A DNA stretch of 64,000 bases from Gemmatimonadota bacterium (GTDB taxonomy: Bacteria > Gemmatimonadota > Gemmatimonadetes > Gemmatimonadales > GWC2-71-9): assembly GCA_003169895.1 (NCBI GenBank), contig PNAE01000007.1, positions 906,407 through 970,406 on the forward strand, in the 5' to 3' direction. A program made the translations under genes and the position numbers. Under the pieces are notes generated by a model, which did not search any database, was not told the DNA's origin, and was given only the letters and a program-made list of their open reading frames with translations. Shown piece after piece: positions 1 to 64,000 of this stretch (the first letter of the stretch is position 1; the number at the start of each line of letters is the position of its first letter).

Positions 1-6
1 GCTGGT

Positions 7-28
7 TTCTCTCGTCTCTCGTCCCTCG
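7..28 (-). repeat. GAGACGA-type tract 3' of dacB
   Basis: A pyrimidine-rich CTCTCGTCTC repeat on the plus strand ends directly at the dacB stop codon. On the dacB coding strand it reads GAGACGAGAGA. It belongs to the dispersed 3'-end tract family listed elsewhere in this window. A terminator or RNA-stability role is inference. Confidence 0.7.
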
Positions 29-1498
29 CTAGGGCTGTGGCAGTGCCGGCCCTCCGGCCGCGGCCTCTTCGCCGAAATCCGCAGGCACCACCACGCCGTG
101 CGCTCCCAGCTTGCGGAACAGGTCCCATTGCGCCTGCCGTGCCGCGCCCTGGGACCCGCCGTTGTACATGGCGGCGATGATCAGCGTGCCGTCTTCCCGG
201 CCGAGATAGCCGACCAGCGTCGCGACGTTGGTGAGGGTACCGGTCTTCGCGCGTACCACGCCGGGGCCGGGCAATCCGCTGCCCAGGCGGCGAAGGGTGC
301 CGAAGCCGTTGGCCGGGAACAGCAGCGGGAAGTTCTTGCCCGCGGGCGTCTGGGGGATTCTCGCGAGATAGGTCGTGAACACGATCGGGGCGACGCGATC
401 CTCCTCGGACAGCCCGCTCCCATCGACGAGATGCACGCCATCGAGCCCGGTGATTTTCCGCACGAATGTGTTGAGCTGCGCCGCGGCGGACACGCTGCCG
501 CCGCCCCAGAGCAGCATCATCTCCGCGCCGATGTTGAGCGAGCGCGTGTTGACCTCATGCGCAATCGAGTCGAAGGTCCCGGAGGCGACCTCCGCCAGGA
601 CATGCTTGTCGGGCAACCCGGGGGCCGACATCGCGGAAGCACGCGTCCATTGGATGCCCGCGGCCGCGGTCGCATGCTGCCAGGCGGCCTCCAGGACCGC
701 CGTCGGATCGGTCGACACCGACTGGAAGCGCCGCGGCGCGCCGTAAAGGCCGATCTTGCCACCGACCATCCAGTGCCCGTTCTTGAGGACGCTGAAGTGC
801 AGCCGGCCTTTTCGCCCGGCGACCGTAGTCGCGGTGACCTCAACCAGGCTGGCGACGCCGGTCGGGGCATCGCCGAGGATGACCGCACGCGAGCCAATTC
901 TGGGCCCCGGACCGACCGTCACATAGATGACGTTCTCGTTCAGCGTGATCGGCCCGATCGGCGGAGCGTACATCCGGCCGCGAAAGCGGTCGGACCAGAC
1001 TGCCGGATAAGTTGACCGTGCGACGCCCGAGCCGGTGGTCACGTCGAGCGGTCCCACCAACCGGCGAACGCCAATCGTGGCTAGCTGCTGGGCCAGTTGC
1101 AGGAGGGTTGGGCCGGTGCGATCGGGACGATCCAGCGTCGGGTCGCCATTGAGTTCGAGCGCCCACCGGCCGATCCACATCCCGGTTGCCGAATCGACAT
1201 GTCCGCTTCCGACCACGCGGGTAGCGCGGCGCGCGTCACCACCGACCGCGGTTCGCGCGAATCCAGTCGTCAGCACCTTCACCGTCGACGCGGGAATCAT
1301 CGGCTCATCCTGGTTCACCTGCCACAAGACGTGCCCATTCTGGTCCGCCACCACCACGCCCCAGGTACCCGGTGTCCGATGACTGGTTCGGGCCCACCAC
1401 GCATCGAGCACCGGAGCGATCGCTTCCGGCGCTTGAGCCGGCAGCGTCGCCACGGCGGTGGTCAGGGCAATCAGAGCGACGGCGAGGCGTCGGGGCAT
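29..1498 (-). CDS. dacB: D-alanyl-D-alanine carboxypeptidase/endopeptidase (PBP4 type)
   Basis: Serine peptidase family S13 enzyme that trims peptidoglycan stem peptides in the periplasm. The 489-residue product starts with a signal peptide (MPRRLAVALIALTTAVA...) ending near AQA. The penicillin-binding motifs appear in order: SxxK as ASTVK near residue 70, SxN as SLN in RSLNIGAEM near 320, and KTG in AKTGTLTN near 420. The spacing, with a large insert between SxxK and SxN, is typical of PBP4. The start at 1498 was chosen because it opens the signal peptide and has CGGAG about 7 nt upstream; an upstream GTG at 1525 would add nine residues. It is a single gene followed by a GAGACGA tract. Confidence 0.9.
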   Translation of the reverse strand: MPRRLAVALIALTTAVATLPAQAPEAIAPVLDAWWARTSHRTPGTWGVVVADQNGHVLWQVNQDEPMIPASTVKVLTTGFARTAVGGDARRATRVVGSGHVDSATGMWIGRWALELNGDPTLDRPDRTGPTLLQLAQQLATIGVRRLVGPLDVTTGSGVARSTYPAVWSDRFRGRMYAPPIGPITLNENVIYVTVGPGPRIGSRAVILGDAPTGVASLVEVTATTVAGRKGRLHFSVLKNGHWMVGGKIGLYGAPRRFQSVSTDPTAVLEAAWQHATAAAGIQWTRASAMSAPGLPDKHVLAEVASGTFDSIAHEVNTRSLNIGAEMMLLWGGGSVSAAAQLNTFVRKITGLDGVHLVDGSGLSEEDRVAPIVFTTYLARIPQTPAGKNFPLLFPANGFGTLRRLGSGLPGPGVVRAKTGTLTNVATLVGYLGREDGTLIIAAMYNGGSQGAARQAQWDLFRKLGAHGVVVPADFGEEAAAGGPALPQP

Positions 1499-1568
1499 CG
1501 GGCTCCGTAACGGAAAAGGCGGCACGTCAGTGTTACAAGACGTCGTGTTGGATAGTTCCTTGACGCCC

Positions 1569-2729
1569 TTACTTTAGATGCAGTTTCGCAATCGTCTGCA
1601 GCTGCATGTTGCTGGTCCCCTCGTAAATCACCCCGATCTTCGCGTCGCGATAGAACTTCTCGACCGGGTATTCACGGCTGTACCCATAGCCACCGAACAA
1701 CTCCAGCGCCTGCCCGGTGATTCGATTCGCCATGACAGATGAGAATAGCTTCGCCATTGCGGCTTCGCGGGTGAAGGGGAGGCCCGCATCCTTGAGCCGG
1801 GCGGCGTTGTACACCATCAATCTGGCGGCTTCCAGGTCGGTGGCCATCTGGGCAATTTGAAACTGTACCACCTGGAAGTCAGCAAGGACCTTGCCGAACT
1901 GTTTCCGTTCCTTGACATACCGGGTTACGGCGTCGAGTGCGCCTTGCGCGATACCGACCATCTGGGCACCGATGCCGATGCGTCCTTCGTTGAGCGTCTC
2001 GATCGAGACCTTGTACCCCTGGCCCACCTGGCCAAGGACGTTCGCTGCGGGAACGCGGCAGTTCTCCAGGATCAGCTCCACCGTGCTCGATGCGCGGATA
2101 CCCATCTTCTGCTCGCGTTTTCCGACCGAAAAGCCCGGGAAATCCCGCTCGACCAGGAAACCCGTGATCCCCTTGTAGCCCTTCGAGGGATCTACGTTGG
2201 CGAACACGATATAGAGCCCGGCTTCGGCACCACTGGTAATCCAGAACTTCCTGCCGGTGAGCAGCCAGTCGTCGCCGTCCTGCACGGCGCGAGTCTCCAG
2301 CCCGAAGGCATCGGAGCCGGAATTGGGCTCCGACAGGGCGAAGGCCGCCACGGTGTCGGAAGTGGTGCGGGGGAAGTACCGGCGCTTCTGATCGTCGGAG
2401 CCCCAGCGCAGGACGGCGTTGTGGAACAGCGTATTCTGCACGTCGACATAGATGGCGGCGGACGCGTCGACGCGCGCCAGTTCCTCGACTGCGATCGTCA
2501 CCAGGAAGATGTTGCCGCCTGCACCGCCAAACTGTTCCGGCACCTCGATGCCCATCAGGCCAAGCTCGAAAAACTTGGCGATCAGCTCCGGCCGCATCTT
2601 CGACGCTTCGTCCATTTCATGGACGTGCGGAGCGATCTCCGTCTCCGCGAACTCGCGGATCGTTTCGCGGAAGAGGCCCTCCTCCTCGGAGAGCACGGAC
2701 AGCGGAGTGGCCGCGGTTTCGACGGACAT
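1569..2729 (-). CDS. acyl-CoA dehydrogenase (short/branched-chain type)
   Basis: FAD enzyme that introduces the alpha-beta double bond in acyl-CoA, feeding electrons to ETF. The 386 residues match the usual family length. An all-helical N-domain is followed by the FAD-contacting AFALSEPNSGSDAF near 130 and WITSG near 165, and by the C-terminal bundle carrying the catalytic glutamate in VIYEGTSNMQLQTIAK near 370. The start MSVETAATP has no competing in-frame start. No other beta-oxidation or ETF gene adjoins it, so the exact substrate (butyryl, isovaleryl or 2-methylbutyryl) cannot be told. Confidence 0.9.
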   Translation of the reverse strand: MSVETAATPLSVLSEEEGLFRETIREFAETEIAPHVHEMDEASKMRPELIAKFFELGLMGIEVPEQFGGAGGNIFLVTIAVEELARVDASAAIYVDVQNTLFHNAVLRWGSDDQKRRYFPRTTSDTVAAFALSEPNSGSDAFGLETRAVQDGDDWLLTGRKFWITSGAEAGLYIVFANVDPSKGYKGITGFLVERDFPGFSVGKREQKMGIRASSTVELILENCRVPAANVLGQVGQGYKVSIETLNEGRIGIGAQMVGIAQGALDAVTRYVKERKQFGKVLADFQVVQFQIAQMATDLEAARLMVYNAARLKDAGLPFTREAAMAKLFSSVMANRITGQALELFGGYGYSREYPVEKFYRDAKIGVIYEGTSNMQLQTIAKLHLK

Positions 2730-2770
2730 TGGGAACCCAGGTGAGAGACAGGGGCAAAATAGACGGGGAA

Positions 2771-2845
2771 GGGCGTGAGACGTGAGAGGCGACAGGGATG
2801 GGCGTGCGACGACGATGACGTCCTTTCTCTCGTCTTTCCTCTCTC
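2771..2845. repeat. facing repeat tracts 3' of the metF-type gene
   Basis: Directly after the stop at 2846 the minus strand reads a GAGAGAGGAAAGACGAGAGA tract. About 50 nt further lies the partly complementary GTGAGACGTGAGAG on the plus strand (2775-2788). The two could fold into an imperfect 3' hairpin between the fusion gene and the acyl-CoA dehydrogenase gene. Confidence 0.55.
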
Positions 2846-4678
2846 CTATTTCAGCACTTCCAGCGCCACCTCCACCTTCCCCAGCGGCGCCGCTACCTGC
2901 ACGCCACGGACCGACCCGCGTACCGCCGCGAGCATTTCCCGCGCGATCGCAACACCTTCCGCCAGCGCTGCCGCCTTCCCCTTCTCGCTCGCGCGCCGCA
3001 TCCGGGCGAGTGTCGCATCGGGGACCGTCACGCCGGGGACCTCATTGGCCAGAAACTCGGCGTTACGCAGCGATACCAATGGCCAGATACCGGCGATGAT
3101 CGGCACACCGAATCCTTCCGTGCGTGCCAGGAACACCTCCATCTGCCGGACATCGAACACTGGCTGTGTCATCGCGAACTGCGCACCCGCTTCGGCTTTC
3201 CACGCGAACCGTCTGAGCTCGCGGTCGAGATCGCTGGCTGCCGGATTGACGCCGACACCGTGGACGAAACGCGTGGGCGCGCCGATCGGGTTGCCGCCCG
3301 GGTCCAGGCCGTGGTTCAGGCGCGCCACAAGATTGGTGAGTCCGATGGCATCGATGTCGAACACGGCGGTGGCATCCGGATACGGCCCCATCTTGGGTGG
3401 ATCGCCCGTGACGATCAGCAGGTTGCGCAGGCCGGACGCCGCGGCACCGAGCAGGTCGGACAGCATGCCGAGCAGGTTGCGGTCGCGGCAGGCATAGTGA
3501 ATGACGGTTTCGATGCCGACCTCGCGCTCCACGAGCAATCCTGAAATCAGGGCACCCTGGCGGCTCTGCGCCCGGGGTCCATCCGGGATATTCACCGCGT
3601 CCACGCCAGCGGCCTTCAGCGCCCGCACTTGCGCGAGCATGGGTGCGGGGTCGACCCCGCGCGGTGGCACCACCTCGACGGTGGTGATCCACTGACCCGA
3701 GGCCAGTTTCGCACCGAATCGGGAGCGCTCCGCCAGCGGAACCTCCGCCACACCTTGCACATTGATCGTGGTAATGCTGCGTTCTGGCACCCCGGGAATT
3801 CCGGGTTGCGCGCTGCGAACGAAGCTGCGGATGGCCTTGATGTGCGCCGGCGTCGTGCCGCAGCAACCGCCAACGAAGCGTGCTCCGGCTTCGACCATTC
3901 GGCGCGCGTACTCCGCCATGTACTCCGGACTCGCCATGTAGATCTTGCGGTCGGCGACATCACGCGGCAGGCCAGCGTTGGGCTGCGCTGACACCGGCAC
4001 GTGGACCACCCGTACCAGCCGCTCGATCGCTTCAAGCACCACTTGCGGGCCGATCGAACAATTCACGCCGATGACGTCGGCACCGGCGGCCTCCAGCGCC
4101 GCTCCGAAGGCTTCCGGCGCGGTGCCATACGCGGTGCGGCCGTCCTGGCCGACCGTCACCTGGGCGATTACGGCGCAATCGCTGCGGGCGCGAACTGCGC
4201 GCAGCGCCGCCTCCAGCTCGTCGATGTCGGAAAACGTTTCCAGGCAGAATCCGTCGACGCCGCCGGCGAGCAAGCCGTCCACCTGGCGCCCGAACGCCAG
4301 TTCCGCTTCGTCGCGGCCCAGTGCGCCGAATGGCTCGAGCCGCACACCCAGCGGGCCGATCGCACCGACGATCGTGCAATGCGCGCCAGCGGCTCGTCGC
4401 GCCAGCACTGCCGCCGCGGCGTTCAGTGATTCAACCTCGGCCGACAGGCCGTATTGCATCAGCTTGAAGGGATTGGCGCCGAACGTGTTGGTTTCGATGA
4501 TTTCGGCGCCGGCATCGGCATACGCCGAATGCACGGAGCTGACGACGTCGGGCGCGCGGATCACCAACTCGTCGAAGCAGGTGTTGACGAACACGCCCTT
4601 GTCGTACAACATCGTCCCCATCGCGCCATCGACCACGTGCACGCGACCGTCGGCGATCAGCTCACGCAACGTTGGCAT
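2846..4678 (-). CDS. bifunctional homocysteine S-methyltransferase / methylenetetrahydrofolate reductase
   Basis: A 610-residue fusion. Residues 1-290 are a zinc homocysteine S-methyltransferase barrel with VDGAMGTML near 16, GVNCSIGP near 200 and the paired zinc cysteines in [10 protein letters not shown] near 270. Residues 320-610 are a MetF-type flavin reductase (TTVEVVPPRG, NIPDGPRA, FAMTQPVFD) making 5-methyl-THF. This is the YitJ-type arrangement known from Bacillus and many other bacteria. The start at 4678 lies 2 nt after the metH stop, so the two are co-transcribed and probably coupled. The pair supplies methyl-THF and methylates homocysteine. The reading frame stays open upstream into metH but has no better start. 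Confidence 0.9.
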   Translation of the reverse strand: MPTLRELIADGRVHVVDGAMGTMLYDKGVFVNTCFDELVIRAPDVVSSVHSAYADAGAEIIETNTFGANPFKLMQYGLSAEVESLNAAAAVLARRAAGAHCTIVGAIGPLGVRLEPFGALGRDEAELAFGRQVDGLLAGGVDGFCLETFSDIDELEAALRAVRARSDCAVIAQVTVGQDGRTAYGTAPEAFGAALEAAGADVIGVNCSIGPQVVLEAIERLVRVVHVPVSAQPNAGLPRDVADRKIYMASPEYMAEYARRMVEAGARFVGGCCGTTPAHIKAIRSFVRSAQPGIPGVPERSITTINVQGVAEVPLAERSRFGAKLASGQWITTVEVVPPRGVDPAPMLAQVRALKAAGVDAVNIPDGPRAQSRQGALISGLLVEREVGIETVIHYACRDRNLLGMLSDLLGAAASGLRNLLIVTGDPPKMGPYPDATAVFDIDAIGLTNLVARLNHGLDPGGNPIGAPTRFVHGVGVNPAASDLDRELRRFAWKAEAGAQFAMTQPVFDVRQMEVFLARTEGFGVPIIAGIWPLVSLRNAEFLANEVPGVTVPDATLARMRRASEKGKAAALAEGVAIAREMLAAVRGSVRGVQVAAPLGKVEVALEVLK

Positions 4679-4680
4679 GC

Positions 4681-8460
<3,780 letters not shown>

Positions 8461-8468
8461 TACGGTTT

Positions 8469-8514
8469 GTCATCCTGAAAGAAGCGCCCGCAGGGCGCGA
8501 AGTCGAAGGATGAC
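8469..8514. repeat. palindromic intergenic repeat upstream of metH
   Basis: Outer arms GTCATCCT / AGGATGAC enclose an inner hairpin GCGCCC-GCA-GGGCGC. It fills most of the 65-nt gap between metH and the YggT gene. It leaves no room for a SAM or cobalamin riboswitch here. Confidence 0.75.
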
Positions 8515-8525
8515 CTTACTCCGAG

Positions 8526-9107
8526 CTAGAACAGCCCTCGCATCACCAACTGCTCCACCAAATATAGCACGAAGTACGCCACGAGCGGACTGAGGTCGAA
8601 CATGCCGAGCGGTGGTACGACGCGACGGATCGGGTCGACGAGCCAGTCGGTGAGCCCGTGCACGATCCGCATGAACTTCGAATATGGCGACAGCCCGAGC
8701 CAGGATGCGATGACGAGGATCATGATGGCGAACTTGAGCAGCTCGAACACGCTGTGGACGAGCAGCACCGCGAGGTAGCCGTTGCTCGCTGTCTGGTAGG
8801 CCGTGAAGATGAAGCCGACCAGCCAGTCCACCAGCGCAATGAACGCCAGCCCGCCCACCACGACCACTCCAACGAGCCAAAGCGGTGCATCCTGCGGATT
8901 GGCGCCGGCACGCACCAGCCGCCGCTCCACCGGGAGCAGCAGCGGGTCGCCCCAGCGGCGTACGAAGCGCGCCCAGGCGCCGAACGCATTGATGCTGCCG
9001 CGCCGCACCGCCCAGTGCGTCAACGCAACGATCGCCGACAGCACAAAAGCGCCCGCCACCAGCAGGCGGGCGCCGTGCACCACATTCAGCGCGATTTCGT
9101 CGGCCAA
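8526..9107 (-). CDS. YggT family integral membrane protein
   Basis: A 193-residue protein with about five hydrophobic segments. The C-terminal half has the YggT pattern: ILVIASWLGL, then RIVHGLTDWLVDPIRRVVPP, then a last helix after DLSPLVAYF. The family is linked in other bacteria to membrane homeostasis, cell division or osmotic tolerance, but its biochemical role is not established. It starts 3 nt after the stop of the desaturase gene, so the two are probably co-transcribed, which suggests a membrane-composition context. Confidence 0.8.
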   Translation of the reverse strand: MADEIALNVVHGARLLVAGAFVLSAIVALTHWAVRRGSINAFGAWARFVRRWGDPLLLPVERRLVRAGANPQDAPLWLVGVVVVGGLAFIALVDWLVGFIFTAYQTASNGYLAVLLVHSVFELLKFAIMILVIASWLGLSPYSKFMRIVHGLTDWLVDPIRRVVPPLGMFDLSPLVAYFVLYLVEQLVMRGLF

Positions 9108-9110
9108 CCG

Positions 9111-10085
9111 CTACTCCATCACGAACTCGCGCGCGAACGCCACCTCGAACGCGAAGGTCTTGGCGCGGGATCGCGTCTCCATCAGGTCGGCGATGCGCCG
9201 GAGGCGTTCCGGCACCTCGAGCATGCGCTCCTGCGCCTTGCGGCCCCATTCGTCGAGGCCCTCGAGCGCCTCGATCTTCCAGTGCGCCAGTTGGTCCTGC
9301 ACGATCCGCAGGTAATCCCGTGGTCCGTAGATCCCGGAGCGGCGGATCACGTCGGCGAATTCCTTGAACCCGGGGATCGTCACGCCGGGCATGTCGATTG
9401 CGGGCAGGACGTGCGCCGCCGACCGCAACGCCTCACTGGGGTCGCGCTTGAGGATCTCGGTGAACACCTTGCGATAGAACGTGAAGTGCCGCGCCTCTTC
9501 CATCGCGATCCTGGCGAGGATCCCGCCGAGCAGCGGTTCGTACTCCTCGACCACGCGGCCGGTGTTGGCATGCGAGTACTGCGTGGCGCGCTCCTGGAGC
9601 GTCGTGTACACGAAGACGCGGTAGGGATCCTTGTCCCACTCCGGATTGAAGCCGGCCTTGATGTATTCGAACTTGAGCTGTTCCATCTTGCGCTGATCGA
9701 CGACGCTGGTATCGCGCATGTACTCGCTCAACACCGTGCCGTGCCGGTCTTCTTCCGCCGTCCAGAGGTTGTTCCAGTTGCGCCAGTGCGAATCGTCGCC
9801 GAGGTAGACGGCGATGATGCGGTGGAAGTGTGGCAGGCCTTCTTCGGTAAGGGTGTTCAGCGCCAGCGCCGCGCGGCACGCGTCGGGGATCCCCGCGACG
9901 CGCTCGCGCAGTTGCCGGAGGTGCGTGTCGGGATCGATGCCTTCCGGCGCCGCCAGCAACTCGCACGGAAACCAGAGCTCGCGCTTCTTGTCGTGCTCGG
10001 TCATGAGTGCGTGCACGATTGGCTCGAGGTCCCGGAGCACCTCGACCTTGTGCGCCATCTTCCGTGCTGCGTCGGTCGGATTCAT
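9111..10085 (-). CDS. acyl-ACP desaturase (soluble diiron, stearoyl-ACP 9-desaturase family)
   Basis: 324 residues with the two diiron signatures of the plant-type soluble acyl-ACP desaturases: EEDRHGTVLSEYM near 140 and EEARHFTFYRKVF near 225. WRNWNNLWTAEEDRHG matches the canonical context. The enzyme inserts a cis double bond in an acyl chain on ACP using O2 and ferredoxin, so it would tune membrane fluidity in an aerobe. It is related to the mycobacterial DesA group. The start ATG at 10085 is followed by NPTDAARKMAHK. It is co-directional with, and 3 nt from, the YggT gene. Confidence 0.88.
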   Translation of the reverse strand: MNPTDAARKMAHKVEVLRDLEPIVHALMTEHDKKRELWFPCELLAAPEGIDPDTHLRQLRERVAGIPDACRAALALNTLTEEGLPHFHRIIAVYLGDDSHWRNWNNLWTAEEDRHGTVLSEYMRDTSVVDQRKMEQLKFEYIKAGFNPEWDKDPYRVFVYTTLQERATQYSHANTGRVVEEYEPLLGGILARIAMEEARHFTFYRKVFTEILKRDPSEALRSAAHVLPAIDMPGVTIPGFKEFADVIRRSGIYGPRDYLRIVQDQLAHWKIEALEGLDEWGRKAQERMLEVPERLRRIADLMETRSRAKTFAFEVAFAREFVME

Positions 10086-10311
10086 GTCGTTCCTGGTGTC
10101 CTTGCTTGGAGCTGTTGGCTGTTGGCTCGGAGCTACTTCGCGTCCTGCATGGATTACGCCTGCGGACCGGCTCCCAGCTCCTGGCTATTAGCTACCAGCC
10201 ATTCGCCAATCACCAGAAGAATCACCTTGTGCCCCTCATTCCGGTAGCGGTAACCCAGCGGGGCTGACCGCCGCCGCGCACCATAACTCACTATGGGACA
10301 TGATGTTGCGG
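10086..10311. repeat. intergenic region with AGCT/GGCT-rich repeats
   Basis: No gene was seen. It contains repeated words such as GCTGTTGGCTGTTGGCTC near 10110-10130 and AGCTCCTGGCTATTAGCTAC near 10176-10195. These look like a second low-complexity intergenic family, different from the GAGACGA tracts. Confidence 0.5.
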
Positions 10312-10581
10312 CTATCTGGTCCGGCATTGCTGCGACACCGGCGGCCGGTTTCCACAGGCAATCGCGTCGTTCATTCCCCGCGACACCGGACCGCAAGCGG
10401 TGCTTTGCGCCGACCTCGCCGCCTCGATTTGGCTCTCGTGAGAGGCCGAAGCGCAGTTCTTCTGGCCATTGTAGCTGACGCAGACCTCGCAGGTGACCTT
10501 CTGGGCCGAGAGGGTGGTCCAGGCCAGGAAGGCGACGAAGAGCAGGATGGCAGCGATGGTGAGCAGGGTCTTCGGCTTCAT
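10312..10581 (-). CDS. small secreted or membrane-anchored cysteine-containing protein
   Basis: 89 residues: a lysine-bearing start and one hydrophobic helix (LLTIAAILLFVAFLAWTTL), then a short polar domain with six cysteines (CEVC, NCAS, ACGP, ACGN, QQC). It is probably exported, with disulfides or a metal site. I recognise no family. It stands alone between repeat-filled intergenic regions. Confidence 0.55.
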   Translation of the reverse strand: MKPKTLLTIAAILLFVAFLAWTTLSAQKVTCEVCVSYNGQKNCASASHESQIEAARSAQSTACGPVSRGMNDAIACGNRPPVSQQCRTR

Positions 10582-10588
10582 GGCTGAA

Positions 10589-10713
10589 ACGTAAGACGTA
10601 AAACGTAAGACGGAAACTCTCTGTTGAGTGGCGTTATGCCGCCACCTTTTGCCTTTCCCGTCTCCCGTCTCCCGTCTCCCGTCTCACGTCTCACGTCTCT
10701 CGTCTCTCGTCTC
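10589..10713. repeat. GTCTCCC/GTCTCAC/GTCTCTC tract 3' of mgtE with facing GTAAGAC tract
   Basis: From 10656 to the mgtE stop the plus strand repeats CCCGTCTCC, GTCTCACG and GTCTCTCG. At 10589-10613 the plus strand reads ACGTAAGACGTAAAACGTAA, partly complementary to it. The unit varies from GTCTCCC to GTCTCAC to GTCTCTC along the tract, as in an evolving heptamer array. Confidence 0.75.
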
Positions 10714-11917
10714 TCACCTCAGCAGCGTGTTGTGCAGCAGCAGGAAGGCCACGCTGAAATAGATCACCAGCCCGGTGACGTCCACCAGTGTCGCCACGAA
10801 CGGTGCCGATGCGCTGGCCGGGTCCAGCCCGAATCGCCGCAGCAGGAAGGGCAGCATCGATCCGGCGACCGAACCGAAGAGCACGACGCCGATCAGGGCA
10901 CAGAACACCGTTGCCGCGACGAGCATGTAATGCACGCCGTAATCGAGCCCGAGCGTCACGCCGAATGCGCTCCAGTGATGCGCCGCAAGAAACTGCCACA
11001 GCAGGATGCGGACAAAGCCGATGGCGCCGAGCATCGTGCCGAGTGCGAGCCCGGTGGGAATCTCGCGCACCACCACGCGCCACCAGTCGCGCAGCGCCAG
11101 CTCCTTCAGGGCCATCGCGCGAATGATCAACGACGTCGATTGCGACCCGGAGTTGCCGCCGGACGAAATGATCAGTGGAATGAACAACGCGAGCACGGCG
11201 GCGCGCTCGATGTCATGCTCGAAGTGCCCCATCGCCTGCGCGGTCAGGGTCTCACCCACGAAGAGGATCGCCAGCCACCCGCCGCGCTTCCTGAGCATTT
11301 CCAGGAACGAGATCTGCAGGTACGGTTCGTCGATTGCCTCCATGCCGCCGAGCTTCTGGACATCCTCGGTCTGTTCCGACACCAGCGCGTCGATGATATC
11401 GTCCACCGTGACGATGCCAAGCATCCGGTGCTGGTCGTTGACCACCGGCAGTGCGAGGAGGTTGTACTTGGAGATCAGCCGGCCCGCATCCTCGCGGTCC
11501 ACCAGCGGATCGACCACGATCGGCTCACGATCGTCGCCGATGTCGGTCACGACCGTGTCGTCGGGCACCATCATCACTTCTCGCAGCGAGATCACGCGCT
11601 GCAAGGTGTTCTCGGCAGGATCGATGATGTAAATCGGCGGAGAGTGCATCGACCAGCGGTGCTGCGACGCTGACCTGGAGCTGCTCGACGATGTCGCCGC
11701 GCCGTTCCAGCTCGGGTTCGTCGAACAGCTGGACCGCCAGCTCGAACGGCAGCGCGCCGACCACGCGCGCCGCGGCTTCCACCGGCAGGTGATTGAGCGC
11801 CTCGGCAATGTCGACCGCACGCAGGTCGGCGGTCGCCGCGGCAAAATCATCCTCGTCGCCGCTGAGGAGGTAGAGGAGTTCCGGGGTCAGTTCGGGAGGG
11901 GCGGAGGGTGATTCCAT
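10714..11917 (-). pseudogene. mgtE: magnesium transporter MgtE, internally deleted and frameshifted
   Basis: MgtE is a dimeric Mg2+ channel made of an N-domain, two CBS domains and five membrane helices. Here the N-domain (MESPSAPPELTPELLYLLSG ... APLVDALSAD) runs from 11917 to about 11645 in one frame. The second half of CBS1 onward (IYIIDPAENTLQRVISLRE, CBS2, then the helices with SSGGNSGSQSTSLI) continues in another frame down to 10714. The rest of the N-domain and the first part of CBS1, roughly 60 residues, are missing at the join near 11640. The transmembrane part is intact in sequence. It is a deletion allele, a pseudogene or an assembly error; the junction leaves no way to make a normal protein. 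Confidence 0.8.
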
Positions 11918-11938
11918 GTTGTGGGCCCTCCGGGTGAG

Positions 11939-11991
11939 CAGGGGCGCAGCATGCTGCGCTCGTGCAGGTCAGGGGCACAGCATGCTGCGCC
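11939..11991. repeat. tandem CAGCATGCTG palindromes upstream of mgtE
   Basis: Two 22-bp copies of CAGGGGCRCAGCATGCTGCG plus two bases, 31 bp apart. Each contains a self-complementary CGCAGCATGCTGCG-type core. They sit between the mgtE start and the lipoprotein stop and could be a terminator for the lipoprotein gene or a mobile-palindrome family. Confidence 0.6.
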
Positions 11992-12005
11992 CGTCGTCAG
12001 AAGCG

Positions 12006-12386
12006 CTAACGCCCCTTCGGCAGGTTCGCGGTCTCGTCGCCGCGCTTGCCGTCGGTGATCGGCGTCACCTGTGTCACCCAGCCGTCGGCGAAGGTTACGA
12101 CCAGCCGGTACCCGAGCGTGTCGGCGGCGACGCCCTTCACTTGGGCAAACTTCCTGGCATACGTGAGCGCGGCATCGGCCTGCTTGGCAAAGCCCTCCGG
12201 GGTCCGTCCGGCGTAGCCCTTGCCGAACTCGCGGCCGATGGCCATCGCGATTGCCTGATCCGGGCCGTACTTGGCATACTCATCCGCGGACATCAATCCC
12301 TTCTGGCTCGACACGTAGCCGTACCGGTCGTAGTCGCGACAAGCGACGAGGGCCAACAGCAACGTGATTGGGATGAGTCGGCGCAT
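12006..12386 (-). CDS. small lipoprotein, unknown function
   Basis: 126 residues from the ATG at 12386: MRRLIPITLLLALVAC is a lipoprotein signal with lipobox LVAC, so it is probably membrane-anchored. The mature part is soluble with no recognised domain; it has a YDRYGY segment and a basic end (DGKRGDETANLPKGR). The open frame extends to 12473, but that extension precedes the signal and is unlikely. It is the last host gene before the integrated element. Confidence 0.65.
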   Translation of the reverse strand: MRRLIPITLLLALVACRDYDRYGYVSSQKGLMSADEYAKYGPDQAIAMAIGREFGKGYAGRTPEGFAKQADAALTYARKFAQVKGVAADTLGYRLVVTFADGWVTQVTPITDGKRGDETANLPKGR

Positions 12387-12617
12387 GCGTGGGTCTCCAG
12401 CGATGTCAGGGGCAGAAAGGTAATGAGCGCGGGCGTGTTGGCCCACTCCCGGGTCGTCACTGCGGTGGGGCACGGAAGTCTATGTTGCGGGTCGGGAACA
12501 AGCGGTGGCGGTCAACAGCATCAGCGCCGGGATACGAGAATCGCTTACACGATCGATGGGGGTTCTGGCATGGTGACATGCTGGCTACCCATCCGAATGG
12601 GATCGCTGCTCAGTCAG

Positions 12618-12655
12618 TGTTCACTCTTGTCCACCCAAAGCCCTATCTTGTCCAC
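12618..12655. repeat. left boundary repeat of the integrated element (attL candidate)
   Basis: 38 bp matching 26442-26479 at 35 of 38 positions, including an identical 20-bp core (CAAAGCCCTATCTTGTCCAC, 12636-12655). The core is itself part of an imperfect tandem of CTTGTCCACCCAAAGCC units. A second matching stretch, 12724-12755, follows about 70 bp downstream and corresponds to the pruA start region. Confidence 0.75.
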
Positions 12656-12723
12656 GGAAACACCGGCCACGGCTGGTCCCCAAAGCCGCGCTTGCCCAAT
12701 GATTTGCGACCGTCTTACGTAGG

Positions 12724-12755
12724 AAGCCCTCCGAGGTCCCGAGATGAGCGCCATC
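12724..12755 (+). repeat. relic copy of the pruA start region at the left end
   Basis: 32 bp align with 26558-26589 (25 identities), including ATGAGCGCCATC. In the left copy translation would give only MSAIQNVLGQRR and a stop. Together with the boundary repeats this indicates that about 140 bp spanning the pruA promoter and first codons is present at both ends of the element. Confidence 0.65.
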
Positions 12756-12963
12756 CAGAACGTCCTCGGGCAACGGCGATAAGCCGCAATGCCTTAGCGT
12801 GAAGCCGAAAATCGCGTTGGTCGATTCATTGGTCCATTGGCTAATGCGACTGAAAACGGACAGCTTGCGTCGTCGTGAGCGTCCGGTATAAATTCTTCTT
12901 CGCACTCAACCAAGGACCACTAGCACCGCGCACGACCCGCCGGGGACCCGGCCTTGAAAGGGT

Positions 12964-13035
12964 ACAGATAGTTGCCTCTGTCGAAAGCTTTGCTTCCCCG
13001 TGAGGGGAGCGAAGACGCCGATGGGGGCTTTTTCG
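12964..13035 (+). promoter_or_regulatory. structured leader with three successive hairpins
   Basis: Stem-loops lie at 12964-12981 (ACAGA/TCTGT), 12994-13009 (TTCCCC/GGGGAG) and 13010-13035 (CGAAGA/TTTTTCG outer stem with GCC/GGC inside), the last ending in a T-rich stretch. They lie just upstream of the first element gene at 13068. Attenuation or a small RNA are both possible. The rest of the 12387-13067 gap shows no gene. Confidence 0.4.
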
Positions 13036-13067
13036 TTTTACCCACAACCAACCGAAGGAACAGCATC

Positions 13068-13361
13068 ATGCACAGCGAAGCAACGAAGGCACCGGCAGGT
13101 AAGGCACTCGGCGAGATGTATGCAACCATCCCGGATGAGGAAGGAAAGTTGTTGATCGGCAAGTTGACTGATTCTGGCACGCGGGGGCGGGCGCACTGGT
13201 ACACCGTCACGCTCTTTCACCCCGACCCGATTGCTGCCGGCCAACCAGACGCCGGAACGATGACGATTGAGGCGACCGACCTGCTGCAAGACTGTTTTCG
13301 GTTTTTCCCGACGTTCGCCGAAGCGGTTGCGTCAGTTGGTGAGCCGACACTGGAATGCTGA
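13068..13361 (+). CDS. hypothetical protein, first gene of the element
   Basis: 97 residues beginning MHSEATKAPAGKALGEMYAT, with GAAGGA about 10 nt before the ATG. The sequence alternates beta-type stretches (KLLIGKLTDSG, HWYTVTLFHPDP, GTMTIEATDL), so a small beta-rich fold is likely; no family is recognised. Its stop overlaps the next start (ATGCTGA at 13355-13361), so the two are translated together. It lies behind a hairpin-rich leader. Confidence 0.6.
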   Translation: MHSEATKAPAGKALGEMYATIPDEEGKLLIGKLTDSGTRGRAHWYTVTLFHPDPIAAGQPDAGTMTIEATDLLQDCFRFFPTFAEAVASVGEPTLEC

Positions 13362-13675
13362 CGCCAGCCGATCGGGCGCGCATCCTTGCGCTCTACGACC
13401 TGGACTACCGGCGCCGGTCCGGCGGGCATCGCTTCGCGTTCGGCGGCGAGCACTACACCATCCATCAGATCGGGTTGGTGCTGGCAGAAGCATGGGGCTT
13501 CGCGCCGAAAACTGCCGAACGTTACCGCGAGCTGGCAATCCATTTTGCCGGGGAGCGGGACGGCTCACCCGGCCGGGGATCGAAGTTCCGGGAGCGGTTC
13601 CTGGCCCCGGATGGCAGTTGGGTCGCTCGCCGACCGGGCATCCTGTACCACCTGCCGGTCACGGCTGGCCGGTGA
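13355..13675 (+). CDS. hypothetical protein with HTH-like N-terminus
   Basis: 106 residues, overlapping the previous gene by 7 nt. The N-terminal half (ADRARILALYDLDYRRR ... TIHQIGLVLAEAWGFAPK) has the rhythm of a helical DNA-binding segment; the C-terminal half is basic and short (GSKFRERFLAPDGSWVARR). No known family is recognised. A very strong hairpin (13698-13736) follows the stop, so this two-gene unit probably ends here. Confidence 0.55.
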   Translation: MLTPADRARILALYDLDYRRRSGGHRFAFGGEHYTIHQIGLVLAEAWGFAPKTAERYRELAIHFAGERDGSPGRGSKFRERFLAPDGSWVARRPGILYHLPVTAGR

Positions 13676-13697
13676 ACGTCCCTCCCGTCCCTTGTTT

Positions 13698-13736
13698 GCC
13701 TGCGCCGGAGGCCGTCTCGTGGCCTCCGGCGCAGGC
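13698..13736. terminator. strong 16-bp hairpin between the leader genes and integrase
   Basis: GCCTGCGCCGGAGGCC and its exact complement are separated by 7 nt. No T-tract follows on either strand, so it is either an unusual terminator or a transcript-stabilising structure separating the first two genes from the integrase. Confidence 0.6.
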
Positions 13737-13809
13737 GGCTAGGGCGGAACAGGCCATGGCAACGAGTTCAAGGGCCGCTGGACAGCCCGGCCGACCATGG
13801 CTTCTATCT

Positions 13810-13838
13810 GGTCAACGTTGCAATCAGCAACGTCAACC
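13810..13838. promoter_or_regulatory. inverted repeat upstream of integrase (operator candidate)
   Basis: GGTCAACGTTGC-AATCA-GCAACGTCAACC pairs at 10 of 12 positions and lies 15 nt before the integrase ATG. It could be an operator or a hairpin controlling integrase translation, since it ends just before the AAAGGGA ribosome-binding site. Confidence 0.4.
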
Positions 13839-13853
13839 AGAAAGGGACCCACG

Positions 13854-15242
13854 ATGACGCCATCGAGATATCTCGCGCCACCAGCGCGCACGTCGGCCGG
13901 CCCGCGCATGCAGAACAACAGCCGGATTTCGTGTCACGCGCAGCGCGACGCCAATGGCATGGCGCCGGTCCTCCGCACAGATGCCAGCGGTCGTGCGTTG
14001 ACGCAGTTTTGCATCCGGGCGACCGGCAGTCTGAAGGAAAAGTTGCGCGCACGCGGCGAGTCCGTCTCGCGGACCATCTGGATATTAGGGTGGGACGCGG
14101 CGCAGGTCGAGCGCGCGAAGATCGTTGACGAGTGGAACCGCGCGCCGCGCGCGGAAGACGTGGTGCATACGATGAACGAGCTCTGCGACCAATTCATCGC
14201 CATTCGGGCGCACCCCGACTCGACGACGCGCAAGAGCACGGTCAACACCTACAGGGAGCGGTTGGCGCAATTTGTCCGACCGTACTTTGGCACGCGCGAC
14301 GTACGGTCGATCACCCCAGCTGACACTGGTAAGTGGAAGGCGAAGTACGCGGCGACGGGCGCGGCGCGCACCCGGCAATCGAAGCTCGGCACGCTGACCG
14401 CGCTGTTCACCTTGGCGCGGAGCTACGGCTGGATCGCCACCAGCCCGATTCTGCGCGAGCACCAAATTCCAGTGCTCAAAATCGGTCAGCGCCGTGGCGC
14501 CGTGTGCGGCGACGAACGAATTGCCCGGGCGCTTGCGCCGGAGGAAATCGAGCGGATCGTTGCCGAGCTGGACGAGGACGACCCGGCGCTGCGACTGATG
14601 GTGCAGATGATGGGGTGGACGGCCTGGCGCAGTAGGGAGGCAATCCACATTCGTACGAGTGATGTTCGGCTGAGCGACGATGGCTCGGCGTTCATCTCAG
14701 TGGTCTCGGGCGTTCCCTGCCCATGCGGCGAGTGCGCCAAGAATGACGGCATCCGATTCACGAAAAACTCAAAATCGAGATTGACGTTGGTACACCCCTC
14801 ACTCGTGCAAAAGCTCACCGACTTCATGACGCAGCACCGGGAATACTTCGCGGCGCGGATGCCGACGCCGTGGTTGTTCCCGACGTGGCGGCGACGCGGC
14901 TCGTCGCACGCAAGCATCGGCGGCATCCGCGTGGGGCAGGGACTTCGCATCGCCTTTCAGGCCGCCGCGAAGCGCGCCGGGTTCAGCGGCTTGATTCTGC
15001 ATGACCTGAGATCGTCAGCAAAAACCTCGTTGCTGCTCAATGGCGGTAACCCGACTGCCATCGACGCGATGGTTGGGCACGCAATGCGCGGATCTGCGAT
15101 GAACGAGATCTATGCGCGGTTTGAGGAACGCCCATCGGCATACTACGCCGCGTGCTTCCCACAATGGTCTCCCAAGCTGACGCTGGTGCAGGACCAGCCG
15201 GGACCGGTCATGGCTGACACGCGCATGGTCGCGAGCCGGTAG
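13854..15242 (+). CDS. tyrosine recombinase/integrase
   Basis: 462 residues. It cuts and rejoins the att sites for integration and excision. An arm-binding/core-binding region occupies residues 1-200 (YRERLAQFVRPYFGTRDV ...). The catalytic domain shows the first Arg in WTAWRSREAIH near 265, Lys in TKNSKSRLTL near 305, HxxR as HDLR near 385, and GHAMRGSAMNEIYARF with the last His and the nucleophilic Tyr near 410-425. The start at 13854 was chosen because AAAGGGA precedes it; the open frame reaches 13797, but that extension contains the inverted repeat. A Cys-rich CPCGECAKN insert in the catalytic domain is unusual. It sits near the left end, as in integrated elements generally. Confidence 0.9.
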   Translation: MTPSRYLAPPARTSAGPRMQNNSRISCHAQRDANGMAPVLRTDASGRALTQFCIRATGSLKEKLRARGESVSRTIWILGWDAAQVERAKIVDEWNRAPRAEDVVHTMNELCDQFIAIRAHPDSTTRKSTVNTYRERLAQFVRPYFGTRDVRSITPADTGKWKAKYAATGAARTRQSKLGTLTALFTLARSYGWIATSPILREHQIPVLKIGQRRGAVCGDERIARALAPEEIERIVAELDEDDPALRLMVQMMGWTAWRSREAIHIRTSDVRLSDDGSAFISVVSGVPCPCGECAKNDGIRFTKNSKSRLTLVHPSLVQKLTDFMTQHREYFAARMPTPWLFPTWRRRGSSHASIGGIRVGQGLRIAFQAAAKRAGFSGLILHDLRSSAKTSLLLNGGNPTAIDAMVGHAMRGSAMNEIYARFEERPSAYYAACFPQWSPKLTLVQDQPGPVMADTRMVASR

Positions 15243-15279
15243 CCGGGTAAGAAACGCCCTGCCGCTGGTCGGCGGGGGC

Positions 15280-15307
15280 GAGACGGGGCCTCAGTGGCCC
15301 CGTTCTC
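15280..15307 (+). terminator. hairpin downstream of integrase
   Basis: GAGACGGGGCC and GGCCCCGTTCTC form a stem of 7 GC pairs plus a GAGA/TCTC extension with one bulge. It lies about 40 nt after the integrase stop and has no clear T-tract. It separates the integrase from the replication operon. Confidence 0.45.
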
Positions 15308-15374
15308 ATGCCCCACCGAAAGATCGTTGCGTGATGTGCGAGAAACCGCGGAGGCGAGAAAAAATACATTGAGT

Positions 15375-15384
15375 TTCTATAGAA
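15375..15384. promoter_or_regulatory. AT-rich promoter/operator region before the replication operon
   Basis: The perfect palindrome TTCTATAGAA lies in an AT-rich island (about 15357-15390) that contrasts with the GC-rich surroundings. It is 50 nt upstream of the 76-residue gene. It is a plausible promoter with an overlapping repressor site for the replication genes; no matching site was seen at the XRE gene. Confidence 0.35.
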
Positions 15385-15434
15385 GCACTGAGGAGACCGT
15401 CGCGGTTTCCGTCTTCTTGCTGGGAGGCGAGAGC

Positions 15435-15665
15435 ATGACCGACGCACCGAAGGAAAAGAACCCGCTGAAGGTTGCAGCCAGTCGCGCGATGTGGACGCGA
15501 CCTTCCAGTCGGGCGCGTCTCATGGCCGGGCTTCGTCGGTCGTGGACACCAGAGCGCCGGGCCGCAATGTCGGCCGAGCGCAAGCGGTTCTTCGCCGAGA
15601 ACCTCCGGATGAAGACCGTCCTGGCGGCGATGGCCGAGAAGGCAACAGAGGTACCGGCACCGTGA
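15435..15665 (+). CDS. small basic protein, unknown
   Basis: 76 residues, rich in Arg/Lys/Met (SRAMWTRPSSRARLMAGLRR ...). GGGAGGCGAGAGC is a good ribosome-binding site for the ATG at 15435. It overlaps the next gene by 4 nt (GTGA). It may bind nucleic acid from its charge; there is no family match I can name. Confidence 0.5.
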   Translation: MTDAPKEKNPLKVAASRAMWTRPSSRARLMAGLRRSWTPERRAAMSAERKRFFAENLRMKTVLAAMAEKATEVPAP

Positions 15666-15811
15666 CCAAGACGCGCAGTGCATTGACGCTCAAAGTCCAA
15701 CGCGAGATGAAAAAGCGCGACCGCCGCGACGAGAAGGGCCGCCGACTCGCGGCTAGGCTCGCCCGGAAAATGGGAACGGCCCCGGTTCGCCAGCCGGAGC
15801 CGTCACCCTAA
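15662..15811 (+). CDS. very small basic protein, unknown
   Basis: 49 residues from a GTG that overlaps the preceding TGA. It is almost entirely a charged helix (REMKKRDRRDEKGRRLAARL) with a proline-rich tail. The overlap with its neighbour and position 53 nt before the primase support a real gene in the replication operon. Its function is unknown. Confidence 0.45.
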   Translation: MTKTRSALTLKVQREMKKRDRRDEKGRRLAARLARKMGTAPVRQPEPSP

Positions 15812-15864
15812 AGCTGCAACCACCCTTGCACCACCAGATCGCCACCTCTTTGGAGTAACGACAG

Positions 15865-18126
15865 ATGGTACCGACAAAAATATCTGATGGGTCTGAACTC
15901 GTCCAGCGTTCGCCCGACATGCTCGCCGCCGCGCTCGATCTCGCCGCCCGCGGCTACCGCGTGTTCCCGATTCATGAGCCGCGCGCGACCGGCGAATCTC
16001 CGACCTGCTCGTGCGGTGACCTGACGTGCAGAAGCGTCGGTAAGCACCCCCGCACCCGGAACGGGGCCAAGGACGCCACGACCGACGCAGGCCAGGTGCA
16101 CGCGTGGTGGGCGAAGACGCCCCACGCCAGCATCGGCATCGCGACCGGCGATGGCTTGCACGTGCTCGATGTGGATGGCGACATGGGGCGTGAGACGCTC
16201 CGCGCCGTGTACGGCATCGACCTCGACGCGCTCCTCGCGACAACGCCATCGGCGACCACCGGGCGCGAGGGCGGGCACCACTTCTTCTTCGACGCGCCCA
16301 GCGGACCGGCCATGAAGAGCGTCGCCGGACGGCTCGGCGCGAAGCTGGACGAGCGGGGCGACGGCGGGTACGTCGTGGCGGCGCCATCGCTGCATCGGTC
16401 GGGTGCGCGCTACACCTGGCAGACGGATCTTGACACGCCGCGCGCCCCGTGGCCGGATGCCTTCCAGATGATGCAGGAAGGCGAGCGGAGCGACAGGCTC
16501 GGGAGCATGATCGGTTGGTGGTTCCACACCGGTCTGAGCGAACCCGAGGTCTTGAGCCGCGCCTTCGCATACAACGCACGGTATGGCAACCCAGCACAGG
16601 ACGAGCGCGAAGTCGAGACGCACGTCGCCAGCATCGGCGAGCGCGAACGGAAGAGCGGCGGGGCCAACCTTGCGGCCATCTATTCCGACGCCGGCAACGG
16701 CGCGCGGCTCGCCACGGCGGTTTACGGCCACCTGAAGGTGTGCCTGCCACTGGGCGCGACCTACGCGTTCAACAAGCAACACTGGGTCCGCGACGTGAAA
16801 GGCGACCCGCTCGCTCGGACCGTCGCCAAGGAATTTGTCGACCGCGAGTTGCGCGAAGCCGGCGCTGCGCTGGCCGACCGGACGCGCCAGAACGCGGAGC
16901 AGCAGATCACGCACCTGCTGCGGCTCAAGTACGAGGCGCGCTTTGCCCCGATGGTCAAGAACATGAAGGACGACCCGATTGTCCGCGTGGAACCGCGGGA
17001 CTTCGACCGTCATCCGCACTTGCTCAACGTCGAGGACGGGACGCTCAACCTCGACACGCTGGTGTTGCAGCCGTTCAACCCCGACGACCTGCTGACGGGG
17101 AAGCTCGCGGTCCGCTACGTCCCCGCGGCGCACGCCGACATCTGGGTGCAGCACATCCGGTATCTCGCCTCGGCACCGGACGGCACGCCGCGCCCGGAGC
17201 TTGAGCGGTACTACTGGCGCGCGCTCGGCTACACGCTGCGCGGCGGCAACCCGGAACGGAAGCTGTTCTTTCTCAAAGGCCGGACGACGGCGGGCAAGTC
17301 GAAGCTGCTGGAGGGCCTGCGCGCGCTGTTCGGGCCATACGCCGGATCGCTCGGGTTCGACTCGCTCTTGAAGAAGGGGAAGTACGGGAGCGGTGGCGAT
17401 AGCGCGCGGTCCGACATCGCCGCGCTGATGGGGAAGCGGTTCGTCACGGCCGCGGAGCCGAACATCGACGGCGAGTTCGACACGGCCCTGCTGAAGCAGC
17501 TCACCGGCGGTGATCAGATCGCCGCCCGCCACCTCTACCACGAGGCCGTGCCGTTCGTCTTCACCGGCACGTTGTGGTTGGCGGCGAACGCGCCGCCGAA
17601 GATCGCGGCCGATGACGACGCGACCTGGGTTCGGATGTCGGTGATCCCGGTGGAGTTCACGCTCCCGCCCGAGAAGCGCGACGACGACATCCTTCGCAAG
17701 TTGACCACGCCCGAAGCGTTGACCGGCCTCTTGGCCATGATGATCGACGGCCTCCGCGAGGTCCAACGGGACGGGCTCCGGCCGCCCCCGCTCGTGACCG
17801 GCGCGACCAAGACCTACCGCGACGACAACAACATCGTGGCGCAGTTCATCGAAGAGTGCTACGAGGTCACCGAGCCGCGCCGGAAGTCGACGCCGGGCAT
17901 GCCGCACGTCCCGCTCGCCGAGGTCTTCACGCGCTACCAGTGGTACTGCGACCGCGGGCAGGTCCCCCAGTTGTACGGGAGCACGCGGTCATTCACCGAG
18001 GCGCTCCAGAATCTCGAACCGAGCTTTGAGGTCACGAAGGGGACGGGCAACAAGACGTACGTCTACGGCGTGAAGGCGCGCCTCGACCGGGGCACGGCCA
18101 CGGGAGGGATCGATGAGATCATGTGA
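15865..18126 (+). CDS. primase-polymerase / D5-like replicative helicase
   Basis: 753 residues. The N-terminal bifunctional primase-polymerase domain has C-x-C ... GKHPRTRNGAKDATT near 50-70, the metal Asp pair in LDVDGD near 100 and GGHHFFF near 140. A D5_N-type linker follows, then a superfamily 3 helicase with Walker A GRTTAGKSK near 475 and EPNIDGEF near 530, then a P4-type C-terminal winged region (FIEECYEV ... TRYQWY). It primes and unwinds the element's own origin, as in P4 alpha and PICI Pri-Rep. The inverted repeat of GTTACC units starts 18 nt after its stop and is the likely origin. The ATG is preceded by GGAG. Confidence 0.9.
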   Translation: MVPTKISDGSELVQRSPDMLAAALDLAARGYRVFPIHEPRATGESPTCSCGDLTCRSVGKHPRTRNGAKDATTDAGQVHAWWAKTPHASIGIATGDGLHVLDVDGDMGRETLRAVYGIDLDALLATTPSATTGREGGHHFFFDAPSGPAMKSVAGRLGAKLDERGDGGYVVAAPSLHRSGARYTWQTDLDTPRAPWPDAFQMMQEGERSDRLGSMIGWWFHTGLSEPEVLSRAFAYNARYGNPAQDEREVETHVASIGERERKSGGANLAAIYSDAGNGARLATAVYGHLKVCLPLGATYAFNKQHWVRDVKGDPLARTVAKEFVDRELREAGAALADRTRQNAEQQITHLLRLKYEARFAPMVKNMKDDPIVRVEPRDFDRHPHLLNVEDGTLNLDTLVLQPFNPDDLLTGKLAVRYVPAAHADIWVQHIRYLASAPDGTPRPELERYYWRALGYTLRGGNPERKLFFLKGRTTAGKSKLLEGLRALFGPYAGSLGFDSLLKKGKYGSGGDSARSDIAALMGKRFVTAAEPNIDGEFDTALLKQLTGGDQIAARHLYHEAVPFVFTGTLWLAANAPPKIAADDDATWVRMSVIPVEFTLPPEKRDDDILRKLTTPEALTGLLAMMIDGLREVQRDGLRPPPLVTGATKTYRDDNNIVAQFIEECYEVTEPRRKSTPGMPHVPLAEVFTRYQWYCDRGQVPQLYGSTRSFTEALQNLEPSFEVTKGTGNKTYVYGVKARLDRGTATGGIDEIM

Positions 18127-18143
18127 GATCATCGGAGCTCAGA

Positions 18144-18243
18144 GTTACCGAGTTACCGAGAGTTACCATTTTTGCCTAAGTCACCTTAAGAGACGTTTGA
18201 GGATTACTTAGGTGAATCGGGTAACTCTCGGTAACTCGGTAAC
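18144..18243. other. candidate replication origin: 24-bp perfect inverted repeat of GTTACC iterons
   Basis: Arms at 18144-18167 and 18220-18243 are exact reverse complements, each made of three GTTACC units (spacing 8 then 10). The 52-nt centre is AT-richer and holds a second inverted repeat, CCTAAGT (18175-18181) / ACTTAGG (18206-18212). Position immediately 3' of the primase-helicase gene matches where satellite and P4-type origins lie. A terminator is less likely given the repeated units. Confidence 0.65.
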
Positions 18244-18391
18244 TGTCGCCCCCGGCGGTGACTCGGGGACCACGGTCCTTGGCCGGTCAGCCCCCGGCCA
18301 CCGAAAGCCCCTCCGCGTACGTGCGCGCAAGCCAACTGAACAGCGCATTGTCTCATTCGGCCACCCTTCAACACGCAAACCCTTTGGCCGC

Positions 18392-18556
18392 GTGACTCGT
18401 TCCAGATGGGGCAGATCTGTTCACCTGGCCGAGCTCCTAGATGCCCCCGAGACCGCTCATTTCCCCCGGCCTGATACCAATCACGTGCTCCGGGTTCTCC
18501 GTGACCTCCGGGTCACCAACGCAGCCGGCGCCAACACCCAGCCAGGCGCCCCGTGA
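18392..18556 (+). CDS. possible small protein, unknown
   Basis: 54 residues from a GTG at 18392 (TRSRWGRSVHLAELLD ...). The frame is open back to 18212 but that would cross the inverted repeat. Support comes from the 4-nt GTGA overlap with the next gene, the pattern used throughout this element. It is otherwise unrecognised. The stretch 18244-18391 shows nothing else. Confidence 0.35.
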   Translation: MTRSRWGRSVHLAELLDAPETAHFPRPDTNHVLRVLRDLRVTNAAGANTQPGAP

Positions 18557-18855
18557 CCCTCGATGAGTATGGGGTTCCGGTCTTCTCCTCGGCCCGCGCC
18601 TGCTTGGTCGAGCTTCGCGGCGACGTCGACCAGGCGATCACGCTCCTCGATGGCAAGCTCGGCATCGTCACGCGGCAGAACGACCCGGCGCTCATCCCCG
18701 CCGCGATGGCCGAGCTCGTGTGTGTGATGACGAGCGACAACCCGGGGCTCGATCCGGTGACGGCTCGGAAGCTCATCATCCAAGCCAACAGTTGGGCATC
18801 CGCGGGGCGTTGGAACAAGTGGCAAGGGCGCCCGCGGAAGGGTGTCAAAGAATGA
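18553..18855 (+). CDS. hypothetical protein
   Basis: 100 residues from GTG. Mostly helical (VELRGDVDQAITLLDGKL, IPAAMAELVCVMTSD) with a basic C-terminus ending GRPRKGVKE. It overlaps the upstream gene by 4 nt. An ATG overlapping its own stop opens the next frame, but the better start of that gene is at 19053. Function unknown. Confidence 0.5.
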   Translation: MTLDEYGVPVFSSARACLVELRGDVDQAITLLDGKLGIVTRQNDPALIPAAMAELVCVMTSDNPGLDPVTARKLIIQANSWASAGRWNKWQGRPRKGVKE

Positions 18856-19052
18856 CAACGCGCCAAAGTACATGTCAGATATTTGGTATCGTCACGGCGT
18901 TGCTCAGCGCCGCGGCGTCTCCCGGTCGCGGGGATGTCACAGTCCCCCGGCCATTTCAGGACCGAATCACGCAGGACATAAGGCTCTCCCGGCGTTGGCT
19001 TGGCAACGAGTCAGCGTCCGGATGGGTCGCTCTCACAGAGATCGGAGGAAGG

Positions 19053-19661
19053 ATGGCAAGTCCCAAGAACGCACCACCCGAACCACTGACAACGCGGCTC
19101 GCGCGTCAGACGGCGGAACACCAGGACATCATCACCACTCAGACCGACGCCGTCCTACGCGACATCGCAGCGGCGGACGCGGCGCTGGTCGAGCACGCCA
19201 AGCGGGACAACCCCGACGGAATTGCCCAGGTCAACGAGCAGATCACGGTCCTGCATGCCCGACGCGTGGCGCTGACGACGGCCGCGACGCACAAGGCCAC
19301 AGCAATTGCCGAGACCACGAAGCAGATCGCAATGGAGCGGCGTGCCGCCGCCGTGGCAAAGTTCCAGGCACTCGTCCAGCAGGCCGCCCCCTTGGTCAAG
19401 GCGCTCGACGCGGCGCGGTACGCCCTCGTGGACGCCGTGCAGCGGCTGCACACCAACCGCAGCGCGAGCTACGCGGCCCTCAACGGCTACTCGCACGATC
19501 AGGACGCCTTCGCGTCTGTGTCCAGCATGATGGGCCTGTACGGCGATTTGGAATTCGCCCTGAAAGCATCGTTGTCCATTCCCCAAGAAGCGGGTCCGAC
19601 GCGCGGCGACGCCGTCATGCAGCAGGAGATGGTGACCCAGCTCGCCGAGTCGATCCGGTAG
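19053..19661 (+). CDS. coiled-coil protein, unknown
   Basis: 202 residues, Ala-rich and strongly helical, with heptad-like stretches across residues 10-130 (ADAALVEHAKRDN, VNEQITVLHARRVALTT, MERRAAAVAKFQALVQQ). The start follows a very strong GGAGGAAGG site; the same frame could begin at 18852 overlapping the previous stop, adding 67 residues. In position (between replication and packaging genes) and fold type it could be a scaffold-like or structural remodelling protein, but nothing proves this. Confidence 0.55.
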   Translation: MASPKNAPPEPLTTRLARQTAEHQDIITTQTDAVLRDIAAADAALVEHAKRDNPDGIAQVNEQITVLHARRVALTTAATHKATAIAETTKQIAMERRAAAVAKFQALVQQAAPLVKALDAARYALVDAVQRLHTNRSASYAALNGYSHDQDAFASVSSMMGLYGDLEFALKASLSIPQEAGPTRGDAVMQQEMVTQLAESIR

Positions 19662-19665
19662 CCGC

Positions 19666-19941
19666 GTGATCACCCCCGAGCGCAAACGCGAGCTGCGTGT
19701 CCTGGCCCGCGCCAGAGCCTTCATCAGCGGCTTCGGTGATGCACCGATCGAAGGCGAGCTGGCCGCGCTGCTGCAAACGTGCATCGCATCGCCGCAGGAA
19801 GCACGCTACACGTTCTCATACTTCATTCGCGCGCGTGACGACTTTGCCAAGCGTGCCATCGCAGCGCACGCAGCGAACGACAACGACGCCAACCTGGCAT
19901 TCGCCCGGCGCGCCATCAGCCAACGAAAGGCCACGCCATGA
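19666..19941 (+). CDS. hypothetical protein
   Basis: 91 residues from a GTG 4 nt after the previous stop. Helical (RARAFISGFGD, GELAALLQTCIA, FSYFIRARDDFAKRAIAAHA). The ATGA overlap with the next gene at 19938 shows that it is part of the packed operon. No family recognised. Confidence 0.5.
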   Translation: MITPERKRELRVLARARAFISGFGDAPIEGELAALLQTCIASPQEARYTFSYFIRARDDFAKRAIAAHAANDNDANLAFARRAISQRKATP

Positions 19942-20492
19942 CCATGACACGCGAAGAGCGACAAGCGCTCGACCCCGAGAAGCAGCTGCACATGAACCCC
20001 GCGTTCCTGACGGCGTTTCCGCGATGGTCTGAGCCGCTTCGCAACACGACCTCGGACCTCGCCCGGCTTGAACGATTTCTCCCCCGCGAGAGCAACGAGA
20101 CGGACGCGAACTACATCGCGCGTGCCGAGGGCGCCGGGATGGTGATCACACTTTCGAGCCCCGAAGTTCGCGGTGACGTCAGACTGCTCGACACCCGGAT
20201 GACCGAGGCCGGTTACGCGGGCGTGCCGCTGATGCTGGTGACCGACGCCGCACCCGACCATCACATGCGCGTCCCGACCGCCGAGCAACGTTCCGCCGAC
20301 GAGGCGCGCAAGGCCCAGATTTTGGACGACATTCGCCATCCCGAGCGCGCCAAGCGCGAGGCCGAATTTTCGCGGCAACTCGCGCGCGAAGAAGTTTTGC
20401 GGATGGAGCACAACGCGAGGGTCGATGCGAACATGGCGGAAGCTGAGGCTGATGCGGCGCGCAAAGCGGCGGGACTCGGAGCGGCGTCATGA
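19938..20492 (+). CDS. hypothetical protein
   Basis: 184 residues. The N-terminal part (MNPAFLTAFPRWSEPLRN) is followed by a mixed domain (GAGMVITLSSPEVRGDVR) and then a long charged helix with many Glu/Arg/Ala (ERAKREAEFSRQLAREEVL) that is probably coiled coil. It overlaps both neighbours by 4 nt. Function unknown. Confidence 0.5.
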   Translation: MTMTREERQALDPEKQLHMNPAFLTAFPRWSEPLRNTTSDLARLERFLPRESNETDANYIARAEGAGMVITLSSPEVRGDVRLLDTRMTEAGYAGVPLMLVTDAAPDHHMRVPTAEQRSADEARKAQILDDIRHPERAKREAEFSRQLAREEVLRMEHNARVDANMAEAEADAARKAAGLGAAS

Positions 20493-20854
20493 CGCCCGCC
20501 GACCGCACCCTCCAGTTGCTCGGCGAGGCGCTGATCCAACTTGCTAACGCGCCGAGCGCGCTTCATACCATCACCGTTACAGAAACACTCACGCTCTCCA
20601 CGACCTGGAATCGCGCACGCTTGTACGACGTGAAACCGGAGACCCGCCTGACCGCCGACGACGTGGCGCAGATCTTCGGCATGACGCGCGCCGCGTTGTA
20701 TAAGCGCCTCAAGCGCGAAGCCATCCCGCACCGGAAGTGCCGCGATAAGTCGCTCTCCTTCCTGGCCGGTGATTTGCGGCGATGGTACGAGGCGGGCGAG
20801 CAGGTCATCACGCCCGTCATCGACTACGGCGCCGCGGTCCGCAGGATCAAGTGA
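20489..20854 (+). CDS. helix-turn-helix protein, possible small terminase or excisionase-like
   Basis: 121 residues. The C-terminal half, LTADDVAQIFGMTRAALYKR followed by an EAIPHRKCRDKSLSF wing, is a MerR/AlpA-type winged helix. The N-terminal half has an unusual run of alternating Thr (TITVTETLTL). Two genes ahead of the terminase large subunit, it could be the DNA-recognition small subunit; AlpA-type excisionase or activator is the alternative. It overlaps neighbours on both sides by 4 nt. Confidence 0.6.
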   Translation: MTPADRTLQLLGEALIQLANAPSALHTITVTETLTLSTTWNRARLYDVKPETRLTADDVAQIFGMTRAALYKRLKREAIPHRKCRDKSLSFLAGDLRRWYEAGEQVITPVIDYGAAVRRIK

Positions 20855-21084
20855 CAGACGCCCCGACCATCACCTGGCCCGCCGCGCCCACAGATCTGCA
20901 GAGCGCCAGGTTGCTGCTTTCGTTCGTTGCCGACCACGCGATGCGCGGGCTGATCAACGACAAGCAAGCCGGGGCCGCAACAAAGTCAACAGAAGCGTTC
21001 GTCCGCGTCGAGCGGTACGTCGAGCAGATCCGCGCCCTGACCAAGGAAATCGCGCAGCTCAAACGGGCGCTGCCCAAGCCGTGA
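20851..21084 (+). CDS. small helical protein preceding the terminase
   Basis: 77 residues from GTG (TDAPTITWPAAPTDLQSARL ...). A short predicted coiled coil at the C-terminus (VEQIRALTKEIAQLKRAL) suggests an oligomeric partner. It is translationally coupled by GTGA to both the HTH gene and the terminase gene, so a role in the packaging complex is plausible but unproven. Confidence 0.5.
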   Translation: MTDAPTITWPAAPTDLQSARLLLSFVADHAMRGLINDKQAGAATKSTEAFVRVERYVEQIRALTKEIAQLKRALPKP

Positions 21085-22658
21085 CAACGACGGACACCGA
21101 CCTCGCCGCCCTCTGGCACGAGCTGGGTGACGTCACCGAAGCGCGGACCGCCTCACGCGGCGGCACAGACTTCAGCCGCTATGCCGACGACATCATCGGA
21201 TTCGCTCGCGACGTGCTGCACGTCACCCCGTGGAGTCAGCAGATCGCCATTCTGAAGGGCATCCAAGACAACGCGCGGTTCGTCCATGTCGGCGCGAATG
21301 CAACCGGGAAGACATGGAGCGACGCGGCAGCAATTTTATGGCTGATTTACGCCCGCGGCATGCTCGTCGTCGCAACGTCGGCGCTCGAATCGCAGCTCAA
21401 AAATCAGCTCATGCGTGACGTCACGCGCCTCTGGCATGGCGCCGACGCGCTGGGCGGCGAACTGCGGTCACTCGGCCTCATCATCCCCGAGCACCCAGAC
21501 CGCGGGCTGATTTGCCTTGCCGCTGGCGACGCGCATCGGCTGCGTGGCTATCACTCCCCGTCCGGCCTGGCGGTGTTTCTCGGTGAAGCCTCAGGGCTGC
21601 CCGACTGGACGTTCGAGTCAGCAGCGATGATGAGCACGAGCGCAAACGACAAGGTGGTCGCCAGCGGAAATTCAGATTGTGGCCCGGTGGGTTCGTTCTG
21701 GCGCGCCGCGACGACCTGGCCGCACGTGAACGTCAGCGCCCTCGATCATCCAAACATTGTTGAACGACGGATGGTCATCCCAGGCGGGCCAAGCGTTGAG
21801 TCGGTCAAGCAGATGCGTGATGACTACGGCGAAACGTCACCGTTTTTTATTGCGGCTGTGCTCGGCGCCTGGCCCACCGAAGTGTCGGACAGCCTGTTCT
21901 CCCTCGCGGCGCTCGAGAACGCATTCACCTTGCACGCCAACGGCACGCACCACGCAACGATGAGCCGCGGCAAAATTGTGTTCGGTTGCGACATCGCCCG
22001 GCTGGGCGGCGACCGCACAGTTGTTGCAACGCTCGAAGGGAGCGTCGTGACGGCCTTCCACGCGTGGGGCGGCGTGCCGCTCGACGAAACCGTGGACCGA
22101 ATAATCGAGGTCGTGGCACGTCACGGCGTCCGCCCCACGGTGCCCATCAACTACGGCGCGGAAGTCGCGTTGTACCACGCCAGCGCCGACCAATTTCTCT
22201 CCGGGCAGCCCGGTGACCCGCTGGAACGGCAGGACCACGCGCGCAAGGCGCGCATCCGCGTCGACACGATCGGAGTGGGCGGCGGCGTCGCCGATTCCCT
22301 GCGACGGCTGCGCTACCCGGTCGAAGATTTCAACAGCTCGTCCGCGCCAACTGGTTTGCATGCCGAGAGATTTCTCAACCGCCGGGCGCAAAGCTATTGG
22401 CGCCTTCGCACGTTGTTGGAGGCGGGCCAATTGGCGTTGCCACCCGAGTGGCGCGATCAGCTCGTCGCGGAGCTATTGGCCACGACATACGCGAAAGGTG
22501 GCGAGGACCTGAAAAAAATTCAGATCGCTCCAAAAAGTTTGATCAAGACGCACCTGGGCGGCAAGTCGCCCGACTTTGCCGACGCGCTGGTCATGGCGAC
22601 GTGTGACGACGCCAGCGTGTCGTTCGACACGGCGCTCGATGTCGCGGTGATGTTCTGA
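21081..22658 (+). CDS. phage terminase large subunit (packaging ATPase/nuclease)
   Basis: 525 residues from a GTG overlapping the previous stop. The ATPase domain has Walker A GANATGKT near 72. Walker B reads LAVFLGEASG near 160, where the usual Asp before the catalytic Glu is Gly. The RNase H-like nuclease has Asp in FGCDIARLGGDRTV near 300, the FNSSSAPTG strand, and KSPDFADALVMA near 500 with the last acidic residues. It would translocate DNA into a procapsid. No portal or capsid gene follows, so the protein must act with helper-phage heads or is a leftover. The open frame upstream of 21081 is not coding. Confidence 0.82.
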   Translation: MTTTDTDLAALWHELGDVTEARTASRGGTDFSRYADDIIGFARDVLHVTPWSQQIAILKGIQDNARFVHVGANATGKTWSDAAAILWLIYARGMLVVATSALESQLKNQLMRDVTRLWHGADALGGELRSLGLIIPEHPDRGLICLAAGDAHRLRGYHSPSGLAVFLGEASGLPDWTFESAAMMSTSANDKVVASGNSDCGPVGSFWRAATTWPHVNVSALDHPNIVERRMVIPGGPSVESVKQMRDDYGETSPFFIAAVLGAWPTEVSDSLFSLAALENAFTLHANGTHHATMSRGKIVFGCDIARLGGDRTVVATLEGSVVTAFHAWGGVPLDETVDRIIEVVARHGVRPTVPINYGAEVALYHASADQFLSGQPGDPLERQDHARKARIRVDTIGVGGGVADSLRRLRYPVEDFNSSSAPTGLHAERFLNRRAQSYWRLRTLLEAGQLALPPEWRDQLVAELLATTYAKGGEDLKKIQIAPKSLIKTHLGGKSPDFADALVMATCDDASVSFDTALDVAVMF

Positions 22659-22677
22659 TGCGCACTGCCGCGTCATA

Positions 22678-23187
22678 CTATCTCGCCCGGCTTCGGTCGC
22701 CCGGTGCTTGGTAACAATTCTCGTTGTACCATGCCATCTCGCTCGGCCTTGGCGGCGGCGCTAGCTGTGCGGCACTGTCGTGCTCGGCGGCGTACGAATC
22801 GCCGAGCGACCTGCGCATATCGGCCCAAGTTGAGTCGGATGCGTGCATTTCCGCCGCATCCTGCGCCCGAATGATCCGAAGGACGTGCACTTTGGTTGCC
22901 GCAGACATGGTGTCGTATCCGGGAAGTCTTTCGAGCACCGATTGAAACCGACCTTCGCGCCTCTCTAGCAGGGGGGCTACCTCTCCGGCTGCGGCGATAT
23001 CGACGCAGCGGAAGTCGGCCCTCCGTTTGTGGAGGCCGGAGGCTCGGTCGAACAGGAAGCACCAGCCTACCAAGAGGCAGAAGGTTATCCCGAGTTTTCG
23101 ATTCCGCTTGAATGCCCAAACTATGGCGACGACCAGCGCCACGGCCATGGATGCAACCAGAATGTTGGCGGCAGTACGCCAGTCCAT
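22678..23187 (-). CDS. membrane protein, unknown
   Basis: 169 residues: two close hydrophobic segments at the N-terminus (NILVASMAVALVVAIVWAF and LGITFCLLVGWCFLF), then a soluble, Ala/Glu-rich tail of about 120 residues with two cysteines. CCGGAG about 8 nt upstream supports ATG 23187; the longer start at 23238 would read through the direct repeats. It faces away from the XRE gene. It resembles a superinfection-exclusion or effector-type cargo protein only in layout. Confidence 0.5.
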   Translation of the reverse strand: MDWRTAANILVASMAVALVVAIVWAFKRNRKLGITFCLLVGWCFLFDRASGLHKRRADFRCVDIAAAGEVAPLLERREGRFQSVLERLPGYDTMSAATKVHVLRIIRAQDAAEMHASDSTWADMRRSLGDSYAAEHDSAAQLAPPPRPSEMAWYNENCYQAPGDRSRAR

Positions 23188-23215
23188 TGAAGCTCCGGAG
23201 AAGGCACCAAGGTTA

Positions 23216-23241
23216 GCTACCATTGGAGTGGCTACCATTGG
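23216..23241. promoter_or_regulatory. direct repeat in divergent promoter region (XRE operator candidate)
   Basis: Two copies of GCTACCATTGG start 15 bp apart (23216 and 23231). They lie between the membrane-protein gene and the XRE regulator. Spaced direct repeats here fit autoregulatory binding by the XRE protein. Confidence 0.45.
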
Positions 23242-23280
23242 GCTGTTGTCCCGTCACTACCCTACCGCGTGCCTTAGGGC

Positions 23281-23505
23281 ATGTCAACGCTACGGCTCAG
23301 GGTGGGGAAGGCGATCCGGCGACTGCGCGTCGACGCAGGCTATTCCCAGGAGGGATTCGCCCGGGCGTGCCGGTTCCATCGTACCTACATCGGCGCGATC
23401 GAGCGCGGCGAGAAGAACATCACGCTCGACAGCATCGAGCGGATCGCCAAGACACTCAAGGTCACCGTTTTCGATGTGTTTCGGGAGGCGGAACACGAGG
23501 CGTAA
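23281..23505 (+). CDS. XRE-family transcriptional regulator (C-protein-like)
   Basis: 74 residues that are nearly all one HTH_3 domain: KAIRRLRVDAGYSQEGFARA, then RTYIGAIERGEKNITLDSIE, then IAKTLKVTVFDVF. The size and composition match both small phage-type repressors and the controller proteins of type II restriction-modification systems. The restriction pair lies about 1 kb downstream with a T5orf172 gene between, so either role is possible. Paired direct repeats upstream suggest autoregulation. Confidence 0.8.
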   Translation: MSTLRLRVGKAIRRLRVDAGYSQEGFARACRFHRTYIGAIERGEKNITLDSIERIAKTLKVTVFDVFREAEHEA

Positions 23506-23547
23506 GACTTCGGAGCTGTATCGTCACATTCACGTCCTAGATGTCCG

Positions 23548-24273
23548 CTACTGGGACTTCCATCGCTTGAACGCCGCCACGTCATCGGACGTGAGATTGT
23601 ACCACTCGTCACGGATGTTCTTCTTCTTGAAGCGATTCTTCCAGTACGCTTCCACGCCGCCGGGGTCATCGGTCGGAATAAGGTGCACGAGTGAAACCGG
23701 GTCGGGCGATAGCGTCTGTACCTCAGCCCGGCGCCGCTCCGGAGCGGCCGTCCAGCCGATCTTGTACCGTCGACCGGATTTCTGGAGGTACACAAATCCC
23801 TCGGTCTCGGAATTCCCCGCATCCTTGGTCGCCGCATCGTCGTCGCCGTCGAGAAGGGCCAGGACGTCAGCAAACTCCGGACGGTCCGCGCAAAACTTGC
23901 GCAACATCTTAATGCGCGCATCTCTCGTTATCGCCCGGCGCTTGATTGCACCATCGCTCGGAACGCTCGGATCGCGCTTCCGAGCAAATACGAGGTCGCT
24001 CTGAGTCGGCAAACGCCCCAGCTTCCGGGCAAGGAGGGCGAACCCGGCCGCAATTTCTTCGTCGGCCACTCGCTTGTTCGCTACGTTCGGCGTAATACCG
24101 ACGTCGGCTTGGAACGCACTCCATCTTCGCCAGATCCCGCCGCGAAATTGATGAGTACTGACACCGAACACCACGCCGACAAATTTGTCAATGCCAGGCG
24201 GTTGGTCGGGCGACTTCGCGAGGAGGTGACGGTAGGCCGCGATGATCTGTTCGCGCGTGAGCGCCAAGCTCAA
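23548..24273 (-). CDS. T5orf172/MUG113-type GIY-YIG-superfamily protein
   Basis: 241 residues. The C-terminal 90 residues carry the T5orf172/MUG113 pattern: EGFVYLQKSGRRYKIGWT near 160, PERRRAEVQTLSPDPVSL, then IPTDDPGGVEAYW and DEWYNLTSDDV. This domain belongs to the GIY-YIG nuclease superfamily and is common in phages and defence loci. The N-terminal 150 residues are helical and may bind DNA. The start is a TTG in my reading, so the true start is uncertain. It stands opposite to its neighbours in the cargo region. Confidence 0.7.
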   Translation of the reverse strand: MSLALTREQIIAAYRHLLAKSPDQPPGIDKFVGVVFGVSTHQFRGGIWRRWSAFQADVGITPNVANKRVADEEIAAGFALLARKLGRLPTQSDLVFARKRDPSVPSDGAIKRRAITRDARIKMLRKFCADRPEFADVLALLDGDDDAATKDAGNSETEGFVYLQKSGRRYKIGWTAAPERRRAEVQTLSPDPVSLVHLIPTDDPGGVEAYWKNRFKKKNIRDEWYNLTSDDVAAFKRWKSQ

Positions 24274-24550
24274 CTCCGTGAGTTTGAGGGTGGGCCATGT
24301 AAGGATGCAGGCTACCTCGCCCCTGACAATGCTTCGGTTTATCTGCGGCTAATGCCCGACGCCAGATTCTTGAGGCTGCAGCATGAGTGCTCTGCCGCAG
24401 AACTCCGCGATAACATACGGTTGCCCAACAGCGATTCGAGATTCCGCTCCAGGGTGCGATGATCATGATGCAGTTTGGGCTGGGACGTGCCAGAATGGCG
24501 CGGCACGAATGGCCTAGCGGTATCTCCCGATAGAGTCATCTTTACGCGTT
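24274..24550. other. divergent intergenic region before the restriction endonuclease
   Basis: 277 nt between the T5orf172 gene and the endonuclease gene. I see no convincing gene or palindromic C-box in it. It must hold both divergent promoters. Confidence 0.4.
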
Positions 24551-25408
24551 ATGGCGACAATCGAATGCCGGTCCGCGCAACGGGGCGTCGCCCCGAAGAT
24601 GGTCCAACTAGACGGGATCACCGACCGAGAGGTGACGAAGGCGCGGGCGGCGCTTGACGCCCTGATCGAATCCGAGGAGCAGGTCTCCGACGCGGTGGCG
24701 GCGGGTTTCGTTGCCGTCGCGGTCATGTGCCCGAAGGCCAATCCCAGCGACCTGTGGCAGCATGTCATCTATCGGCACCTGCTCGACTCCGGCTGGAGTG
24801 ACAATCGGTGGAAGCGCGTCTCCGGCTTCGCGCTTGAGCGAGCCTTCGTGTCGATGTATGAGTCGCGTCTGGCTCCGCACAACCTCAGAATGCGCAAGCT
24901 GGACAAGACCGAGGCGAACAAGATCCTCGTCGGCCTCGGCACGAACATCCGCGACACGAAGATCGACGTGTTCCTTGAAGGAAAGGCACCCAACACCGCC
25001 GGACCGTGGCGCGTGTTCGGCGCGGCGCACGTCAAGTCGAGCATTGCGGAACGGATTCAGGACGACGTTCCCGCGAGTCAGGCGTTCATGTCTGCCGGGC
25101 TGGTGTCCATTGCGTTGACGATGGATTCCAAGAGCTACCCGCCGCCGCACGGCGAGTGTATCAACTGGGGAGAATTGGGTGGTCGCTCGCTTGGCGTCGA
25201 CAAGGAACGCCTCAAGCGGGGCTACGTGGAAGTCGAGGGCCAGTTTGACGGGCTGTTCTCGTTCAACTTGCGAACGCCGCCGAGTCCCGCCACGACGGCG
25301 TCAGGAAAGCGGATTTACACGATGGGATTGAGTGAGAAGCAGCCCGACCAGCTGGTGAAGTTTCTCACCGAAAAGTGGATCGCCTACGCCAAGGCCAATC
25401 CGGTCTGA
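24551..25408 (+). CDS. type II restriction endonuclease (BsaWI-like)
   Basis: 285 residues. A helical N-terminal part (KARAALDALIESEEQVSDAV) leads to a PD-(D/E)XK-type core: DTKIDVFLEG near 140, then WRVFGAAHVKSSIAER near 160 with the catalytic Lys, then DDVPASQAF and TMDSKSYPP. The FG-x(3)-VKxSIAER pattern resembles the BsaWI family, whose founder cuts WCCGGW; the specificity here is not known. The convergent methyltransferase gene overlaps its 3' end by 25 bp, the classic layout of a restriction pair. An internal ATG near 24599 is an alternative start. Confidence 0.72.
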   Translation: MATIECRSAQRGVAPKMVQLDGITDREVTKARAALDALIESEEQVSDAVAAGFVAVAVMCPKANPSDLWQHVIYRHLLDSGWSDNRWKRVSGFALERAFVSMYESRLAPHNLRMRKLDKTEANKILVGLGTNIRDTKIDVFLEGKAPNTAGPWRVFGAAHVKSSIAERIQDDVPASQAFMSAGLVSIALTMDSKSYPPPHGECINWGELGGRSLGVDKERLKRGYVEVEGQFDGLFSFNLRTPPSPATTASGKRIYTMGLSEKQPDQLVKFLTEKWIAYAKANPV

Positions 25409-26295
25409 TTGTCCTCGGGTGACGGCTCGTTCGCCAGCTTGCACATCTGCTCGTCCAACTCGAAGCCGATAAACCGATGCCCGAGCTTGCGTGCGGCCCG
25501 TCCAGTTGTGCCGCTGCCCATGAATGGGTCGCAGACAATACCGACGCCTTGCACTCCTGCGGCCTGAATGCACTGGAGCGGTAAGTCGAGCGGAAACGTC
25601 GAGCAATGCGGTGTACGGTTCGGCGTTTGTAGCAGGCGCCACACGGACCCGACCGGCGGCTTCGTGCGGAACGAGTGCTGTTCTGTCTTGGCAAAGATGT
25701 AGATGCCCTCATGCCGCCGATGGGGGCGGCGGCAAAGGCCTTCGGGAAGGGGGCGCGCTTTCTCCCAAATCACCTCACCGCGAAATAAGAACCCCGCGTC
25801 GCTCATTGCGATGACCACCCGATACGGCGTCGCGAGAAGATTGCCGTACTGGAGCCACCCCACGTTCTTGTCGATGAAGGCGCGACGACTGCCTCGGTTC
25901 TTTGTGTAGGCCGAGTTGGTCGCTGCTAGGCCGGTCCCGTCCTTGCCGAGCGAGCTATAGGCGTGATCGTCCTCTCGCCAGTTGATCGGCGTATTGTAGG
26001 CGTCGCCGATGTTGAGCCACAGCGTGCCGGAGGGCTTCAAACAACGGATCGCCTCCGAAAGAATCCCAACCAAGTTCCTCACGAAGTCTCGAGGGTCAGG
26101 TTCTGAGCCGAGTCCCGCGCTGCCTCTCTGTCCCCAGTAGGGCGGGGACGTCACGATGACATCGATGGTGTCGGTCGGCAGCTGCCGCAGACCGACCAAG
26201 CAATCGACGTTGTGAACAGTGTCGAGAGCCAGCGGCCCGAGCGATGTTTGGACGTCCTGGATTTCCGCGGGTGGCGCACGCATCGGCTGGGTCAT
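25384..26295 (-). CDS. site-specific DNA methyltransferase, beta class (m4C/m6A)
   Basis: 303 residues. Catalytic motif IV, TSPPYW, is at 49-54 and the SAM-binding DPFMGSGTTG is near 260, so the motif order (IV before I) is that of beta-class N4-cytosine or N6-adenine enzymes. TSPPYW rather than DPPY favours N4-cytosine but does not settle it. GGAG lies 5 nt before the ATG. It protects the element and host from the convergent endonuclease; this pair can also act as an addiction module stabilising the element. It is the last gene before the right boundary. Confidence 0.88.
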   Translation of the reverse strand: MTQPMRAPPAEIQDVQTSLGPLALDTVHNVDCLVGLRQLPTDTIDVIVTSPPYWGQRGSAGLGSEPDPRDFVRNLVGILSEAIRCLKPSGTLWLNIGDAYNTPINWREDDHAYSSLGKDGTGLAATNSAYTKNRGSRRAFIDKNVGWLQYGNLLATPYRVVIAMSDAGFLFRGEVIWEKARPLPEGLCRRPHRRHEGIYIFAKTEQHSFRTKPPVGSVWRLLQTPNRTPHCSTFPLDLPLQCIQAAGVQGVGIVCDPFMGSGTTGRAARKLGHRFIGFELDEQMCKLANEPSPEDNQTGLALA

Positions 26296-26441
26296 GGTAG
26301 CTCCATCGTATATAGCCGAAACCTACGCAACCGCCGGGAAGAAATACACGCGGCCTTGGGCAAAGGGGTACCCGATAACGCGGCCGGCCGTATCGACGCC
26401 GGGCAATTGAACAACGTGACGCCGGCCAATTGACCAGCGGC

Positions 26442-26479
26442 TGTTCACTTTCGTCCACTCAAAGCCCTATCTTGTCCAC
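26442..26479. repeat. right boundary repeat of the integrated element (attR candidate)
   Basis: Matches 12618-12655 at 35 of 38 positions. Immediately downstream the unit recurs (CTTGTCCACCCAAAGCC), making an imperfect 21-bp tandem. It lies 98 bp before the pruA start codon, compared with 88 bp from the left repeat to the relic ATG. Confidence 0.75.
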
Positions 26480-26577
26480 CCAAAGCCATATGGTCACCCG
26501 CGCCGAAGCCCGGTAGCGCCAAGGGATTCCAGCCAAAGACTGATGGTATACCTACGAAAGCCTTACGGGGTCCGCTA

Positions 26578-28200
26578 ATGAGCGCCATCGGCAACATTCC
26601 CATCCCGATCAACGAACCGATCCTGAGCTATGCCCCCGGCTCGGCCGAGCGCGCGGCGCTGCAGGCCGCGATCAAGGAACTGGCCGGGGTCGTTACCGAG
26701 ATCCCGGTGGTCGTGAACGGACACGAGCATCACACCAACAAGACCGTCGCGGTTACGTCGCCGCAGCGGCACCAGCACCGGCTGGCCACCGCGCACCAGG
26801 CGCCATCGACGCTACTGCACGACGCGATCGATGGCGCCGCGGCGGCGCAGCATGACTGGGAGCACTGGTCGTTTGCCGACCGCGCGGCTGTGTTCCTCAA
26901 GGCCGCCGACCTGCTGAGCGGGCCATGGCGTGCGCGGATGAACGCCGCGACCATCCTCGGCCAGGGGAAGACACCGCACCAGGCCGAGATCGATGCTGCC
27001 TGCGAACTCGCCGACTTCCTCCGCTTCAACGTGCATTACGCCGAGCGGTTGCTGCACGAGCAGCCGATTTCGGTGCCCGGCGTATGGAACCGCCTCGATT
27101 ACCGGCCGCTCGAAGGCTTTGTCTACGCCATCACGCCATTCAACTTCACCGCCATCGGCGGCAACCTGCCGACGACACCCGCGATTCTCGGCAACGTGGT
27201 GCTGTGGAAGCCATCAACGACGGCGCTGCTGTCGAACTGGTTGTTCTACCAGATCCTGCGTGAAGCCGGCTTGCCGCCCCGCGTGATCCAGTTCGTGCCG
27301 GGCGAGTCCGCCGCGGTTACCGACGTGCTGCTCTCCGATCCGCGCCTGGCCGGTATTCACTTCACCGGCTCGACACCGGTGTTCCATCAGTTATGGAAAG
27401 GCGTGTCGGAACGGCTGGATCAGTACCATGCCTATCCGCGACTCGTCGGCGAAACCGGCGGGAAGAATTTTGTGCTGGCCCATTCCAGCGCGGATGTCGA
27501 GGCGCTGGTGACGGCACTGGTTCGCGGCGCCTTCGAGTATCAGGGGCAGAAGTGCTCGGCGGCGTCGCGCTGCTACATCCCGCGCTCGCTCTGGTCACGG
27601 GTCGAGGCCCGGCTGCGTGAGGAGATTGGCAAGCTCAAGGTCGGCGATCCGGCGGACTTCTCGGTCTTTGTCGGCGCGGTCATCGATTCGCGCGCGTTCA
27701 AGCGGCTGGAACAGGTGCTTGTTGCGGCCAAGGCGGATCCCCGAGTCGGGGTGATCGCTGGCGGCAACTGCAACGCCGGCGAAGGCTGGTTCGTCGAGCC
27801 GACGCTGCTCGAGACTTCCGATCCGCATCACCAGGTGATGAGCGTCGAGTTCTTCGGACCGATCCTCGCCGCGTACGTCTACGAAGACAACCGGTGGGAC
27901 GACGTGCTCACGCTGGTTGATTCCGCGTCACCGTACGCGCTGACGGGCGCGATCTTCGCGCAGGAACGCAGCGCCATCGTGTCGGCTGACCGCAGGCTGC
28001 GCCACGCGGCTGGCAACTACTACGTCAATGACAAGTGCACCGGTGCCGTGGTGGGTCAGCAGCCGTTCGGTGGCGCTCGCGCTTCGGGGACGAACGACAA
28101 GGCCGGCAGCATCCTCAACCTCTATCGCTGGGTCTCTCCTCGGGCCATCAAGGAAGTCGGCAACCCGCCCAAGGACTGGAGATATCCGTATCTCGAATGA
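26578..28200 (+). CDS. pruA: L-glutamate gamma-semialdehyde (1-pyrroline-5-carboxylate) dehydrogenase
   Basis: 540 residues. It oxidises glutamate semialdehyde to glutamate with NAD+ in proline catabolism. Conserved segments: ITPFNFTAIGGNLP near 185, the Rossmann HFTGSTPVF near 265, the active-site ETGGKNF near 300 and the catalytic Cys in YQGQKCSAASR near 330. The length and N-terminal extension match the stand-alone human ALDH4A1-type enzymes. The element ends about 100 bp upstream, and the first codons (MSAI) are duplicated at the other end, so the present promoter and perhaps the first residues came with the element. No proline dehydrogenase is visible nearby. Confidence 0.92.
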   Translation: MSAIGNIPIPINEPILSYAPGSAERAALQAAIKELAGVVTEIPVVVNGHEHHTNKTVAVTSPQRHQHRLATAHQAPSTLLHDAIDGAAAAQHDWEHWSFADRAAVFLKAADLLSGPWRARMNAATILGQGKTPHQAEIDAACELADFLRFNVHYAERLLHEQPISVPGVWNRLDYRPLEGFVYAITPFNFTAIGGNLPTTPAILGNVVLWKPSTTALLSNWLFYQILREAGLPPRVIQFVPGESAAVTDVLLSDPRLAGIHFTGSTPVFHQLWKGVSERLDQYHAYPRLVGETGGKNFVLAHSSADVEALVTALVRGAFEYQGQKCSAASRCYIPRSLWSRVEARLREEIGKLKVGDPADFSVFVGAVIDSRAFKRLEQVLVAAKADPRVGVIAGGNCNAGEGWFVEPTLLETSDPHHQVMSVEFFGPILAAYVYEDNRWDDVLTLVDSASPYALTGAIFAQERSAIVSADRRLRHAAGNYYVNDKCTGAVVGQQPFGGARASGTNDKAGSILNLYRWVSPRAIKEVGNPPKDWRYPYLE

Positions 28201-28202
28201 CC

Positions 28203-28229
28203 GGGAGACGCGAGGCGAGAGACGAGAAC
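28203..28229 (+). repeat. GAGAC-type tract 3' of pruA
   Basis: GGGAGACGCGAGGCGAGAGA and a following GACGAGAAC start 3 nt after the pruA stop, purine-rich on the coding strand. It is a shorter, more degenerate example of the tract family. Confidence 0.6.
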
Positions 28230-28255
28230 AGATCGGGGGCAGGCTGTCCGTTCGA

Positions 28256-28999
28256 ATGGCGCGGCGGATTGCGGTCGCGGTAGTCTCAGGCGTTCCGATG
28301 TTCGCTCATTTCGCCGGTGCGCAGGCGCCGCCGGGTTATGCCGTGCACGGTCTCGCCGGCGGTGTCTTTGTCGAGCAGGTGCATTCTGAGGTGACGACGC
28401 AGACCGGATCAGCCGAACGGCATCGGACCATCACGCGCGTCGCACGGTACGCGGCGACCGTTCGCGCCGACACCCTGGTGATCACCGCTGATTCTCTCCG
28501 CCTCGACGAAACCGCCGATGGCACGCATCAAGTCATCGATGTCGATGCCGTGATCGGTGGCCGGTGGAGGCTGCTCATTGATGCGCGGGGCCTTGCCACC
28601 GTCGTCGAGGTTCCCTTCGTTCCGGGCACCGTGGCGGACGTGAGCGATCTCAGTTCCGCCATGGACGACTTCTTTCCGGCCGCTCCACCGATGATCGCGC
28701 CCGGCGCGCAGTTCACCGATTCGTCTCACCGAGCGTGGCGCCGGCTCGCCGATTCGGCCGCCACCCGGCGTTTCCGTTGGTCCGAACAGCGGCCGAGCGA
28801 CACGACGTACACGGGTCCGGATAGCGTCCAGGTGCATACGATGGAGACCGCCCATGAGGACGGTAACGTCGCGTGGAGTGTCCAACGTGGCCCGGTCGCG
28901 TGGAGTCGACATATCCAGACCACGGTCACGTCTCATTTTGCCGGGCGTACGGTCCGCGCGATAGCGGACCAGCGGATCGTGGTGTCGCGGCTGCGGTAG
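28256..28999 (+). CDS. secreted protein of unknown function
   Basis: 247 residues with a signal peptide (MARRIAVAVVSGVPMFAHFAGAQA). The mature part looks beta-rich with short Thr/Val strands (GVFVEQVHSEVTTQT, TRVARYAATVRADTLVITAD), and no catalytic motif is seen. It starts 56 nt after pruA. It is probably periplasmic or outer-membrane associated. The open frame extends upstream, overlapping pruA, but the signal peptide defines this start. Confidence 0.6.
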   Translation: MARRIAVAVVSGVPMFAHFAGAQAPPGYAVHGLAGGVFVEQVHSEVTTQTGSAERHRTITRVARYAATVRADTLVITADSLRLDETADGTHQVIDVDAVIGGRWRLLIDARGLATVVEVPFVPGTVADVSDLSSAMDDFFPAAPPMIAPGAQFTDSSHRAWRRLADSAATRRFRWSEQRPSDTTYTGPDSVQVHTMETAHEDGNVAWSVQRGPVAWSRHIQTTVTSHFAGRTVRAIADQRIVVSRLR

Positions 29000-29083
29000 T
29001 GATCGAGGCCGGCGTGCTAGATTCGCAACCGATATGGGTCACGGGTCCACCGGGTGACTGTACCCACAGAGAGGGCCTCACGC

Positions 29084-30493
29084 ATGCGCATGCTGATCCT
29101 GTTTGCCGCGTTGTTGGTGGTTGGACCGATGGCGGCACAGGCTCCCTCGGAGGCAGCACAGCACGAGGCACGCGAGATCCTGACCGAAATGGTGTCACTG
29201 AACACATCGCTCCAGCGCGGCGACGTCACGCCGCTGGCTGAAAAGCTCGCGGCGCGGTTTCGCAAGGCAGGTGTCCCCGCCGCCGACGTGCAAGTGATCG
29301 GCCCCGAGGCCAAGAACAAGAATCTGGTCGTTCGCGTTCGTGGCAAGGGCAGTGCGAGGCCGGTCGTGTTCCTGGCGCATCTCGACGTCGTCGACGCGTT
29401 GCGGGGCGACTGGTCGCTCGAGCCGTTCGCGCTGACGGAAAAGGACGGCTGGCTCTACGGCCGCGGCACCGCCGACGACAAGGGACCGGCCGCCACGCTG
29501 GTCGCTGGTGTGCTCGCCCTGGTCCGATCGAAGGCGGTGCCCGAACGCGACATCATCCTTGCCCTCACGTCGGGGGAGGAGAACGCTGACCTGCCGGGTG
29601 CCGCCTGGCTGGTGCATGACCACAAGCAACTGGTCGATGCAGACTGGGTCTTCAACTTCGACGCCGGCGGCCCGGCGATCGATCATGGCAAGCTTGCCTG
29701 GATCGAGTTCCAGGGAGCGGAGAAGGTCTACTGGACGGTGACGTTATCGGCGCGCAATCCCGGTGGCCATTCCTCGCTGCCGCGGGCGGACAACGCCATT
29801 TATGAATTGATAAACGCACTGCGCGGCGTCGAGGCCGTGTCGTTCCCGGTGGACCTTACCGAGGTCGCGCGCGCGCAACTCGGCGCGCGGGCCCAGTTCG
29901 TCACGGCGCCGGAAGCCGAACTGATCCGCGCGGTGCTCAAGCAACCGCTCGATTCCGCGGCGGCGTACCGGCTCGCGCGCTTCTCACCGTCTTACTACGC
30001 GCTGCTTCGCACCACATGCGTTCCCACAATGCTCGCCGCGGGCCATGCGGAAAACGCCCTGCCGGCGCTCGCGACTGCGACGATCAACTGTCGCATCATT
30101 CCCGGTGAGAACGCAGCCGGGATCCTTCAGGTGCTGCGGCGTGCGATCCCCGACACCGGCATCGCGATCGCCGAGATTAATCCGGCGAAGCCGTCACCAC
30201 CGTCGCCGTTGCTCCCCGAGCGACTTGCGCTGGTGAAGGCCGCCATCCGCTCCACCTGGGGTCGCGACGTACCGATCTCGCCGGTGCAGGAGAATGGTGC
30301 GACAGATGGCGTTTTCTTTCGTAACGCCGGGACCCCGGTCTACGGTGTGACCGGTATCCCGATGCCCGTGGGCGAGGAACGGGAGCACGGCCGGGATGAG
30401 CGGATCCCGGTCAAGTCGTTCCGCGACGGAGTGGCGTTTTCGACGGCATTGATCGCCGGGACGGCGGGAACCCGGAAACCCAGCAGGAAGTAA
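29084..30493 (+). CDS. secreted M20-family metallopeptidase
   Basis: 469 residues with a signal peptide (MRMLILFAALLVVGPMAAQA). M20 motifs: VVFLAHLDVVDA near 95 (metal His and Asp), the bridging Asp in YGRGTADDKGP near 128, the general-base Glu pair in ALTSGEEN near 163, NFDAGGPA near 190, the dimerisation domain around ARNPGGHSSLP near 225, and the final metal His in GEEREHGRDERI near 445. It is a probable exported carboxypeptidase or aminoacylase. ATG 29084 opens the signal peptide; an in-frame GTG at 29054 would mask it. The M24 gene follows 25 nt downstream. Confidence 0.88.
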   Translation: MRMLILFAALLVVGPMAAQAPSEAAQHEAREILTEMVSLNTSLQRGDVTPLAEKLAARFRKAGVPAADVQVIGPEAKNKNLVVRVRGKGSARPVVFLAHLDVVDALRGDWSLEPFALTEKDGWLYGRGTADDKGPAATLVAGVLALVRSKAVPERDIILALTSGEENADLPGAAWLVHDHKQLVDADWVFNFDAGGPAIDHGKLAWIEFQGAEKVYWTVTLSARNPGGHSSLPRADNAIYELINALRGVEAVSFPVDLTEVARAQLGARAQFVTAPEAELIRAVLKQPLDSAAAYRLARFSPSYYALLRTTCVPTMLAAGHAENALPALATATINCRIIPGENAAGILQVLRRAIPDTGIAIAEINPAKPSPPSPLLPERLALVKAAIRSTWGRDVPISPVQENGATDGVFFRNAGTPVYGVTGIPMPVGEEREHGRDERIPVKSFRDGVAFSTALIAGTAGTRKPSRK

Positions 30494-30518
30494 ACAGGAC
30501 CTACGGTCGGAGGCGGTC

Positions 30519-31817
30519 ATGCTTTCACGGCGCAAGTTCATCGGTACGTCGTCCCTCGCGTTGGCCGGCACCGCGTGCGGTGTGGGGACCCGGGGGAAGA
30601 TCCAACCCGGCGCGACACCGGTCGACACGAAATTGCCGCCCAGCATTGCAGCGCTGGCGTCGATGCGGAGCCAGGCAACCCCGATCGCTGTCGCTGAGCG
30701 CCGCGCGCGCCTCGACCGCGCCCGGGCGCTCATGGGCGAGAACCATCTCGACGCCATCATCCTCGGCGGCGGCACGTCGCTGGTCTACTTCACCGGGATG
30801 CGATGGGGGAACAGTGAACGCCTGACCTGCGTCGTCATTCCCGCGCGGGGCGAGGCGTTCGTCGTGACGCCCATGTTCGAGGAGGAGCGGACGCTCGAAC
30901 AGGCCCGCACCGGTCCGCTGGGGACCGGAACCCAGGTGCTCACGTGGGACGAGGATCAGAGTCCGTACCAACGGGTGGCCGAGGGGCTCAAGTCGGCGGG
31001 CCTCACGACGGGCAGGGTCGGCATCGAGGAAACCGTGAAGTACGTGTTCGCCGACGCGATTGCACAGGCGAGTCCCGCGCTTCACATCGCCAGCGCGACA
31101 CCGGTCACGGCCGGATGCCGCATGATCAAGGACCCGCATGAGCTGGCGCTGATGCGCCTGGCCAACCAGGTCACGCTCAAGGCGTACGAAGCGGTGTACC
31201 ACGCCACCCAGCCGGGAATGACGCAGGACGCGGTCGGCACCCTGATTGCCGCGGCCTACGGCCGGCTGGGATTCCCCGGGGATGCGACCGTGCAGGTCGG
31301 GAAATACACCGCGCTCCCGCATGGCTCGGCGACACCGCAGACGATACGTGAGGGAGCCATCATCATGATCGATGACGGCTGCACGGTGGAGGGATATCAG
31401 TCGGACATCACGCGGACCTTCGTGCTGGGCAAGGCGACGGACAAGATGAAGCGGGTGTTCGACATCGAGCACGCAGCGCAGACCGCGGCGCTCAGGGCGG
31501 CGCGCCCCGGCGTGGAAGCGCAATCAGTGGATGCCGCGGCGCGGCGTGTGATCGAGGACGCGGGATACGGGCCCGGCTACAAGTACTTCTCACACCGCGT
31601 GGGTCACGGCATCGGCATGGACGGGCACGAGTGGCCGTATCTGGTCAAGGGCAACACGCTCAGGCTGCAGCCTGGCATGACCTTCAGTGATGAACCCGGC
31701 ATCTACATCCAGGGCGAGTTCGGCGTCCGGCTCGAGGACGACATGCACATCACCGAAAACGCGGCCGAGCTGTTTACGCCGCAGAGCCCGAGCCTGGAGG
31801 ATCCGTTCGGGAAGTGA
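30519..31817 (+). CDS. exported M24-family aminopeptidase (Xaa-Pro type), Tat lipoprotein
   Basis: 432 residues. The N-terminus SRRKFIG is a twin-arginine motif and LAGTAC a lipobox, so it is probably exported folded and lipidated. A creatinase-like N-domain (LDAIILGGGTSLVYFTGMRW) precedes the pita-bread catalytic domain: metal ligands Asp in IMIDDGCTVEGYQSDITRTF, His in HRVGHGIGMDGHE, Glu in FSDEPGIYI and Glu in RLEDDMHI are all present. It would remove N-terminal residues before proline. It is in a unit with the M20 gene, suggesting periplasmic peptide scavenging. Confidence 0.9.
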   Translation: MLSRRKFIGTSSLALAGTACGVGTRGKIQPGATPVDTKLPPSIAALASMRSQATPIAVAERRARLDRARALMGENHLDAIILGGGTSLVYFTGMRWGNSERLTCVVIPARGEAFVVTPMFEEERTLEQARTGPLGTGTQVLTWDEDQSPYQRVAEGLKSAGLTTGRVGIEETVKYVFADAIAQASPALHIASATPVTAGCRMIKDPHELALMRLANQVTLKAYEAVYHATQPGMTQDAVGTLIAAAYGRLGFPGDATVQVGKYTALPHGSATPQTIREGAIIMIDDGCTVEGYQSDITRTFVLGKATDKMKRVFDIEHAAQTAALRAARPGVEAQSVDAAARRVIEDAGYGPGYKYFSHRVGHGIGMDGHEWPYLVKGNTLRLQPGMTFSDEPGIYIQGEFGVRLEDDMHITENAAELFTPQSPSLEDPFGK

Positions 31818-31830
31818 GACGAGAGACGAG
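31816..31830 (+). repeat. GAGACGA tract at the M24 stop
   Basis: GAGACGAGAGACGAG begins inside the M24 stop codon and fills the 16-nt gap to the convergent HlyD gene. Confidence 0.65.
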
Positions 31831-31833
31831 CGG

Positions 31834-32877
31834 TCAGGCCCTGGGGACTCGAATCGAGACTTCGACCGACATGCCCGGGCGCAGCGGATACTTCGGATCG
31901 GCCGGCGACGTGACCCGGATCCGCACCGGGACGTTCTGGACTACCTTCGTGTAGTTGCCGGTCGCGTTGTCCGGCGGCAACAGTGCGAACTTCGCGCCCG
32001 TGGCGGGTGACACACTCTCGACGACTCCGGTGAACTGCCGGCCGTCGTAGCTGTCGACCGTGAATCCGACCGAATCGCCCACTGCCAGCCGGCCGAGCCG
32101 GGTTTCCTTGACGTTGGCCGTGATCCAGATCGCATCCAGCGGCACCAGGGTCATTGTGGTCTGGCCCGGCTGCACCAGCATGCCGGGCTCGACCGTGCGC
32201 TTGGACACGATGGCCGCGAATGGCGCGGTGACGACCGCGTAGGACTGGCGCAATGTCGCGGTGGCGAGAGTGGCCCGGGCTGACGCGACCCGGGCGTCTC
32301 CGCCGGTCAGCGCAGCGCTCGCGACGCCGACCTGCGCCTTCGTCGCCGCCGCCTGGCGCTGCGCCGCCTGAAGATTCGCCGCCGCGGCGTCGGCGGCGGC
32401 CTGTGCCGCGTCCAGTTGCTGCGCCGCCACGATCTGCTTGGCGGTGAGGCCCCGAATGCGTTCGAGGTCGGCGGACGCCTTGCGATACGCCGCCGCCGCG
32501 CTGGTGACTGCGGCCTCGGCGCCGGATGCGGTGGCCTCGGCGGCGGTGACCTGCGCCGCCAGTTGTCCCGCCTGGTGTCCGCTGCCGGCCATCGCCACGG
32601 CGGAGGCGAGATCCGCCGTGGCCTTGGCGACGTCCGCGTCGAGGTCGCGCGCATCGAGCACCAGCAAGGTGTCACCGGCCTTGACCACCTGGTTGTCCTC
32701 GACCGGAACGCGGGCCACGAACGCCTGCAGCTTGCTGGCGACCGGTTCGAGGCGCCCGTCGACCTCCGCGTTGTCAGTGGTCACATGACCGCGCGAGTAG
32801 AGATACATCTTGCCGCCCCACACGGCGGCGCCGATGACCGCGATGCCGACGACGATGAACGGAGTCTTGCTAGCCAT
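31834..32877 (-). CDS. HlyD/EmrA-type membrane fusion protein
   Basis: 347 residues: one N-terminal membrane segment (FIVVGIAVIGAAVWGGKMYLY), a lipoyl half-motif (VTTDNAEVDGRLEPV), a long Ala/Gln coiled coil at about 90-200 (AADAAAANLQAAQRQAAATK), the second lipoyl half and a beta-barrel ending LRPGMSVEVSI. It is the periplasmic adaptor that links an inner-membrane pump to TolC. No inner-membrane transporter gene is adjacent, so it either borrows a pump elsewhere or the pump was lost. It is the last gene of the TetR-TolC-HlyD operon. Confidence 0.88.
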   Translation of the reverse strand: MASKTPFIVVGIAVIGAAVWGGKMYLYSRGHVTTDNAEVDGRLEPVASKLQAFVARVPVEDNQVVKAGDTLLVLDARDLDADVAKATADLASAVAMAGSGHQAGQLAAQVTAAEATASGAEAAVTSAAAAYRKASADLERIRGLTAKQIVAAQQLDAAQAAADAAAANLQAAQRQAAATKAQVGVASAALTGGDARVASARATLATATLRQSYAVVTAPFAAIVSKRTVEPGMLVQPGQTTMTLVPLDAIWITANVKETRLGRLAVGDSVGFTVDSYDGRQFTGVVESVSPATGAKFALLPPDNATGNYTKVVQNVPVRIRVTSPADPKYPLRPGMSVEVSIRVPRA

Positions 32878-32892
32878 CAGAAGATCCTCGTG

Positions 32893-32962
32893 TCAAAATG
32901 ACGAGAGACGAGAGACGAGAAATCCCGGAGTGGTGTCGTGCCGCTGGGTTTCTCGTCTCTCC
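32893..32962. terminator. inverted GAGACGA tracts between TolC and HlyD genes
   Basis: A perfect 13-bp inverted repeat (32910-32922 with 32949-32961) is built from the GAGACGA family, with a 26-nt loop that itself holds CCGGAG/CCGC words. It is positioned 3' of the TolC stop and upstream of the HlyD gene. It could be a partial terminator or processing site within the operon. Confidence 0.55.
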
Positions 32963-32967
32963 TGCTG

Positions 32968-34290
32968 TCAATGCACGTTGCTCAGCAATCCCATCGCTCG
33001 CGCCGCATTGATCTGTGCCGCGCCCGCCGAAAGCCGGGCCTGGATCAACGCATCATGAGCCGCGGCGACTTCCGATTGCGCGTTGGTCGTTTCTACGCTG
33101 CCGGTGACTCCCGCAGCGAAGCGCTCGCGCGCCTCCGACAGCTCTTCCTCGGCCAGGCGCACCCGGTCGTTCGCCAGGGCGAGCTGGTCGCGCGCCGACG
33201 CGAGGTCGAGCGCCGCTTCCCGCACGTCCGTCTCGATCTGCGCTTCGAGGTCGTGCAGCCGGCGCGTCTCGGCGTCGAGGCGCAGGCGCTGCTCATCGAC
33301 ACGACGTTCACGGCGGAAGCCGTCGAATAGCGACCAACTCAATCCGACACCGATGTTCCAGGTGCCCGCCAGGCTATCGATGCCGGTGCCGGAGGTCTGC
33401 ACGAATCCCGAGGCGGCAATCGACGGAATGAATTCGCTCTTGATCGCTGTGAGGCTGCGCTGCATGGCCACCTGTCGCGCGCGTTCAGCCGCGAGATCGA
33501 CGCGATGCGACCGGGCGACCGCCACTGCGGCCTCGATGTCGGTCGGGAAGGTGTCGCTGGTGATTGGCGCATCGGCTGACACCACTACGGGCGTGCCCGG
33601 CGGCAGGTCGACCGCACGCGCGAGGTCGAGGCGCGCGCGATCGCGCTCGTTGCGCGCCACGGCGGCGTCGACTCGTACCGCGGCTGCCCGCGTTTCGCTG
33701 CGGGTGCGGTCGATCCGCGGTGCGGTGCCGGCGTCGACCTGCGATCGCGCGATTTCGAGCAGTGCGAACGCGGTGACCGAGTCCTGTTCGCGGGCCGTCA
33801 CGGTCTCCTGCGCGCCGGCCAGTCGCAACCACGCGGCGCCCGCGGTCGCGGCGGCGAGGTCGCCCGCGCGCTCGGCATCGAGTCCCGCGGCGATCGCCGT
33901 GTCGCGCGCGGCACGGAGTCGCTCGATCGTGGCCCGATCGAACAGCACCTGGCTGGCGCCCAATCGCGCCCGGAACAACGTGAACGGATCGGTGATCGCA
34001 GGAAACCCGGGAATCGACAGGCCGAACTCGTGCAGGTTGAGCGTCTGTCGCTGCACCGTGCCGCTGCCTTCGACCTGCGGCAGCAACGCGGCACCCTGTT
34101 CCCGCTGGCGCACGCGGGTTCCCTCGGCGGACAACTGCGCCAGTGCCGCCTGCAGCCCGTTACTGCGGCCGCGAGCCAATGCCTGGCCGAGCGTCATGGT
34201 GACCGATTGCGGCGGTGCCTGTCCTTCCGCCGGGAGCATCCGGCCCATGACGAGGCAGGCCGCCAGCGCGCCCGATCGCCGGACGATCAT
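32968..34290 (-). CDS. TolC-family outer membrane efflux protein
   Basis: 440 residues beginning MIVRRSGALAACLVMGRMLP, a signal peptide ending near EGQA. Two repeated outer-membrane efflux domains follow (TMTLGQALARGRSNGLQAA near 30; AVAVARSHRVDLAAERARQV near 250), with long Ala/Arg-rich helices and the conserved NIGVGLSWSLFDGF near 335. It forms the outer-membrane channel. The start lies 11 nt after the tetR stop. The open frame continues upstream through tetR in another phase, which is not coding. Confidence 0.88.
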   Translation of the reverse strand: MIVRRSGALAACLVMGRMLPAEGQAPPQSVTMTLGQALARGRSNGLQAALAQLSAEGTRVRQREQGAALLPQVEGSGTVQRQTLNLHEFGLSIPGFPAITDPFTLFRARLGASQVLFDRATIERLRAARDTAIAAGLDAERAGDLAAATAGAAWLRLAGAQETVTAREQDSVTAFALLEIARSQVDAGTAPRIDRTRSETRAAAVRVDAAVARNERDRARLDLARAVDLPPGTPVVVSADAPITSDTFPTDIEAAVAVARSHRVDLAAERARQVAMQRSLTAIKSEFIPSIAASGFVQTSGTGIDSLAGTWNIGVGLSWSLFDGFRRERRVDEQRLRLDAETRRLHDLEAQIETDVREAALDLASARDQLALANDRVRLAEEELSEARERFAAGVTGSVETTNAQSEVAAAHDALIQARLSAGAAQINAARAMGLLSNVH

Positions 34291-34301
34291 CCGCTTGGTT
34301 C

Positions 34302-35054
34302 TCACCGCTTGCGCCCTTTCGCCTTGCCGCGCTTGTGCGCGGTTGCCGTGCCGCTGGTGCCGGCCCGTGCGGTCTTCGCCTTGTTTGCCGTCTTCCTGCC
34401 ATGGCGGTTTGCTCGCGCCACGACCGGCTTGCCGATGCCGTGGAGGACGAGCGTCAGCATCACCTCGCACAGTCCATCGGGTGACGGCGCGGCCCGGTCG
34501 AGGTCGCCAAAGAGGAACCGGGTCTGGTTCAATTGCATGACAAGCGACGGCACCAATCTCGGCACGATGACCGTCGCTTCGCGGCGGAACTCGCCGTTGG
34601 CGACTCCGTGCGCGGCGATGCTGTGCAGCAAGCGGCGGTGCCGCTGGACGACCTGCTCGAAGTAGAAGCGGCGCACCTCGGGGAATTGCGTCAGCTCGGC
34701 TTGCACCAGGCGCGCCATGCGAACCATGTCGGGTCGCGACATCGCGTCCCACATCAGATGGACCACCTTCACGAGCAATTCGGACGCCGATCCGGCGTGG
34801 GTCCGGGCCATGGCCTCGGCGGATGCGATCAGCGCGACGACCTTGGTTTCCACGACGGCGCGAAACAGGTCGTCTTTCGAGGCGAAGTAGAGGTAGACGG
34901 TGCCCTTCGACACGCCGGCCCGCGCCGCGACCTCCTCCAGCGTGGTGGCGCGAAAGCCGCGCTCGCCGAAGACGGCCAGCGCCGCTTCCAGCAGCTCCTC
35001 CGGGCGCGCCTCCGGCCGGCGATGGAAGCGGGGGACAGCGGTCGCAGTGGCCAA
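34302..35054 (-). CDS. TetR-family repressor of the efflux operon
   Basis: 250 residues from a TTG start. Residues 18-62 are the TetR DNA-binding domain (EELLEAALAVFGERGFRATT, VAARAGVSKGTVYLYFASKD), followed by a helical ligand domain of about 150 residues and a basic, Ala/Lys-rich tail of some 35 residues (KTANKAKTARAGTSGTATAH) like a histone-type tail, unusual for TetR. It is first in the operon with TolC and HlyD, so it likely represses its own operon through the palindrome at 35069-35088. Confidence 0.88.
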   Translation of the reverse strand: MATATAVPRFHRRPEARPEELLEAALAVFGERGFRATTLEEVAARAGVSKGTVYLYFASKDDLFRAVVETKVVALIASAEAMARTHAGSASELLVKVVHLMWDAMSRPDMVRMARLVQAELTQFPEVRRFYFEQVVQRHRRLLHSIAAHGVANGEFRREATVIVPRLVPSLVMQLNQTRFLFGDLDRAAPSPDGLCEVMLTLVLHGIGKPVVARANRHGRKTANKAKTARAGTSGTATAHKRGKAKGRKR

Positions 35055-35068
35055 GGGCAGCTCCGTTG

Positions 35069-35088
35069 ATTACTGACTGGTCAGTAAT
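35069..35088. promoter_or_regulatory. TetR operator palindrome
   Basis: ATTACTGACTGGTCAGTAAT is palindromic at 9 of 10 base pairs. It lies 14 bp upstream of the tetR start within an AT-rich patch that probably contains the promoter. The shape matches TetR sites with TGAC(n)GTCA half-sites. Confidence 0.75.
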
Positions 35089-35212
35089 ATAGATTGCGGC
35101 AATCACCGGTCAAGGAGCGGCGAGAGATTCGCGTCTCTCGTGTCGCTTCTCTCTTCTCTCTTGCCTCTTTCTGCTCTACATTGATCTCAACCTACCGGGA
35201 GGCCACTCGCCC

Positions 35213-36334
35213 ATGACGGAGCCCTTTCTCAGCTCCGATGAGTATGATGAGCAGGCCCACCAGTTGTACAACGAAGCGCGATACGATGCCGCACTCGACC
35301 TCCTCCGGGAGGGACTGGTCCGCTATCCCCAGGCGGTCGAGCTCCATGTCGGCATCGGCTACGCCCAGCTCGCCCGCGAGGAGTATGCGTGGGCGCGCTC
35401 GGCGTTCGACCGCGCGCTGGCGATCGACGCCGAGCACGAAGACGCGCTTGCCGGCCTGGGCGAGACGTTGTTGGTGCTGGGACAGCTCGAAGGCGCGCTG
35501 CGCACGTTCCAGCGGCTTCTCGATCTCGGCTTTGGCGACGATCATGAACTGATGCTGCAGGTCGGTCGCGCGCTGTTTCGCGAGGGATTTTTCGTCGAAG
35601 CGCGCCGCTTCCTGGAGCTGTGCCGCGAGGCACATCCCGCGTCGGTCGAGGTCTGCGCTTCGCTGGGATATACCGCGCATCGCCTCGGCATGGATGCCGA
35701 CGCGTTCTACTGGCTGCGCCGTGCCCTCGAGCTGGAGCCGGAGTATCCCGAGCCGAGGATCTACCTCGCCAACATCCTGTACGATCGCGGCGAGATCCCG
35801 GCGGCCCTGCTGCACTTCGCGCGGGTCAAGCCCGAGGACCACTTCGACGACCTCGGCGTCTGGCGCACGATCGAGCTCCTGAAGGCTGCGCGCAACGCCG
35901 GCGATACCGATCCGGAAGTCCGGCCCTGGCTCGCGCGACTGGCCGAGCTCGGCCGCGATGCTGATGCCGAGGACCTGGTGCTCGCGGAGATCGAGAGCCT
36001 GCAGCCCGACGGCACATCGCGCGATCCCCACCAGCTGGAACTGTTCGGCACGCTGATGCGCGACGTTCCCGGCATGCAGAAGCGGCCGGTGCTGACGTCC
36101 GGCGTACATGTCATCGAGACGCTCGGCGGGCTCACCCTGCGTGGCACGTGGGATGAACTGGTGGTCCACCTGCAGACTGCCGAAGGCGCCTGGGCCGATG
36201 GCACCCTGCAGGAGTTCATGCAGGTGTTCGCCCGGCGCGGCACCGCAGAAACCGGGGTCAGGATTCCCGTCGGCAACTCCGAGGCGTTCCTGCGCGGCGC
36301 GGCCGCCGCCGGCGTCATCCGGATCCTCCAATGA
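35213..36334 (+). CDS. tetratricopeptide-repeat protein
   Basis: 373 residues with several TPR units in the first 200 (AHQLYNEARYDAALDLLREG, VELHVGIGYAQLAREEYAWA, ALDIDAEHEDALAGLGETLL-like, YWLRRALELEPEYPEPRIYL), then a C-terminal domain without repeats (TLGGLTLRGTWDELVVHLQT). There is no signal peptide. It overlaps the ABC ATPase gene by 4 nt (ATGA), so it is translated with the transporter and may be an assembly or regulatory partner. The upstream region holds a CGAGAGA/TCTCTCG hairpin near 35121-35140. Confidence 0.85.
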   Translation: MTEPFLSSDEYDEQAHQLYNEARYDAALDLLREGLVRYPQAVELHVGIGYAQLAREEYAWARSAFDRALAIDAEHEDALAGLGETLLVLGQLEGALRTFQRLLDLGFGDDHELMLQVGRALFREGFFVEARRFLELCREAHPASVEVCASLGYTAHRLGMDADAFYWLRRALELEPEYPEPRIYLANILYDRGEIPAALLHFARVKPEDHFDDLGVWRTIELLKAARNAGDTDPEVRPWLARLAELGRDADAEDLVLAEIESLQPDGTSRDPHQLELFGTLMRDVPGMQKRPVLTSGVHVIETLGGLTLRGTWDELVVHLQTAEGAWADGTLQEFMQVFARRGTAETGVRIPVGNSEAFLRGAAAAGVIRILQ

Positions 36335-37239
36335 TCCGCTTCGAGTCGGTCAGCAAGACCTACACGGCGCTGGTGACGCGCCGGCGCGTCCCTGCGTTGG
36401 CCGACTTCTCGATGGAGATGAACGCTGGCGAGGTCATCGGCATCGCCGGGCCGAACGGTGCCGGCAAGTCGACGCTCATCTCGCTCGTGCTCGGGTTTCT
36501 GGATCCTACCGTCGGACGCGTCACCATCGATGGCAAGAGCCCGCGAACGTACGTGGAGCACTTCGGAATTGGTTACCTGACCGAGCTGGTCACCCTTCCC
36601 CCGACGTGGAAGGTCGCGCCGGCGTTGCGGCGCATGGCGGTGCTCTCCGGGGTCGCCGCGGCCGAACTCGATGCCCGGGTATCGGCGATCCAGACCGAAC
36701 TCGGGCTCGACGAACACGCGGCCAAGACGGTGAAGCAGCTGTCGAAGGGCAACTTGCAGCGGCTGGGCCTGGGGCAGGCGTTGCTCGGCGAGTTCGACAT
36801 TGTCGTGCTGGACGAACCGACCCACGGTCTTGATCCCCTGTGGACCCAGCGCTTTCGCGACGTGGTGGCGCAACTGCGCCGGCCGGACCGGCTGATCCTG
36901 ATTGCGTCCCACAACCTCGACGAACTCGAGCGCCTCGCTGATCGCGTGGCGATCCTGAACAAGGGCCAATTACAGCGGATCGTCGAACACGGTGAGGGCA
37001 CGGCCCCGATGTCCGCGATGTCGTGGCGGATAGCCTTCGAGGAATCGCCCGAAGTCGCGGCCGTGTTTCCCGGCGCGAAGCCCGTGGAAGGTCGACCAGG
37101 CGTGTGGCGCGTCTCGGCCACTCGGGCCCAGATGAGCGTCGGGCTGAGCCTGCTGCTCGCCGGCGGTGCGATCCTGGTGGAGTGCGCGCCCGAAGAGAGC
37201 AGCCTCGAGACCGCATTTCGCGCGGCGGTGCAGGAATGA
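36331..37239 (+). CDS. ABC transporter ATP-binding protein
   Basis: 302 residues. Walker A GPNGAGKS near 45, signature LSKGNLQRLGLG near 140, Walker B VVLDEPTHGLDP near 160 and the switch His in IASHNLDELE near 190 are all present, plus a C-terminal domain of about 80 residues typical of CcmA/NatA-like exporters. It powers the permease encoded next (4-nt overlap). The substrate is not evident. Confidence 0.9.
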   Translation: MIRFESVSKTYTALVTRRRVPALADFSMEMNAGEVIGIAGPNGAGKSTLISLVLGFLDPTVGRVTIDGKSPRTYVEHFGIGYLTELVTLPPTWKVAPALRRMAVLSGVAAAELDARVSAIQTELGLDEHAAKTVKQLSKGNLQRLGLGQALLGEFDIVVLDEPTHGLDPLWTQRFRDVVAQLRRPDRLILIASHNLDELERLADRVAILNKGQLQRIVEHGEGTAPMSAMSWRIAFEESPEVAAVFPGAKPVEGRPGVWRVSATRAQMSVGLSLLLAGGAILVECAPEESSLETAFRAAVQE

Positions 37240-37982
37240 GCCGCGATGAGTCGCCCCTGCGTTACATGCCGTGGTTCATACGGGACGCGATCGTGTGGCC
37301 GTTCCGCGTGTTCGTGGTCACGTCCGTGGTCATCGACCTGCTGGTCTGGCGGTTCGCCACAAACACGCACATGCGTGGCCCGGGTCCCGACGGCGCCTTG
37401 CTGGACATGCCGCACGGCCTGCAGGTCGCGATTTGGTCGAGCGGATTGACGATCGCGATCCTGATGACCGTCGGTGGCATCGTGGGCACCGACCTCGAGC
37501 GCGGGTACTATCGCTCATTGTTCAGCAAGCCGATGTCGCCGGCCTGGTATTACCTGCAGCGATTCCTGGTCGGTGCCGCGGTGATCCTGCTGACGCCCCT
37601 GGTCCTTGGAGTGGGCCTCGCCCTCGCGCTCCGCAGCAACATGGGGCTGACGTGGCATCTTATTGGGCAGATCGGACTGAGCTATCTCCTGGTGGGGAGC
37701 GCCACGTTCCTCGTGTCGCGCTTTTCGTCGAAGGGCTGGTTGTTCGTGTTCCTGGCCAGCGTCCTCGAGAGCGTGCTGTCACATGTCACGATGGTGCCCG
37801 GTGTGCCAGCGTGGTTGAAGGTATTGCACCAGGCGCTGCCGCCTTTCGAACTGACGCAACCCGCCCTGCCGGTGCCAAGCGGCGGGGCTCTCTGGCATGT
37901 TGTCGCGTATGGCGCGGTAATGCTCGCGCTGGCGCTGACCCTGCTGCGAACCCGGCCGCTCGGAAACGGCATCACCAGTTGA
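37236..37982 (+). CDS. ABC transporter permease
   Basis: 248 residues with about six membrane segments (FRVFVVTSVVIDLLVWRF, IWSSGLTIAILMTVGGIVG, FLVGAAVILLTPLVLGVGLA and three more). An ABC-2-like layout: the loop after the second helix has LERGYYRSLFSKPMSPAWYY, typical of these permeases. Start ATG overlaps the ATPase stop. A complete half-transporter pair with the preceding gene. Confidence 0.85.
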   Translation: MSRDESPLRYMPWFIRDAIVWPFRVFVVTSVVIDLLVWRFATNTHMRGPGPDGALLDMPHGLQVAIWSSGLTIAILMTVGGIVGTDLERGYYRSLFSKPMSPAWYYLQRFLVGAAVILLTPLVLGVGLALALRSNMGLTWHLIGQIGLSYLLVGSATFLVSRFSSKGWLFVFLASVLESVLSHVTMVPGVPAWLKVLHQALPPFELTQPALPVPSGGALWHVVAYGAVMLALALTLLRTRPLGNGITS

Positions 37983-37986
37983 GTGT

Positions 37987-40599
37987 GTGAAGCACGTCCC
38001 TACCTCCGGTCTCCGGCGCGAACAACTCCCGAATGGCGTGACGCTGCTGGTGCAGCGACGCCGCGCCGCGCCGGCGGCGGCGCTGGTAACCCACGTGCGC
38101 GCCGGGTTTCTCGATGAGCCCGACGAACTCGTCGGCATCTCGCACGTGCTGGAGCACATGCTGTTCAAGGGCACACCGACGCTCGGGCCGGGTGAGCTGG
38201 CGCGTCGCACCAAGGCGCTCGGTGGTTCGCTCAACGCTTACACGTCATACGACCGCACGGTGTACTACGCCTCCGTTCCAGCCCGCCATGCCGGTGACCT
38301 GATCGCGCTGCAAGCCGATCAGGTGCGCAATCCACTCCTCGATGGCGACGAATTGCGGCGCGAACTGGGCGTCATCATCCAGGAGGCGCGCCGCAAGCTC
38401 GATACGCCGGGCGCCGTGGCCGGCGAGACGCTGCACGAGTTGCTGTACGCCACGCATCGGCTGCGTCGCTGGCGGATCGGCACCGAGGCGATGCTGGAAC
38501 GGTTCGATCGCGACGACGTTGCCGGCTACTACACCAGTCGATATGTGCCGCAGCGCACCATCGTCACCCTCGTGGCCGACATGGATGAAGACGCCGCGCT
38601 CGACGCACTGCGCGCGGCGTGGAGCGAATGGAGGTTGCCGGAACAGCTCGTGCCGCCGGGGCCGGTCGAGGCGACGCTGCCGAGCGTACAGGCCCGGCGG
38701 CTGACCGGCGACGTCGCGCTCGGCGAGCTGGTGCTCGGCTGGCGCGCGCCGGGCGTGCTCGAGGGCGACGTCCCCGCGCTCGACGTCGCGGCGGCGATCC
38801 TCGGCCTCGGTCGCGGCTCCCGCCTCGCACGCCTGGTTCGCGAACCAGGGCTCGCCAACTCCATTGGCGTGTCGAGCTACGGCGTCGTGGACGCCGGCGT
38901 GTTCGCGATCGGTGCCGAACTGGCGCCCGCGCGGCTCGAGCAGGTGCTCGCGATCATCGGGGCCACCGTGCGCGACCTGGCGGCACAAGGCCCGGATCCC
39001 GCCGAGCTCGATCGTGCCCGCGCCCTGATGCTCTCGCAAATCGGGCGCCGCCTGGAACAGTACGAAAGTCGGGCGCTCGCCCTCGCCGACGCCGATGCGC
39101 TCGGGGATGTGACGCGTCTCGATCGCGAAGCGTCGGACGTGCTCGCCGTGACGTCGACGGACGTCCGCGACGCAGCGCGCCGATGGTTGATGGCCGATGC
39201 AGTGTCCGGCGTGGCATACCTGCCACGCAACACGGATGCGCAGTTCGATGCGGACACGTTGACCGGCGCGATGCATACCCGTGGTCACCATGAGTGCAGC
39301 AAAGGGCTCCCGGGCTCGGTACGACACGAAGCGCCGGCATTCGCCGCCAATGCGCCGACGGGGCGAGGCGTCCATCATCTCGAGATGGATGGGATCGACA
39401 TCCTGACCGCGCGGTTTGGCGAAACCGGGCAGACGACGGTGAGTATGTATCGCCCGCGCAGTGTGCTCGAGACACCAGCAACGGCGGGCATTGCCGCGCT
39501 CGCCATTCGCGCTATGCTGCGTGGTACGACGCGACTCGATGCGGCTGAGCTGGCGTTCACGATAGAGTCTCTCGGCGGCTCCCTGTCGCCCGTACTTGGC
39601 GCTGACGTGCTCGGATTCGGTGCCACGGTGTTGAGCGAACACCTGCGTGCGGCGGCGGGCCTCCTCGCTGAAGTGCTGCTTCAACCGCGCTTCGACGCGC
39701 GCTCTGTCGCAATCGAACGTGGTTTGCTGCTGGAAGATGCCCGCGCCGTCGCGGACGACATGGTGCGTTTCCCAGTGCAATTGGCGCTCGGCGTCGCATT
39801 CAACAACACCGGATACGGCTCACCAACCCTTGGCACGCCCGAGTCGGTCGCCGGATTCGACGTATCGACGGTGCGGGCGTGGCACGCGGGCATGCTGCTC
39901 GGCGGCCGAACGACGATTGTCGCAGTGGGTGACGACGAACCCGACCGTGTGGCTGACGTCATCGCGTCAGCAGTCGCGGCGTTCGGCGAGTTGGGGCGCG
40001 CCATCCCGGCGGTGGGCCTCGGTTCGCCGGAGGTCATTGCACCCGGAACCCGAACCGAAACGCGTGACCGCAAGCAATCCGCGCTCGCGATGATCTTTCC
40101 CGGACCCTCGCGTACCGACCCCGGTCGGTTCGCCGCTGAAACATGGGGCGCGATTGCGGCCGGACTCGGCGGCCGGCTGTTTGAATCGTTGCGCAGCGCT
40201 CGCTCGCTTGCATACACCGTCATGGCCAACTCCTGGCAGCGTCGGCGCGCCGGTGGGCTGCTGACCTACATCGCCACCGATCCTGCGCGGCTCGACGAGG
40301 CCCGGGACGCCATGCTCGAAGAGCTGGCGCTATTCCGTGGCGAACCACCCAGCGCGGACGAGGTATCGCGCGCCAGCGCCATGCTCGCCGGGCACGCGGA
40401 AATGGCGCGCCAGACCGCGGGAGCGCTGGCCGGTGAAATCGCGGATGCCTGGTTGCTCGGCGGCGGCTTGAGCGAGCTGGACGACCCCGCTGCGCCGTAT
40501 CGGAAGGTTACCGCAGCTCAGGTCCACGCGGTTGCGGCGCAATCGCTCGATCCTGCGCTGCGAGCCGAAGGCGTCATTGCCGCTGCCGTGATCGAGTAG
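37987..40599 (+). CDS. M16-family zinc peptidase (pitrilysin/processing peptidase type)
   Basis: 870 residues from GTG. The N-terminal half is the active module: inverted zinc motif HVLEH near 55 and the distal Glu in VIIQEARRKLD near 132. The C-terminal half repeats the fold without the HxxEH motif (ILTARFGETGQTTVSMYRPR ...), as in single-chain M16 enzymes. No signal peptide is seen, so it is cytosolic or exported by another route. It is 4 nt after the permease, within the same operon. Confidence 0.9.
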   Translation: MKHVPTSGLRREQLPNGVTLLVQRRRAAPAAALVTHVRAGFLDEPDELVGISHVLEHMLFKGTPTLGPGELARRTKALGGSLNAYTSYDRTVYYASVPARHAGDLIALQADQVRNPLLDGDELRRELGVIIQEARRKLDTPGAVAGETLHELLYATHRLRRWRIGTEAMLERFDRDDVAGYYTSRYVPQRTIVTLVADMDEDAALDALRAAWSEWRLPEQLVPPGPVEATLPSVQARRLTGDVALGELVLGWRAPGVLEGDVPALDVAAAILGLGRGSRLARLVREPGLANSIGVSSYGVVDAGVFAIGAELAPARLEQVLAIIGATVRDLAAQGPDPAELDRARALMLSQIGRRLEQYESRALALADADALGDVTRLDREASDVLAVTSTDVRDAARRWLMADAVSGVAYLPRNTDAQFDADTLTGAMHTRGHHECSKGLPGSVRHEAPAFAANAPTGRGVHHLEMDGIDILTARFGETGQTTVSMYRPRSVLETPATAGIAALAIRAMLRGTTRLDAAELAFTIESLGGSLSPVLGADVLGFGATVLSEHLRAAAGLLAEVLLQPRFDARSVAIERGLLLEDARAVADDMVRFPVQLALGVAFNNTGYGSPTLGTPESVAGFDVSTVRAWHAGMLLGGRTTIVAVGDDEPDRVADVIASAVAAFGELGRAIPAVGLGSPEVIAPGTRTETRDRKQSALAMIFPGPSRTDPGRFAAETWGAIAAGLGGRLFESLRSARSLAYTVMANSWQRRRAGGLLTYIATDPARLDEARDAMLEELALFRGEPPSADEVSRASAMLAGHAEMARQTAGALAGEIADAWLLGGGLSELDDPAAPYRKVTAAQVHAVAAQSLDPALRAEGVIAAAVIE

Positions 40600-40609
40600 T
40601 TTTGGCGCC

Positions 40610-41149
40610 ATGGCAGCACCTAACTCGACTGCGGCACGTCGCAGCCACTTCTCACCGGCTGATGGCATCACGCTGGTGCGGATTCCGCTGGCGATTCTGT
40701 TTCCCATGGTCACGAGTACGCCCGTGCGGCTCGTGGTCCTCGCTCTCGCGGCCGCGACCGACCTGGGTGATGGCTGGGTCGCCCGCCGGTTCGGCGGCTC
40801 GCGCATGGGAGCGGTCCTCGACCCGATCGCCGACAAGCTCTTCGTTGCGGTGGCGTTCGCGGTGGTCTGGGTGTCGGGCAAGTTGACCTGGTATGAAGTC
40901 ATCGCGGTCCTGGCGCGCGATATCGTTGCTACCGCCGCGTTCTTCATCACCCTCGCCACCGGCAAGGCGACTGCGGTGCCGGCGCGCCTGGGCGGAAAGG
41001 CGGTCACGCTGCTGCAGATGCTGACCCTCGTCTTCTTCGTACTCGACCTTCCGCGGCTGCGGCCGCTCGCCTGGATGACCGCCGGCGTGGCGTTGTACGC
41101 CATCTACGACTACAACCAGCCATTCTTCCGAAAGCTCAGGGCCCGATGA
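40610..41149 (+). CDS. CDP-alcohol phosphatidyltransferase (PgsA-like)
   Basis: 179 residues with the family signature D-x2-DG-x2-AR-x8-G-x3-D-x3-D visible as DLGDGWVARRFGGSRMGAVL followed by DPIADK. Four or so membrane helices. It joins a CDP-activated lipid to an alcohol, most likely glycerol-3-phosphate for phosphatidylglycerol, but the specific alcohol cannot be read from the motif. It overlaps the next gene by 4 nt. Confidence 0.85.
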   Translation: MAAPNSTAARRSHFSPADGITLVRIPLAILFPMVTSTPVRLVVLALAAATDLGDGWVARRFGGSRMGAVLDPIADKLFVAVAFAVVWVSGKLTWYEVIAVLARDIVATAAFFITLATGKATAVPARLGGKAVTLLQMLTLVFFVLDLPRLRPLAWMTAGVALYAIYDYNQPFFRKLRAR

Positions 41150-41559
41150 CCGAGGCGAACCAACGCCACGCGGTACTCGACTGGACCGGTGGCCTGCGTT
41201 TCACCGCCGGGGCGCCAGGCGGCCCGCAGCTCTATCTCGACGGCGACGGCAAGGAAGCGCCGAGCCCGGTCACGGTGTTGCTGTGCGCGGCCGGCGCCTG
41301 CTCCGGGGCGGACGTGGTCAGCGTCCTCGAGAAGAAGCGCCTCAAGCTGACCCGATTTCAGATCGAGGTCGGCGGGCGTCGCGCGGAGGACTACCCCAAG
41401 CGCTATGTGGAGCTCTGGCTCACGTTTCGCCTCGCAGGTGAGGGACTGACCGAGCCGGCGGCGCGACGGGCGGTGGATCTGTCGGTGCAGAAGTATTGCA
41501 GCGTGCTGTTGTCGTTGAACCCCGATATTCCGATCAAGACAGAGATTATCATCGAGTAA
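41146..41559 (+). CDS. OsmC/Ohr-family protein
   Basis: 137 residues with the two conserved cysteines of the family (LLCAAGACSGADV near 45-50 and SVQKYCSVLLSL near 120). These reduce organic or fatty-acid hydroperoxides using a dithiol. ACSGADVV and the swapped-dimer beta strands are typical of the YhfA/OsmC branch. It is the last gene of the six-gene operon. Confidence 0.85.
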   Translation: MTEANQRHAVLDWTGGLRFTAGAPGGPQLYLDGDGKEAPSPVTVLLCAAGACSGADVVSVLEKKRLKLTRFQIEVGGRRAEDYPKRYVELWLTFRLAGEGLTEPAARRAVDLSVQKYCSVLLSLNPDIPIKTEIIIE

Positions 41560-41565
41560 TCGCCC

Positions 41566-41871
41566 CTACTCCTGGCCCACCTCAACCGGCTCCGGCTCCG
41601 GCTCCACGGTCGGTACGCGCTTCACCACCGGCTGGCAGAACCGGTCGCCGAGTACGCGCACCTGTGCCAGCTGGTCGGGCGTCAGCGCATAGCGCTCGCC
41701 AATGTATTGCATGGTGTCGTCCAGCCATTCCTTCTGGTGCTCCGTCGCCGCGTCAAGAACCCCGCACCGGAGGATGTGGCTGAACAGTTCGTCGCGAGCC
41801 TGGTCCAGCGCCGTCGGCATTGCCGGTGTGCGGGGGGCCGCCTTCTTCTTCGTCAATCGACCTTCCTTCAT
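41566..41871 (-). CDS. hypothetical protein
   Basis: 101 residues. Basic start (KEGRLTKKKAAPRTPA), helical middle (ALDQARDELFSHILRCGVLD, HQKEWLDDTMQYIGERYALT) and an acidic Pro/Glu tail (VEPEPEPVEVGQE). No domain recognised. It lies convergent to the OsmC operon, ending 6 nt after it. Confidence 0.6.
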   Translation of the reverse strand: MKEGRLTKKKAAPRTPAMPTALDQARDELFSHILRCGVLDAATEHQKEWLDDTMQYIGERYALTPDQLAQVRVLGDRFCQPVVKRVPTVEPEPEPVEVGQE

Positions 41872-42092
41872 GAGTTTGGCGGGGCAGCGGTACCCCGTCG
41901 TGTGACCTGCAGACGCGCAATATAGGGAATCCGGGCGCTCCGGGGCAATTCCGACCCGCCGGGCATTAGATTGTGCGCGTCGCCAGCCCCAGCTGGGTTG
42001 GCGCGAGCGCGGACTAACTTGTGCCGCGCGTTCGCCGTCGTGACCCCATGCCCCGGGGTCCCGCGCTCGCCGGCCGACGCGCTCGAGGCATC

Positions 42093-42794
42093 ATGGCGCC
42101 CGGCCAGAAACCGTTCTATATCGCCCTCGCGGTCGTCGTCGTCGCCGGCGGCCTGTTTATTACCAGCCGGGTTCGCAGCGCCCGCTCCGTCTCGATCCCC
42201 GCGAATGTTGTGGTAACGGCCGCCGACACCTCCGGGTTCCGCGGCTATCTGCTCGGCGCGTCGAGCGCGCCGGTCGAGATCGCAGAGTATGCCGACTACC
42301 AGTGCCCGCATTGCGCGGATTTCGATCAGGTGCAGTTCCCCGACATCAAGGCCCGCCTGATCGATGTCGGCAAGGCCCGCCTGCGGTTCCGCGACTTTCC
42401 GATCGAGGGCGACCAGAGTCGCGTGGCGGCGCATGCCGCGGCGTGCGCCAGTGACCAGGACAAGTTCTGGCAGGTCAAGGAAGGATTGTTCCGCCGCCAG
42501 ACCGACTGGGCGTTGCATACCAACCCGATGCCGGTGATCACCGACATCATCAAGGCCGCCGGCCTCGACGTCAACTCCTGGAACGCGTGCATGCAGTCGG
42601 CCAAGTACGCCGGCCGCATCCAGGCGTCATACAACGAGGGGGCCAAGCTCGGTGTCAACGCCACGCCGTCCTTCCTGATCGGCGGGCGGATCTACAGCAG
42701 CATCAGCAGCGATGAAATCGTGAAGCTGGTCGATTCGCTGGTCGCCGCGGCTCCCCACTCTCCCGGCGCGACAACTCCTCTCGGCGGCCAATGA
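42093..42794 (+). CDS. DsbA-like thioredoxin-fold protein
   Basis: 233 residues: an N-terminal membrane anchor (PFYIALAVVVVAGGLFITSR), then a thioredoxin_4/DsbA domain with catalytic CPHC in EYADYQCPHCADFDQVQF near 75 and the cis-Pro in GVNATPSFLIGGR near 195. It acts outside the membrane in disulfide formation or isomerisation. The start 42093 opens the anchor; GAGG precedes it. The 3' end overlaps kup by 4 nt. Confidence 0.87.
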   Translation: MAPGQKPFYIALAVVVVAGGLFITSRVRSARSVSIPANVVVTAADTSGFRGYLLGASSAPVEIAEYADYQCPHCADFDQVQFPDIKARLIDVGKARLRFRDFPIEGDQSRVAAHAAACASDQDKFWQVKEGLFRRQTDWALHTNPMPVITDIIKAAGLDVNSWNACMQSAKYAGRIQASYNEGAKLGVNATPSFLIGGRIYSSISSDEIVKLVDSLVAAAPHSPGATTPLGGQ

Positions 42795-44722
42795 CCGCTG
42801 ATCGCAAGCCGCCATCGGGCAAGGTCCTCGCCGGCCTTGCCCTCGCGGCGTTGGGAGTCGTTTACGGTGACATCGGCACGTCACCTCTCTATGCCCTGAA
42901 GGAATGCTTCAATGGCGCCCACGCGGTGCCGCTGTCACCCGAGAACGTCCTCGGCGTGCTGTCGCTGGTGTTCTGGTCGCTCAATTTCGTCATCTCGTTC
43001 AAGTACATCGCGATGGTGCTGCGCGCCGACAATCAGGGCGAGGGCGGCATCCTCGCGCTGCTCGCGCTGGTCCGGCCGCGCGGGACGACGGGGCATCATC
43101 GCGAGCTGCTGCTGATGCTCGGCCTGTTCGGCGCCGCACTGCTCTACGGTGACGGCGTGATCACACCCGCGATTTCGGTGCTGTCGGCGGTGGAAGGCCT
43201 TCACGTCGCGACCCCGGCGTTCCAGCTCTGGATCGTGCCGCTCACGGTCGGCATTCTGACCGCCTTGTTCTGGATCCAGAAGCGCGGGACGGCGAGCGTG
43301 GGGAAGATGTTCGGTCCGCTGATGGTGCTCTGGTTCGGCTGTCTCGCCGCGCTTGGCATCCACGGGATCGTGCAGCATCCCGGTGTGGTCGCGGCACTGA
43401 ATCCGCTCCACGCACTCGCCTACCTCCAGCGCAACGGCCTGCACAGCCTCTTCGTGCTGGGTTCGGTGTTCCTGGTGCTGACCGGTGGCGAAGCACTGTA
43501 CGCCGACATGGGGCACATCGGACGCCTGCCGATCCAGGTGGCGTGGTATTGCTTCGTCCTCCCGGCGCTGATGCTCAACTATCTCGGGCAAGGCGCGGTA
43601 CTGCTGGCGCGCGGGCAGGGTGCCGTGCCCAACCCGTTCTACAGCGTGGTGCCCCCCTGGGCGCTCTATCCAATGGTCGTGATTGCGACCATGGCCGCAA
43701 CCATCGCCTCGCAGGCGTTGATCTCGGGAGCGTTCTCGCTGACGCAACAGGCGATGCAACTGGGCTTCGTTCCGCGCATGCGGCTGGTCCATACCTCACG
43801 CAGCCAGATTGGTCAGATCTACATGCCTGGCATCAACTGGACGCTCTGGCTGGGCACGATCGCCCTGGTGCTGGCGTTCCGATCGTCCGACAACCTCGCG
43901 GCAACGTACGGTGTCGCGGTTACCGGCACCATGTTGATCACGACCATCCTGTTCGCCGTGGTCCAATATCGCATCTGGCACTGGCCGCTTCCGGGCGTGC
44001 TCGCGCTGACGTCACTGTTCCTGGTGGTCGATGTGGCGTTCTTCGGCGCCAACATGATCAAGTTTGTCGAAGGAGGGTGGTTCCCGCTGGCCGCGGCCGC
44101 GGTGATCTACCTGTTGATGAGCACATGGCGTCGGGGACGCCAGCAGGTGATCGGGATCCTGACCGACGCCTCGCTGCCGCTCGACCTCTTCGTACCCGAC
44201 ATCGACCGGCGAAAGCCGCCGCGCGTCCCGGGCGTTGCGGTCTTCATGACGTCGATTCCCGACATGGCGCCGCCCGTGCTGCTGCACCATCTCAAGCACA
44301 ACAAGATGTTGCACGAGAAGGTCATTCTGATGACCCTGACGTCACGCGACATTCCGCAGATCGCCGAGTCCGACCGGGTGGTGGTGGAAGCGAGAGGTGC
44401 CGGCATCTATCAGGTCACGGCGCGCTATGGTTTCATGGAATCACCCAACGTGCCGCGGATCCTCGAGACGGTCGCGCAACGGTTGCATGAGCCGGGCGAA
44501 CCGGCGCCCTCGCTCAAGATGCACGACGTGACGTTCTACCTCGGACGCGAGACCCTGATCGTCCTGCCGCGCCAGCCCGGCGCCGCGCCACCGCCGGGCG
44601 CGATGCCACCATGGCGCGCGGAACTGTTTGCCGTGATGAGCCGCAATGCGCTCAGCGCCGCGAACTTCTTCGGCTTGCCGCCCAACCGGGTCGTCGAGCT
44701 GGGGGCGCAGATACAGGTCTGA
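42791..44722 (+). CDS. kup: KUP-family potassium uptake protein
   Basis: 643 residues. The diagnostic GVVYGDIGTSPLYALKECF is near 18, followed by LVFWSLNFVISFKY, GEGGILALLALV and about 12 membrane helices over 430 residues, then a soluble C-terminal domain of about 170 residues. It is a K+/H+ symporter. It is coupled to the DsbA-like gene by an ATGA overlap, a pairing without an obvious shared function. Confidence 0.93.
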   Translation: MTADRKPPSGKVLAGLALAALGVVYGDIGTSPLYALKECFNGAHAVPLSPENVLGVLSLVFWSLNFVISFKYIAMVLRADNQGEGGILALLALVRPRGTTGHHRELLLMLGLFGAALLYGDGVITPAISVLSAVEGLHVATPAFQLWIVPLTVGILTALFWIQKRGTASVGKMFGPLMVLWFGCLAALGIHGIVQHPGVVAALNPLHALAYLQRNGLHSLFVLGSVFLVLTGGEALYADMGHIGRLPIQVAWYCFVLPALMLNYLGQGAVLLARGQGAVPNPFYSVVPPWALYPMVVIATMAATIASQALISGAFSLTQQAMQLGFVPRMRLVHTSRSQIGQIYMPGINWTLWLGTIALVLAFRSSDNLAATYGVAVTGTMLITTILFAVVQYRIWHWPLPGVLALTSLFLVVDVAFFGANMIKFVEGGWFPLAAAAVIYLLMSTWRRGRQQVIGILTDASLPLDLFVPDIDRRKPPRVPGVAVFMTSIPDMAPPVLLHHLKHNKMLHEKVILMTLTSRDIPQIAESDRVVVEARGAGIYQVTARYGFMESPNVPRILETVAQRLHEPGEPAPSLKMHDVTFYLGRETLIVLPRQPGAAPPPGAMPPWRAELFAVMSRNALSAANFFGLPPNRVVELGAQIQV

Positions 44723-44767
44723 GACGAGAGACGAGAGACGAGAGACGTGAGATGTGAGACGTGAGAA
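44721..44767 (+). repeat. GAGACGA/GTGAGAC tract 3' of kup
   Basis: Starts inside the kup stop codon with four GAGACGA units, then changes to GTGAGAT/GTGAGAC units. A pyrimidine-rich CCTCTGCTCCCTTC region follows before the convergent TetR gene. Confidence 0.75.
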
Positions 44768-44806
44768 GGTGGCACCCCGCGGAATCCTCTGCTCCCTTCT
44801 TCCTGC

Positions 44807-45463
44807 TTACGCCGTCTCCGCTTCCGCCAGGCTTGCGGCGAGCAGTGCCCGCGCGGTCCAGAGCGTCACGCGCTCGGCGGCCGCCGGTGTGAGGCCTTGC
44901 GTGTCCTGCAGCAGAAACAGCGAATCCATCCCGACGCATGATACCAGGGCCGATACGAGGCGGATGAACCGGCGCTCACCGAGGCGGGCGCGCACCGGTG
45001 CCACCGCGGATGTCAGCCATTCCACGCGCCGATAGCCGCGCACCGGGCGGGTGCCGGTCTTCCGCCCCGTGGTGAGGCGAATCATCGTCCGCAGCAACGC
45101 GGTATGCTCGAGTGCCAGGCGATGCATCACTCGCACAGTGGCGGCGAGCTGCAGCTCCGCCTGCCCGACGTCGTCAAGCGTCCCCGCTGCGGCCGGCAAT
45201 GCCGCCGCCATGGCGGCCTCCACTTCCGGTCGCAGCGCCTCGAGCGATGCTTCGATCAGCAGCTGATCCTGGGTGGGGAAATACCGGTATGCGGTTCGCC
45301 GTGAGATATCCGCTGCGTCGGCCACGTCGACCACCGACGGAGTCTGCCCGGCGGCAATGAGTCGTGCGGCGCTGGCGAGCAGAGCCATCCGGGTTCGACG
45401 CTTCTGACCGCTGCGAGGGTCCGCCGGAGCGACGGCGTCCTGCCGACGGGATTTTGGGGACAT
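44807..45463 (-). CDS. TetR-family regulator
   Basis: 218 residues. TetR_N domain at about 25-70 (ALLASAARLIAAGQTPSVVD, DAADISRRTAYRYFPTQDQL), then a helical ligand domain with a Cys (VSCVGMDSLF). ATG 45463 has GGAG at -9; the open frame to 45520 would cross the operator. It is divergent from the lipoprotein gene over a nested palindrome and probably controls both. Confidence 0.85.
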   Translation of the reverse strand: MSPKSRRQDAVAPADPRSGQKRRTRMALLASAARLIAAGQTPSVVDVADAADISRRTAYRYFPTQDQLLIEASLEALRPEVEAAMAAALPAAAGTLDDVGQAELQLAATVRVMHRLALEHTALLRTMIRLTTGRKTGTRPVRGYRRVEWLTSAVAPVRARLGERRFIRLVSALVSCVGMDSLFLLQDTQGLTPAAAERVTLWTARALLAASLAEAETA

Positions 45464-45509
45464 CGATGGCTCCGGCTTGACAGGGAATCGGGCGAAACGT
45501 AGCTTGACT

Positions 45510-45554
45510 GGAAATGGCACACTAGTGTCATGACGACACTAAACTGCCATTTCC
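45510..45554. promoter_or_regulatory. nested palindromic operator between tetR and lipoprotein genes
   Basis: Outer arms GGAAATGGCA / TGCCATTTCC (45510-45519, 45545-45554) and inner arms TAGTGTC / GACACTA (45523-45529, 45535-45541) share one centre. Such two-tier symmetry is consistent with two TetR dimers or overlapping divergent promoters. Confidence 0.7.
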
Positions 45555-45632
45555 TTGGTTGCGCCCAGCGGTCCGGCACCGGCGCGAGCCCAGGCCTGCG
45601 AGTCGGTGCTGGCATGCAAGAGGGAGAAGTCC

Positions 45633-46430
45633 ATGACGTCGTATCACAGACGCGCGCTGGCAATCGGTGCCGCCGCCTGCGGGCTCGCCGTCGCGACCGG
45701 GGCGATCGTCACGGCATGCTCCAGCGATGCCGGTGCGAATCAGGGCCCAAGCACGCAATACGGCACGCCGGTCACGGTCGGCAATGGCAACGCCCGATCA
45801 TACCTCGTGCTGCAGAACGGCACGCCGACCGAGCTGGGTGTGGCGCTGAGCCAGGGCGCCCTGGATAGCCTGCCGATGACGCCGAAGATGGGTGGGTATG
45901 AGTTTCTCTTGCCGCTCCCGGCGGGCAACACCACGCAGTTCCAGGTGGTCGGATTGAATTGGAACCCAACGGGCCATCCGCCGCCGATGGTTTACACGGT
46001 GCCGCATTTCGACTTCCATTTCTACATGACGTCGCTGGCGGACCGCAACGCCATCGATCCCTCGGATCCCGCGTTTGCCACCAAGGCCGCCAGCCTCCCT
46101 GCCGCCGACTTCCGGCTGGCCGGCTACGTCGCCGATCCTCCGGCGAATGCGATCCCGCACATGGGCTTGCACTGGACCGATTCGAACGCCCCGGAATTTC
46201 ACGGCCAACCCTTTACCCGGACGTTCATCACGGGATCATGGAACGGTCAGTTCACCTTCTTCGAGCCGATGGTGACCCGGGCATATCTCCTGACCAATCC
46301 GGACGAGGTAGTGCCGGTGGGAAGCGCATCGCAACGGGCTATCAGCGGGTACTACCCGGCGGCGTACCGCGTGACCTGGGACGCCGCGAAGGCGGAGTGG
46401 CACATCGCACTCGCCAGCCTGACGCATTGA
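45633..46430 (+). CDS. secreted lipoprotein, DUF5602/TTHB210-like
   Basis: 265 residues. Signal with lipobox IVTAC (GAIVTACSSDAGANQG). The mature domain has MVYTVPHFDFHFYM near 120 (His/Asp cluster), GYVADPPANAIPHMGLHW near 175 and GSWNGQFTFFEPMVT near 205, resembling TTHB210-like domains of unknown function; the clustered His suggest metal binding. The start has AGGGAGAAG upstream. It is divergent from a TetR gene. Confidence 0.65.
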   Translation: MTSYHRRALAIGAAACGLAVATGAIVTACSSDAGANQGPSTQYGTPVTVGNGNARSYLVLQNGTPTELGVALSQGALDSLPMTPKMGGYEFLLPLPAGNTTQFQVVGLNWNPTGHPPPMVYTVPHFDFHFYMTSLADRNAIDPSDPAFATKAASLPAADFRLAGYVADPPANAIPHMGLHWTDSNAPEFHGQPFTRTFITGSWNGQFTFFEPMVTRAYLLTNPDEVVPVGSASQRAISGYYPAAYRVTWDAAKAEWHIALASLTH

Positions 46431-46449
46431 CGATCGCGGCGCCCGAAAA

Positions 46450-46586
46450 ACGAGAGACGACGGACGAGAGACGTGAGACGTGAGACGTGAGACGTGAGAC
46501 GTGAGACGTGAGACGAGACAACGGCTACCACCTGGAGCCAAGGATAGCAACGATCCACTTCTCTCGTCTCTCGTCTCTCGTCTCTC
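46450..46586. repeat. facing heptamer arrays between convergent genes
   Basis: Six perfect GTGAGAC copies run from 46473 to 46514, preceded by GAGACGA units after the lipoprotein gene. At 46559-46586 the plus strand repeats CTCTCGT up to the acs stop. Each array is purine-rich on the strand of the gene it follows. A 44-nt unique spacer separates them. Confidence 0.85.
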
Positions 46587-48533
<1,947 letters not shown>

Positions 48534-48626
48534 GACGAGGAAGCTGCGGCTGGCTGGGACGATGGGAAAGGGGGGGGTGCGAACCGATGCGTTGTTGCCA
48601 CAGTTGCGCCGCAACCGCGGGCGGGC

Positions 48627-48998
48627 GTGGTATTGGCAAGGCCCTTGCTAGTTCTCCCGGCACCCTGGGCTGGAGGCCCTCTGTCCGTTTCGACCACGCA
48701 GCCCCATATCCGGGTGCTGCAGGCGCCCGAAAATCTCGGCCTTGTCACCCGCGACGCGTTTCGTCAGCAGGCCAACAGCCTCCTCGACGAAATGGGCGTC
48801 GGGCGGGGACAGCTCGTCGTGGACATGGCGGCCATGAAAGAGATCGACTCCTCGGGCCTGAGCGCCCTCGTGATGGTCCACCGTCACGCCGCCGAACGGC
48901 GCCAGCAGGTGATGCTCCGCAACGTCGGCCCCGAGATCGAATTCCTCCTTGTCCTTACCAAGCTCGATGATCTCTTTCTCTTCGCGTCCGACTCATAG
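48627..48998 (+). CDS. STAS-domain protein (anti-sigma factor antagonist type)
   Basis: 123 residues from a GTG that is my best guess; a CTG with GGAGG in front (about 48677) is an alternative. The core is a STAS fold: [20 protein letters not shown] near 80 carries the phosphorylatable Ser of SpoIIAA-type antagonists (DSSG), then [19 protein letters not shown]. It probably takes part in partner switching with a serine kinase. No kinase or sigma gene adjoins. Confidence 0.75.
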
Positions 48999-49022
48999 AT
49001 TCAGGCCGACATAGGCGTTTCA

Positions 49023-49177
49023 GGCCGGCGGAGGCGCGGGCGGGCAGGTCATTACGGCCACTGCGCTTCGCAGGCGCGGCCGCATCAGGTCTTGCGCCCC
49101 CGGTCTGATCACGAAGTGGCGGCCGCTGGCTCAGCGACGCGGCCTCCACGACCCGCCCGCCCGCGCCTCCGCCGGCC
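49023..49177. repeat. structured inverted element, unit 1
   Basis: Perfect 23-bp arms (49023-49045 and 49155-49177) enclose a core that contains two 5-bp/3-nt hairpins, CTGCG-CTT-CGCAG (49061-49073) and CGCTG-GCT-CAGCG (around 49124-49136), and ATCAG...CTGAT between them. The core recurs inverted in unit 2 with different closing arms. No gene was seen in the 48999-49393 gap. Confidence 0.7.
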
Positions 49178-49187
49178 AGCGTGCGCT

Positions 49188-49317
49188 GTGGGAAGAGGTG
49201 TCCGAAGGGCCGCCTCGCTGAGCCAGCGGCCGCCGCACGGCAAGCCAACCATGTTCGCAAGACGTTCTGCGGCCGCGCCTGCGAAGCGCAGCGGCCCGTA
49301 GCGACACCTCTTCCCAC
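49188..49317. repeat. structured inverted element, unit 2 (opposite orientation)
   Basis: Perfect 15-bp arms GTGGGAAGAGGTGTC (49188-49202) and its complement (49303-49317) enclose the inverted copy of the unit 1 core: 49215-49234 is the exact complement of 49118-49137, and 49268-49291 of 49061-49084, with an equal 33-nt spacer. The arms share no sequence with those of unit 1. Confidence 0.7.
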
Positions 49318-49393
49318 CGAGGAGTACGCACCAGCGTCGAAGCGCGCCAGTGCACCGGCCCGGGCTCCCCATGCCGCCTATTATTCCCGCTAC

Positions 49394-50107
49394 ATGACCT
49401 CAATCCAGGCGCCCATCGTCGATGCCCGTGGACTCGAGCGGCGGTTCGGGCACGTGGTGGCCTTGCGATCGGTCGACCTGACCGTGCGTTCCGGCGAGGT
49501 CGTGTTGCTCGCGGGCCCCAACGGCGCCGGGAAATCGACGTTGCTGCGTTGCATCGCGGGACTCACCCGGCCGACGCGTGGCACCGTGCGAATCCAGGAT
49601 CAGCAGCTGCGGCTTGACCCCGCCGCCCGCTCGGCGGTCGGTTTCTTGTCGCATCAGAACCTCTTGTATGACGACCTCACTGCGCGGGAGAACCTGCGTT
49701 TCGCGGCGCGGCTCCATGGCCTCGACGCCGTGGAGCGACGGGTGATGGATGCGCTCGACGCTGCGGGACTGACGCAACGCGCCGATACGCGCGTCGGGGT
49801 GTTGTCCCATGGCATGCGCCAGCGGCTGTCGATCGCGCGGGCCACGCTGCATGCCCCGGCGGTCCTGCTGCTCGACGAGCCGTTTACCGGCCTCGATGCC
49901 ATGTCGGCCGAGCTGCTGCGCACCGGCATCGCGGACGACGTCCAGCGCGGTCGCGCGGTCATGTGCGTGACACACCAGCCCGCCGAGATCTGGCAGCTTG
50001 CCACGCGGGTCGTCGTGCTCGACCGCGGTGTCGTGAAAGCGGACATGCCGCGGCCGCCGGCGCTCGAGGATTTTCTCGCCCGCTTCCGCCAGTTGCTCGC
50101 AGCGTGA
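49394..50107 (+). CDS. ccmA: heme exporter ATP-binding protein CcmA
   Basis: 237 residues. Walker A GPNGAGKS near 41, signature LSHGMRQRLS near 143, Walker B VLLLDEPFTGLD near 157, and the His of CVTHQPAEI near 195. Its identity as CcmA follows from the ccmB, ccmC and ccmD genes directly behind it. In System I the CcmAB(CD) complex releases holo-CcmE for cytochrome c assembly. Its stop overlaps the ccmB GTG. Confidence 0.9.
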   Translation: MTSIQAPIVDARGLERRFGHVVALRSVDLTVRSGEVVLLAGPNGAGKSTLLRCIAGLTRPTRGTVRIQDQQLRLDPAARSAVGFLSHQNLLYDDLTARENLRFAARLHGLDAVERRVMDALDAAGLTQRADTRVGVLSHGMRQRLSIARATLHAPAVLLLDEPFTGLDAMSAELLRTGIADDVQRGRAVMCVTHQPAEIWQLATRVVVLDRGVVKADMPRPPALEDFLARFRQLLAA

Positions 50108-50781
50108 CGGTCGGTCGCGCGGCACTCGCGATCGCGGCAAAGGACCTGCGCATCGAATGGCGGCACCGCACCGCCTTCGCGACCTCGGTGGTGTTCGCCG
50201 TGCTGGTCCTGATGGTGTTCGTGTTCGCCCGGGACCAGGGAAGCGTTTCCCTCACCACGCTGGCGCCGACGGTGCTCTGGGTGATGCTTGCGCTCGCGAC
50301 CGTGGTAACCCTCAATCGCGCCTTCCTGCTCGAGCGCGAGAACGCCGCCCTCGACGGCATCCTGCTCGCGCCGGTGTCGGCGACCGCACTGTTCTGGGGC
50401 AAGTGGCTCGCGAACATCGCCCTCGTGATGGTGGTCGAGGCCGTGGCGATTCCATTGTGGGTGATGTTCTTCAACGTCGAACCAAGTGTCCGCCTGGCCG
50501 GCATCGGTGCTGTCGCCGTGCTCGCCGCGATCGGCTTCACGGCGCCGGGGACGCTGTTTTCCGCGATGGCCGTGCGTACGCGCTTTGCCGAGTTGCTCCT
50601 GCCGGTGTTGCTGCTGCCGTTTGTCATCCCGCCATTGTTCTTCGCGTCGCAAGCGACCGTGCGCATCCTCGGCGATGCGCCGGCGGGCGACATCTGGGGT
50701 TGGCTTAGATTGCTGGCGCTCTATGACATCGCGTTCCTGGCGCTGGCCACGATGCTCTTCCCGATGGTGATGGATCAATGA
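50104..50781 (+). CDS. ccmB: heme exporter membrane protein CcmB
   Basis: 225 residues from GTG, six membrane helices. LRIEWRHRTAFATSVVFAVL at the start, ENAALDGILLAPVSATALFW near 80 and a terminal helix (LALYDIAFLALATMLFPMVM) are CcmB characteristics. It overlaps ccmA and ccmC by 4 nt each. Confidence 0.9.
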   Translation: MTVGRAALAIAAKDLRIEWRHRTAFATSVVFAVLVLMVFVFARDQGSVSLTTLAPTVLWVMLALATVVTLNRAFLLERENAALDGILLAPVSATALFWGKWLANIALVMVVEAVAIPLWVMFFNVEPSVRLAGIGAVAVLAAIGFTAPGTLFSAMAVRTRFAELLLPVLLLPFVIPPLFFASQATVRILGDAPAGDIWGWLRLLALYDIAFLALATMLFPMVMDQ

Positions 50782-51500
50782 CTCCTGAATTCGACGCGAT
50801 CGATCGCATCATGCGCCGTGGCCGCGCCATCATGCTGGCCGGGTTGCTTGCTGTGGCCGGCATCTACGTGGTGGCCTTGCGGTACACGCCACCCGAAGCG
50901 CATCAGGGCCTCGCCTTCAAGATCATCTACGTGCACGCGCCGGCGGCGTGGGCAATGGAAATGGCCTTCGTCCTCGTCGGCGTGGTGGGCGCCCTGTATT
51001 TCTGGCTGCGCGACCCCCGCCTCGACGTCTTCGGCGAGGCCTCCGCGACCGTCGGCATGGTGTTCGGGACGGTGCTGCTGACGACAGGACCGATCTGGGG
51101 CCGGACCATCTGGGGCGCCTGGTGGGCGTGGGATCCGCGGCTCACCTTCACGCTGCTCCTCTACCTGCTGTTCGCGGGCTACTTCGCGCTCCGTTCCGCG
51201 CTGCGTGATCCGGTGGAGCGGGCCCGATTCGGTGCGGTCATCGGCATCATGGGCACCGTGCTGGTGCCATTCATTCATCTCACCGTCTACCTGTTCAACT
51301 CGCAGCATCCGCTGCCGGTGCTCGGCCGGCCGCCGTGCCCGCCCGACAAGCCGGGGTGCGAGCCATCGCTGCCATGGGTCCTGCTCAAGCCGCTTTTGCT
51401 GTCCTTTGGCGCCTTCACGATGCTGTATGTGGGATTCGTGATGACGCGATATGGCATCGGGCTCCGCGATGCCGCCACGGAGGCGCGCGATGCCGAATAA
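50778..51500 (+). CDS. ccmC: heme-handling membrane protein CcmC
   Basis: 240 residues. The tryptophan-rich WWD signature is visible as GRTIWGAWWAWDPRLTFTL near 112, with the flanking His ligands VHAPAAW near 53 and IHLTVYLFNSQHP near 170. It loads heme onto CcmE. The CcmE and CcmF genes are not in this window. Confidence 0.93.
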   Translation: MTPEFDAIDRIMRRGRAIMLAGLLAVAGIYVVALRYTPPEAHQGLAFKIIYVHAPAAWAMEMAFVLVGVVGALYFWLRDPRLDVFGEASATVGMVFGTVLLTTGPIWGRTIWGAWWAWDPRLTFTLLLYLLFAGYFALRSALRDPVERARFGAVIGIMGTVLVPFIHLTVYLFNSQHPLPVLGRPPCPPDKPGCEPSLPWVLLKPLLLSFGAFTMLYVGFVMTRYGIGLRDAATEARDAE

Positions 51501-51588
51501 TGGCAACTACCTCACTGCGGCCTACGTCGTAGCCGCCGTGATTCTCCTCGCCTTCGCATGGAGTCTTTGGCGGAAGAGCGGGAAGTAG
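51490..51588 (+). CDS. ccmD: CcmD-like small membrane protein
   Basis: 32 residues, one membrane helix (AAYVVAAVILLAFAWSLW) and a basic end (RKSGK), with NGNYLTAAYV in front. Overlaps the end of ccmC by 11 nt. Size, single helix and position fit CcmD, which stabilises the CcmABC complex with CcmE. Confidence 0.75.
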   Translation: MPNNGNYLTAAYVVAAVILLAFAWSLWRKSGK

Positions 51589-51600
51589 TTACCATCTCCC

Positions 51601-52302
51601 TTACTTCGTCGGTACCAGCGGCTCTTCGGGAAGTTCCTTGAGTAACACGTGCTGCCACAGCAACGCGGCGATGATCGCGCCGAGGATCGGGCCGATCCAC
51701 CACACCGCCTGCGCGGTGATGTTGCCGCTGATGATCGCCGGACCGAACGCGCGCGCCGGATTGGCGGCGGCGCCGGTCAGCGTGCCGCCGACCATGATCG
51801 AGGGAATCAGCGTGAGGCCGACGCCGAAACCGCCGATGCGCGGCGCATTCGTCGCCACGATCGTGCCCATCACGCCCGACATCAGGAGGAACGTCCAGAT
51901 TGCTTCGAGCCCGACGCCGTGCCAGAAGCTCACGCTCGTCGACAGGACCGGCGTGCCGAGGGCGACGAGTCGCCCGACGTTCCACGGCAACATGTACCGC
52001 ACCAGCAGTGCCGCGACCAGCGCGCCCACCAGCTGCGACGCGACGTAGACGAATGCTTCGCGCGGCGCGATGCGCTTGACGCACAGCAGGCCGATCGTCA
52101 CCGCGGGATTGACGTGCCCGCCGGAAATCCCCATGGTCATCGAGATCGCGAGGGCCAGCACGACCGCATGAACCATGGCGATGCCGAACACGTGATAGGC
52201 TGCGCCGGGAAAGAAGTCCATGATGATGGCGCCGCAGCCGAAAAACACCAGAAAAGCGGTGCCGAGCATCTCGGCGGTAGCGCGTCGGGCGAGAGATGAC
52301 AT
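51601..52302 (-). CDS. aquaporin / MIP-family channel
   Basis: 233 residues with six helices and both NPA loops: GHVNPAVT near 65 and GAAANPARAFGP near 180. The Arg after the second NPA is the usual selectivity filter. Water- or glycerol-type cannot be settled from the filter residues read here. The start at 52302 was chosen over an upstream codon at 52371, which falls within the ketosynthase gene. It is convergent with ccmD. Confidence 0.9.
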   Translation of the reverse strand: MSSLARRATAEMLGTAFLVFFGCGAIIMDFFPGAAYHVFGIAMVHAVVLALAISMTMGISGGHVNPAVTIGLLCVKRIAPREAFVYVASQLVGALVAALLVRYMLPWNVGRLVALGTPVLSTSVSFWHGVGLEAIWTFLLMSGVMGTIVATNAPRIGGFGVGLTLIPSIMVGGTLTGAAANPARAFGPAIISGNITAQAVWWIGPILGAIIAALLWQHVLLKELPEEPLVPTK

Positions 52303-52354
52303 CAGGTCAGGTCTCCTGAACAGCCGGGTTGAGGTCGCGGGGAGCGTCGCGAAT

Positions 52355-53596
52355 CTACACGCCCGGACCACGAAGCAGGAGCGTTGCGTTGCACCCGCCG
52401 AATCCGAATGAGTTCTTGAGCACCGCCCGCGGGCGGTGCTCCAGGCCGCTCGGCGGCACGTGCTGCAGGTCGCCGGCGGGATCCGGATCGAAGCAGTTCA
52501 GCGTGGGGTGAATCCAGCCGCGGGTCATCGCCAGGCAGGCAATGGCGGTCTCGATCGCGCCGCTCGCGCCGAGCGCGTGACCGTGCCATCCCTTGCTGCC
52601 GCTCACCGGCAGCACGTCGGTGTGGTCACCGAACACGTCGCGGATCGCGCGCGCCTCGGTGGCATCGTTCAGCGGCGTCGATGATCCGTGTGCGTTCACC
52701 CATTCCACCTCCTCCGGCGGGCAGTGGGCCTCGTCCAGCGCCAGTCGCATGGCGCGCGCAGCTTCCCGTCCATCCGGTCGTGGTTGGGTCATGTGGTAGG
52801 CGTCATTGGTCAAGCCGAAGCCGGCGATTTCGCCATAGATGCGGGCACCGCGCGCCGTTGCGTGTTCTAGGGCTTCGATTACCAGCATCGCCGAGCCTTC
52901 GGCCATGACGAAGCCGTCGCGCGCGACATCGAACGGCCGCGACGCCGTCGCCGGATCGGCGTTGCGGGTGCTCATGGCGCGAATCAGCGAGAACGACCCG
53001 TAACAGAGGTGGTACAACGGGGCTTCGCTGCCGCCCGCGATGACCACGTCGGCGTCGCCGCCGGCAATGGCGCGGAACGCCTGGCCGATGGCCAGCGTCC
53101 CCGACGCGCAACTCATCGCATTGGTGGAGTTCACGCCCGACACACCATACGTGATGGCGATGTTGCAGGACACGGCGCCGCCGAACACGGTGAGTGCCAG
53201 CAGCGGATCGACTTCGCGCACGCCGCCGCGAAGGTACTTCTGGTTCTCGAGTTCGGCGAAGCCGATCCCGCCGAGTGCGGTGCCGGCCAGCACGCCGACG
53301 CGATCGGGGGTCTCGCGAGTGAGGTCGAGTGCGGCGTCCTCGAGTGCCAGTCGCGCCGCGCCCAGGGCCAGTTGCGAACACCGGTCGGTGCGCCGGGCCT
53401 GCTTGGCGGAAAGCATGGCGACCGGATCGAAATCATTGATCTGGGCGGCGATGTGCGAACGAAACGGCGACGAGTCGAACCGGTCGACGCACTGCACCGC
53501 CGAGCGGCGCTCGTGCAGGCGCTGCCAGACCGCGTCCACGCCGATGCCGATCGGGGTGACCAGGCCGAGGCCGGTGATGACCGCGCGCCGTTTCAC
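52355..53596 (-). CDS. beta-ketoacyl-ACP synthase (FabF-like ketosynthase)
   Basis: 413 residues from a GTG that overlaps the SRPBCC stop. Catalytic triad: Cys in NAMSCASGT near 160, His in VNAHGSSTPLND near 300, and His in KGWHGHALGASG near 335. GFGGCNATLLL closes the fold. It performs decarboxylative condensation. Because it is in an operon with a cyclase-like protein, methyltransferase and flavin enzymes and no ACP, FabG or FabZ gene is nearby, it is more likely a specialised (secondary metabolism) enzyme than the housekeeping FabF. Confidence 0.87.
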   Translation of the reverse strand: MKRRAVITGLGLVTPIGIGVDAVWQRLHERRSAVQCVDRFDSSPFRSHIAAQINDFDPVAMLSAKQARRTDRCSQLALGAARLALEDAALDLTRETPDRVGVLAGTALGGIGFAELENQKYLRGGVREVDPLLALTVFGGAVSCNIAITYGVSGVNSTNAMSCASGTLAIGQAFRAIAGGDADVVIAGGSEAPLYHLCYGSFSLIRAMSTRNADPATASRPFDVARDGFVMAEGSAMLVIEALEHATARGARIYGEIAGFGLTNDAYHMTQPRPDGREAARAMRLALDEAHCPPEEVEWVNAHGSSTPLNDATEARAIRDVFGDHTDVLPVSGSKGWHGHALGASGAIETAIACLAMTRGWIHPTLNCFDPDPAGDLQHVPPSGLEHRPRAVLKNSFGFGGCNATLLLRGPGV

Positions 53597-54054
53597 GGCG
53601 ACTCCGCGGCACGGGCAATACCCGCCAGTGTCCGGGAGGCGATGCCGTGAATGAACACGGGACCAATCACCCATGCGGCGACAAACCGGCCGATCACCGG
53701 CCAATGCGGGCCGTCCCACTGGTGTACGATTGTCACGTTGCTCCATCCCTCCGGCGTGGGATCGATGGTCCACAGCACATCCATCCCGGTGGTAATGCCG
53801 CCGATGTGGCGGTACGTAATGCGTCGCCGCGAGGCATCGACGCCCATCTCGGAGCGCCACCATGTCGGCCAGCGCCACGCCCCGAAGGCTCGCCACGCGG
53901 CCATCTCGACCGTTCCCGCCTGCCCCGGCGGGCCCTCCGTGCGGCTGACCCGACGATAGTGTGAAAGGATGGTTGGCCAGCGCTCGACGTCCACAGCGTG
54001 ACGCCAAACGACCGCTGGAGCGGCACGAACGACGCGCTGATCCACCGTACGCAT
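53593..54054 (-). CDS. SRPBCC-fold (polyketide cyclase/aromatase-like) protein
   Basis: 153 residues with the START/Bet v1-like pattern: RAAPAVVWRHAVDVERWPTI at the start, ITYRHIGGITTGMDVLWTID in the middle, and a C-terminal helix (RFVAAWVIGPVFIHGIASRT). Such proteins bind hydrophobic ligands and in type II PKS clusters fold and aromatise poly-ketone chains. It is translationally coupled with the ketosynthase. Confidence 0.72.
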   Translation of the reverse strand: MRTVDQRVVRAAPAVVWRHAVDVERWPTILSHYRRVSRTEGPPGQAGTVEMAAWRAFGAWRWPTWWRSEMGVDASRRRITYRHIGGITTGMDVLWTIDPTPEGWSNVTIVHQWDGPHWPVIGRFVAAWVIGPVFIHGIASRTLAGIARAAESP

Positions 54055-54196
54055 TATGCAGTCGCCGTGCGCCGGCAGGTATTAGCCGTGAACCGCGAAA
54101 GCAGACATGCGCCATGAGCCAGGAATGCGGGGCCCGCGCGTGAGCAGCGCGGCACCACGGCGAGCGATGCATCCCCGGCGCGCGCGCGAACCCAAT

Positions 54197-54919
54197 TCAC
54201 GGCGCATGGCTCGTGGCCGTTGTCTCGTTGGTCCGCCACCACGCCACGATGCGGGCACCGGGTCGCGCGACGACCTTCACGCTTGCAGCACCGGCCCGGC
54301 GACAGAGTGTCCGCAGCTGCGGCACGGTAAAGCCGCGCCGCAAGGACGTGACGCCGTCGTCGACGGTGAGAGGATGGAACCGCAGCAGCACGCCGGCGAG
54401 ACGGAAGCCCGTTCTGGCGAGCAGCATTGGCCTGAGGTCGGCGACCACCACCCCGCGGCGGGCGATCCGGCTGGCAGCGGCGAACAGTTGCGTCGCGCAG
54501 TCGGCGTCGAGGTGGTGCGCGACCTGGCTGAGCAACACCAGGTCGACACTGTTCGGGCCGAGCGGCAGCGCGCTGGCGCAGCCGAGGATCACCGGGACGC
54601 CGGCCTCCCGCGCCACACGCGCGGCAGCAGGAATCCGCTCCAGCGCCAGCGGTACCAGCGACACGCCGCGGCGCCGGGCCCAGCGTCGGGCGTCCAGTGG
54701 CAGGTCTGCGGCACCGGTTCCCACGTCGAACAACGTCAACGTCTCGCCCCGATCGGACGGCTGCAGCAACTGCGCGAGGCCAAACCGCATCGCGGCAGCG
54801 CCACCGAGCCAGCGATTCGAGCGGGTGATATCGCGCAGCATGCGCGCGACCAGCACCGGATCGGTGGTGGGATCATCGAGCGCCTCGGTGCCGATGCGCG
54901 ACAGCGTCAGCGTCGGCAT
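54197..54919 (-). CDS. class I SAM-dependent methyltransferase
   Basis: 240 residues. SAM-binding motif I LFDVGTGAADLPLD near 62, then ASALPLGPNSVDLVLLSQVA near 120, characteristic of UbiE/type-11 methyltransferases. A C-terminal segment (VDDGVTSLRRGFTVPQLRTL) is also seen in methyltransferases of type III PKS clusters. The start ATG at 54919 is 16 nt after the flavin reductase stop. The 142 nt to the SRPBCC gene show nothing else. Confidence 0.8.
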   Translation of the reverse strand: MPTLTLSRIGTEALDDPTTDPVLVARMLRDITRSNRWLGGAAAMRFGLAQLLQPSDRGETLTLFDVGTGAADLPLDARRWARRRGVSLVPLALERIPAAARVAREAGVPVILGCASALPLGPNSVDLVLLSQVAHHLDADCATQLFAAASRIARRGVVVADLRPMLLARTGFRLAGVLLRFHPLTVDDGVTSLRRGFTVPQLRTLCRRAGAASVKVVARPGARIVAWWRTNETTATSHAP

Positions 54920-54935
54920 GTCTCGCCCAGCCCGG

Positions 54936-55424
54936 TCAGGCTCCCGCCATGTCGACATACCCACCGCGATAGTGCAGCAGCGGATGGCCGTGCTCCGCCG
55001 CGTCGCCACCGGTCACGCGGCCAATGAAGATGGTATGGTCTCCCGCGGCGATTTCCGCCTGCTTCTCGCAGCAGAGATGCGCCAGCGTGCCGTCGAGGAT
55101 CACCTGGTCGTCGATGGTGCGCCGCCATCCCACGCCGTCGAACCGGTCGAGCAGCCCCTCGGCGAATCGCCGTGACAACGTCTCCTGCTGTGCCTCCAGG
55201 ATGTTCACCGCAAATCCCGTCGCCTGGCGCATCGCGGGGTAGATCGTGGCGGCGTGGTCGATCGCCACCGACACCAGCGGCGGATCGAGTGACACGGAAG
55301 CGAACGAATTCGCGGTGATGCCGCATGGGAAGCCATCGGCATCGATGGCGGTGACGATGGTGACCCCGGTAGCAAACCGGCCGCAGAGCCGGCGAAAGTT
55401 GTCGGGGTCGATGGCGGCCGTCAT
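54936..55424 (-). CDS. flavin reductase (FMN-binding split barrel)
   Basis: 162 residues. NFRRLCGRFATGVTIVTA opening, PCGITANSFASVSLDPPLVS near 35, and HTIFIGRV near 132 are hallmarks of the flavin reductase-like family. It supplies reduced flavin to a partner monooxygenase or halogenase. The neighbouring FAD oxidoreductase is the obvious partner (10-nt spacing). Confidence 0.88.
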   Translation of the reverse strand: MTAAIDPDNFRRLCGRFATGVTIVTAIDADGFPCGITANSFASVSLDPPLVSVAIDHAATIYPAMRQATGFAVNILEAQQETLSRRFAEGLLDRFDGVGWRRTIDDQVILDGTLAHLCCEKQAEIAAGDHTIFIGRVTGGDAAEHGHPLLHYRGGYVDMAGA

Positions 55425-55434
55425 GACCCGTCCA

Positions 55435-56655
55435 TCACATCACCATCCGCAGCAGGAACCCGGGATTCAGCATCTTCCATGGCGACACGAAGTTTCCGGT
55501 CACACCGATCAGCGTGTCCGCCATTCCCCGCCGCTCCAGGCGTGCGATCGCGCGGTCGAACAACGCCGGCGCCAGCATGCCGTAGCCGATCAGGCGCTCG
55601 ACGAGCCACTTGCCGAGGAACGCGCGCCGCCGCGCCACACGGTAAGCGCGCAACTGGCGGTCGGTGACCGGTCCGCCGCGACCGAGCGCGAGGTCAAGAG
55701 CCGCGGCGGCGAGTTCGGCGCCGCGCAACGCCGTGCAGATGCCTTCGCCGGTGAACGGGTCGAAGAAGTCCGCGGCATCGCCCACCAGCAGGGCACCGTC
55801 GGTCGTGCTGCGCCGGCACATCGCGTCGAACGGTCCGGTCACCAGCACGTCGCGCACGATGCGATCGGCGCTCACCCGGTTCCGCATGCCTGGAACGGCG
55901 GCGATTCGCTCGAGAAAAAAGCGGCGCGGATCGCCCCGCGCGGCCGTTGTGGCGGCGGCGGGTACTACCAGCGCGACGTTGGCGATCCCGCCGCCCAGCG
56001 CATTGATGCCGACATAGCCGTCGCGGGTGACGTGCAGTTCCGTGGTCATGCTGAGGCCGTCGACGCCGGCGACGTGTGCCACGAAGGCCGTGCGACGGAC
56101 CCGTCCCTGCGCGTGCAGCCCGGCCCGACGCGCCACGATGCTGCCGAGTCCGTCGGCTCCGACGACAACGCGCGCGCGCAGTGTGCGCGGGGCGCCGTCG
56201 GCATCGCGGGCATGCACGCCCGCGACCGCGCCGTCGGCGTCGCGCACCAACTGGTGCGCAACTATACCTTCCAGTACCATAGTGCCGGCCGCGCGCGCGG
56301 CTGCGAGCAGGACCGCGTCCATGACCCGCCGCGGCAGGCCCAGGCCGGTGCCGCGGAACGGCGTGCCACCCGCCGCCGCGAAGCGGCCGACGAGGCGGCT
56401 GCCCAGTGGTCCGAACACCTGGGTGCCTTCGAGCGCCGCGCCACCGGCGGCGTCCAGCGTGCCCAGCACGCCGAGCCCATGCAAATGGCGCACGGTCTCG
56501 GGGCTCATGTATTCGGAACAGGGCTTTTCGCGGGGAAAGATCGCGCGATCGATCAGCGTAACGGCGTGGCCCAGACGAGCCAGCCGCAATGCCGTCGCAC
56601 TTCCTGCCGGGCCGCCACCGATCACCAGGACATCGGTGACCGGATCAGTTGTCAC
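55435..56655 (-). CDS. FAD-dependent oxidoreductase (geranylgeranyl reductase/PHBH-like)
   Basis: 406 residues. Dinucleotide motif VLVIGGGPAGSATALRLARL near 10, DG motif VVVGADGLGSIVARR near 160, and the second FAD motif LLVGDAADFFDPFTGEGICT near 290. The latter with the EGI pattern is typical of the geranylgeranyl-reductase/halogenase-like group. Overlaps the anti-sigma gene by 11 nt, so both are made from one transcript. Substrate unknown; probably the operon's product. Confidence 0.85.
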   Translation of the reverse strand: MTTDPVTDVLVIGGGPAGSATALRLARLGHAVTLIDRAIFPREKPCSEYMSPETVRHLHGLGVLGTLDAAGGAALEGTQVFGPLGSRLVGRFAAAGGTPFRGTGLGLPRRVMDAVLLAAARAAGTMVLEGIVAHQLVRDADGAVAGVHARDADGAPRTLRARVVVGADGLGSIVARRAGLHAQGRVRRTAFVAHVAGVDGLSMTTELHVTRDGYVGINALGGGIANVALVVPAAATTAARGDPRRFFLERIAAVPGMRNRVSADRIVRDVLVTGPFDAMCRRSTTDGALLVGDAADFFDPFTGEGICTALRGAELAAAALDLALGRGGPVTDRQLRAYRVARRRAFLGKWLVERLIGYGMLAPALFDRAIARLERRGMADTLIGVTGNFVSPWKMLNPGFLLRMVM

Positions 56656-56890
56656 GCGATTCCTTGGCGATCATCTGGTAGATCGTCGCCCGGAGTTCCT
56701 CGGGACAACGGCTGTTGCGCGCCGCGGCCACCAGCCGGTCGAGCATCGCCTCTTCGTGCAGCTTGAACGAGAAACAGCGGCGGCAGGCATCGAGGTGGCC
56801 GCGCAGCGACTGCATCTCCTCGGGCGGCAGGTCGCCGCGTCGAAAGGCATCAAGCTGCTGGAGCGCCGTTTCGCATTCGGGTGGTAACAT
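56645..56890 (-). CDS. zinc-binding anti-sigma factor, RsrA-like
   Basis: 81 residues, soluble, with no membrane helix. The ZAS motif is H32-x3-C36-x2-C39 (GHLDACRRC), with further cysteines at C6 and C62 (SRCPEEL). The extra cysteines in these positions are as in RsrA, where thiol oxidation expels zinc and frees the sigma factor. It starts 3 nt after the sigma gene and overlaps the FAD oxidoreductase gene. Confidence 0.82.
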   Translation of the reverse strand: MLPPECETALQQLDAFRRGDLPPEEMQSLRGHLDACRRCFSFKLHEEAMLDRLVAAARNSRCPEELRATIYQMIAKESRDN

Positions 56891-56892
56891 GG

Positions 56893-57447
56893 CTATTCCG
56901 GGGTTTCTGGGGGCGCGATCAGCCCCGTCGATTCAGCATAACGTCGCAGGCGGCCCTGCAGGATCCTGCGAGCCCGGAACAGCCGGGACTTGACGGTTCC
57001 CACCGGGATCTCCAGGGACGTCGCGATCTCCGCGTACGGCAGTCCTTCCATGTCGCTGAGGACCAGCACCTCGCGAAACTCGTCCGGCAACTCGTCCACT
57101 GCGCGCAGCACTTCCTCATCGACCAGCTCGCGGAAGAAGCGCCCCTCCGGATCGGGGTCCTTCGGGTCCGGCGGCTCGGGAATGCTGTCCATGTCGATGC
57201 CGGTCGGAGCCCGCTTGCGCGACCGCCAGCCATTGATAAACTGATTGCGAAGAATCGTTACCAACCACGCACGCGCGTTCGACCCTGGCCGGAACGAACT
57301 CCACGCCCGAAGCGCCCGGAGCATGGTGTCCTGCACCAGATCCTCGGCCGCGGCGGGATCACCGGTCAGGCGCAGCGCCACCCGGTAGAGCGTGTCGAGA
57401 TGCGGGAGGGCATCTTCTTCGAATACGGCGACGACGGGATGGACCAT
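56893..57447 (-). CDS. ECF RNA polymerase sigma factor
   Basis: 184 residues. Region 2 (LYRVALRLTGDPAAAEDLVQ, FINGWR) and region 4 (LPDEFREVLVLSDMEGLPYA, PVGTVKSRLFRARRIL) are clear. With the RsrA-like gene behind it, it is probably a thiol-stress ECF (SigR/RpoE group). As first gene of the minus-strand operon it likely drives its own transcription and the enzymes downstream. Confidence 0.93.
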   Translation of the reverse strand: MVHPVVAVFEEDALPHLDTLYRVALRLTGDPAAAEDLVQDTMLRALRAWSSFRPGSNARAWLVTILRNQFINGWRSRKRAPTGIDMDSIPEPPDPKDPDPEGRFFRELVDEEVLRAVDELPDEFREVLVLSDMEGLPYAEIATSLEIPVGTVKSRLFRARRILQGRLRRYAESTGLIAPPETPE

Positions 57448-57494
57448 GAGGAAAGCTTAAGGAGGAGAGACGATCTCGGCTATCTTCTCCGCGC

Positions 57495-58115
57495 ATGGCC
57501 CCCGTTCCCGCGCTGCTTCCCCTGTCGATCCTTGAAGCCATCCAGAACATCGATACGCCGCAGGATGATGGCCTTGGCGCGCTGGAGGATGAACTCGCCA
57601 GCAAGCGTCTCGGGCTTTCACCGACCGTCGCCGCCCAGGTGGCGCGGTACCGGGACCAGGTGAAATCCGGCGGCGAGGTTCCCGACGACGAGGCGCTTGC
57701 GGTCTTCCGGTTGGTGGGGCGGCGCCCCGACGCCGCGCTCGTCTACGCCGACGCCGGTCGCCGTGCGGCGCGCTACGCCGCCAAGCGGCTCGGCACGGGG
57801 ACCCGGGGGATGATCGCAGCCGCTCCGGGACGGGCCGGCGTGGCGCTCGCTTTGCGCGCGGTAGCGCGCCTCGGCCGGCGCTGGTTGCTGGCCGACGTGC
57901 GGGTGTCCGATGGCCGGCTGCGGTGCGAAATGCCGGATTCGCTGGGCTGGCGGGCGCGCGACGACGGCACGGGATGTCAGTTCTATACCGCCGCCTTCGC
58001 GGAACTGCTGCGGCAGGTGGGCGGTCTGGAGTGGAGCGTGGTGCATGAACTCTGTCGCGGCCGCGGCGACCGCGACTGTCTGTGGCGAGCGATGCGGGCG
58101 GAGGGCTACGAATGA
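57495..58115 (+). CDS. V4R-like domain protein, unknown
   Basis: 206 residues. The C-terminal third (GCQFYTAAFAELLRQVGGLE, then VHELCRGRGDRDCLWRA) resembles the V4R/4-vinyl-reductase ligand-binding fold with its paired Cys. The N-terminal part is helical. It diverges from the ECF sigma gene across only 47 bp, so shared control is possible, and overlaps the M24 gene by 4 nt. Confidence 0.6.
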   Translation: MAPVPALLPLSILEAIQNIDTPQDDGLGALEDELASKRLGLSPTVAAQVARYRDQVKSGGEVPDDEALAVFRLVGRRPDAALVYADAGRRAARYAAKRLGTGTRGMIAAAPGRAGVALALRAVARLGRRWLLADVRVSDGRLRCEMPDSLGWRARDDGTGCQFYTAAFAELLRQVGGLEWSVVHELCRGRGDRDCLWRAMRAEGYE

Positions 58116-59287
58116 CGGCACTGGCGGAACTGGACCGCGCCAAGGTCACCGAGATGCTCGAGCAACTCGGTGCCGACGGCTGGCTGCTGTTCGACTTCCA
58201 CGGGTGTAACCCCGTGGCGCAACGGATTCTTCCCGGCGGGATGGGGACCCGGCGCTTGTTCGTCTGGGTGCCACGGACGGGCGCCATCACCGCGATCGTG
58301 CATCGCATCGAGATGCAGCCGTTCGATGGCTTCGACGGCACGATCGTCCCGTACGCCCGTCACGCCGAGCTGCACGACGCCTTGCGGACCGTGCTGGCCG
58401 GGAAGACCGCCGCCATGGAGATATCGCCGCGCGACGCGGTGCCATACATCGACCGGATTCCCTGGGGCGTGATCGACCTGCTGCAGTCGCTCGGAGTCGG
58501 GGTCGTATCGAGCGCGGGACTGGTGACCCGCTTCGCCGCGACGTGGACCGCGGCCGAAACGGCCGATCACGTGCGGGCCGCCGAAACCCTCCGCGAAGTG
58601 GCCCTCGACGCTCTGGCGAAGGCGGTCCGCCGGGCGGGCACCGGGTACACCGAATCCGCGATGCAGGTCGAGGTGGTCGGCGCAATGGAGCGCGCCGGTC
58701 TGACGCTCACGAGCCACCCGATCGTCGGCTTCGGACCCAACGCGGCGATCCCGCATTACGAACCCCATCCCGGGGCCGACCGGGTACTCGCCGCCAATGA
58801 GGTGGTGCTGCTCGACCTGTGGGGGGGGATGCGGCCTGGTGCCGTCTTCGCCGATCAGACCTGGATGGGATTTGCCGGAACCGCCGTCCCGGAGCGGGTT
58901 GGCGCCGTGTGGCAGACGGTGCGGGAGGCACGGGACGCCGCCATTGCCGCGCTGCGGAGCCGGGTTGCGGCAGGCGAGCCGGTGCTGGGGTACCTGGGCG
59001 ACCAGGCTGCGCGTGCCGTGATCGAGCGGGCCGGCTACGGCGAGTACTTCGTCCACCGAACCGGCCACAGCATCGACCGCGACCTCCACGGTTCGGGTCC
59101 CCACCTCGACGATTATGAGACGCACGACGATCGGGCGTTGCAACCCGGAACTGGGTGTTCCGTGGAGCCCGGGATCTACCTTCCGGGTGACTTCGGGGTG
59201 CGGACCGAGGTCAATCTCTACTGGGGGAAATCCGGTCTCGAGGTGACCCCGCGGAGGCCCCAAACTGCTCTCGTTACCATAACTTGA
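58112..59287 (+). CDS. M24-family metallopeptidase (Xaa-Pro aminopeptidase type)
   Basis: 391 residues, no signal peptide. Metal ligands: Asp in VVLLDLWGG, Asp in VFADQTWMGF, His in HRTGHSIDRDLHG, Glu in SVEPGIYLPG and Glu in RTEVNLYW. A creatinase-type N-domain precedes it (LGADGWLLFDFHGCNPVAQR). Cytosolic counterpart to the exported M24 enzyme at 30519. Coupled to the V4R-like gene by ATGA. Confidence 0.88.
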   Translation: MTALAELDRAKVTEMLEQLGADGWLLFDFHGCNPVAQRILPGGMGTRRLFVWVPRTGAITAIVHRIEMQPFDGFDGTIVPYARHAELHDALRTVLAGKTAAMEISPRDAVPYIDRIPWGVIDLLQSLGVGVVSSAGLVTRFAATWTAAETADHVRAAETLREVALDALAKAVRRAGTGYTESAMQVEVVGAMERAGLTLTSHPIVGFGPNAAIPHYEPHPGADRVLAANEVVLLDLWGGMRPGAVFADQTWMGFAGTAVPERVGAVWQTVREARDAAIAALRSRVAAGEPVLGYLGDQAARAVIERAGYGEYFVHRTGHSIDRDLHGSGPHLDDYETHDDRALQPGTGCSVEPGIYLPGDFGVRTEVNLYWGKSGLEVTPRRPQTALVTIT

Positions 59288-59312
59288 CACTCGTTCAGGG
59301 TGCGCGCATATT
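59284..59312 (+). promoter_or_regulatory. sigma-70-like promoter for the TonB-dependent receptor
   Basis: TTGACA (59284-59289), 17 bp, CATATT (59307-59312). The -35 overlaps the stop of the M24 gene. It would give a 5' leader of about 190 nt before the receptor ATG at 59513. I see no riboswitch in that leader. Confidence 0.7.
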
Positions 59313-59512
59313 CTCCGCAACCCGAACCAGTCCCCGATTTCACAACCACTTCGCACGCTTCACGATGCGCGACTCCCGAGTCGCGTCGCAGTGATCAAGA
59401 GAGTGTCGTTCCGCAGTAACGGAGAAAGCAGGACTCGGCCCCGCGCGGTTTCGGCGGTCGCCGGCACGAAGGAACGCATCATCCCGTGTTTACGCCTTCG
59501 GAGGACGATTCC

Positions 59513-62500
59513 ATGACGCAGCGTTGTGTGAGAATTCTGGCCCGCGTGCTGTTGGTCGTTGCCGCGCTGGCCACCACGGCCGGGGTGTCTGCGCTGAGCG
59601 CGCAGGCGAACGGCAAGATTGAAGGGCACATTCGCGATCAGCAAGGCCAGCCGATCCCGAATGCCCGCGTGATCGTGGTTGGCACGGCATTCAGCGCGCC
59701 GGTCAATGCGCAAGGGTACTACTTCATCGAGAATATCCCGCCAGGCACGGTGTCGGTGCGGGCCACCTACGTCGGGTTCCGGCCGTTGCAGCAGGACGGG
59801 TTGCGCATCCTGTCGGGCCAGACGCAGACGGTGGACTTCACGCTGGAAGCCGCCCCGGTCACGTTGCAGGAGATCGTGGTGCACACCGAGATGAAGAACG
59901 CGCTGGTGCCGCGCGACGCGGTCTCCACCAAGCAGATCATCACGGGCGACATGGTGCAGAAGCTGCCGGTCGACCGCATCCAGCAGGCGCTGGCGTTGCA
60001 GCCGGGCGTGGTGCAGGTCAGCACCTGCACCAGCAACCCGCCGTGCAACCCGACGATCTCGGTGCGCGGCGGTCGCGTGGACCAGAACGCCACGTACATC
60101 GACGGGGTGCCGGTGCAGAACGGCATTCACACCGGGACGGCGACCGCGACGGGCGCCAGCATCGGCAACGCGCCGGGCGCACCGGTGCTGTCCCTCGCGA
60201 CCAACGGGTTCGAGGACGCATCGGTCACGACCGGCGCCTCGTCGGCGGCGTTCGGCAACGCCCAGGCCGGCGTCATCAACATCTCGACCCGGACCGGTGG
60301 CAGCAAGTTGAGCGGCAACCTGGGCTACGAGACCGGCATGCTGGGCCTGGCCACCTACGGGCAGGGGCTGAACATCTTCTCCGGCTCGCTCAGCGGGCCG
60401 ATCGGCAAGCACCTGACCTTCTTCGCGTCGGGGCGTGTCGAGGGGAACAACACGACCAATAACGGGAACCACGGCTACCTGTTCCCGGGCTATTCCGCGG
60501 TGGGCGTGGATACCACGTATCGGGTGGCGAACTTCGGCCAGGCGGGTCAGGCGGCAGCGGTCGACAGCGTCAATGTCAGCGTGTACAACTACGCCGTGAC
60601 GTCGGGTGGCTGTAGCAACCCGTCGACGCAGGGCGGGTTCAGCGGTGCCGCGTTCGCGCCGATGGCGGCGAACTTCGGCACGAGCTGTATCACCAACCAG
60701 GCCTACACGCCGCCCAGCACGAACTACTTCACGACCGACAAGCTGAACTACTCGTTCGGACAGGGATCGCGCGTCTCGCTCAGCTATCTCTACAGCGGCA
60801 ACCAGAATCGCGGGGTGATCGGGCAAGGGCCTTCTAGTGGCATCTTCGCCGGCGGCAGCGCGGCGTACGGGAACATCTCCGGCGCCAATGTCGCGACCTT
60901 GAACTGGACCCAGACGCTGATTCGGCAGGCGACCCACCAGCTCACGCTCGATGCCTACATCTCGCGGCAGTGGAGCAACTCGATCACGGCCCCGCTCACC
61001 ACCGCGTCGGAAGCCTCGACGCGGTCGTCACCGGGCGGCTTCATCACCCAGAAGCTGCAGTTCCGCTATAAGCCGAGCGACTATCCGGTCGATTCGACGC
61101 TGATCTACAACACGCTGCTGGCCGCCAGCAACGTCCGGCACGGGATTCAGGACCCCAAGAACTCCGGCCAGTACACCGGCCTCGGCAACTTCGGCACCTG
61201 TTGCTCGACCCTGCCACCGGACGGCGTGCCGTATTCGGCGGGCGGCGGCTCCACGGACGACAATGGATTGAGCTACAACAACGAGAATCGCTGGGTCGGG
61301 ATCGCGAACCTCGACTTCCAGGCCGACCGATACAACCGTCTCAAGGTGGGCGGCCAGTTCACCAACTACGACATCACCGACTACAGCTCGAGCGCCGCGG
61401 GCGGGGGGACCTTCACCGGCAAGCCGGTGGCGTATGATGCCTACGCCGAGGATCGGGTCGACTTGGGCGACGTCGTGCTCGTCGCCGGCCTGCGCTACGA
61501 CTACTACTGGTCGAAGGCGTGGCGCTGGAACGAATTCCCGGAAATCTCGAGCCGCAGCGTGCCGGCCAACTCGGGCGGCCCTGCGCGGAGCTTCACACAA
61601 TTCGGCAAGGATTCGCTGTTTTGTCCGGTGGGGGCGGTCGCCAACGCCCAGGCCTTGTGTGCCCTGGTGCAGGATCCGTCGCACAACTATGTGTCGCCGC
61701 ACCTGCAGGTGTCGTTCCCGGTCACCGACAAGACCAACTTCCGGCTGTCCTACGCGCAGAACGTGCAGGCGCCGGACTTCGGCATCATCTACGACGCCGC
61801 CCTGTATGACATCAACGTCACCGGCCAGAACACCCGCGGCCGCTGGGGCAACGATCTCGACTTCGGCAAGACGGTGAGCTTTGAATTCGGCGCCCGGCAC
61901 GCCTTCAGCGACGACATGGTGCTGGACGTGGCGGTGTACAACAACGACATCGTGGCGAACCCGTCGTTCCAGTTCGCCCATCCGATCGACCCGATCAACG
62001 GGCCTTCTGCGACCAACCCGACGGGTACGACGGCCATCCTCTATACCGCGGCGAACGTCGACTTCGGCAACACCCGCGGCATCGACCTCCGGCTCGACCG
62101 CCGCATCGGCAATTACTTCAATGGCTCGCTGACCTATTCGTTCCAGGACTCGAAGAACACCGGGACCGATCCCTTCTCCTACCTGGGCTTCTTCGAGCCG
62201 ATCTCCGGCTTCCAGGGCACCCCGCCGACGGCGGCGCTGCCGACCGGCTCGTCACGGCCCCACTCGCTGACGGCGCTGTTCAACATCCAGCTCCCGGGCG
62301 ACTGGGAGAAGGGCAACGTGCTCGGCACGATCCTCAAGCGGACCGGCTTCTTCATCACCGGCCGGATCGCGTCGGGCCTGGCCTACACCCAGTGCAACCC
62401 GACCGATATCGGCTCGGTGGGCGTCTGGTCTGGCGGTGCCGGGTCCGGCGCGGGTACCAACGGTACCAGCTGTGCCAACGCCAACGGCAACGGCGGCTTC

Positions 62501-62989
62501 AACGCGTCCCGCCTGCCGATGCTCAAGACGCTCGACGTGCGGATGACCAAGGACTTCAAGGTCGGCAAGTACCAGTTCACCGGCTACCTCGATGCGCGCA
62601 ACATCCTGAACATCACCAACGTCGTGGCCGTGTTCAGCCAGACCGGGTCGACGTCGAGCGGCGCGAACGCCGAGCGCCTCTACGCGACCGACTCGACCGG
62701 GTTCGTGACCTACGCCCGCCAGGTCGGCGAATACCGCAGCACGGACGGCGCGATCCTGCTGCCGAGCACAATTGCCGGGTGTGCCAAGGTGGTCGGCGGC
62801 ACCAACTCGTTCGCCCCGGAGTGCTACTACTACATCCGGTCGGAACAGCGGTTCGGCAATGGCGATGGCGTCTACACCCTAGCCGAGCAGAAGGTGGCCT
62901 CGAACTCGAACCGCGCCTTCGCCAACAGCATCTGGAACTTCGTGACGGGCGCGCGCACCATCCGGTTTGGTCTTGAAGTGAACTTCTGA
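59513..62989 (+). CDS. TonB-dependent outer membrane receptor with carboxypeptidase-regulatory domain
   Basis: 1158 residues. Signal peptide to about residue 30 (VLLVVAALATTAGVSALSAQ). An Ig-like carboxypeptidase-regulatory domain follows (KIEGHIRDQQGQPIPNARV ... GFRPLQ), then the plug (DMVQKLPVDRIQQALALQPG, ISVRGGR) and a long beta-barrel to a C-terminal FGLEVNF ending in Phe. It imports a large ligand powered by TonB. No SusD-like partner was recognised; the next gene is a secreted protein of another type. Confidence 0.9.
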   Translation: MTQRCVRILARVLLVVAALATTAGVSALSAQANGKIEGHIRDQQGQPIPNARVIVVGTAFSAPVNAQGYYFIENIPPGTVSVRATYVGFRPLQQDGLRILSGQTQTVDFTLEAAPVTLQEIVVHTEMKNALVPRDAVSTKQIITGDMVQKLPVDRIQQALALQPGVVQVSTCTSNPPCNPTISVRGGRVDQNATYIDGVPVQNGIHTGTATATGASIGNAPGAPVLSLATNGFEDASVTTGASSAAFGNAQAGVINISTRTGGSKLSGNLGYETGMLGLATYGQGLNIFSGSLSGPIGKHLTFFASGRVEGNNTTNNGNHGYLFPGYSAVGVDTTYRVANFGQAGQAAAVDSVNVSVYNYAVTSGGCSNPSTQGGFSGAAFAPMAANFGTSCITNQAYTPPSTNYFTTDKLNYSFGQGSRVSLSYLYSGNQNRGVIGQGPSSGIFAGGSAAYGNISGANVATLNWTQTLIRQATHQLTLDAYISRQWSNSITAPLTTASEASTRSSPGGFITQKLQFRYKPSDYPVDSTLIYNTLLAASNVRHGIQDPKNSGQYTGLGNFGTCCSTLPPDGVPYSAGGGSTDDNGLSYNNENRWVGIANLDFQADRYNRLKVGGQFTNYDITDYSSSAAGGGTFTGKPVAYDAYAEDRVDLGDVVLVAGLRYDYYWSKAWRWNEFPEISSRSVPANSGGPARSFTQFGKDSLFCPVGAVANAQALCALVQDPSHNYVSPHLQVSFPVTDKTNFRLSYAQNVQAPDFGIIYDAALYDINVTGQNTRGRWGNDLDFGKTVSFEFGARHAFSDDMVLDVAVYNNDIVANPSFQFAHPIDPINGPSATNPTGTTAILYTAANVDFGNTRGIDLRLDRRIGNYFNGSLTYSFQDSKNTGTDPFSYLGFFEPISGFQGTPPTAALPTGSSRPHSLTALFNIQLPGDWEKGNVLGTILKRTGFFITGRIASGLAYTQCNPTDIGSVGVWSGGAGSGAGTNGTSCANANGNGGFNASRLPMLKTLDVRMTKDFKVGKYQFTGYLDARNILNITNVVAVFSQTGSTSSGANAERLYATDSTGFVTYARQVGEYRSTDGAILLPSTIAGCAKVVGGTNSFAPECYYYIRSEQRFGNGDGVYTLAEQKVASNSNRAFANSIWNFVTGARTIRFGLEVNF

Positions 62990-63063
62990 CCCCGGCCCGG
63001 CGGTGGCGGCGGCATCGGCCGCCGCCACGCTCCGGACGACTATTCAGACCCGAGGAATTCGCA

Positions 63064-64000
63064 ATGCATGCACTGCGTCGTATGTGGAAGGTCATGGCCG
63101 GGCTCGGCTTGGCAGCGTTCCTGATCGGTCTTGTGCCGGCGACAGCGTCGGCGCTGCCGCGGCTGCCGGGCCAGAAGCAGCCGTTCCGGCTGTTTGCCAA
63201 GGCGATCAGCTTCATCAACGTGAACCGGGTGTTCATGGGCATCAACGCCATTGGACAGGTCGGCGTTGACTCCACCGGTCTCGGCCAGACCCAGGGTGGT
63301 TACTGGCCACGCGGCACCGCCGACAACTACGTCTTCAACTCCGGCTTGCAGGTGGCCGGCGTGGTCCAGGGGGTCAAGTCGCCCGCGAATCCATGGGGCG
63401 GCGACACGGCCGGCGGATGGTTCTTTGACGGCGCCGGCGGCCGCCAGCAGACCGAAGCCGTGACCCAGGTATACCAGTCGTTCAATTCGGGCGATCAGGC
63501 CAATTGGCCGGCCGATGCCTTTGTGCCGATAGGCGACGACGTCGCGAATATCTATGCGCCGGCGCTACAGGGGCTCCCCGCGGCGTCGCAGGGTGACGTG
63601 CATTTCATCGCGTGGGAAGGAAACCCGGCGTTCAATCTTGCCCGCACGCATCCCCTGGGAGTTCTGGTTGATTACCGCCTTCTGGCGTGGAACTATCCGG
63701 CCGGTGCGCAGGACATCGTGTTTCTCGTGGCGACGGTGTACAACGTGACCTCGGCCAATGCGGCGGACTATGCGCAGCACCGGCCCGGCATCCAGCCGAT
63801 CCTGCTGGCGCAGGGCGCGAAGTTCCAGTTGCTCAACAACGCCCACTTCGGCATCACGCTGCCAGCGGGCGGTTACACCATCGGCCCGATGTTCATCGCT
63901 GCCGCTGCCGACAACGACGTCGGTACCGTGGGCTCCAATTACAACGGCGTGATGCTGCCGTTCGCGATGGAGTACACGTACGACGGTCCGTTCGGCAACA
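63064..64000 (+). CDS. secreted protein, unknown, truncated by the window end
   Basis: At least 312 residues, open to the window edge with no stop. Signal peptide MHALRRMWKVMAGLGLAAFL ... TASA. Aromatic- and Gly-rich mature part (GGYWPRGTADNYVFNSGLQV, GGWFFDGAGG), then VDYRLLAWNYPAGAQDIVFL. Such surface proteins with FNSGLQVAG near the start are common beside TonB receptors in Gemmatimonadota-like genomes; function unknown. It lies 74 nt after the receptor stop and is probably co-transcribed. Confidence 0.7.
   Translation, partial: MHALRRMWKVMAGLGLAAFLIGLVPATASALPRLPGQKQPFRLFAKAISFINVNRVFMGINAIGQVGVDSTGLGQTQGGYWPRGTADNYVFNSGLQVAGVVQGVKSPANPWGGDTAGGWFFDGAGGRQQTEAVTQVYQSFNSGDQANWPADAFVPIGDDVANIYAPALQGLPAASQGDVHFIAWEGNPAFNLARTHPLGVLVDYRLLAWNYPAGAQDIVFLVATVYNVTSANAADYAQHRPGIQPILLAQGAKFQLLNNAHFGITLPAGGYTIGPMFIAAAADNDVGTVGSNYNGVMLPFAMEYTYDGPFGN

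Follow-up and report, generated by a model that had tools for sequence, protein, structure and literature searches.

Palindromic heptamer arrays at the 3' ends of genes in a Gemmatimonadota genome and their variation at homologous junctions

Heptamer arrays in the window

The window, the whole stretch of 64,000 nucleotides analysed here, is C8:906407-970406 of the 13-contig, 3.42-Mb genome (G000, the host) of a Gemmatimonadota bacterium. Its acetyl-CoA synthetase has its nearest relatives among Gemmatimonadetes/Gemmatimonadales metagenome-assembled genomes. Gene coordinates are those of a codon-pair-model caller of our own making and not of a curated annotation. The heptamer features of the window are as follows; those at 2771-2845 and 28203-28229 were recognised by reading the sequence.

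8-28, minus strand: heptamer arm with GAGACGA sense on the minus strand, directly 3' of the stop of gene 29-1498 (minus)
C8:906389-906402, plus strand, just left of the window: purine-first partner of the arm 8-28
2771-2845, minus strand: degenerate heptamer palindrome, 3' of the stop of 2846-4678 (minus), a homocysteine S-methyltransferase/MTHFR gene
10587-10616, minus strand: second arm (GTAAGAC/GTAAAAC variants on the plus strand), pairing with 10656-10713
10656-10713, minus strand: first arm, whose units pass from GAGACGA to GTGAGAC to GGGAGAC; it directly adjoins the stop of 10714-11649 (minus), an MgtE-type transporter gene, and the palindrome TGGCGGCATAACGCCA lies between the two arms
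28203-28229, plus strand: degenerate heptamer tract, 3' of the stop of gene 26578-28200 (plus)
31816-31830, plus strand: array of 2.1 units that overlaps the stop of 30519-31817 (plus), an M24 peptidase gene, with the convergent gene 31834-32877 (minus) just 16 nt away
32900-32920, minus strand: second arm (GACGAGA x3 on the plus strand), partner of 32950-32967 in the same palindrome
32950-32967, minus strand: first arm, 3' of the stop of the OEP gene 32968-34290 (minus)
35134-35162, no strand assigned: AAGAGAG/TCTCTCT array between divergent genes
44721-44766, plus strand: array of GAGACGA and then GTGAGAC, beginning within the stop of 42791-44722 (plus), a kup-type K+ transporter gene
46450-46515, plus strand: first arm, GAGACGA and then about 6-7 copies of GTGAGAC, 3' of the stop of gene 45633-46430 (plus)
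46560-46586, minus strand: opposite arm with GAGACGA sense on the minus strand, abutting the stop of the acetyl-CoA synthetase (acs) gene 46587-48533 (minus) and pairing with 46450-46515

Eight period-7 segments were found in the window, as compared with 0.27 in dinucleotide-preserving shuffles (maximum 2 in 60). Seven of them (8-28, 10656-10715, 32900-32920, 35146-35162, 44721-44766, 46463-46515 and 46560-46586) are of the GAGACG/GTGAGAC type or a near purine/pyrimidine variant, and the eighth (10111-10127, GCTGTTG), which lies in or near a gene, is unrelated to it. The segment 46463-46515 comprises 7.6 copies with a 97% match and includes the run of perfect GTGAGAC copies; the original prediction, made from the sequence of the window, had noted six perfect copies in one array. 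Of the eight sites named in that prediction, two (2771-2845 and 28203-28229) are so degenerate that neither would be convincing by itself, the former being too degenerate for the period-7 threshold. At the site given as 32893-32962, the stop-adjacent arm lies at about 32950-32967 and 32900-32920 is its partner. Stop-adjacency holds for the stops at 29, 10714, 31817, 32968, 44722, 46430 and 46587, but the array at 35134-35162 is a counter-example that had been overlooked.

No Rfam family matched the window at gathering score. At 18140-18248, 3' of the stop at 18126, an inverted repeat of 8-9-nt repeats (CGAGTTACC / GGTAACTCGGTAACTCT) has the layout of the heptamer palindromes with a different period.

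Period-7 arrays in the host genome

The heptamer arrays are real and genome-wide. Together with the window, which was given, 800 kb of further host sequence was examined, mostly stretches picked for holding matches (C8:1-260000 is mostly contiguous), making 864 kb with 738 called genes, and a motif-free count was made of tandem repeats with periods from 1 to 24. Among intergenic arrays there were 82 of period 7 as compared with 0-1 for each other period from 4 to 13, and the intergenic count at period 14 consists of the period-7 arrays themselves; a further 20 mismatch-tolerant period-7 arrays are genic. Perfect runs of at least 22 nt had period 7 only (58 intergenic and 10 in called genes), save single matches for periods 9 and 14. 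The main units (GAGACGA, GTGAGAC, GTGAGAG, GTAAGAG, GTGAAAC, GTGAAAG and GGGAGAC) are variants of a single purine-rich theme, and the exact 14-mer GAGACGAGAGACGA occurs 121 times genome-wide, its reversed control not at all. Long arrays were also seen at the ends of draft-genome contigs (G001:C1:3-127, G008:C17:3-65 and G003:C308:5-25). Arrays thus probably break assemblies, and counts from drafts are underestimates.

Position relative to stop codons

The original prediction placed the tracts at stop codons in a consistent orientation. Counted genome-wide, arrays are enriched at stops and their strand is non-random. In the 864 kb there are 30 array sites between convergent genes, and each has at least one end no more than 30 nt from a stop codon. 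A strand could be assigned to 35 arrays in such intergenes; every one reads in the sense of the gene that ends next to it, at distances from the stop that centre on about 5 nt. Convergent gene pairs hold a site in 28% of cases, tandem pairs in 9% and divergent pairs in 7.5%, the divergent sites making up 7 of the 83 array sites. Where tandem genes are separated by 150 nt or more, 13 of the 18 sites are found no further than 30 nt from the upstream stop, as compared with 6.4 expected (P = 0.0008), and compact spacing alone therefore does not explain stop-adjacency. Most arrays scored as genic are no more than about 22 nt away from the stop of the gene that holds them and so run into its last codons.

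Arm pairing and polarity

A first arm was recognised at 59 gene ends, and a heptamer partner arm was detected 20-98 nt further on at 32 of these; no partner was detected at the other 27. Stems often reach across the entire gap, from stop to stop. That the 3' ends could fold, as had been proposed, was confirmed, array-bearing ends folding 0.145 kcal/mol/nt below shuffles as compared with 0.03-0.05 at other gene ends. For a first arm, the second arm of the same site is a better pairing partner than are arms from other sites (mean -36.3 and -29.1 kcal/mol, respectively); own arms beat swapped arms in 23 of 26 cases, and none of 10,000 permutations was as good. GTGAAAG arms stand opposite CTTTCAC arms and GAGACGA arms opposite TCGTCTC arms. 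The two arms at C8:1011395 have their variants in mirrored order.

Because the element is a palindrome, its purine arm is found on the coding strand of both flanking genes, which is hence not independent evidence for a transcript-level role. The consistent orientation is therefore partly automatic and weaker evidence than had been supposed. The informative strand fact is the polarity: the arm richer in G than in C comes first in 50 of 51 palindromes, and this G-rich-first order spans units as unlike as GATGACA, GACACGG, GGTATCA, AGTGCAG and GGGTGAA.

REP-like palindromes (GTCATCCCGAG...CTCGGGATGAC) also recur in the genome, often within the loops of heptamer palindromes. They were seen at loci L068 and L040, at L321 and L333 of G008, and in the window at 7366-7391 and 8464-8510.

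Homologous junctions in related genomes

For four of the related genomes (G003, G005, G008 and G009), the evidence comes solely from pattern counts and short loci. Loci L101 and L102 appear to be genomes G001 and G009, with identical junction sequences, and are not independent of them. Vocabularies differ between genomes: a GAGACGN unit occurs in G000, G001, G003 and G009, GTNRGTC in G005, G008 and G009, and GGAGACC in G003 only, while G004 has units of the GATGACA, GGAGAAG and CTAGAGA types. In 200 kb of G004 there are 25 intergenic period-7 arrays and no genic ones, other periods being near 0. No heptamer arrays were found in 240 kb each of G007 (same genus) and G027 (same family), both of which have abutting convergent genes without heptamer elements, and essentially none in G055. 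With these three genomes essentially array-free in samples of 200-240 kb each, conserved presence across the family is ruled out.

At the junction of kup and acs, the units are GAGACGA arms in G001, GACACGG in G009, GTTAGTC/GTGAGTC in G005, GTCGTAG in G008 and GGAGACC in G003, and in G004 the acs side has GATGACA and the kup side CTCGAGA. Heptamers are absent from this junction in G002, G006 and G007. The inositol-monophosphatase (IMPase) junction holds GAGACGA in G000, GGGTGAC in G004, GAGAGGA/GGAGAAA in G005, GGAGACC in G003 and GTAGGTC with an inner GGTGAAA palindrome in G008; the genes overlap in G001 and G002. At the glycosyltransferase junction, the convergent genes overlap in G007, G004, G005 and G002, which is likely the ancestral state, and G000, G001 and G008 carry three different heptamer insertions.

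Different heptamers at three homologous convergent junctions in congeners, with abutting or overlapping genes in other congeners, are new observations and identify the palindromes as recurrent insertions. Sequence comparison shows that they are gained by insertion at gene 3' ends, chiefly where relatives have convergent genes that abut or overlap. It also shows that their arms co-vary, that the G/purine-rich arm is first and that congeners differ in the unit at homologous sites. A test for conserved array position gave P = 0.26 for the host and G001 and P = 0.02 for the host and G004, both from small samples, and conservation of position is accordingly not claimed.

Two side observations concern the kup/acs region. 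In the window, two genes (with TetR_N and TTHB210-like domains) occupy 44807-46430 between kup and acs; the TTHB210-like gene, at least, is also present there in G007, and in most other congeners kup and acs are direct neighbours. In G006 (L246 and L259), the junction without heptamers holds several copies of another palindrome (GGTGCCGCA...TGCGGCACC).

Empty sites and rewritten C-termini

Host gaps holding palindromes measure 99-168 nt as compared with -19 to +21 nt in the orthologous pairs of G007 and G001. At the IMPase site the host reads CAGCTC-[palindrome]-TTACTTCGTCAAG and G001 reads CAGATC-CTACATCGTTAG, a clean insertion just 3' of the stop of the minus-strand gene. The plus-strand gene is without its former last codons and has the new end LGETRDVRRET*. 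At 15 gene ends the array starts two or more codons ahead of the stop, and the tail is in most cases -RRET*, -RGER*, -KGEK* or similar, with the TGA or TAA inside the heptamers. Some palindromes, as read from the called genes, rewrite protein C-termini and provide the stop codon (tail VRRET*). Because 7 and 3 have no common factor, it follows by arithmetic that about 21 nt of an array whose unit holds a stop triplet will close all three reading frames.

Comparison with known repeats

Excess of 7-nt repeats in bacteria has been reported since 2007, and its cause is unsettled. The portion of that work described in PMC4679880 (Mrazek et al. 2007) concerns long simple-sequence repeats with a heptanucleotide excess, and the host repeats resemble them, on that description, in having period 7 and being patchy between genomes. 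For the GGGAATC heptameric repeats of Xanthomonas and the related repeats of Nostoc, G-quadruplex formation was the proposed property, and related species do not have the repeats at the same genes (Rehm et al. 2015, PMC4692102). The host arrays are likewise intergenic tandem 7-nt units at many loci, and their placement and inverted pairing are like those of the Xanthomonas repeats (PMC4692102). However, they do not have the quadruplex unit GGGANTN, the dominant GAGACGA being without a GGG run, and GGGAATC was seen only in a relative (L179). As the same layout occurs with units unable to form quadruplexes, G-quadruplex formation is weakened as a general explanation. Empty sites, arms that co-vary, array-coded C-termini and the exchange of units at homologous sites of congeners go beyond that report.

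REPs are palindromic and intergenic; conv-REPs lie within 20 bp of both 3' ends, uni-REPs near the upstream 3' end, and REPs sometimes provide a stop codon (PMC3733652). They have a fixed stem of 20-40 bp, a small loop and a consensus, are tagged GTAG or CGTC, and the GTAG types go with a RAYT gene (PMC3733652). Like REP, BIME and REPIN elements, the host palindromes adjoin the 3' ends of genes and sometimes supply the stop; unlike them, they have variable heptamer arrays as arms and mostly unique loops without a conserved stem-loop consensus, and, unlike GTAG REPs, no Y1 transposase in the genome. The TAACTGA repeats of Beggiatoaceae share period 7 and a patchy occurrence between genomes but, in contrast to the palindromic arrays 3' of stops described here, are direct repeats mainly upstream of start codons. 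With bidirectional intrinsic terminators between convergent genes the host palindromes share a strong predicted hairpin readable from either side, but the U-tract is mostly missing, the repeat arms are long and 20-98 nt separate them. In the literature collection searched, no account of such palindromes in Gemmatimonadota was found. The closest precedents are the Xanthomonas GGGAATC heptamers and the REPs, and the host elements are best read as REP-like heptamer palindromes without an evident transposase.

Origin and function

The reading favoured here, to which we give a probability of about 0.5, is that the palindromes are insertion elements, with arms made up of tandem heptamers from a genome-specific set of units, and would form a 3'-end hairpin for both genes. 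The arms may grow by 7-nt slippage, and fold-back copying from arm to arm, a step suggested by the mirrored variants only, would keep them complementary and build nested layers as in G008. Once transcribed, the hairpin may limit read-through into the opposing gene and/or block 3' exonucleases, which would be the reason that the palindromes stay at 3' ends. Termination or 3'-end protection, as had also been suggested originally, is a plausible leading guess at function. A purine-first arm implies a pyrimidine-rich second arm, so that a strong hairpin in the RNA would be combined with a weak RNA:DNA hybrid. Hybrids of pyrimidine-rich RNA are the weaker kind, and that of the second arm would favour release without a U-tract. 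The host genome encodes Rho, and the C-rich second arm might serve it as a candidate element. Against the favoured reading stand the one-armed sites (27 of 59 ends without a detected partner) and the seven divergent sites of 83. The elements' absence from G007 and G027, which have abutting convergent genes, means that the proposed function is dispensable.

Also counting against the favoured reading, a U-tract follows the hairpin at only 3 of 17 tandem-gene sites and at 1 of 132 controls, with a mean of 2.2 T in 10 behind tandem hairpins, the same as in controls; convergent sites are uninformative here, since the arm abuts the next gene. The U-tract terminator is thus ruled out as a general identity and describes a minority only. 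A simple terminator scan of 42-50 kb gave nothing above shuffles.

The strongest competitor, somewhat less probable, is that the palindromes are neutral or selfish repeats without function, which arise or insert widely and survive where they are harmless, that is, 3' of stops in a compact genome. Their patchy distribution and absence from close relatives that manage without them agree with this, as do the same placement of REPs (PMC3733652) and array-coded tails that resemble tolerated damage. However, the upstream-stop position is kept in long tandem gaps (13 of 18 and 6.4 expected), there are repeated insertions at overlapping convergent genes, where hardly any neutral space exists, units unrelated to one another show the same one-sided polarity, and the arms are kept complementary. 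Mobile microsatellite drift, the dull alternative of the original prediction, is only half right, since the palindromes were gained by insertion and their arms co-vary. A role at the DNA level, in which a cruciform, triplex or R-loop would ease supercoiling or the head-on conflict of polymerases where genes converge, is improbable: perfect palindromes, polypurine arms and concentration between convergent genes would suit it, but the elements are also common 3' of tandem genes, always at the upstream stop. Still less credence is given to the repeat-recognising protein once proposed for GAGACGA/GTGAGAC, whether binding RNA or DNA at 3' ends. Tandem identical units at a fixed position would fit such a protein, yet one genome holds several units, and quite different, unrelated heptamers replace them at homologous sites within one genus. 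Equally hard to credit is a REP/REPIN-type family mobilised by a RAYT (Y1) transposase, for all that the elements are palindromic, inserted at 3' ends, sometimes provide stop codons and in some cases hold REP-like GTCATCCCGAG palindromes in their loops. No Y1_Tnp match was found in the array-bearing G000, G003 and G009 and one was found in the array-poor G006, arm length and unit are variable, and 55 of 74 array-bearing intergenes have no non-array sequence in common with the rest of the 864 kb.

For most sites this last count also rules out a single mobile element copied as a unit, although a few do have common non-array sequence (C8:1127385 with C6:30355; C5:22532 with C2:23336 and C8:1325577). 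As movers, neither the Y1 transposase (PF01797, absent from G000) nor the reverse transcriptase PF00078 correlates with the arrays.

Occurrence beyond the genus

One genus offers filled and empty versions of the same insertion sites and several heptamer vocabularies, in which repeats rewrite protein C-termini and provide stop codons. Three questions become testable: why seven, how mirrored arms grow jointly, and whether hairpins insulate convergent genes. The pattern is not restricted to Gemmatimonadota, as a Thermoanaerobaculia locus (L156) has GAAGAGT arms 3' of a stop. Only tentatively, a sequence-agnostic process may repeatedly build palindromes of 7-nt words at 3' ends in Gemmatimonadota and probably other phyla, each genome using its own vocabulary, and turn overlapping convergent genes into separated, hairpin-insulated pairs. 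Its constants would be period 7, paired arms, G-rich-first polarity and stop adjacency, with no dedicated transposase evident.

In G059, from another family of the same order, there are 55 GAGACGN triple-unit matches genome-wide and one period-7 array in a 240-kb sample, counts that can be read as clustered or horizontally acquired arrays. In a Gemmatimonadaceae locus (L179:11903-11982), the first arm, 3' of a stop, is an array of the Xanthomonas unit GGGAATC and the second arm is of another heptamer, GGTCGGA.

Follow-up and report, generated by a model that had tools for sequence, protein, structure and literature searches.

What kind of element fills the gap between a STAS-domain gene and a CcmA-like ABC ATPase gene in a Gemmatimonadota genome, where the original prediction, made from a stretch of 64,000 nucleotides (the window), had placed two inverted structured units with a common core and different closing stems?

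Two hairpin units between the STAS and ccmA genes

The gap contains a head-to-head pair of hairpin units. The neighbours that had been named agree with the domain matches, the left one being a STAS-domain protein (48522-48998, forward strand; PF01740, E 2.7e-11) and the right one a CcmA-like ABC transporter ATPase (49397-50107, forward strand; PF00005, E 1.8e-34). Unit 1 (49023-49177, reverse strand) is a complete hairpin that scored 105 bits (E 2e-17) in a cmsearch of its own genome, and unit 2 (49188-49317, forward strand), likewise complete, has the highest cmsearch score in the genome (134.6 bits, E 2.4e-23). A spacer of 10 nt (49178-49187) separates the heads of the two units. The fold z-scores are -8.0 for unit 1 and -7.2 for unit 2, and range from -6.1 to -8.0 when both strands of the two units are folded as RNA and as DNA; none of 200 shuffles was as stable.

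The perfect outer arms of 23 bp in unit 1 and 15 bp in unit 2 are exactly as predicted. In unit 1, the pairing extends to 28 nt (49023-49050 with 49150-49177), made up of 27 Watson-Crick pairs and one G.T pair, the first 23 being perfect; in unit 2, the 5' arm at 49188-49202 pairs with the 3' arm at 49303-49317. Comparison of the units also confirmed the inverted exact core blocks: the 24-nt block of unit 1 (49061-49084) is identical in inverted orientation to 49268-49291 in unit 2, and its 20-nt block (49118-49137) to 49215-49234, with 33 nt between the blocks in both units. The two core patterns occur in the window only at this locus, with none expected from shuffling. The adjacent units diverge in arms and spacer, as had been noted. 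The description of the arms as unrelated does not hold throughout, since the arm of unit 2, GTGGGAAGAGGTGTC, recognisably resembles that of another copy, GTGGGAACGAGTCTC, so that some of the arms, at least, are homologues that have diverged. Two core mini-stems of 5 bp with 3-nt loops are present here as described but, by inspection, are not kept in other genera, and they look like by-products of stem C (see below).

The locus shows no sigma-70-like promoter and no terminator pattern, and an intrinsic terminator could be ruled out because there is no T-run. Elsewhere in the window, at 13698-13736, there is a separate perfect palindrome of 17 bp with a 5-nt loop that is unrelated to the family.

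A layered hairpin with a free outer stem

The anatomy was read from aligned units (alignments A1 and A3) and follows the order outer stem, 3x3 GNA:GNA internal loop, stem B, 2x2 loop, stem C and variable apex. The outer stem is 12-30 bp long and free in sequence. In 17 of the 23 aligned units, both sides of the internal loop read GNA; in unit 2, these are GAA at 49204-49206 on the 5' side and GTA at 49298-49300 on the 3' side. Stem B is GGGCCGC:GCGGCCC, with covarying versions that include GGGCGGC, GCGCGGC and GCGGGGC, among others. It is formed in unit 2 by 49207-49213 (5' side, GGGCCGC) and 49291-49297 (3' side, GCGGCCC), both with covarying pairs in A1 and A3, and in unit 1, on the reverse strand, by 49139-49144 (5' side) and 49056-49061 (3' side). 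Stem C contains the tandem G.A in unit 2, where CGCTGAGC on the 5' side (49216-49223) pairs with GCGAAGCG on the 3' side (49281-49288). At the two inner positions of stem C, 15 of the 23 units have a tandem GA:GA and seven a Watson-Crick TC:GA. The apex contains an extra stem, GCGGCCGC:GCGGCCGC, in the genome that contains the window (G000), and is shorter in other genera. In one member of a pair (L065:1366-1479), stem C lacks the greater part of its 3' half, yet a long, nearly perfect outer stem is kept.

Covariation and strand preference

In both the core and the outer stems, covariation clearly exceeds that of the shuffled and the slid controls, as the different arm sequences with kept pairing had led the original prediction to suppose. 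In A1, 86% of the cells are paired compared with 69.5% after shuffling, and the covariation score is 0.423 compared with 0.136 (0/500); in A3, the values are 77% and 59%, and 0.458 and 0.162 (0/500), all of these numbers being generous since the shuffle control ignores relatedness. The covariation in A1 was lost when the partner columns were slid by 1-3 positions. In A3, 13 of the 14 outer-stem pairs and 9 of the 14 core pairs show changes on both sides. The mean score of a 5' arm against its own 3' arm is 15.0, compared with 6.2 against the arms of other units (95th percentile 8). The sister copies L008 and L009, the flanks of which align at 87%, show three double changes, two single changes and no broken pair among 14 arm pairs, and their identity is 0.71 in the arms compared with 0.85 in the core.

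Mismatches in the orientation of the unit are biased, with 36 G.T to 10 A.C, or 27 to 10 (p about 0.01) after shared events were merged; these counts come from strict alignment scoring, and units within one genome are not independent. If only pairing mattered, or if correction were symmetric, G.T and A.C should be equally frequent. The excess of G.T, together with GNA and G.A loops that are found on one strand, therefore indicates that selection probably acts on one strand in its single-stranded form. The bias is equally expected from selection at the RNA level and on single-stranded DNA.

Copies in the genome and in related genera

A search with the core in its own and related genomes, as had been proposed, identified further copies, and the core is not confined to this locus. 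Many of them were located by a DNA search in G000 (3.42 Mb, 13 contigs, 98% complete), for which the statistics derive from searches and fetched loci. A covariance model built from 16 of these copies (R1) gave 20 cmsearch rows, the last of which is unit 2 read on its opposite strand, so that the genome has about 19 units at 15 loci. Units of the family are roughly 110-200 bases long. With about 19 occurrences of the core in the genome and others in further genera, the prediction of a repeat family in which the core is conserved and the outer stem compensates is supported. The flanks are not common to the copies, small sub-groups excepted. Three of the loci (L006, L008 and L009, taken as the match with 300 bp on each side) have about 150-200 bp of extra flank in common, forming a larger composite repeat (GGCTCGCTCTGGTCCGGCGTGCGTCCCTC...), and at L003:1410-1515, 36 bp of a unit are repeated exactly, in direct orientation, just outside that unit, possibly as a partial duplication.

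The nine congeners contained no DNA match and only insignificant rows of the model (E 0.04-0.8). Their STAS-ccmA gap, where readable, is about 40-160 bp long and lacks the element; with an identity of about 66-79%, they are too diverged for a clean insertion junction. With a second model (R2), units were identified in seven further genera of this taxonomic family, where the copies are diverged and their presence is patchy. The phylum-wide counts are lower bounds, since no more than the eight best candidates of each genome were scored. G048 has 11 R2 matches, G013 contains eight units at four loci, arranged as four head-to-head pairs, plus one fragment, and G055, G060, G263, G356 and G011 contain one to three units each, the single match in G011 being the weakest of all and possibly due to chance. 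Four loci in G048 (L171, L172, L174 and L183) are palindromes of the outer-arm motif only, without the core.

A strict core pattern matched only the groundwater MAG JACQHC01 among 84,980 species genomes, a collection that possibly does not include G000. No match to the family was found in collections of phages, plasmids and viral contigs, no Rfam covariance model matched at the gathering threshold or at E<=1, and no description of this hairpin-repeat family was found in the literature searched.

The units are mostly located in gaps between predicted genes, and overlaps with open reading frames look mainly like uncertain start extensions. Their orientation relative to the host genes is random, with eight sense, nine antisense and the remainder between convergent or divergent genes. 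Since the gene calls are mechanical, single contexts may be wrong; the locus in the window, for example, came out as divergent since the calls had overlooked the STAS gene. The genes sampled next to units are of ordinary kinds (typA/bipA-like, aspartyl/lysyl/asparaginyl-type tRNA synthetase, enolase, dnaJ and an FAD/NAD-linked oxidoreductase), and no transposases were identified among them. The eight pairs, found at four loci in G000 and at each of the four complete loci in G013, are all head-to-head, although some are duplicates of each other and the eight do not represent as many independent events.

Search for a mobilising enzyme and conserved ends

No Y1 transposase or RAYT (PF01797) was identified in G000 (98% complete) or G048 (67% complete), although the positive controls matched, and neither Y2 (PF04986) nor reverse transcriptase (PF00078) was found in G000. 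A Y1 gene is present in G013. The possibility that this gene is flanked by units was rejected, as the weak model matches there correspond to an 11-bp tandem repeat and other sequence; the repeat array lies beside the gene at L087:2014-2106 and is the source of the false match. A search that covered part of the transposase families identified no autonomous partner element. Some units contain GNAG/CGTC strings, which upon inspection of the alignments are located beside no conserved short hairpin of 5-13 bp. Shared termini were seen only in G048, G060 and G263, the copies in G000 having no common ends, and no constant target-site duplication was seen by eye at the ends of the units.

Alternative explanations and the preferred reading

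That the units are a structured noncoding RNA family, as trans-acting small RNAs or parts of untranslated regions with a stem kept by selection at the RNA level, would agree with the strong covariation, the bias of G.T over A.C and the purine-rich internal loops conserved on one strand. This explanation is nevertheless unlikely, as the same bias would arise from selection on single-stranded DNA, Rfam contains no match and the head-to-head pairs leave little room for promoters. The random orientation to the neighbouring genes argues against an ordinary cis-acting mRNA element, and the lack of a recurring promoter or flank argues against an independent RNA gene; the locus has neither a sigma-70-like promoter nor a terminator, and flanks are shared only within small sub-groups. 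An artefact such as an assembly fold-back, to which the palindromic form alone could be ascribed, is next to impossible given that dispersed, diverged copies are spread over 15 loci and several contigs and recur in several independent assemblies, and that the neighbouring units differ in arms and spacer.

The arms could instead be the target, if the core inserts into the centre of pre-existing palindromes, and would then be specific to each site and yet pair. Such insertion would account for the differences in arms between unrelated sites, and REP dimers within palindromes are known from other bacteria (PMC3733652). The arm motif AAGCTCTGCRCAAGTCGC has 41 occurrences in G048, compared with 8 for the reversed control, and three loci of this genome (L171, L172 and L174) have arms back to back without the core; in G055, the inner arms are common and the outer arms differ. 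The arms-only sites may, however, be full units with a deleted centre. Chance or common palindromes were rejected as a source, there being few in the window, where such palindromes are at chance level (3 compared with 1, 5 and 2 in shuffles). Insertion into palindromes is retained as a rival, albeit a quite improbable one, because it explains neither the joint changes in the homologous arms of L008 and L009 after their duplication nor the covariation of stems B and C. The correction of quasi-palindromes by template switching is established, and a neutral upkeep of palindromes by template switching or intrastrand correction during replication, with no selected function, would be in line with arms that are often perfect and, in L008 and L009, less alike than the core. 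We consider it very improbable, since it predicts no strand bias in the mismatches and accounts neither for the dispersal nor for the unpaired GNA and G.A loops that are conserved across genera.

The reading that we prefer, with a probability of about 0.58, is that the locus is a head-to-head pair of non-autonomous mobile hairpins of the REPIN/BIME kind, from an undescribed family in one taxonomic family of the Gemmatimonadota. It is based on the species-specific placement, the patchy multicopy presence, the orientation-free intergenic siting and the head-to-head pairing. Among the functions originally offered, a non-autonomous mobile element fits best and a noncoding RNA, as an independent gene, is disfavoured. 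The transposition of the units is a step that we infer from their dispersal. Neither a transposition event nor a strain-level empty site was seen, and about 19 copies is a low number for REP-type elements, both of which count against the reading. The unit would fold when single-stranded, on the lagging strand or as a transposition intermediate, and a trans-acting enzyme would recognise the geometry of the GNA:GNA loop, stem B and the tandem-G.A stem C and copy the unit, alone or paired, into intergenic DNA. The outer stem would serve as a clamp, the length and pairing of which matter while its sequence drifts, and the mobilising enzyme may have been lost from G000.

Since RAYT, Y2 and reverse transcriptase are absent from G000, we do not claim membership in the REP/REPIN-RAYT system; the family most likely represents a novel variant among the REP/REPIN-like mobile repeats. 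It is unlikely that it represents a class of bacterial mobile DNA recognised by its layered-hairpin shape rather than by the sequence of its ends, with a drifting outer stem and spread by an enzyme that belongs to neither the Y1/Y2 HUH nor the reverse-transcriptase families. The reading is least secure on whether the element acts as RNA or as DNA, and on the enzyme involved. If the mobile-hairpin reading is right, a hairpin-repeat family with selection on shape over sequence would be added in a little-studied phylum, and G000, being without RAYT, would offer a clean system for learning what else spreads REP-like repeats. With covariance models of the family, annotators could detect elements that ordinary sequence searches miss outside the species.

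Comparison with known hairpin repeats

ERIC/IRU and bacterial MITE-like repeats are families of conserved sequence. Similar to the units described here, they are intergenic, 100-170 bp long and small mobile sequences that resemble MITEs (PMC2759123), but the arms of our family are free in sequence and the structure is kept instead. The repetitive and double hairpin elements of mitochondria also recurrently invade among close taxa (PMC2800124); in those of sponges, the stems are conserved and the loops vary, whereas here the outer stem varies and the internal loops are conserved.

The REP dimers embedded in palindromes of other bacteria and the transposase-less CGTC repeats are likewise hairpin repeats inside longer palindromes, and the latter also lack a dedicated transposase (PMC3733652). 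The CGTC repeats have stems of 8-9 bp and loops of 4-5 nt, and no such short hairpin is conserved in the family.

REPINs are mobile inverted doublets that form a hairpin in the single strand, with compensatory changes (PMC3116915). They and BIMEs share with the family the dispersed intergenic location, the inverted pairing, the long single-strand hairpin and the compensatory stem changes (PMC3116915), and in these too head-to-head dimers are favoured (PMC3733652). REPINs differ in having hundreds of copies compared with 19, and from them the family differs in having neither a recognised conserved tag nor, in G000, a RAYT. A single unit of the family is already a long two-sided hairpin, and the arrangement is reversed relative to REPINs in that the middle is conserved and the outer end is variable.
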